Below, one piece after another: positions 1 to 18,955 of a DNA stretch of 18,955 nt. Each line of letters opens with the position of its first letter. Within the stretch, counting starts at the first letter, position 1. The position numbers were made by a program, and so were the translations under genes. A model generated the notes under the pieces. The model did no database searches. It saw only the letters and a program-made list of their open reading frames with translations, and had not been told where the DNA came from. The stretch lies in NCBI GenBank assembly GCA_030620115.1, contig JAUXFG010000071.1:1-18955 (forward strand), in the 5' to 3' direction. The stretch is from Candidatus Fermentibacterota bacterium. GTDB taxonomy: Bacteria; JAFGKV01.

Positions 1-91
1 CCACATCGATGCCCACAATGACGTGCTCATTCGAGCCTCGTATTTCCCGCCTGAATTGACAGAACTCCGCATATCGGGTAGCTTCATTCAT
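1..91 (-). CDS. IS110-family transposase, N-terminal fragment (cut by window edge)
   Basis: Only the first 30 codons are inside the window. They read MNEATRYAEFCQF, then a short basic stretch, then NEHVIVGIDV. The VIVGIDV strand is the hallmark N-terminus of IS110-type DEDD (RuvC-like) transposases, and Asp29 would be the first catalytic acidic residue. The ATG at 91-89 is chosen because AAGGAGG lies 11 nt upstream and because the N-terminus matches the form usual in this family. IS110 enzymes move a circular intermediate without classical inverted-repeat ends and, in characterised members, are guided by an RNA made from the non-coding end of the element. The divergent vapBC pair starts about 215 bp away. 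Family assignment rests on a short segment but the motif is characteristic; intactness cannot be judged. Confidence 0.75.
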   Translation of the reverse strand, partial: MNEATRYAEFCQFRREIRGSNEHVIVGIDV

Positions 92-243
92 TGTCCTGAT
101 TACCTCCTTGTGGTGTTGTTGCTCACACTCTTGCTCCTATGCTACAAGGAGGTTTTCTCTCGCGCAATACCGCGTTTCCTTCGCTCTCCGATACTCCTAT
201 CAATGTATCTCTTACTTCTAAGGGTGATATATAACGTTGGTGC
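92..243 (-). other. Non-coding leader / left end of the IS110 element
   Basis: This 152-base AT-rich stretch lies between the transposase start and the vapBC promoter and holds no convincing gene. Read on the minus strand it is the 5' leader of the transposase mRNA. In IS110-group elements this position is the non-coding end that carries the bridge RNA, so a guide RNA could be encoded here; that is inference from element architecture. The outer boundary of the insertion sequence cannot be fixed by eye. Confidence 0.35.
102..153 (-). promoter_or_regulatory. Hairpin sequestering the transposase ribosome-binding site
   Basis: ACCTCCTTGT at 102-111 and ACAAGGAGGT at 144-153 form a perfect 10-bp inverted repeat with a 32-nt loop. 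On the minus-strand transcript the 3' arm contains the whole AAGGAGG Shine-Dalgarno sequence of the IS110 gene, so folding would hide it. This resembles the hairpins that protect insertion sequences from translation of read-through transcripts; the regulatory role is inferred, the pairing is visible. Confidence 0.55.
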
Positions 244-270
244 ATGAGACTCTCCTGGATGACATGCGAC

Positions 271-299
271 TTGACCTGGTTGCTGCATACATGTAAAAT
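271..299 (+). promoter_or_regulatory. Sigma70-type promoter of vapBC
   Basis: TTGACC (271-276) and TAAAAT (294-299) are separated by exactly 17 bp, a good match to the -35 and -10 consensus. Transcription would start about 306-307, on or next to the antitoxin ATG at 307, so the mRNA would be leaderless or nearly so. That agrees with the absence of a Shine-Dalgarno sequence before this ATG. Confidence 0.6.
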
Positions 300-309
300 T
301 ACATGCATG
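286..309. promoter_or_regulatory. Palindromic operator of the toxin-antitoxin pair
   Basis: CATGTAA (290-296), AA, TTACATG (299-305) is a perfect inverted repeat; after one mismatch on each side it continues with CAT (286-288) and ATG (307-309). It covers the -10 box and the antitoxin start codon, the expected place for autorepression by an antitoxin or antitoxin-toxin complex. Confidence 0.6.
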
Positions 310-558
310 AGCATAAAGAACATCGCCCTCAAGTTGGAAGTGTACGAGAAGCTGTCACGCCTCAGAGGTGAGTCTGAATCCTTCTCCAAAGCGATCGATA
401 GGCTACTTCGCGAGGTGCAAACGACCCACACGGGCAGCGACATTCTAGAACGACTCTCAAGTTTCGCATCTCTCACCAGGGAGGATGCGGATATCATGCT
501 CGGAGTGGTGAATGAAGACCGTCAGGCGGAAAGCTGGGAGAAAAGTGATCTGCCTTGA
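307..558 (+). CDS. vapB: VapB-type antitoxin
   Basis: This 83-aa protein begins MSIKNIALKLEVYEKLSRLR and continues with ESESFSKAIDRLL. This is the N-terminal DNA-binding pattern of small VapB-like antitoxins (short beta strand, then a helix with a Ser-Phe-Ser segment). The C-terminal part, about residues 45-83, is acidic and would be the toxin-neutralising tail. The start at 307 is preferred over the in-frame ATG at 244 because the family pattern begins here and a TTGACC/TAAAAT promoter with an overlapping palindrome lies immediately upstream. The 3' end overlaps the PIN-domain toxin gene by 14 bp, the usual antitoxin-toxin order and coupling. Expected role: neutralise the toxin and repress its own promoter. 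The family call depends partly on the neighbouring toxin. Confidence 0.7.
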   Translation: MSIKNIALKLEVYEKLSRLRGESESFSKAIDRLLREVQTTHTGSDILERLSSFASLTREDADIMLGVVNEDRQAESWEKSDLP

Positions 559-946
559 TACGACATTCCTCATTGATTTGTGGAGAAACCGGAATTCATA
601 TGATCACCCAACTGTTGCGCTGCTGGAGAAATACCGGAGTGAAACCTTCGCAGTGCCGAGTCATGCGGCCGGCGAATTTCTGGAGGGAGGCGCCATCATT
701 TCCGAGAGTAGACTTCTCGAGGCTATCGGTTTCCTTCGTCTTTTCAATATCGGCGCAATCGGGCTCGAAACCGCCGAGCAGTATGCTCGAATAGTCTCGA
801 CACTGAGACGTCGTTCCCTTCTACATGGTGCATCGAAGCCGGACATGTGGATTGCTGCCTGGGCCCTCGAACACGGAGCCGCTTTGGCCTCACGTAACGA
901 AAAGCATTTCAAGAACGTGCCCGGTCTCCGGCTGATTCCCTACTAG
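545..946 (+). CDS. vapC: VapC-type PIN-domain ribonuclease toxin
   Basis: This 133-aa product begins ICLDTTFLIDLWRNR after the initiator. PIN acidic residues visible are Asp5, Glu44 in AGEFLEG and Asp100 in KPDMWIAAWALEHG. The closing motif ALASRNEKHFKNVPGL is the usual C-terminal PIN strand, with Asn118 where many members have Asp or Asn. PIN toxins are Mg-dependent RNases acting on tRNA or rRNA when free of antitoxin. I place the start at GTG 545, with GGGAG a few bases upstream, because VapC proteins normally begin one or two residues before the LDTT strand. An ATG at 512 with GGAG 6 nt upstream gives a 144-aa version and cannot be excluded. The gene overlaps vapB and ends with three consecutive in-frame stops (TAG TAG TAA, 944-952). 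Full length for the family, apparently intact. Confidence 0.8.
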   Translation: MICLDTTFLIDLWRNRNSYDHPTVALLEKYRSETFAVPSHAAGEFLEGGAIISESRLLEAIGFLRLFNIGAIGLETAEQYARIVSTLRRRSLLHGASKPDMWIAAWALEHGAALASRNEKHFKNVPGLRLIPY

Positions 947-1009
947 TAGTAATCGACAGCTCCTCAACCAGCCAACCAGTGAGAGCATTGCACCTGGGGG
1001 TCGCGTCGC

Positions 1010-1114
1010 TTATCCTCTGGTTTCTTTCTTGGCCTTTTTGGCGGCCCGTTTCTCTTTTATCGTCTTGGTCGCTTTCTTTTTCGTTTCCTTCTTGGCGTCT
1101 GCACTCTTGCTCAT
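1010..1114 (-). CDS. Very small Lys-rich protein (34 aa)
   Basis: The 34-codon frame starts at ATG 1114-1112, preceded at 8 nt by GAGGAG, and ends in TAA. The product starts MSKSADAKKETKKKATK and continues KEKRAAKKAKK; about 14 of 34 residues are Lys, with Glu, Ala and Thr making up most of the rest, and there is no hydrophobic core. It is probably a disordered or helical nucleic-acid-associated peptide, by composition only. The good ribosome-binding site, biased composition and clean stop suggest a real gene rather than noise. It converges on vapC with a 63-bp spacer. I do not recognise a named family; similar tiny AKK-rich proteins exist as hypothetical proteins in many environmental bacteria. 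Confidence 0.55.
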   Translation of the reverse strand: MSKSADAKKETKKKATKTIKEKRAAKKAKKETRG

Positions 1115-1312
1115 GGTCTTCGCTCCTCGTGAGGACACTGCTCAGGCTAACCGCCGAGCTGTCAACAAGTCTATCCGCCGGTAAAACTCTCCGTCTCGTC
1201 CCGGCACGCATAGTCTCCTGGACAATCCATGACGTTCGTCACCGGAGAATCTGTCATATTTGATGAGGATTCGAAACTAAAATACATGCCATATCGTTGG
1301 TGGGCAATCTAT
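1115..1312. other. Intergenic spacer, nothing recognised
   Basis: This stretch lies upstream of the Lys-rich small gene (minus strand). TTGACA occurs on the minus strand at 1165-1160 but no convincing -10 hexamer follows at 16-18 bp. No coding signal was recognised on either strand. Confidence 0.4.
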
Positions 1313-1608
1313 CCCGGACTTCTCACCGGCTTTCGTCGCGAAGCGGTGTAGTTGGCTGTGGTCGCAAGGCTTGCGACCGAGGACCCCGGCTCTGTCAGGG
1401 CGTAGCCTGGCTCCCGTCTATGTATGACAACGCCGTGACAAGCCGTCGTGGCGACCGGTCCCGGCGAAGCTCGAAGAACGGAGACGGAAGCCCGAAGGCG
1501 TATCCTCTGTCCGCCAGCCGGCGGATGCTGAGCGTCAGCGAAGTATCTGGAGGCTAACGGAGCGTAACGAAATCCCGCGGCCGACGCGGGATTGGTGAGA
1601 AGTCCGGG
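1313..1608. repeat. 296-bp structured element bounded by perfect 15-bp inverted repeats
   Basis: CCCGGACTTCTCACC (1313-1327) and GGTGAGAAGTCCGGG (1594-1608) are exact reverse complements and enclose a GC-rich block without a credible gene. Inside are GGTCGCAAG/CTTGCGACC with a 1-nt centre (1360-1378), TCCGCC/GGCGGA with a 4-nt loop (1510-1525), and AATCCCGCG/CGCGGGATT with a 5-nt loop (1571-1593) directly beside the right end. The layout could be a non-autonomous mobile element or a multi-hairpin RNA closed by a long terminal stem. A related right end without a partner occurs at 11243-11264. Confidence 0.65.
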
Positions 1609-1663
1609 CTAGAGGTGTACACTCCGTGAATCATTTGCCGGCGGGTTGAATAGCCCATTATTC

Positions 1664-2608
1664 TCACGCCAGCCAGGCTGAAAGATCATGGTCGATAAGG
1701 TTCTCCAATTGCAATATATCTTCCCGGTACATGGATTGAAGCTCTTGTCTTACTTCGGGCAACAGTGGTGACGATGGCGCCATGTTGGCTTGTTGTACCT
1801 TTTTCAGCAACGAAACCACAGGAAGGGCAATCACCCCCAGCCGGGCCGGCAAGAACCTCCGCAATATGGCCCGAATGGGATTTGGACCTGCCAGCCAAAA
1901 TACCGTCTTCGACAAGAAGGCATTGACTGATTGATTCTTGGGCACATGGCTGCCCACATTGTGTTGCACCGAAACATCCGGTTCAAACGTCTCATCCACG
2001 CCAAGGAATCCGAATACATCACATAGGAAACCATGTGGGTCGGTCTTGTAATCTTCCATCAGATATACTCGAATTTGCTGGTGACTGAAATGCTTATAGT
2101 AACGTTGCAAATGCGCATAATACATTCCCCCATGTACATAATACCAAGCGGGTGCCCAGTTATCCCGCATGCGGGTTCCTTCCACCCGGATAACCTCGGC
2201 GAAATCCTGGATGGGTTCACGCCCCTGCCGGAAAAACATCCGGTACATGGAGTAAGCTCTGTCCACCGGGTTTCGTAGAATGGCAATCAATTTGACCCCA
2301 GGAATATGGTGCTGAATGCGTTGCGGAGCTTCAGGACTATGCAAATACGCGGGCGATGCCTCACCAACTGCGATCTCATCAGTGACCCCGGCAAACAAAG
2401 CGCGATAATCATCCACGTCCGTCACCGTATAGCTGGATACCCATTTATCCGCTGGTCCATGAAAATCCGGCCTCTTGCCTTCATAGGCAAAGAAGGCCGG
2501 CTCTTTCCAGGGACTCATGAATATCTGGGGGTGTTGCTGCAAGTAGTGATACAATGATGATGTACCACACTTGGCGGCGCCAATAATCAGAAAATTGGGC
2601 ATCGTCAA
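1664..2608 (-). CDS. PAPS-dependent sulfotransferase
   Basis: The 314-aa protein carries both PAPS-binding elements of the sulfotransferase family: the 5'-phosphosulfate loop in FLIIGAAKCGTSSLYHYL near residues 6-23 (Lys13 in the loop) and the 3'-phosphate element ILRNPVDRAYSMY near residues 110-122. ASPAYL near 84-89 and a Lys/Asn-rich segment near 220-235 also fit. It would transfer sulfate from PAPS to a hydroxyl or amine on a carbohydrate or other envelope acceptor; the substrate cannot be read from sequence. There is no signal peptide, so it is probably cytoplasmic. I use TTG 2608 as start because GAGG lies 8 nt upstream and family members often begin MT(L/M)PNFLIIG; ATG 2602 gives a protein two residues shorter. 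It is monocistronic, with no partner gene adjacent. Length is normal for bacterial members. Confidence 0.85.
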   Translation of the reverse strand: MTMPNFLIIGAAKCGTSSLYHYLQQHPQIFMSPWKEPAFFAYEGKRPDFHGPADKWVSSYTVTDVDDYRALFAGVTDEIAVGEASPAYLHSPEAPQRIQHHIPGVKLIAILRNPVDRAYSMYRMFFRQGREPIQDFAEVIRVEGTRMRDNWAPAWYYVHGGMYYAHLQRYYKHFSHQQIRVYLMEDYKTDPHGFLCDVFGFLGVDETFEPDVSVQHNVGSHVPKNQSVNAFLSKTVFWLAGPNPIRAILRRFLPARLGVIALPVVSLLKKVQQANMAPSSPLLPEVRQELQSMYREDILQLENLIDHDLSAWLA

Positions 2609-2627
2609 GATTTGATCCTCACTTCAT

Positions 2628-2656
2628 ATAATCATAGTCTGGAAGAGCATTCTCAA
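2628..2656 (-). promoter_or_regulatory. Possible promoter of the sulfotransferase gene
   Basis: On the minus strand TTGAGA (2656-2651) and GATTAT (2633-2628) are 17 bp apart, and the predicted start would fall just before the GAGG ribosome-binding site at 2620-2617. The -10 match is mediocre, so this is tentative. Confidence 0.25.
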
Positions 2657-2849
2657 TCTGACCCAATGTCTCACCACACATGAGATGTCAATGCTTTGGT
2701 GTTCCCGATGACGGAAGTCGCCGTTGTTATCTCTCTTGGATGATTTGCAGGCCATTCAGAATCCAGATCATCCGTTCACAGCTATCCATCCATTTCTATG
2801 AATACAGGGAAGCCTTTGGGTGCGAAATTGTTGGATCAATGTTCACTAG
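2657..2849. other. Non-coding stretch upstream of the gene remnants
   Basis: No gene could be supported on either strand. It may contain eroded 5' parts of the antitoxin remnant that follows, but no family motif is legible. Confidence 0.3.
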
Positions 2850-2972
2850 GCAAGTCGCTTCCAAAGAAAAGCCTCTGATGACGCCACGAGACTTCCCGAC
2901 ATAGAGCAGAACGCTCTCGCCAAATGGCTGCTGGATGAAATTGAAGCGGACAGGGAATGGGATGAGATATTT
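2850..2972 (+). pseudogene. Decayed antitoxin remnant (addiction-module type)
   Basis: Just after a TAG at 2847-2849, the frame reads LPDIEQNALAKWLLDEIEA, then DREWDEIF. This matches the conserved body of small antitoxins with an LP..EQ..LA..LL.E.E....WDE.F pattern. There is no usable start codon: the frame is blocked immediately upstream and the expected N-terminus is missing. After the WDEIF block the same frame leaves the family pattern, because the neighbouring sequence encodes a transposase tail in another frame. No toxin gene remains nearby. Read as a relic; the family recognition is by pattern only. Confidence 0.5.
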
Positions 2973-3147
2973 ACTGGAGAAGCATACCGGGTTGACGATC
3001 GGAGCTATAGGCCGGCTGTTCAATGGGATCAGCTACTCAGCCGTGTCCCAGACGTATCGCCGTTTCGGTGCACGACTATCTGAACAAGCAGCCCTCCAAG
3101 AACAACTCGATTCGATTATCGGCAAATTGTCACAGGTCAATGGTTGA
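2962..3147 (+). pseudogene. C-terminal remnant of an IS200/REP-associated (Y1-type) transposase
   Basis: The frame encodes RYLLEKHTGLTIGAIGRLF, then ISYSAVSQTYRRF, ending in an amphipathic Glu/Gln/Leu-rich tail and a TGA at 3145-3147. This is the DnaA-domain-IV-like helix-turn-helix found at the C-terminus of many REP-associated tyrosine transposases (a helix, GxIGxxFxGxSYSAVSxxxxR). The catalytic Y1 HUH domain (His-x-His and Tyr) is absent: the sequence just upstream is an antitoxin relic in a different frame, overlapping by about 11 bp. An ATG at 2935 opens the same frame but without family similarity before residue 10. Interpreted as a truncated, non-functional tail. Confidence 0.6.
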
Positions 3148-3220
3148 CCCCGCCTTCCCTCCCCTCTCTCTTCATTTGACTATTCCCAATGAAATCCTAC
3201 ATTATTTTGCCATTGTCCGT

Positions 3221-3270
3221 TGGGTCGCCACAGCTTGCGGGGTTGCTGATCAAAAACCGATGGCGACCTA
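3221..3270 (+). promoter_or_regulatory. Stem-loop just upstream of the subtilase ribosome-binding site
   Basis: GGTCGCCA (3223-3230) pairs with TGGCGACC (3261-3268); with a G-U wobble and a further T-A pair the RNA stem reaches 10 bp across a 30-nt loop. It ends 2 nt before the GGAGG of the subtilase gene. Whether it controls translation or is chance is unknown. Confidence 0.35.
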
Positions 3271-3282
3271 ACGGAGGCCAAA

Positions 3283-5925
3283 ATGAGAGCTGTTTCGATC
3301 TTTGCCACAATCGTACTCCTTCTAACTGCCGTTCTTCCCGGGGAAGCTCATCGGCTGCTATTGACTACCCACCAGTTCGATCCCCTTCATGGGGAGCCTT
3401 CCCTTCCCACGGAACTCAGAGCCATCGCCCCAAGCCCTGGCTCTGCCGGGTACTATCTCATCCAATTGGACAGGCCGGTTTTCGATTCTCAAAAGGACGA
3501 GCTGAATCAGGGTGGAGTGGAAATTCTGAGCTACATACCGGAAAATGCCTTCCTGGTTAGGATGGCGCCCGAGATCCTATCAACGGTCGAGGCCCTCCCG
3601 TATGTGTCTTGGGTCGGAATGTACCATCCTGCCTACAAGTTGGACCCTGCCATCGGAACTCATGAATTCAAGTTGCCCGAGCGAAGAGAAGATCCTTGGC
3701 TGCGGTTGGTCGTCTATGTTCACCACCCCGAGAACCCGAATCTCGTCGCAGAATCCGTCATTTCATTGGGCGGCGAGATTCTGGATGTCGTCGCAAGCGC
3801 CCATCCTCGTCTTATCGCGAGAATACCTCCTGAAATAGTCCAGGACATCGCTAGGCTGGAAACGGTGCTCTACCTTCAAGAACAGGGAGAGTACTTCCTC
3901 CATAACAATACTACTAGATGGGTGGTGCAAACCAACCAAACTGGAAATACGGCTATCTGGAATCACGGACTTCATGGAGAGAATCAGCTGGTAGCTGAGA
4001 TGGATTCAGGAGTTGATTATCAGAGCTGTTTCTTCCGCGACACAAGCAACCCCATAGGTTCCAGCCACCGCAAGATCCAGAGCTACACCACGTATGGTGA
4101 TGGGGCTGCATACGACGGTTGTGCCGATGGTCACGGATCCCATGTTGCGGGAACTCTACTCGGCAACGATTATACCGCGACCCTATCAGCCTACAATGGC
4201 ATAGCGTATAATGCGCGTCTGATCATGCAGGACATCGGCAAAGATGATTGGTTTTCGTGCACGTTTGGGGCAATCTATCCACCCTCCGCTCTAACCAGCG
4301 CCTTCCAGGATGCCTACAACGGGTGCGCGCGTATCCATACGAATAGTTGGGGAGGGCAGGATAATGAGTACGATTCCTATGCAGAGGACATCGACGATTT
4401 TATGTGGAATAACCCCGAATTCCTGGTTCATTTTGCGATGGGCAATGCGGGCCCGAACTCGGGAACGATAGGTTACCCCGCAACGGCCAAGAACTGCGTC
4501 AGCGTGGGCGGTACACAGCAGGCCGCTACACAAGACAATATGTACAACAGCAGTAGCCGAGGCCCGACCTACGACGATAGACAAAAACCTACTGTCTGCG
4601 CGCCGGCGGACGGGGAGAACGGAGGACCTCCCGATATCTGGTCGGTTGATAACGATGCCAGTTCCAGCCCGACCTGTGCCGTCGTCGGGAGCGGCTGGAA
4701 CGGAACAAGCATGGCCACACCTGCTGTCGCAGGATGTGCAGCTCTCGTAAGGCAGTACTTCATGGAGGGCTTTTACCCCACCGGGTCTGCGGTTCCTGCC
4801 GATGGTTTTACTCCATCGGCTGCCCTGCTGAAGTCCGTGCTGGTGGCCAGCGGCGTGGACATGTCAGGCGCGTCGGGCTATCCGAATGACAATGAGGGTT
4901 GGGGAAGGGTCCTCTTGGAGAATGCCCTGTATTTCGTCGGCGATACTCGCGGTCTTGATCTCAGAGACGAGACTGCGGGTATCACAACGGGCAATACCGA
5001 TTCCTACCAGTTCAGCATCGACAGCAGCCACCCTGCAAGGTTCGTGCTCGTCTGGACCGATCCTTCAAAATCACCCCCCGCAAATCCGGCATTGGTGAAC
5101 AATCTCAACCTCCGAGTGACAGAGCCAGGTGGGGGAACAAGTTACTGGGGCAACAACTTCAGCGGTGGAGAGTCTGCTACCGGTGGAAGTGCGGATGGAT
5201 TGAACGTGGTCGAAGTAGTCCACCGCAATAGCCCGACCGCGGGCAATTGGACGCTCGAGGTGATCGGCCAGAACGTCCCGACGGGACCCCAACCGTATGC
5301 TGTCGCTGTCATAGGCGGTGGTCTCTTTATCCCCGTGAACCTGGAGTCATTCGGCGCGGTATATCGTCCGGACCAGGGCGGTGTTCTCGTGGATTGGTCA
5401 ACGGCCAGTGAGCAGGACAATCTCGGGTTTTTCGTGTTCAGGGCGAATGCATTGGGAGCAGTGTACGATCAGGTGAACGATGTCATGATACCGGGCGCCG
5501 GAACAACCGCCGCCTGCAGCCAATACAGTTATCTCGACAGCCGCGTGGATGCCGGGATCCACTACTACAAGCTGCAGCAGGTTGATAGCGATGGCACAAT
5601 CAAAACATACGGCCCGGTGAGTGTTTCGGTGAGTATTCCAATCCCCGACAGGTTCTCATTGGGTCCGGCAGTCCCGAATCCCTTCAACGAGACGGTAGAG
5701 CTTAGCTACTCCATCCCTCAGCGAACTCGAGTACGCATCGCTCTCTACGACGTGCAGGGTAGAATGGTTAGGCTCCTCGTGGATGGAGAGCAAGATCCGG
5801 CACAGCACAAAACCATTTGGGACGGCTGCGATGCTGACGGCAACAAAATGAGCCCAGGCCAGTATCTGTATCGCATGGAGACGAAACGGTTCGTAGAGAC
5901 GAGGAAAGTGATTCTGTTCAGGTAG
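3283..5925 (+). CDS. Secreted S8 subtilisin-like serine protease with FlgD-like C-terminal domain
   Basis: The 880-aa protein starts with a signal peptide (residues 1-22, hydrophobic AVSIFATIVLLLTAVLP). Residues 55-205 form two similar prodomain-like units (around QLDRPVFDS and VVYVHHPEN). The subtilase domain, about 225-555, shows the full triad: Asp241 in EMDSGVD, His284 in GHGSHVAG, Ser476 in GTSMATPAVAG, with the oxyanion Asn388 in MGNAGPNSG. A beta-sandwich (about 560-680) of the kind that follows S8 domains, a second beta domain (685-785) containing DWSTASEQDNLGFFVFR, and a FlgD-Ig-like C-terminus (795-880: NPFNETVELSYSIP, LYDVQGRMVR, GQYLYRM) follow. The last domain resembles type IX-style sorting or surface-anchoring domains. 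GGAGG lies 5 nt before the ATG. It likely acts outside the cell on proteins or peptides. It is monocistronic and intact. Confidence 0.92.
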   Translation: MRAVSIFATIVLLLTAVLPGEAHRLLLTTHQFDPLHGEPSLPTELRAIAPSPGSAGYYLIQLDRPVFDSQKDELNQGGVEILSYIPENAFLVRMAPEILSTVEALPYVSWVGMYHPAYKLDPAIGTHEFKLPERREDPWLRLVVYVHHPENPNLVAESVISLGGEILDVVASAHPRLIARIPPEIVQDIARLETVLYLQEQGEYFLHNNTTRWVVQTNQTGNTAIWNHGLHGENQLVAEMDSGVDYQSCFFRDTSNPIGSSHRKIQSYTTYGDGAAYDGCADGHGSHVAGTLLGNDYTATLSAYNGIAYNARLIMQDIGKDDWFSCTFGAIYPPSALTSAFQDAYNGCARIHTNSWGGQDNEYDSYAEDIDDFMWNNPEFLVHFAMGNAGPNSGTIGYPATAKNCVSVGGTQQAATQDNMYNSSSRGPTYDDRQKPTVCAPADGENGGPPDIWSVDNDASSSPTCAVVGSGWNGTSMATPAVAGCAALVRQYFMEGFYPTGSAVPADGFTPSAALLKSVLVASGVDMSGASGYPNDNEGWGRVLLENALYFVGDTRGLDLRDETAGITTGNTDSYQFSIDSSHPARFVLVWTDPSKSPPANPALVNNLNLRVTEPGGGTSYWGNNFSGGESATGGSADGLNVVEVVHRNSPTAGNWTLEVIGQNVPTGPQPYAVAVIGGGLFIPVNLESFGAVYRPDQGGVLVDWSTASEQDNLGFFVFRANALGAVYDQVNDVMIPGAGTTAACSQYSYLDSRVDAGIHYYKLQQVDSDGTIKTYGPVSVSVSIPIPDRFSLGPAVPNPFNETVELSYSIPQRTRVRIALYDVQGRMVRLLVDGEQDPAQHKTIWDGCDADGNKMSPGQYLYRMETKRFVETRKVILFR

Positions 5926-6334
5926 AGTTCCGGCATCCGACGTTTTGGAGCCAGGCCTCTCCAGGCTCTCACGGAACAAGAAACGCTATGGTAGAAATCG
6001 TTGGAGAGACTACTCGGGAATCTCCGTCGATCCTGTAGCGCAAGAAATCGTCGGGCAGTGGGATTCATAAGTTACATTCGGTACCAACGTCCCCTAGATA
6101 CGTGCGGTGGGCCACCATCGATGATCGGTACAGATTCCGAAGAAGGGCATCTCATTGAGCAGGATGAGCAGATCATGCGAACCCTGGGCCTCGCTCGCGG
6201 TGAATCCTCGTATTGTCCTGCGTGCCTCGCCCAAGAGCCCCGACGAGGCGGGGATCTTGCCGAGAGGGCGAAGGAAGATCGATCGCCGACTGGTCACTTA
6301 GATCTGGTGGGCTTTAGGGGTAGTTGTTTACCAT
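5926..6334. other. Convergent intergenic spacer with hairpins
   Basis: This is the spacer between the subtilase (plus) and the 1432-aa gene (minus). After the subtilase stop, GAGCC..GG pairs with CC..GGCTC inside flanking GTTCCG/CGGAAC arms (about 5928-5976); there is no T-run, so terminator activity is uncertain. Further on, GCCTCG (6224-6229) can pair with CGAGGC (6244-6249), or CCCCG (6238-6242) with CGGGG (6249-6253), and GATCTT (6253-6258) pairs with AAGATC (6275-6280). Short open frames here show no family motif. Confidence 0.4.
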
Positions 6335-6368
6335 GAGATGCCTTCGTCGCTACTCTCCTCGCAATGAC
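6335..6368 (-). repeat. Dispersed intergenic repeat of the GTCATTGCGAGGAG type
   Basis: Read on the minus strand it starts GTCATTGCGAGGAG and continues with GCGACGAAGGCATCTC. This closely follows an intergenic repeat with the core ATTGCGAGGAG..GCGACGAAGCAATCTC that I recognise from many unrelated bacterial genomes. One copy only in this window. No function assigned. Confidence 0.5.
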
Positions 6369-6442
6369 TGAGGTTGGGGCCACGGTTGCGGAATCTCTCT
6401 GACGTAGCGTTGAGCCCAGAATTCCGAGCGAGGCTTCCTGCT

Positions 6443-9400
6443 CTATTCCATGTATTGGGTCTCCATAGAGTAACTGGCTCTTTTTCCGGCCCGCCATTTC
6501 CAAATGAGCCCCACCGCTGCACCGATGAGGGGATAGTATCCTGCTCCATAGATAATGATACCAGTCAATACGATCACCCAGAACAATCGCCGAAAACTGA
6601 ATCCCGGTCCGTAACGCCAGAGCAGCAGGAGAACAACCATCCCCACGATCGCCCCAAGAAATGGGGGTACGGGTGCAGCGCTCCAGGCAGCTATTGTCGG
6701 CGTCCCACCCAAGAGCATCACCCGGCTGAAATCCTTGCGCTCGCCTTCCAGTGGGATGCTCACCTTCACCGGCATGGCGCCCGCTTCGAGACCGGCCCCT
6801 CCTGATGACGCCGGCGCCTGCGCTATATTGAGCTGACGCATGATGGTGAGTTCTTGTTGGTCTTCATTATCCACCGCTGTCTGCGTCATGATTCTCGCCC
6901 TGCCGTGCGTTTTGGTCAGATTGCTTCCAAATCTGAACCAGTTTCGTTTCGAGGGGAGGTAGAGCGTCCAATCCACCACAGAGCAGGGCAGATCGAGCTC
7001 CGGCCCGGAAAGCTCCATCTTTCCCATTGGCGGGAGAGCCCCATGCTCTTCCACCCAGACGAGTTCAAGCTGCAGCGGCGCGAGCTTACCATCCCTCTCT
7101 CGCGACGCAGACACGGGAAGCCGATAACTCCCATCTTCGCTTCTTCCAGGCGCGAATGACTGCCCGTTCACCATATAGCTCCAAATCTGCACGTTCTCAG
7201 GCAACACAACCCTGAGGAATTGCTCTCCACTGTTCCTCAGGGTGAACAGCGCTCTGTGAACTGCCCGGCCGGCAGGAGACACTACGGTGAGAAGATCTTC
7301 ACGATCAACAGAGGCGGTCAGCAAGGCAATGTCTTGCTGTTGCTCCAACTTTAGGCCGACACGATAAGCCGGATCGATGTACTTGAAAGCAAGGAGAATG
7401 GGATTCTCAGCGCGGTTCCATAGAATGGTGGGAAGATCGGCGGGGTCGGTGCGGGTCGCTCCATCTTGACTGGTGGAGGTCACACGCAGGCTGGTCAAAA
7501 CCTGAACTCCCATCTCTCCCCTGAATCGCATAGCGCCACGAAGTGCAGGCTCGAGCACCATCCTGCTCGTCACCGTGTCAGGCAGCTGCAACTCATAGAG
7601 GAGATCCAGGTAGACCCTTCCTTTGGTTTGAGGCTTCAACAGTACGATCAGCATCTGCCCTGTGTCAGCCTCCTCCACAACCCAATCCACCATGGAAGAA
7701 GAGGAGACCTCCAGCAATTCCATACCTGGAGATACATCAAATGCCAGGGTGTCCAAGACGCCTTGGATTATGTCGATAGTAAGGCCGGTGCGCCCCTCGA
7801 TGACACCGGCATCCACTGAGAAAAGCGTCAGCCCTTCGGCCAGGAGCTTCCCTCTTCCTGGCTCACCCTCCCGTGGCCTCACCGCCGATGGAAGCACGAG
7901 CTCCGGCGGAACGAATCTCCAGGTCAACTGCACGCTTCTATTGCCCATGAGTGGCATAGACCCGGTCATTGAATCGCCGTCATCCACAAGATCGATCCGT
8001 TTGCCGTCGACCTTGAGACCCGAAGAACCACGGGGGAGGACCACGGAGAGCTCCATGCCTCCGGTGGGAGGCAGGGGAAGAGAAACCGTCCGGCTGTTGC
8101 CCTGGCTCGAAACAGAAACGTGGTACTTCATGTGGAGCACGTGGCTCTTTTCGCCTTCCACCAATAACCGTGTCCCTTGCCCCTGCGTCCAGAGCGGTGC
8201 GGCTTCGCCGTCCAACAGAATCTCCGCCGGCCTGGCTGAGGATGACAGCAGGTCCATATATCGCCATCCCGGGCCCACACTGACGACCGCCCCTGATCCC
8301 TCGACAAGCGCCTCATCCTCACCCACTGACACGACCAGACTCATTCCGTCGAGGAATGAGGAGGTGACTGCGGGTACAAACCGTGCGGGATCACCAAGCT
8401 TCGCAATAAGATTCCGGACTCGTGAGATAGGCAGAAAGACCTGCTCCTGCCTGGAACCACCGGCGAACAGCCCCTCGAGCTCACTCTGGGGAACCATCCT
8501 GAGCACCTCTCTCGGAGAACTCTGCTCCTCTCCGGAAGAAGAGCCAAAGAACAGCAAAAGCACAAGTAGCGCGGCTCCGGCGCGTCTCTGCCTGGCCACA
8601 CGCAAGAGAATCAATAGCACAACAAGCAAGCCAATCGCCCAGGCATATAGCCGGCCGGGTGAACCTGCCTGCACATACCAGCAGGATATGGTAGGCTTTT
8701 CGTCCTTTTGGAGGATCTGCCTGAACTCGACACGGTTTCCAACCTCAGGCATTCTGACACTGACCGAGGGCTTGCCCACGTTCCGGCGGCCCTGCTTTCG
8801 CAGTTGCTGCAGCAGCTTGCCGCCCTTCCTGTCGTAGGCCGCCTTCTCTTCGTACATGCGATCCAGCTCTGCTTTCTCTCCTTGCTCGAGAAAATCCCTA
8901 ACAGAGGTAGATCCCTCAAGGCGAGATCTGGAATCGCTTGGCGCATGGATGGGCTCATCTGCTTGGTAGAAGATCTCCCCGGCGCTTCCTCCTCGAATGC
9001 GGAGATCGTCGGACGTTTTGGAGATCTCTCCAAGTCCCCGGACGCTCCTTCCTTTGACCAGCTCAACATTCCCTCCCCACCGCACAGGACGAACCTGATC
9101 CGGATAGTTCACTGTCCAGGCGAGCCGGCTGCACGGCAGATCAGGCGAGGGTCCCTGGATCTCGAGCAATCCAAAGAGACCGGGGGCCGCGCGTGGAATC
9201 ATATACGTGAGTTCTACTGGAAAGGCTTGTTCCTGGCCCCTTCCCACCGAACTCGCCAAAGGAAGCAGCACTTTGCCGTTGACCATGCCGGGACGGACGG
9301 GCTGTCGATTGACCCGAACGTGCCAGAGCTCCGCATGGGGCGGCAATATCAACTCGAGAAACTGCTTGGTGGTATTACGCACCACATAAGTACAACTGGT

Positions 9401-10741
9401 GACATGTTCGCCCGTGGGATACACGACCGTGGAAATCCGCGCATCATCAATGACCGCCACCAAGACCGGTACATCGCGGTGCCGAGAAATCCGCAGGGAA
9501 ATGTGCATCTTTGCCGGATCACCTCGGAATGCCTGAAGGATTCTTCCCGCGACGCGCCCTCGAAGCTCATCGGCGAGCTCACGAGCCTGGAGCACCTCCA
9601 CACCTTCCTGGCCCTCCAACTCCACCTCTATGTTGGTGGTAGCCACCACCGCCCATTCTCCCCGCTGACGCTGCGCGCCGCCCACCACAAAGGCGGGGAC
9701 AGACACAATGCCGGAAGGGCCATCCAGATTGACGAGGTACTCGAGGAATAGCTGCTCCTGACCCCTGACAGGAGCGGCAAGATACACAAGCATCTCCGGC
9801 CCCTCCTGTTCCCATGTATCAACGTTCGCACCCCGGACCTCCATGACCTCCACACCCTCGGGGATAGCCACCTTCAGGAGCTGTGCCTGGCCTCCACGAA
9901 CCTCGATTTTGAAATTCACCGAGCCTTTGAGCGCAGCCTCTCCCAATGAAAGCAGGTTCTGGCTGTTCACCTCGATGCGTGCAGTCTTTGCAGACTCGGA
10001 GATCCTCGTTATCCTCTTGATGCGGGGGCGCCACGTGAGACGCATCGCCCCCCCACGGCCTGGGGACACCTCAAGGAGCTGAGCGCCCTCTGTTTCCTTT
10101 ACCATTGCTTTCCCCACCGAGCTCGTGGCGTGCCACTGCCCCGGCGGCAGGCGCAGAGAGAAGCTCATTGCGCCCACAGGTGGAAACAGAAGATCCATGA
10201 ATCCTCCTCCATCCGACGCAGTCACCGGAAGCAGGAGATCCACCTCGATTTCTTTCCTCCCTGGTCCACGGATGAGAGCGCCCCAGTAGCCCTGCATTGG
10301 AACAGGCCCGGTCTGGCGCATCACGCATTCCTGCCCCCCGGGCGAGAGGACCAGCTCCTCCCGAGCAGATACCGCCGAGAGGACCGGTGTCTCTTTGCCG
10401 ACCAAAGGCACATAGAGCCAGCCATCCTCAAGGAGATCCACGACATAGACTGCCTTGAGCGCCGCCGCATCGTCTCTGATCTCACCGGTCACCACGACCG
10501 AAGACACCACCCCGCGTACCGGCGCGTCAGGAAGTCGAACCACCGTGGCCTCCACGGCCTGTTCAAGCGCGTTCAGCTCATGCTCCGGTATGAACACCAA
10601 GGGATCCTTTGTGGCGAGTACGGAATCGGCCTTCCCCGCTGGGTAAGGCAGCAAAAGATGAACCTCCGACGGCGGCTTCTCAGTGGAAGATGCCGCAGCA
10701 ACACACAGGCCAAGAACGAGCAAAGCGGTCACGTAACGCAT
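6443..10741 (-). CDS. Large membrane-anchored beta-rich envelope protein with internal duplication, function unknown
   Basis: The 1432-aa protein starts at ATG 10741 with AAGGAGGT a few nt upstream and a signal peptide (1-19, YVTALLVLGLCVAAASS). It has two homologous halves. Residues about 435-565 (STVVYPTGE, RNTTKQFLELILPP, PDLPCSRLAWTVNYP) align with 1149-1278 (LTVVSPAGR, RNSGEQFLRVVLPE, ELDLPCSVVDWTLYLP). The following segments also match (EFRQILQKDEKPTISCW near 672 with DFSRVMLLGGTPTIAAW near 1338). Each half then reaches a membrane region: about 697-714 in the first; 1360-1376 and 1386-1414 in the second. Between them, 719-735 (RRAGAALLVLLLFFGSS) looks like an ancestral second signal peptide, so a fusion of two tandem paralogues is likely. 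No enzyme motif is visible; the rest is predicted beta-sandwich with repeated LP(P/E) strand ends. Family unrecognised; coding status is secure. Confidence 0.85.
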   Translation of the reverse strand: MRYVTALLVLGLCVAAASSTEKPPSEVHLLLPYPAGKADSVLATKDPLVFIPEHELNALEQAVEATVVRLPDAPVRGVVSSVVVTGEIRDDAAALKAVYVVDLLEDGWLYVPLVGKETPVLSAVSAREELVLSPGGQECVMRQTGPVPMQGYWGALIRGPGRKEIEVDLLLPVTASDGGGFMDLLFPPVGAMSFSLRLPPGQWHATSSVGKAMVKETEGAQLLEVSPGRGGAMRLTWRPRIKRITRISESAKTARIEVNSQNLLSLGEAALKGSVNFKIEVRGGQAQLLKVAIPEGVEVMEVRGANVDTWEQEGPEMLVYLAAPVRGQEQLFLEYLVNLDGPSGIVSVPAFVVGGAQRQRGEWAVVATTNIEVELEGQEGVEVLQARELADELRGRVAGRILQAFRGDPAKMHISLRISRHRDVPVLVAVIDDARISTVVYPTGEHVTSCTYVVRNTTKQFLELILPPHAELWHVRVNRQPVRPGMVNGKVLLPLASSVGRGQEQAFPVELTYMIPRAAPGLFGLLEIQGPSPDLPCSRLAWTVNYPDQVRPVRWGGNVELVKGRSVRGLGEISKTSDDLRIRGGSAGEIFYQADEPIHAPSDSRSRLEGSTSVRDFLEQGEKAELDRMYEEKAAYDRKGGKLLQQLRKQGRRNVGKPSVSVRMPEVGNRVEFRQILQKDEKPTISCWYVQAGSPGRLYAWAIGLLVVLLILLRVARQRRAGAALLVLLLFFGSSSGEEQSSPREVLRMVPQSELEGLFAGGSRQEQVFLPISRVRNLIAKLGDPARFVPAVTSSFLDGMSLVVSVGEDEALVEGSGAVVSVGPGWRYMDLLSSSARPAEILLDGEAAPLWTQGQGTRLLVEGEKSHVLHMKYHVSVSSQGNSRTVSLPLPPTGGMELSVVLPRGSSGLKVDGKRIDLVDDGDSMTGSMPLMGNRSVQLTWRFVPPELVLPSAVRPREGEPGRGKLLAEGLTLFSVDAGVIEGRTGLTIDIIQGVLDTLAFDVSPGMELLEVSSSSMVDWVVEEADTGQMLIVLLKPQTKGRVYLDLLYELQLPDTVTSRMVLEPALRGAMRFRGEMGVQVLTSLRVTSTSQDGATRTDPADLPTILWNRAENPILLAFKYIDPAYRVGLKLEQQQDIALLTASVDREDLLTVVSPAGRAVHRALFTLRNSGEQFLRVVLPENVQIWSYMVNGQSFAPGRSEDGSYRLPVSASRERDGKLAPLQLELVWVEEHGALPPMGKMELSGPELDLPCSVVDWTLYLPSKRNWFRFGSNLTKTHGRARIMTQTAVDNEDQQELTIMRQLNIAQAPASSGGAGLEAGAMPVKVSIPLEGERKDFSRVMLLGGTPTIAAWSAAPVPPFLGAIVGMVVLLLLWRYGPGFSFRRLFWVIVLTGIIIYGAGYYPLIGAAVGLIWKWRAGKRASYSMETQYME

Positions 10742-11072
10742 GATACCTCCTTCAGGGGGGTCCCGGTCATGTGAGGAAACGAGTCACGCTTGATGAATGC
10801 AAGGTTCAACAACCCATCATACACAAAATGGTCGGTCTTCGTTGACATTGCAACGATGACTGTCGCGCATATCAGTGAAGCATCTCAGCATGGCAGGAAG
10901 TTCACTCGCTGGTAAGGTGGGTGCAACTGGAAGGAGGATACGGCGAAATCCGCGAACTATTTAAGTTCCTGCGCATATACTTAATCAGTTTGCCCGGCGA
11001 TCAGGCCCTCTTTGAGACCTGATAATTCGACATGAGTAAGACCTTGACCACTCCCTCTCTCCCACAACGTCC
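10742..11072. other. Intergenic spacer upstream of the 1432-aa gene
   Basis: The 5' leader of the 1432-aa gene lies here (minus strand); a TATGAT -10-like box occurs about 90 bp upstream of its start but no clear -35 box accompanies it. No gene, tRNA or strong hairpin was recognised in the remaining sequence. Confidence 0.3.
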
Positions 11073-11110
11073 TCGGAATCGGCATCGGAATCGCTATCGC
11101 TATCGAAATC
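11073..11110. repeat. Degenerate hexanucleotide repeat, block 1
   Basis: This block consists of six successive variants of a 6-bp unit ATCG(G/C)(A/C/T): TCGGAATCGGCATCGGAATC followed by GCTATCGCTATCGAAATC. On the minus strand it would read Asp-Ser-Asp-Ser. It is the inverted counterpart of the block at 11184-11210. Confidence 0.55.
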
Positions 11111-11183
11111 AGCCACACCGTAGCTCTCGCCTTCACCAAACATCCAGATTCTCTTGACTGAGGACCATGTGATCACACCTCAA

Positions 11184-11210
11184 TTCGATTCCGATCCCGA
11201 TCCCGATCCG
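11184..11210. repeat. Degenerate hexanucleotide repeat, block 2
   Basis: TTCGATTCCGATCCCGATCC repeats a 6-bp CGATYC unit and is nearly the reverse complement of part of block 1 (about 19 of 21 positions), so the two blocks could pair across about 75 nt. It is flanked by CAATT (11181-11185) and AATTG (11212-11216). Confidence 0.5.
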
Positions 11211-11242
11211 TAATTGATCAAAAATACTGATGCAGCAGATCC

Positions 11243-11264
11243 TTGGTAAGAAATCCGGGCTCGA
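11243..11264 (+). repeat. Solo copy of the right end of the 296-bp structured element
   Basis: Positions 11243-11264 match 1592-1613, the right end of the inverted-repeat element, at 19 of 22 bases (TTGGT.AGAA.TCCGGGCT.GA). No matching left arm or internal hairpins are present nearby, so it is a relic or an independent use of the same motif. Confidence 0.4.
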
Positions 11265-11296
11265 CGTGGAAGTGGTGCTCTCGCGTGCCAGGGGCT

Positions 11297-14200
11297 CTAT
11301 CGAATGACCAAAATCTTCCCCTTGGCTGAGATTCTTTCCTCGGTTCGACTGCTGAGGCTGCGCGCTTCTACGCGATAAAGATACACACCATTGGCAACCC
11401 GATCGCCATCACGGTCACGGCATTGCCACTCCAGACCCTCGTGACGCTGAGGAGTCACCTCAATGGGTCCCAGGATATCCACCAACCGGCCGGTGGGCGT
11501 ATAGATGGAGATCGTTACTTCCGCCTCGTGACTGCTTTCCACAAAGAACTCCGTGTGGCCCGGAGCCGGGGAAGGGATGGGAACCACTCGCGCCAGCGAG
11601 AAGTCCCTCGCAAGGATCTCCACCTCGGTGCTGAGCAGGTTGTTGGATTCGTCACGCTCAGGCACGATCTGGGCCGCATCGATCCATGCATAGAGCTCAT
11701 GCCTCCCTGGTTCATCGGGAGTAGCCCAGAATAGCTCTAGCGGTCTCTCCTCACCCGGAGCCAAACCAACATCCGGCGTGACGGTTGCCAGGAGCTCCGC
11801 AGTGTCCGCCTGCCCAGAGCTCGGATTCCCTCTGAACAGGGCTACTGTGTAGAGAGCAGCCAATTGCTCCCCGGTATTGGCAACAGTGAGCGATACTGAT
11901 ACCGTATCACCGGCCAGTGGTCGTGGGGGCATGGCAAGAAGCTCGTCATTCACCGCCATGAGTTCCGCGGGCCACACGCCGACCAAAACTATTGTTGCCG
12001 AGTTATTCTCCGGAAAAGAATCTGCCGGCATGCAGGAAACGCAGGTACGCCAACTGCTGGCGCCATGGGTCGCAGGCCATTCCAGTCTCGTTGACACCGT
12101 ATCCCCAGGTTCAGGTATGGGTAGTTCCCATGCGCCTGCCAACGAATCCCCGGGCATCTTCCAGACCTCTACCCAGGCACTGTCCGGAGCGATCTCACCA
12201 TTGTTGCCCACCTCGAGGACCAGGACGGCGTTTTCACCGACAACCACGGTATCTTCCACGAAGCGCACATTCCGCATCACCAGATCAGGAGGATATTTCG
12301 CACGAACCGTCACCGTGCAGTGCGCCTGGTTGTTCTCCAAGGTGCTCTCCTCTACCGGTGTGGAAACCGTGACCCGGAAATCGAGGACCCCGGCTTCGAC
12401 GAGTACGGAGGTCGTCTCCACCCGTGCCCCACCACCATTGAACTCCGGCAAAAACAGGCTGTCGAAGGGCTCCCAACTGTTCCCTGCATCGGTACTTCGC
12501 CACCACTTGATTGCCACTGTATGTACCGGCGCGTCGCCTTCATTGGTGAGCATAGTAAACAGAGAGACGAGATCCCCTTCCACGGCCTGATCGTGCGACG
12601 CTTCGAGTGTCACCGCCAGGTCGGCAAGGGTCATCACATGGACCTGCAGTTCCGCGGTATTGTTCTCTTCATTGGTCTCCTGGATCTCATCGCCAGTATC
12701 CAGATCAATGGAAATGGAATGATCTCCCGCAGAAGCGCCCCGCTCCCAGAGCCAGGCATGGTTGAAATCCATCTGTGCCCGGCCAGGAAGAGCGACACGC
12801 CATGTCTTGAGCGCCTCTTCATCCAAGACAAGCAAAACCTCAAAGGAGTCCGCATCAATCATCCCGGCATTTCGAATGGAGAAGGCCACCCATGAGCTGT
12901 CTCCCTCCACCGGCTCAACGGGCTCCAGATGAGTCCATGCCACAAGAAGGTCCGCGCCGGTAACCACCTCGACCTCTTGCGCCATGCTATTGTTGGCCTC
13001 GTCCAGTTCAGAAACTTGATCTTCGGTATCCACGGTAAGATAAAAGCGGTGCTGGCCCACCTGATCCATGGTCGACCATGCGCCCGAAAGCGTGTCCGCG
13101 CCTCCTCCTGCCAGCCCCACCACGGTCTTCTCCGCGATGATCGACATGTCCGCACTGTCCGGATGCCCATGCGTCAGCAGAATCCGGAACTCCGATGCCT
13201 CTGCCTCTCCGGTGTTACTCCAGCTCCCTCGCAGATACAGAGAATCACCCTCAGGAGGGCTCGTATTCGAGATCCATAGCGCAACCGCCTCCAACTCCGC
13301 GCGAGTCGCGATGTGTACGGCAGCAGCCGAGCTGTTATTCGTCTCGTCCAGCTCGTCGATCACGCCCCTCCAATCCACCACCGCCCTGATGAGGTGGTCA
13401 CCCGCATCAAGATCCGTAATCGCCCACACGAGCGGGAAAGTGTCAGACTTCCCTCGCTCCAACGCCGGCGCCTGGAAGTCCGCCAGCTCATTGGTGGTGC
13501 CCGAGGACAATGAGCTGTCAGTAAGCTGAATGCCATAGCCCGGCGCCGAACCGGTACCTTGGTTGCTTACCGCCAGCATCACCGTAAGAAGACTATCCAT
13601 CACCTCTGGCGCCGCCGGAATAATCCAGAGTGAGCTATCGGTAAGCGTCAGGTCGGGAATCGGCTCCAGGACCTGGAAACTCGTGGAGCTTGTATTGTCA
13701 TTCCGATATGCCTCTTGTTGGGCCGTATCAGGATTCACCCATGCCCAGATCTCTCTCTGCTCCAACCCATCCGGCACCACCCAATTCCAGCTCACTGTGG
13801 TGCTCTCCTCAATGCCGAGGGCAGGCACTGGAAGGTCCGCCAGGGCATTCCCGCCACTGTCCGGCTCCGCATCGAATAGCCGCACCAGAGTTCCTGGGCC
13901 TGGGTCGATGCCAAGATTCCGCACCACGATGCTGACCTCAACGCTGTCCCCTGCGACAATGGGTTGTGGCCCCACCATAATGTCCCCATCCCGCAACACC
14001 CAGTCCGGCCGTTCAGCCAATGCCAATGGGAGGAGAGGATCGCCTATCCATAGGAAGAGCAGCGGAGAGTGCATGGGATGATCCAAGCTGCCTGAAACCC
14101 TCGGATCGAGTTTGGAGAGCAGAATGGCCACAATGGGTACACGCTCCTGATCACGGAAGAGAACCTCGAGCTGTCTGTCAGCCATGGCAAAATCAACGTT

Positions 14201-16969
14201 TGTATTCCCCCACCCCGTAGATCCGAAGAAACCCATGGATCCGTGAGGTTGCCACTGCCAAATCTCCCCGAATGAGTCGATCTCCGGGTTGGCGAAGCGA
14301 CCGGTATGGCATGTCATGCTGTTTACCATGGGGAGCATGGTCGTATTGGTAAGGTCATTCTCCACATCCGATGCCCAAAACATGGTCTCCCATGTCCAAC
14401 TCGCGCCGTGGCCGATATAGGTTGCGTGCGCAGTCCCCACCTCATTGAAGAGGACTTGGAGCGATTCGTCCTCCGTAGTCTCGAACTCATCTTCGAAGTG
14501 GGTACTCTCCGGCCTGAAGAAGAATACGGATTGATAATGCGCCGGCTCGGGAAGGACCCACCGATCACTGAGTAACCTGCATTGGCTTTCAAAGGCGCTC
14601 CTCGAATCATATCCGTTGGGTTGAAGATACCCACCGGCAATCAAGAGCACGTTCTCCCGCCACGAGCCAGTATCATCGATTGGATATGAAAGCAACTTGT
14701 CCACCACAATCCGGGCGGTGTCGGCGTTCTCCACAGGGATTCTCGAGAGGTAGAGATCAGGGAGCAGACTGTCGGCCCCACCCTGATCGTCCACATTGGC
14801 AAAAAAGTCGTCGATCACCGGATTGCCAAAGGAAGGAACAAAGTTCTTGTGGTCCGGATCCGAATCGGGACTGTTCAGTTTGTAATCCCATGACGCATCA
14901 CCAAAGAGCAGGACGAATGCCGGCGGAGGCTCCCATGTGACGTATGCATCAGCAAGGAAGTCGTGGATCGCCCGTGGATCAAAGACGCCATAGTTGTACT
15001 CATCATAGATATCCTGCACATCGATCACCGTGCTCATCACCGGCCGGCGGTGGAACGTTCTCCCAAGGGCAAGCCTTCTCGCCTCGTCGACGAGATCCTC
15101 GTGCGTGATGATTACAAACTCCGCCCCCTCCATGCCGTCCAGATCCGAAGGGATCTCAGGCACGATCCCTGCCACCACTTCCTTCTCTGCGGCGGACAAG
15201 GCCAGATACTGCGTGCTGTCTCCTGTGCTATCGAGAAAATGAAGCACACAGTCACCATTGCCCTGGTTCTCGACATCAAAGCCTTCCAAGACCTCCATAT
15301 GCGTAAGATCGAGAAGCACAAGATCCGAAGAGCTGAACCCTTCCACCGCATACTGGTATGTGCCGGAACCGTGCTGCTGAGGGCTAAAAAAGGCCAAGGA
15401 GTCTTCCTCTGCGATGTAGGCGCGCCAGTAATCCAACTCAAACCAGTCAGTATATGCCCCATCAAACCAAGTATAATCCGTCTGACCTGTGATATCCACG
15501 CTGAACCAATTCTCGCCGGTGATCAGGGTACTCTCGTTACCCCAGAATTCCGGATTGTAGAGCGGGTCGATACGGGAATCGTAGAATTTCTCGTCAGTGG
15601 CGTACCAGTGAAGATGCGCAACCTGTATATCGTTCAGATAGACAATACCGTAATGATGAGGCGGGCCATGGGGGGAATCGGGATGCGTGTAACCCCTCAA
15701 GCTGATACGCATATGCACGGGATCGGATACGGGGGCAATCCCCTGGAGGGAGAATTGGTAATCCACCTTGCCATCCCCCGGGGTCAACGGTGGCCCCCAG
15801 AACCACTCCTCACCAAACCGGTCGCCGCTGATGGCACCCTCATCGGGCACAAAAGGATTCAAATCTCGCTCGAGATGTACCTGCTGCCTGAAATGGATAG
15901 CGGGCACGCCCTGGCCCTGGCCTTCCACAACCCGTTCCCCCATCCTGAGCCCGGGAATAGTACCCCACGTGAACCAGTAGACGTTCGTCTCGGTATACCT
16001 ACCTCCCACCGGGAGCAGCCGATTCCCTGTATCCTCACGGTACACCGGCCAACCCACAAACTCCAGCGCATCTTCATGGTCGAGGCTCCCATCCTCTGTG
16101 CCCTCCAGCCTGACAGGTACTTCCTCACGCCCATTGAGAAGCTGTATAGTTGTGGGATCGATTTCACCTAATGGCACACCGGCATCCGCGAGCTCCTGCC
16201 CAGAGATCGAATAGAAGCCCGGATGATCCACCAGGATCTTGAACGCATTCTCCGGGGGGTCCCAGTGATCCAAAGGCCTCGAAGCCATCTGAGGGGGGCC
16301 CTGTCGCCATGGCCCTGCCTCCTTATAGTTGAGGAGCAATCGTGAGAGCACGGGCTCCATGGGGTCGAACTCCTCAGGAGCCTTGCGCCGCAGTACGGGA
16401 ACGGCAGGATCGGGTTCCGTGCGGATGATCACCGTGATGTTCTGATCAAGGCAGAGGAGCTCTTGCCGGGGGAAGTACTCGAAGGGGCAAACCTCGATAT
16501 ACGCCACATCAAGGCTGCGGATCCGCCCGCGCGCCACGACTCGCCCACGCGTCTTGGGATACGTGGACGCGGAATATTCTGCCGGCACCTCCAGCAGCCT
16601 CGGCTCCATGCCTTCACCTCTCCGTCGAGGCATGATGGTTTCCAAGGGTGCCGGGGGAGGGGTGACGTCGCGAAAGCTGACCCGGGAAGAAATGTTGACA
16701 TAAACCTGCGGCGTCCTGCCCGGGGGAACCGCCACGGCAAACCGATATACGGGGAGCATCGGCTCCCCCGGTTCCGCAAAAGACTCGGCGCCTGGGAGCT
16801 TCACCGCGGTGTAGTTTGTGCCGCGGCGTATCACCTCTTCCCAGGTTGGCTCCATGCTCACCAAGGAGACCACGGTCTCTTGTTCATTGCTCCGAACCAG
16901 AACCGGTTTCCCCTCCATGTCAGCACTGCTCCCCAAGAGCAAGGCAATAGCAATCCAATTAGGTAGCAT
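11297..16969 (-). CDS. Gingipain-like C25 cysteine peptidase with seven CARDB modules and FlgD-like C-terminus
   Basis: With the start at 16969 the protein has 1890 aa. The start is fixed by the TGATG overlap with the upstream glycosyltransferase stop, AAGGAGA 5-6 nt before it, and a signal peptide beginning MLPNWIAIALLLGSS; a longer frame to 17041 would run inside the neighbour. Residues about 25-610 are beta-rich pro/N-terminal domains. The C25 peptidase domain (about 617-981) shows the catalytic His854 in TYIGHGAS and Cys887 in SMTCHTGRF. Seven CARDB adhesion-type beta modules (about 989-1786) follow, most ending in a (D/E)E(T/A/E/S)NN-like motif. The last 104 residues are a FlgD-Ig-like domain (SIYTPTGRLVD, NGVYLYRVEAR, KGKILVIR) like that of the subtilase. 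Expected role: extracellular, probably surface-displayed proteolysis. No secretion machinery lies in the window. It is intact and very long for C25. Confidence 0.9.
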   Translation of the reverse strand: MLPNWIAIALLLGSSADMEGKPVLVRSNEQETVVSLVSMEPTWEEVIRRGTNYTAVKLPGAESFAEPGEPMLPVYRFAVAVPPGRTPQVYVNISSRVSFRDVTPPPAPLETIMPRRRGEGMEPRLLEVPAEYSASTYPKTRGRVVARGRIRSLDVAYIEVCPFEYFPRQELLCLDQNITVIIRTEPDPAVPVLRRKAPEEFDPMEPVLSRLLLNYKEAGPWRQGPPQMASRPLDHWDPPENAFKILVDHPGFYSISGQELADAGVPLGEIDPTTIQLLNGREEVPVRLEGTEDGSLDHEDALEFVGWPVYREDTGNRLLPVGGRYTETNVYWFTWGTIPGLRMGERVVEGQGQGVPAIHFRQQVHLERDLNPFVPDEGAISGDRFGEEWFWGPPLTPGDGKVDYQFSLQGIAPVSDPVHMRISLRGYTHPDSPHGPPHHYGIVYLNDIQVAHLHWYATDEKFYDSRIDPLYNPEFWGNESTLITGENWFSVDITGQTDYTWFDGAYTDWFELDYWRAYIAEEDSLAFFSPQQHGSGTYQYAVEGFSSSDLVLLDLTHMEVLEGFDVENQGNGDCVLHFLDSTGDSTQYLALSAAEKEVVAGIVPEIPSDLDGMEGAEFVIITHEDLVDEARRLALGRTFHRRPVMSTVIDVQDIYDEYNYGVFDPRAIHDFLADAYVTWEPPPAFVLLFGDASWDYKLNSPDSDPDHKNFVPSFGNPVIDDFFANVDDQGGADSLLPDLYLSRIPVENADTARIVVDKLLSYPIDDTGSWRENVLLIAGGYLQPNGYDSRSAFESQCRLLSDRWVLPEPAHYQSVFFFRPESTHFEDEFETTEDESLQVLFNEVGTAHATYIGHGASWTWETMFWASDVENDLTNTTMLPMVNSMTCHTGRFANPEIDSFGEIWQWQPHGSMGFFGSTGWGNTNVDFAMADRQLEVLFRDQERVPIVAILLSKLDPRVSGSLDHPMHSPLLFLWIGDPLLPLALAERPDWVLRDGDIMVGPQPIVAGDSVEVSIVVRNLGIDPGPGTLVRLFDAEPDSGGNALADLPVPALGIEESTTVSWNWVVPDGLEQREIWAWVNPDTAQQEAYRNDNTSSTSFQVLEPIPDLTLTDSSLWIIPAAPEVMDSLLTVMLAVSNQGTGSAPGYGIQLTDSSLSSGTTNELADFQAPALERGKSDTFPLVWAITDLDAGDHLIRAVVDWRGVIDELDETNNSSAAAVHIATRAELEAVALWISNTSPPEGDSLYLRGSWSNTGEAEASEFRILLTHGHPDSADMSIIAEKTVVGLAGGGADTLSGAWSTMDQVGQHRFYLTVDTEDQVSELDEANNSMAQEVEVVTGADLLVAWTHLEPVEPVEGDSSWVAFSIRNAGMIDADSFEVLLVLDEEALKTWRVALPGRAQMDFNHAWLWERGASAGDHSISIDLDTGDEIQETNEENNTAELQVHVMTLADLAVTLEASHDQAVEGDLVSLFTMLTNEGDAPVHTVAIKWWRSTDAGNSWEPFDSLFLPEFNGGGARVETTSVLVEAGVLDFRVTVSTPVEESTLENNQAHCTVTVRAKYPPDLVMRNVRFVEDTVVVGENAVLVLEVGNNGEIAPDSAWVEVWKMPGDSLAGAWELPIPEPGDTVSTRLEWPATHGASSWRTCVSCMPADSFPENNSATIVLVGVWPAELMAVNDELLAMPPRPLAGDTVSVSLTVANTGEQLAALYTVALFRGNPSSGQADTAELLATVTPDVGLAPGEERPLELFWATPDEPGRHELYAWIDAAQIVPERDESNNLLSTEVEILARDFSLARVVPIPSPAPGHTEFFVESSHEAEVTISIYTPTGRLVDILGPIEVTPQRHEGLEWQCRDRDGDRVANGVYLYRVEARSLSSRTEERISAKGKILVIR

Positions 16970-16983
16970 CACGTTCTCCTTCC
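16967..16983 (-). promoter_or_regulatory. TGATG translational coupling site with internal ribosome-binding site
   Basis: On the minus strand AAGGAGAACGTGATG contains the Shine-Dalgarno sequence of the C25 gene inside the glycosyltransferase reading frame, with the stop TGA (16971-16969) sharing its A with the start ATG (16969-16967). Ribosomes ending on the glycosyltransferase can restart on the peptidase. Confidence 0.7.
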
Positions 16984-18084
16984 CCGCCATAGAAGGCGCA
17001 GCATACATTGGGCGCCTTTCCAGTAGAGCCTCAGCCCCCATTCGCCCGCTCTGCGCACAAGCAGAGCGAACCCTGTCTCTGCCATGCCGGGTACCGGCGT
17101 GAGAGGACGAGCGGTGAGGAGCTCGGTGTCATGAATGGTGCGTAATGTCTGGATCCTCTTCCTTTCTTCAGCTACCCATCTCCTATGGAGCCAGTTCCAC
17201 TGCAGCCCCCTCAGGAACTCCCTCCCATTCCTTGACACGATCATGGCAATCATCCAGGTGAGCTCGAACAGGACGAGAACGGGAGCGAGCACAAGAAGCG
17301 ATACCGCCTCGTAGGTACGGAGGAGCACAAGCCATCGATTGCGGGTAACCAGGAAAGCTCTTCGGCTGGGGTAGCGCTGCCTGACACGAACCGCAAGATC
17401 CGGTGTGCCGGAGTAGTGCCATACCACGGATTTCGGGTGAAAGAGGATCCGCCAACCCCGGGATCGAAACCGCAGACACATATCCAGTTCATCCTCGTAG
17501 ATGAACAGCTCCTCTTCCAGCAGCCCCACATCGTCCAACGCCGCCCTCCGCAAGAGGACCGAGGATCCCACGTATACCCCCACTTCAGCGGGGACAAGCC
17601 CTCCTTCTACCTCATGAAGTGGCCTCAGATAATGCCAATTGGCAATATGCCCGATGAAATGGGCATCAGAACCCGCATAATGGACCAGATGGGGATCACC
17701 GGGCAGGATCACCAGCGAAGAGCATGCAGCCGCCCGCGGATCTTGGTTCAGTGCCTCGTGCAGAAGGCGCAGCCAGTCAGGTTCAACCTTGGTATCGTTA
17801 TTCAGCAGCGCCACGAAAGGGCTGCTTGATGCCGTGATTCCCAGATTGTTCCCGCCACAGTAGCCAAGATTCGCCCCAGCCTCGATCACGCGCACCCAGG
17901 AGTGATGCTCTCTGACCCAATCCACGCTGCCGTCAGAAGAGCAGTTATCTACAAGAATTATCTCTCGAGCGGGCGGGTCCAGTGCCTTCAGACTGGTCAA
18001 ACAATTTTCAAGGAACGACTTCCCATTGTAGTTCACTACCACGACACTGACAGGCAATGGGCTTCGGCTATTGCTGCTATTCAT
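16969..18084 (-). CDS. GT2 family glycosyltransferase (rhamnosyltransferase-like)
   Basis: The 371-aa protein has the GT2 (GT-A fold) signature set: VVVVNYNG at 14-21, the nucleotide-binding ILVDNCSSDGS at 43-53, NLGYCGGNN at 72-80, the metal-binding LLNNDT at 93-98 (Asp97), and the catalytic-base segment FIYEDELDMCLRFRSRGW at 194-211 (Glu197/Asp198). One strongly hydrophobic segment (about 258-283) and a basic C-terminus suggest membrane association at the inner face. This layout is typical of WbbL-like enzymes that add rhamnose or related sugars to O-antigen or other envelope glycans; donor and acceptor are not readable. The ATG at 18084 lacks a strong Shine-Dalgarno sequence; CATAAT sits about 20 nt upstream as a possible -10. 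Its TGA overlaps the ATG of the C25 peptidase (TGATG), so the two are co-transcribed and coupled. Confidence 0.88.
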   Translation of the reverse strand: MNSSNSRSPLPVSVVVVNYNGKSFLENCLTSLKALDPPAREIILVDNCSSDGSVDWVREHHSWVRVIEAGANLGYCGGNNLGITASSSPFVALLNNDTKVEPDWLRLLHEALNQDPRAAACSSLVILPGDPHLVHYAGSDAHFIGHIANWHYLRPLHEVEGGLVPAEVGVYVGSSVLLRRAALDDVGLLEEELFIYEDELDMCLRFRSRGWRILFHPKSVVWHYSGTPDLAVRVRQRYPSRRAFLVTRNRWLVLLRTYEAVSLLVLAPVLVLFELTWMIAMIVSRNGREFLRGLQWNWLHRRWVAEERKRIQTLRTIHDTELLTARPLTPVPGMAETGFALLVRRAGEWGLRLYWKGAQCMLRLLWRGRRT

Positions 18085-18219
18085 CTACGTGATCCCGCCA
18101 GATTATGAGCCGATTCCTGACCTAAGCTCGGGATGCTTCATTTTGCCGCTTTACAGTCTTAGCGTAAATGGAACACTGACTCCGCTGATAGTCCTCCCGT
18201 GTTCCCCACCTCACCCCAA
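18085..18219. other. Intergenic leader of the glycosyltransferase-C25 operon
   Basis: This should hold the operon promoter on the minus strand. CATAAT (18109-18104 region) could be a -10 box but no good -35 is visible 16-18 bp upstream. No gene recognised. Confidence 0.3.
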
Positions 18220-18239
18220 CCCTCTCCTCAAGGAGAGGG
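18220..18239. repeat. CCCTCTCCT palindrome of a common dispersed repeat
   Basis: CCCTCTCCT (18220-18228), CA, AGGAGAGGG (18231-18239) is a perfect 9-bp hairpin preceded by CACCTCACCCCAA. I recognise this combination as an intergenic palindrome widespread in bacteria. It is not followed by a T-run on either strand, so it is listed as a repeat, not as a terminator. Confidence 0.5.
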
Positions 18240-18272
18240 AGCGAAGCCACTGATCTCAGGTCCCTTTGATAC

Positions 18273-18317
18273 TTGAACATTGAACATCGAACATTCAACA
18301 TCCAACGTCGAAGTTGG
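18273..18317. repeat. Degenerate GAACATT/CAACATC tandem repeat, block A
   Basis: Five successive 7-9 bp variants: GAACATT, GAACATC, GAACATT, CAACATC, CAACGTC, followed by GAAGTTGG. An inverted partner block lies at 18449-18512. The block generates spurious open frames with repeated Asn, Val, Arg, Cys and Ser. Confidence 0.55.
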
Positions 18318-18360
18318 GATGAAGATGCCCATCGGACCTTGCCCTCCTCCCCAAGGATCC

Positions 18361-18377
18361 GGATATTGGACATATCC
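18361..18377. repeat. Short palindrome between the two repeat blocks
   Basis: GGATAT, TGGAC, ATATCC forms a perfect 6-bp stem with a 5-nt loop, located between inverted repeat blocks A and B. Confidence 0.3.
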
Positions 18378-18448
18378 AAGAACATTGACCGATGAACGAC
18401 ATCGGGCGGGCCTCGAAGCCTCAACCGATCCTCACTCTCATATTCTTC

Positions 18449-18512
18449 CGTTGGAAGTTCGATGTTGGACGTTCGCTCCCCTTTCCTCATCTTCCCTTCA
18501 ACGTTCGACATC
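18449..18512. repeat. Degenerate repeat, block B (inverted relative to block A)
   Basis: GTTGGAAGTTCGATGTTGG, then ACGTTCG, and after a pyrimidine-rich gap TTCAACGTTCGACATC. The first part resembles the reverse complement of block A, so the two could form a long imperfect stem of about 200 nt span. Confidence 0.45.
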
Positions 18513-18620
18513 TCTTCTCCTTGGGAAGGTTATTACCAGGAGGAAAGTGTTAACCACTTCTCAACCTGTCCTGAAGCATCCCCAGAACTCTATGGAAAAA
18601 ACAGCAACGCCATCATCCTA

Positions 18621-18672
18621 CTTTGGAGTGCGGTAGCCATGCTACCGCTTTTCCCAAGCAAGCCATGCTTGC
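18621..18672. repeat. Twin CAT-loop hairpins in a dispersed repeat
   Basis: GCGGTAGC-CAT-GCTACCGC (18630-18648), followed by TTTT, and GCAAGC-CAT-GCTTGC (18658-18672) are two perfect hairpins with the same CAT loop, preceded by CTTTGGAGT. The first plus the T-run looks like a plus-strand terminator, but no plus-strand gene ends here. The combination resembles an intergenic repeat seen in planctomycete-like and related genomes. On the minus strand it lies just downstream of the radical SAM gene. Confidence 0.5.
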
Positions 18673-18705
18673 ATAGTCCATTCGTCTTATGGCTGTTCAA
18701 ACACG

Positions 18706-18955
18706 TTACGACCACACCCCGGGGATCGTACTCCCGCAAGAGGGGCATGTACCGTTCTTCAGCGAGTTCTCCAGCACAATGTAGCCACGGCGACGGATCA
18801 CATGGGAATCACAAGAAGGACACACCGTGTCCTCATATCCCAGGCCGGGGACATTCCCAAGGTAGACGAACTGAAGCCCTTCTTCCCGGGCAATTCGGTA
18901 GCATCGTTCCAGTATCGAGACCGGAGTTCTTGGCAGGTTTCGGATTCGATAGGTA
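18706..18955 (-). CDS. amrS: AmmeMemoRadiSam-system radical SAM enzyme, C-terminal fragment (cut by window edge)
   Basis: The last 82 codons of a minus-strand gene, ending in TAA at 18708-18706, are inside the window. They read ILERCYRIAREEGLQFVYLG, then NVPG, EDTVCPSCDSHVIRRRGY, and NGTCPSCGSTIPGVWS. This is the characteristic C-terminus of the pyruvate-formate-lyase-activating-enzyme-like radical SAM protein associated with AMMECR1 and Memo: the YxGNVPG segment, then two CPSC zinc-knuckle pairs (fragment residues 45-48 and 70-73) and a GVW end. The radical SAM CxxxCxxC cluster and partner genes would lie beyond base 18955. The biochemical role of this conserved enzyme is poorly defined. No frameshift is seen in the visible part. 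Confidence 0.78.
   Translation of the reverse strand, partial: TYRIRNLPRTPVSILERCYRIAREEGLQFVYLGNVPGLGYEDTVCPSCDSHVIRRRGYIVLENSLKNGTCPSCGSTIPGVWS

Follow-up and report, generated by a model that had tools for sequence, protein, structure and literature searches.

A 1432-residue membrane protein of Candidatus Fermentibacterota with two homologous halves and a signal-like segment at their joint

Ribophorin I, or Ost1 (PF04597), is one of the accessory subunits of OST, the enzyme that attaches sugars in eukaryotes. In bacteria, the FbcH (cytochrome b/c1) polyprotein of Bradyrhizobium is a fusion in which signal peptidase cuts at an internal signal sequence. Both bear on the protein that we describe here, the first through its predicted fold and the second through its proposed mode of export. 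In ribophorin I/Ost1, a single transmembrane helix is followed by a cytosolic domain that binds the ribosome, and OST1 has been reported from eukaryotes and from TACK and Asgard archaea only (PMC11417166). Where the non-catalytic subunits of OST came from has been left open, as BLASTp and HMM searches gave no promising prokaryotic candidates (PMC4973528).

The window, that is the whole stretch of DNA analysed, covers 18,955 nucleotides of a Candidatus Fermentibacterota contig (JAUXFG010000071.1, positions 1 to 18,955). It holds on its minus strand, at 6443-10741, an ORF of 1432 aa, for which the initial annotation had given no strand, and only a single copy of this gene was found in the source genome. 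Residues 1-718 are termed half A and residues 719-1432 half B. The features of the gene are as follows.

6443..10741, minus strand: whole gene of the fused twin membrane protein (ORF; half-half homology E=2e-38; fused orthologues in G001 and G002)
10682..10741, minus strand: predicted N-terminal signal peptide, residues 1-20 (hydropathy)
10022..10525, minus strand: saddle domain D1 of half A, residues 73-240 (AF2 model; matches to M1-N domains, Z ~12.5)
9464..10021, minus strand: beta domain D2 of half A, residues 241-426 (AF2; D1+D2 aligned to yeast Ost1 28-449)
9044..9463, minus strand: D3 of half A with an RNxxxQFL..LP signature, residues 427-566 (AF2; conserved columns)
8777..9043, minus strand: low-confidence linker and helix of half A, residues 567-655 (pLDDT mostly < 60)
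8663..8776, minus strand: juxtamembrane strands of half A, including PTISCW, residues 656-693 (half/half alignment, AF2)
8591..8662, minus strand: predicted transmembrane helix of half A, residues 694-717 (hydropathy 2.6; AF2 helix 696-717)
8528..8602, minus strand: internal signal-like segment, residues 714-738, with basic loop RVARQRR, h-region and SSSG c-region (aligns to the N-terminal signal peptide; kept in all fused relatives)
8597..8599, minus strand: GTG codon (V715), probable remnant of the second gene's start codon (ATG there in G001 and G002)
7898..8371, minus strand: saddle domain D1 of half B, residues 791-948 (AF2, pLDDT > 90; M1-N matches, Z ~13.5)
7328..7867, minus strand: beta domain D2 of half B, residues 959-1138 (AF2)
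6908..7327, minus strand: D3 of half B, residues 1139-1278 (AF2; Ost1 6c26_1, Z 13.7)
6668..6781, minus strand: juxtamembrane strands of half B with a conserved G..P..G..F, residues 1321-1358 (conserved columns, AF2)
6449..6664, minus strand: C-terminal membrane helices of half B, three predicted, residues 1360-1431 (AF2 helices; hydropathy)

The two halves are homologous over nearly their full length. BLASTP aligns half A with half B over 653 columns at 25% identity (139 bits, E=2e-38); compared with 300 shuffles, their Smith-Waterman score is higher by 27 SD. This local match starts at residue 2, in the N-terminal signal peptide, opposite residue ~720, in the internal signal-like segment, and runs up to the segment that precedes the transmembrane helix, so that both signal peptides are aligned as well. 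The initial annotation, made from the DNA letters, had matched residues 435-565 with 1149-1278; this match is real and is part of a far longer one. The paired pre-membrane segments that it had noticed, PTISCW at residue 683 and PTIAAW at 1348, both lie inside the alignment, and RRAGAALLVLLLFFGSS, which it had read as a former signal peptide, begins at residue 719. Identity between the halves amounts to 18% in D1, 22% in D2 and 32% in both D3 and the juxtamembrane part. It is almost certain that a tandem duplication followed by fusion made this protein.

The predicted structures tell the same story. At aligned positions, the secondary structure of the AlphaFold half models agrees at 89%, against 40.5 +/- 3.4% for circular shifts, so the comparison of halves that had been suggested as a check yields likeness both in sequence, from end to end, and in predicted secondary structure. 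Each half appears, in these models, to consist of three beta-saddle domains followed by C-terminal membrane helices, which agrees with the beta-rich ectodomains and the membrane helices closing each half that had been proposed earlier, the helices being supported by both hydropathy and AF2. The pTM of the half models is only 0.44-0.45 and the arrangement of the domains is therefore uncertain, while a saddle fold common to both halves is very likely.

Searches of Pfam, NCBIfam and PDB sequences with the 1432-aa protein and its relatives gave no credible match, and the family is indeed unrecognised, as had been supposed. A scan of genome contigs with the single protein retrieved no relatives, but a second, alignment-based scan did. 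The family spans many bacterial phyla as well as archaea and is missing from both Pfam and NCBIfam, yet in its predicted fold it is clearly related to ribophorin I. The same fusion is present in two further genomes of the source phylum, G001 and G002 (3 of 3 examined). Separate halves, which the initial annotation had advised looking for, are found in another phylum, where G037 (773+743 aa) and G065 each encode them in two neighbouring genes that overlap by 4 bp. Many lineages and phyla, including Altiarchaeota, carry a single unfused copy, and independent fusions occur in G272/G690 and in G140. One ancient duplication behind all of the pairs is rejected (AU test, p=8e-11), and a duplication common to the source lineage and the G037 phylum is not (p=0.125); in the tree, the two halves of the 1432-aa protein join through long branches. 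By these comparisons, gene pairs have arisen repeatedly, with fusion in at least three lineages. The family thereby offers a natural series, arisen several times, that leads from a lone gene through two overlapping genes to their fusion, and this repeated doubling suggests that having two arms is useful. The adjacent and single-gene relatives bear out the tandem duplication and fusion proposed at the outset, but not the simple loss of a stop codon that was to have joined the genes: as related pairs overlap by 4 bp, such a loss would be insufficient, and a small indel or frameshift would be needed too.

The joint itself has kept a recognisable form. A signal-like n-h-c segment is found there in all six fused proteins (6/6): basic n-region, hydrophobic h-region and small-residue c-region persist in the three genomes of the phylum and in the two independent fusion lineages, while the residues themselves have diverged. 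This retention makes it unlikely that the segment is the fossil signal peptide for which it had been taken. It probably serves as a working second export signal, since it is kept in all six fused proteins and since the predicted transmembrane helix of half A precedes half B, a topology that demands a second start-transfer signal. We consider a role in export likely. In the literature searched, we found no precedent for a bacterial fusion with an internal signal peptide. FbcH resembles the present protein in that its export signal lies internally, where two membrane proteins are fused; these are unrelated to the 1432-aa family, and FbcH is used here as a works-like model and only as a lead. In bacteria, the family can serve to test the case of a fused membrane protein that has kept an internal signal peptide.

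We propose that an ancestral tandem pair, which encoded an undescribed membrane protein twice, was joined into one gene. Each copy would have had a signal peptide, an anchor in the membrane at its C-terminus and, on the outer side of the cytoplasmic membrane, three beta-saddle domains. The N-terminal signal peptide would export the chain and leave half A outside, with the transmembrane helix of half A halting transfer. Export would then be resumed through the short basic loop and the signal-like segment at the joint, and half B would be displayed outside, anchored by its C-terminal helices. Signal peptidase may cut the middle segment, so that two proteins result in a 1:1 ratio, or the segment may stay as a hairpin. 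The product would most likely be no enzyme but a scaffold or client-binding protein bound to the membrane, its two triple-saddle arms forming a fixed dimer, and would act as Ost1 does for OST with a different partner. As a whole, this account of a fused, exported twin is tentative, its chance being a little short of even.

Several other explanations have to be weighed against it. The fusion could be a neutral relic of a bicistronic arrangement, the two proteins being still made separately through a signal peptidase cut or a restart at the internal GTG/ATG. A start codon does occupy the same place at the junction in all three genomes of the phylum (GTG in the source, ATG in G001, ATG in G002), the c-regions are rich in small residues (ATAA/AP in G002, ALAQT in G140), and the 4-bp overlaps of the related pairs are such as occur in translational coupling. 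However, no clear ribosome-binding site lies upstream of these internal start codons in the three genomes, and the fusion has persisted across ~45% identity within the source phylum and ~61% in G272/G690, and we regard this explanation as rather unlikely. The genomes being drafts, a sequencing error could also have joined two genes, but the frames are continuous and the junction is conserved in three separate assemblies, with independent fusions in other lineages, which leaves an assembly or annotation artefact with hardly any probability.

The remaining explanations concern function. Ribophorin I/Ost1 is the best Foldseek match of both halves (E 1.6e-8 and 1.6e-10), with M1-aminopeptidase N-domains behind it, and VIA-align places Ost1 first for half A; its signal peptide, its transmembrane anchor and its tandem saddle domains on the outer or luminal side have predicted counterparts in the family. 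Ost1 has two saddle domains where three are predicted for each half, and in the two-domain match, with a TM-score of ~0.2 and an rmsd of ~18-20 A, the interdomain angle differs. The protein could be a bacterial relative of Ost1 that works as an accessory subunit of an STT3/PglB protein-glycosylating enzyme or a similar lipid-linked sugar transferase, but this is improbable. Against four archaeal ribophorin I sequences, hhalign gave a probability of 0.5%, as it did via divergent archaeal members, and PF04597 was neither among the best 25 of 80 families listed for 55 members nor listed for the 1432-aa protein; membership in ribophorin I/Ost1 by sequence profile is unsupported on these grounds. 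Ost1 partners with STT3, whereas an STT3 search (E <= 0.001) had no match in the source genome (98% complete), which makes a glycosylation-subunit role unlikely, nor in 11 of the 15 other family-bearing genomes (12/16 overall). The cytosolic C-terminal ribosome-binding domain is also absent: the predicted membrane helices extend to residue 1431, next to the last of the 1432. A broader idea is that ribophorin I has its widespread counterpart among bacteria and archaea in this family, from which eukaryotic and Asgard Ost1 would derive. In bacteria the family would then be a general client-holding membrane scaffold in which homodimers repeatedly gave way to gene pairs, and these to fused heterodimers whose internal signal peptide works; we hold this idea to be a long shot. 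The saddle domains could instead be the substrate-gating module of a membrane-bound M1-related hydrolase or peptidase, since D1 and D3 match M1 N-terminal saddle domains at VIA-align Z 12-13.7 over ~150 residues. This likeness to M1 aminopeptidases and LTA4H is one of single-domain fold; these enzymes have a zinc-peptidase catalytic domain with HExxH, whereas the family has neither (HExxH in 0/55 members, no M1 or other peptidase match in the Pfam search), and such an enzyme is very improbable. The conserved columns of the 55 members, mostly G/P/W/N/Q/aromatics, lie in D2-D3, and they include several charged residues (E332, R354, E368 and E508, half-B numbering) through which a catalytic role is still conceivable. 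A non-enzymatic scaffold or dimer, the role that we favor, is a possibility that we put at slightly under one in two.

The gene neighbourhood was compared over 53 loci, and no widely shared, adjacent neighbour family emerged, nor any partner or ligand. The envelope or surface assembly suggested by the initial annotation gains no support here. At L058 alone, an ECF sigma factor lies upstream of the gene, and only the G037 pair adjoins a UTP--glucose-1-phosphate uridylyltransferase (galU)-like gene.

The fused gene is located at 6443-10741 on the minus strand, as the only copy found in the window genome; the initial annotation had delimited this ORF, to which we add the strand. Its proposal of two fused paralogous halves holds well: half A (residues 1-718) and half B (719-1432) align by BLASTP with E=2e-38 (653 columns, 25% identity), and their Smith-Waterman score lies 27 SD over shuffled controls. 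The motifs it named sit at the residues given, and the homologous region it described is real but too short. Indeed, the local alignment runs from residue 2, where the N-terminal signal peptide is paired with the internal hydrophobic segment, to the pre-membrane segments, so that the repeat covers each half entirely.

The structure prediction called for by that proposal leads to the same view. AlphaFold2 models built from a 55-row family alignment have a mean pLDDT of 79.9 for half A and 81.5 for half B, with ectodomains mostly above 90, and the secondary-structure strings agree at 89% of 638 aligned positions, against 40.5 +/- 3.4% for circular shifts (maximum 49%). The pTM of 0.44-0.45 leaves the interdomain arrangement uncertain. 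The following beta domains are predicted in each half.

Predicted beta domains (half numbering, approximate)
73-230, D1
241-420, D2
421-640, D3

They are followed by one predicted membrane helix in half A and three in half B. Structural searches with D1 and with D3 alone both retrieve the saddle-shaped fold of the M1 aminopeptidase N-terminal domain (Z 12-13.7). Since D1 shows weak profile similarity to D3 (P=2e-4, a single comparison) and to D2 (P=7e-4), the whole protein likely contains six related domains, although this is unproven.

The family is undescribed and widespread, while the kind of fold is already known. It carries the signature [VI]RNxxxQFLxxxLP, and Q456, P545, P612 and F620 (half-B numbering) are invariant in 55 members. 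The fused form is found in 3/3 genomes examined from the window's phylum (about 45% identity), two of which have public records labelled Candidatus Eisenbacteria (L130) and Candidatus Fermentibacteria (L131). As anticipated, the halves also exist as separate genes: in G037, from another phylum, two adjacent genes of 773 and 743 aa overlap by 4 bp, G065 from the same phylum has this arrangement, and matches in its G060 and G062 are also adjacent or repeated. The family occurs in 29/386 sampled genomes, and a GTDB contig scan gave 53 loci, in bacteria (including Gemmatimonadota, Latescibacterota, Zixibacteria, KSB1, Delongbacteria, Aminicenantes, WOR-3 and Elusimicrobia) and archaea (including Altiarchaeota and Diapherotrites), as single copies in many lineages and tandem pairs in others. 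It is patchy inside some phyla (2/9 genomes in that of G272), and is therefore accessory there rather than housekeeping. A further divergent archaeal set joins by profile (98.5-99.5%); ORFs of this branch (L145-L158, about 550-680 aa) match both D3 and the juxtamembrane segment, and many have additional membrane helices between these. Giant versions (L072, L073, L075, L076, L078) are ORFs of 1100-2800 aa, usually tandem, with several additional internal matches to the domain profile. In G062 (L132) and a Desulfobacterales record (L117), the genes are split over several frames (frameshifts or pseudogenes).

What makes the family remarkable is its recurrent duplication and fusion, with the internal export signal retained. 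At the joint, 6/6 fused proteins keep a basic stretch followed by a hydrophobic core and then small residues.

Middle segments of fused proteins
window: RVARQRR-AGAALLVLLLFFGSSSG
G002 (window's phylum): MRWRRRHVIAALVLIALDATAA
G690: ...KSKTRKGAKTFILFLLALSGFVF...THAQ
G140: ...LPLVFLFLMLMGGGSLALAQ

The pattern persists though the letters have diverged, which suggests constraint. The helix of half A would stop transfer and leave the chain cytoplasmic, so that export of half B would need a new signal, and the topology would thus require the middle segment. The signal peptide initially termed a fossil therefore does not appear to be one, given this conserved n-h-c-like pattern and the predicted need for export. 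The junction codon, ATG in G001 and G002 (both of the window's phylum) and GTG in the window, is consistent with the second gene having once started there, but it lacks a clear ribosome-binding site in front.

At least three lineages have fused genes: the window's phylum, G272/G690 (proteins of about 1775 aa with 61% identity over the aligned stretch) and G140 (about 1470 aa). The two genes of a lineage mostly group as sisters in the trees, and the AU test rejects a single clade of all first genes, as expected from one ancient duplication (p=8e-11). One clade with good support holds separate duplications, interspersed with single-copy relatives: the G272 fusion (88), the Elusimicrobia pair L113 (98) and the WOR-3/Stahlbacteria pairs (96). 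A duplication shared by L113 and the WOR-3 set is rejected by a narrow margin (p=0.037). A duplication common to the window's phylum and that of G037 is not rejected (p=0.125), long branches join the window's two halves, and gene conversion could give the appearance of separate duplications.

For both halves, Foldseek ranks human and yeast ribophorin I/Ost1 best (PF04597; E 1.6e-8 and 1.6e-10, about 430-530 columns), and yeast Ost1 28-449 aligns with half A 74-426 at Z 13.4, the rmsd of 18.4 arising because domain angles differ. Membership in that family is without support: family profile searches list no ribophorin I match for the window protein, hhalign gave 0.5% for a comparison with four archaeal ribophorin I sequences (one of them verified against 8whn, the cytosolic domain of MK-D1 OST1), the window protein has no cytosolic ribosome-binding domain, and STT3 was not found in the window genome. 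Ost1 has two similar beta-rich luminal domains (PMC7226087); three beta domains are predicted in each half. Reports of OST1 cover eukaryotes, TACK and Asgard archaea (PMC11417166); for the non-catalytic OST subunits, BLASTp and HMM searches had earlier yielded no promising candidate source among prokaryotes (PMC4973528). Remote shared descent is possible, since the four-sequence ribophorin alignment is shallow.

Among the neighbours of relatives, whose inspection had been proposed, none was found to be conserved over the 53 loci. Conservation peaks in D3 and D2, mostly at structural residues, and HExxH is absent from the 55 members checked. Our inference is a protein anchored in the cytoplasmic membrane that serves as a scaffold or binds clients, without enzymatic activity. 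It would work as a two-arm unit, homodimeric in single-copy lineages, heterodimeric in those with pairs, and covalently joined in fused ones. Such a dimer would allow repeated duplication and fusion.

Other ORFs in the window
1664-2608, minus: sulfotransferase, flanking the region
3283-5925, plus: 880-aa S8 subtilase with a FlgD-like/Por-secretion-type C-terminal tail
11297-17041, minus: 1914-aa ORF adjoining the fused gene; C25 (gingipain/PorU-like) peptidase with propeptide, five CARDB repeats and FlgD-like tail
16969-18084, minus: family-2 glycosyltransferase, flanking the region
18122-18511, minus: 129-aa ORF of unusually repetitive sequence (RSMFLDMSNIR, LNVRCSMFKYQ)

PorU models match the 1914-aa ORF under their cut-offs. 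As listed, this ORF overlaps that of the glycosyltransferase, so that translation probably begins further downstream. The subtilase tail suggests type IX-like secretion in the lineage, and the 129-aa ORF may be a dispersed noncoding repeat translated as if it were coding.
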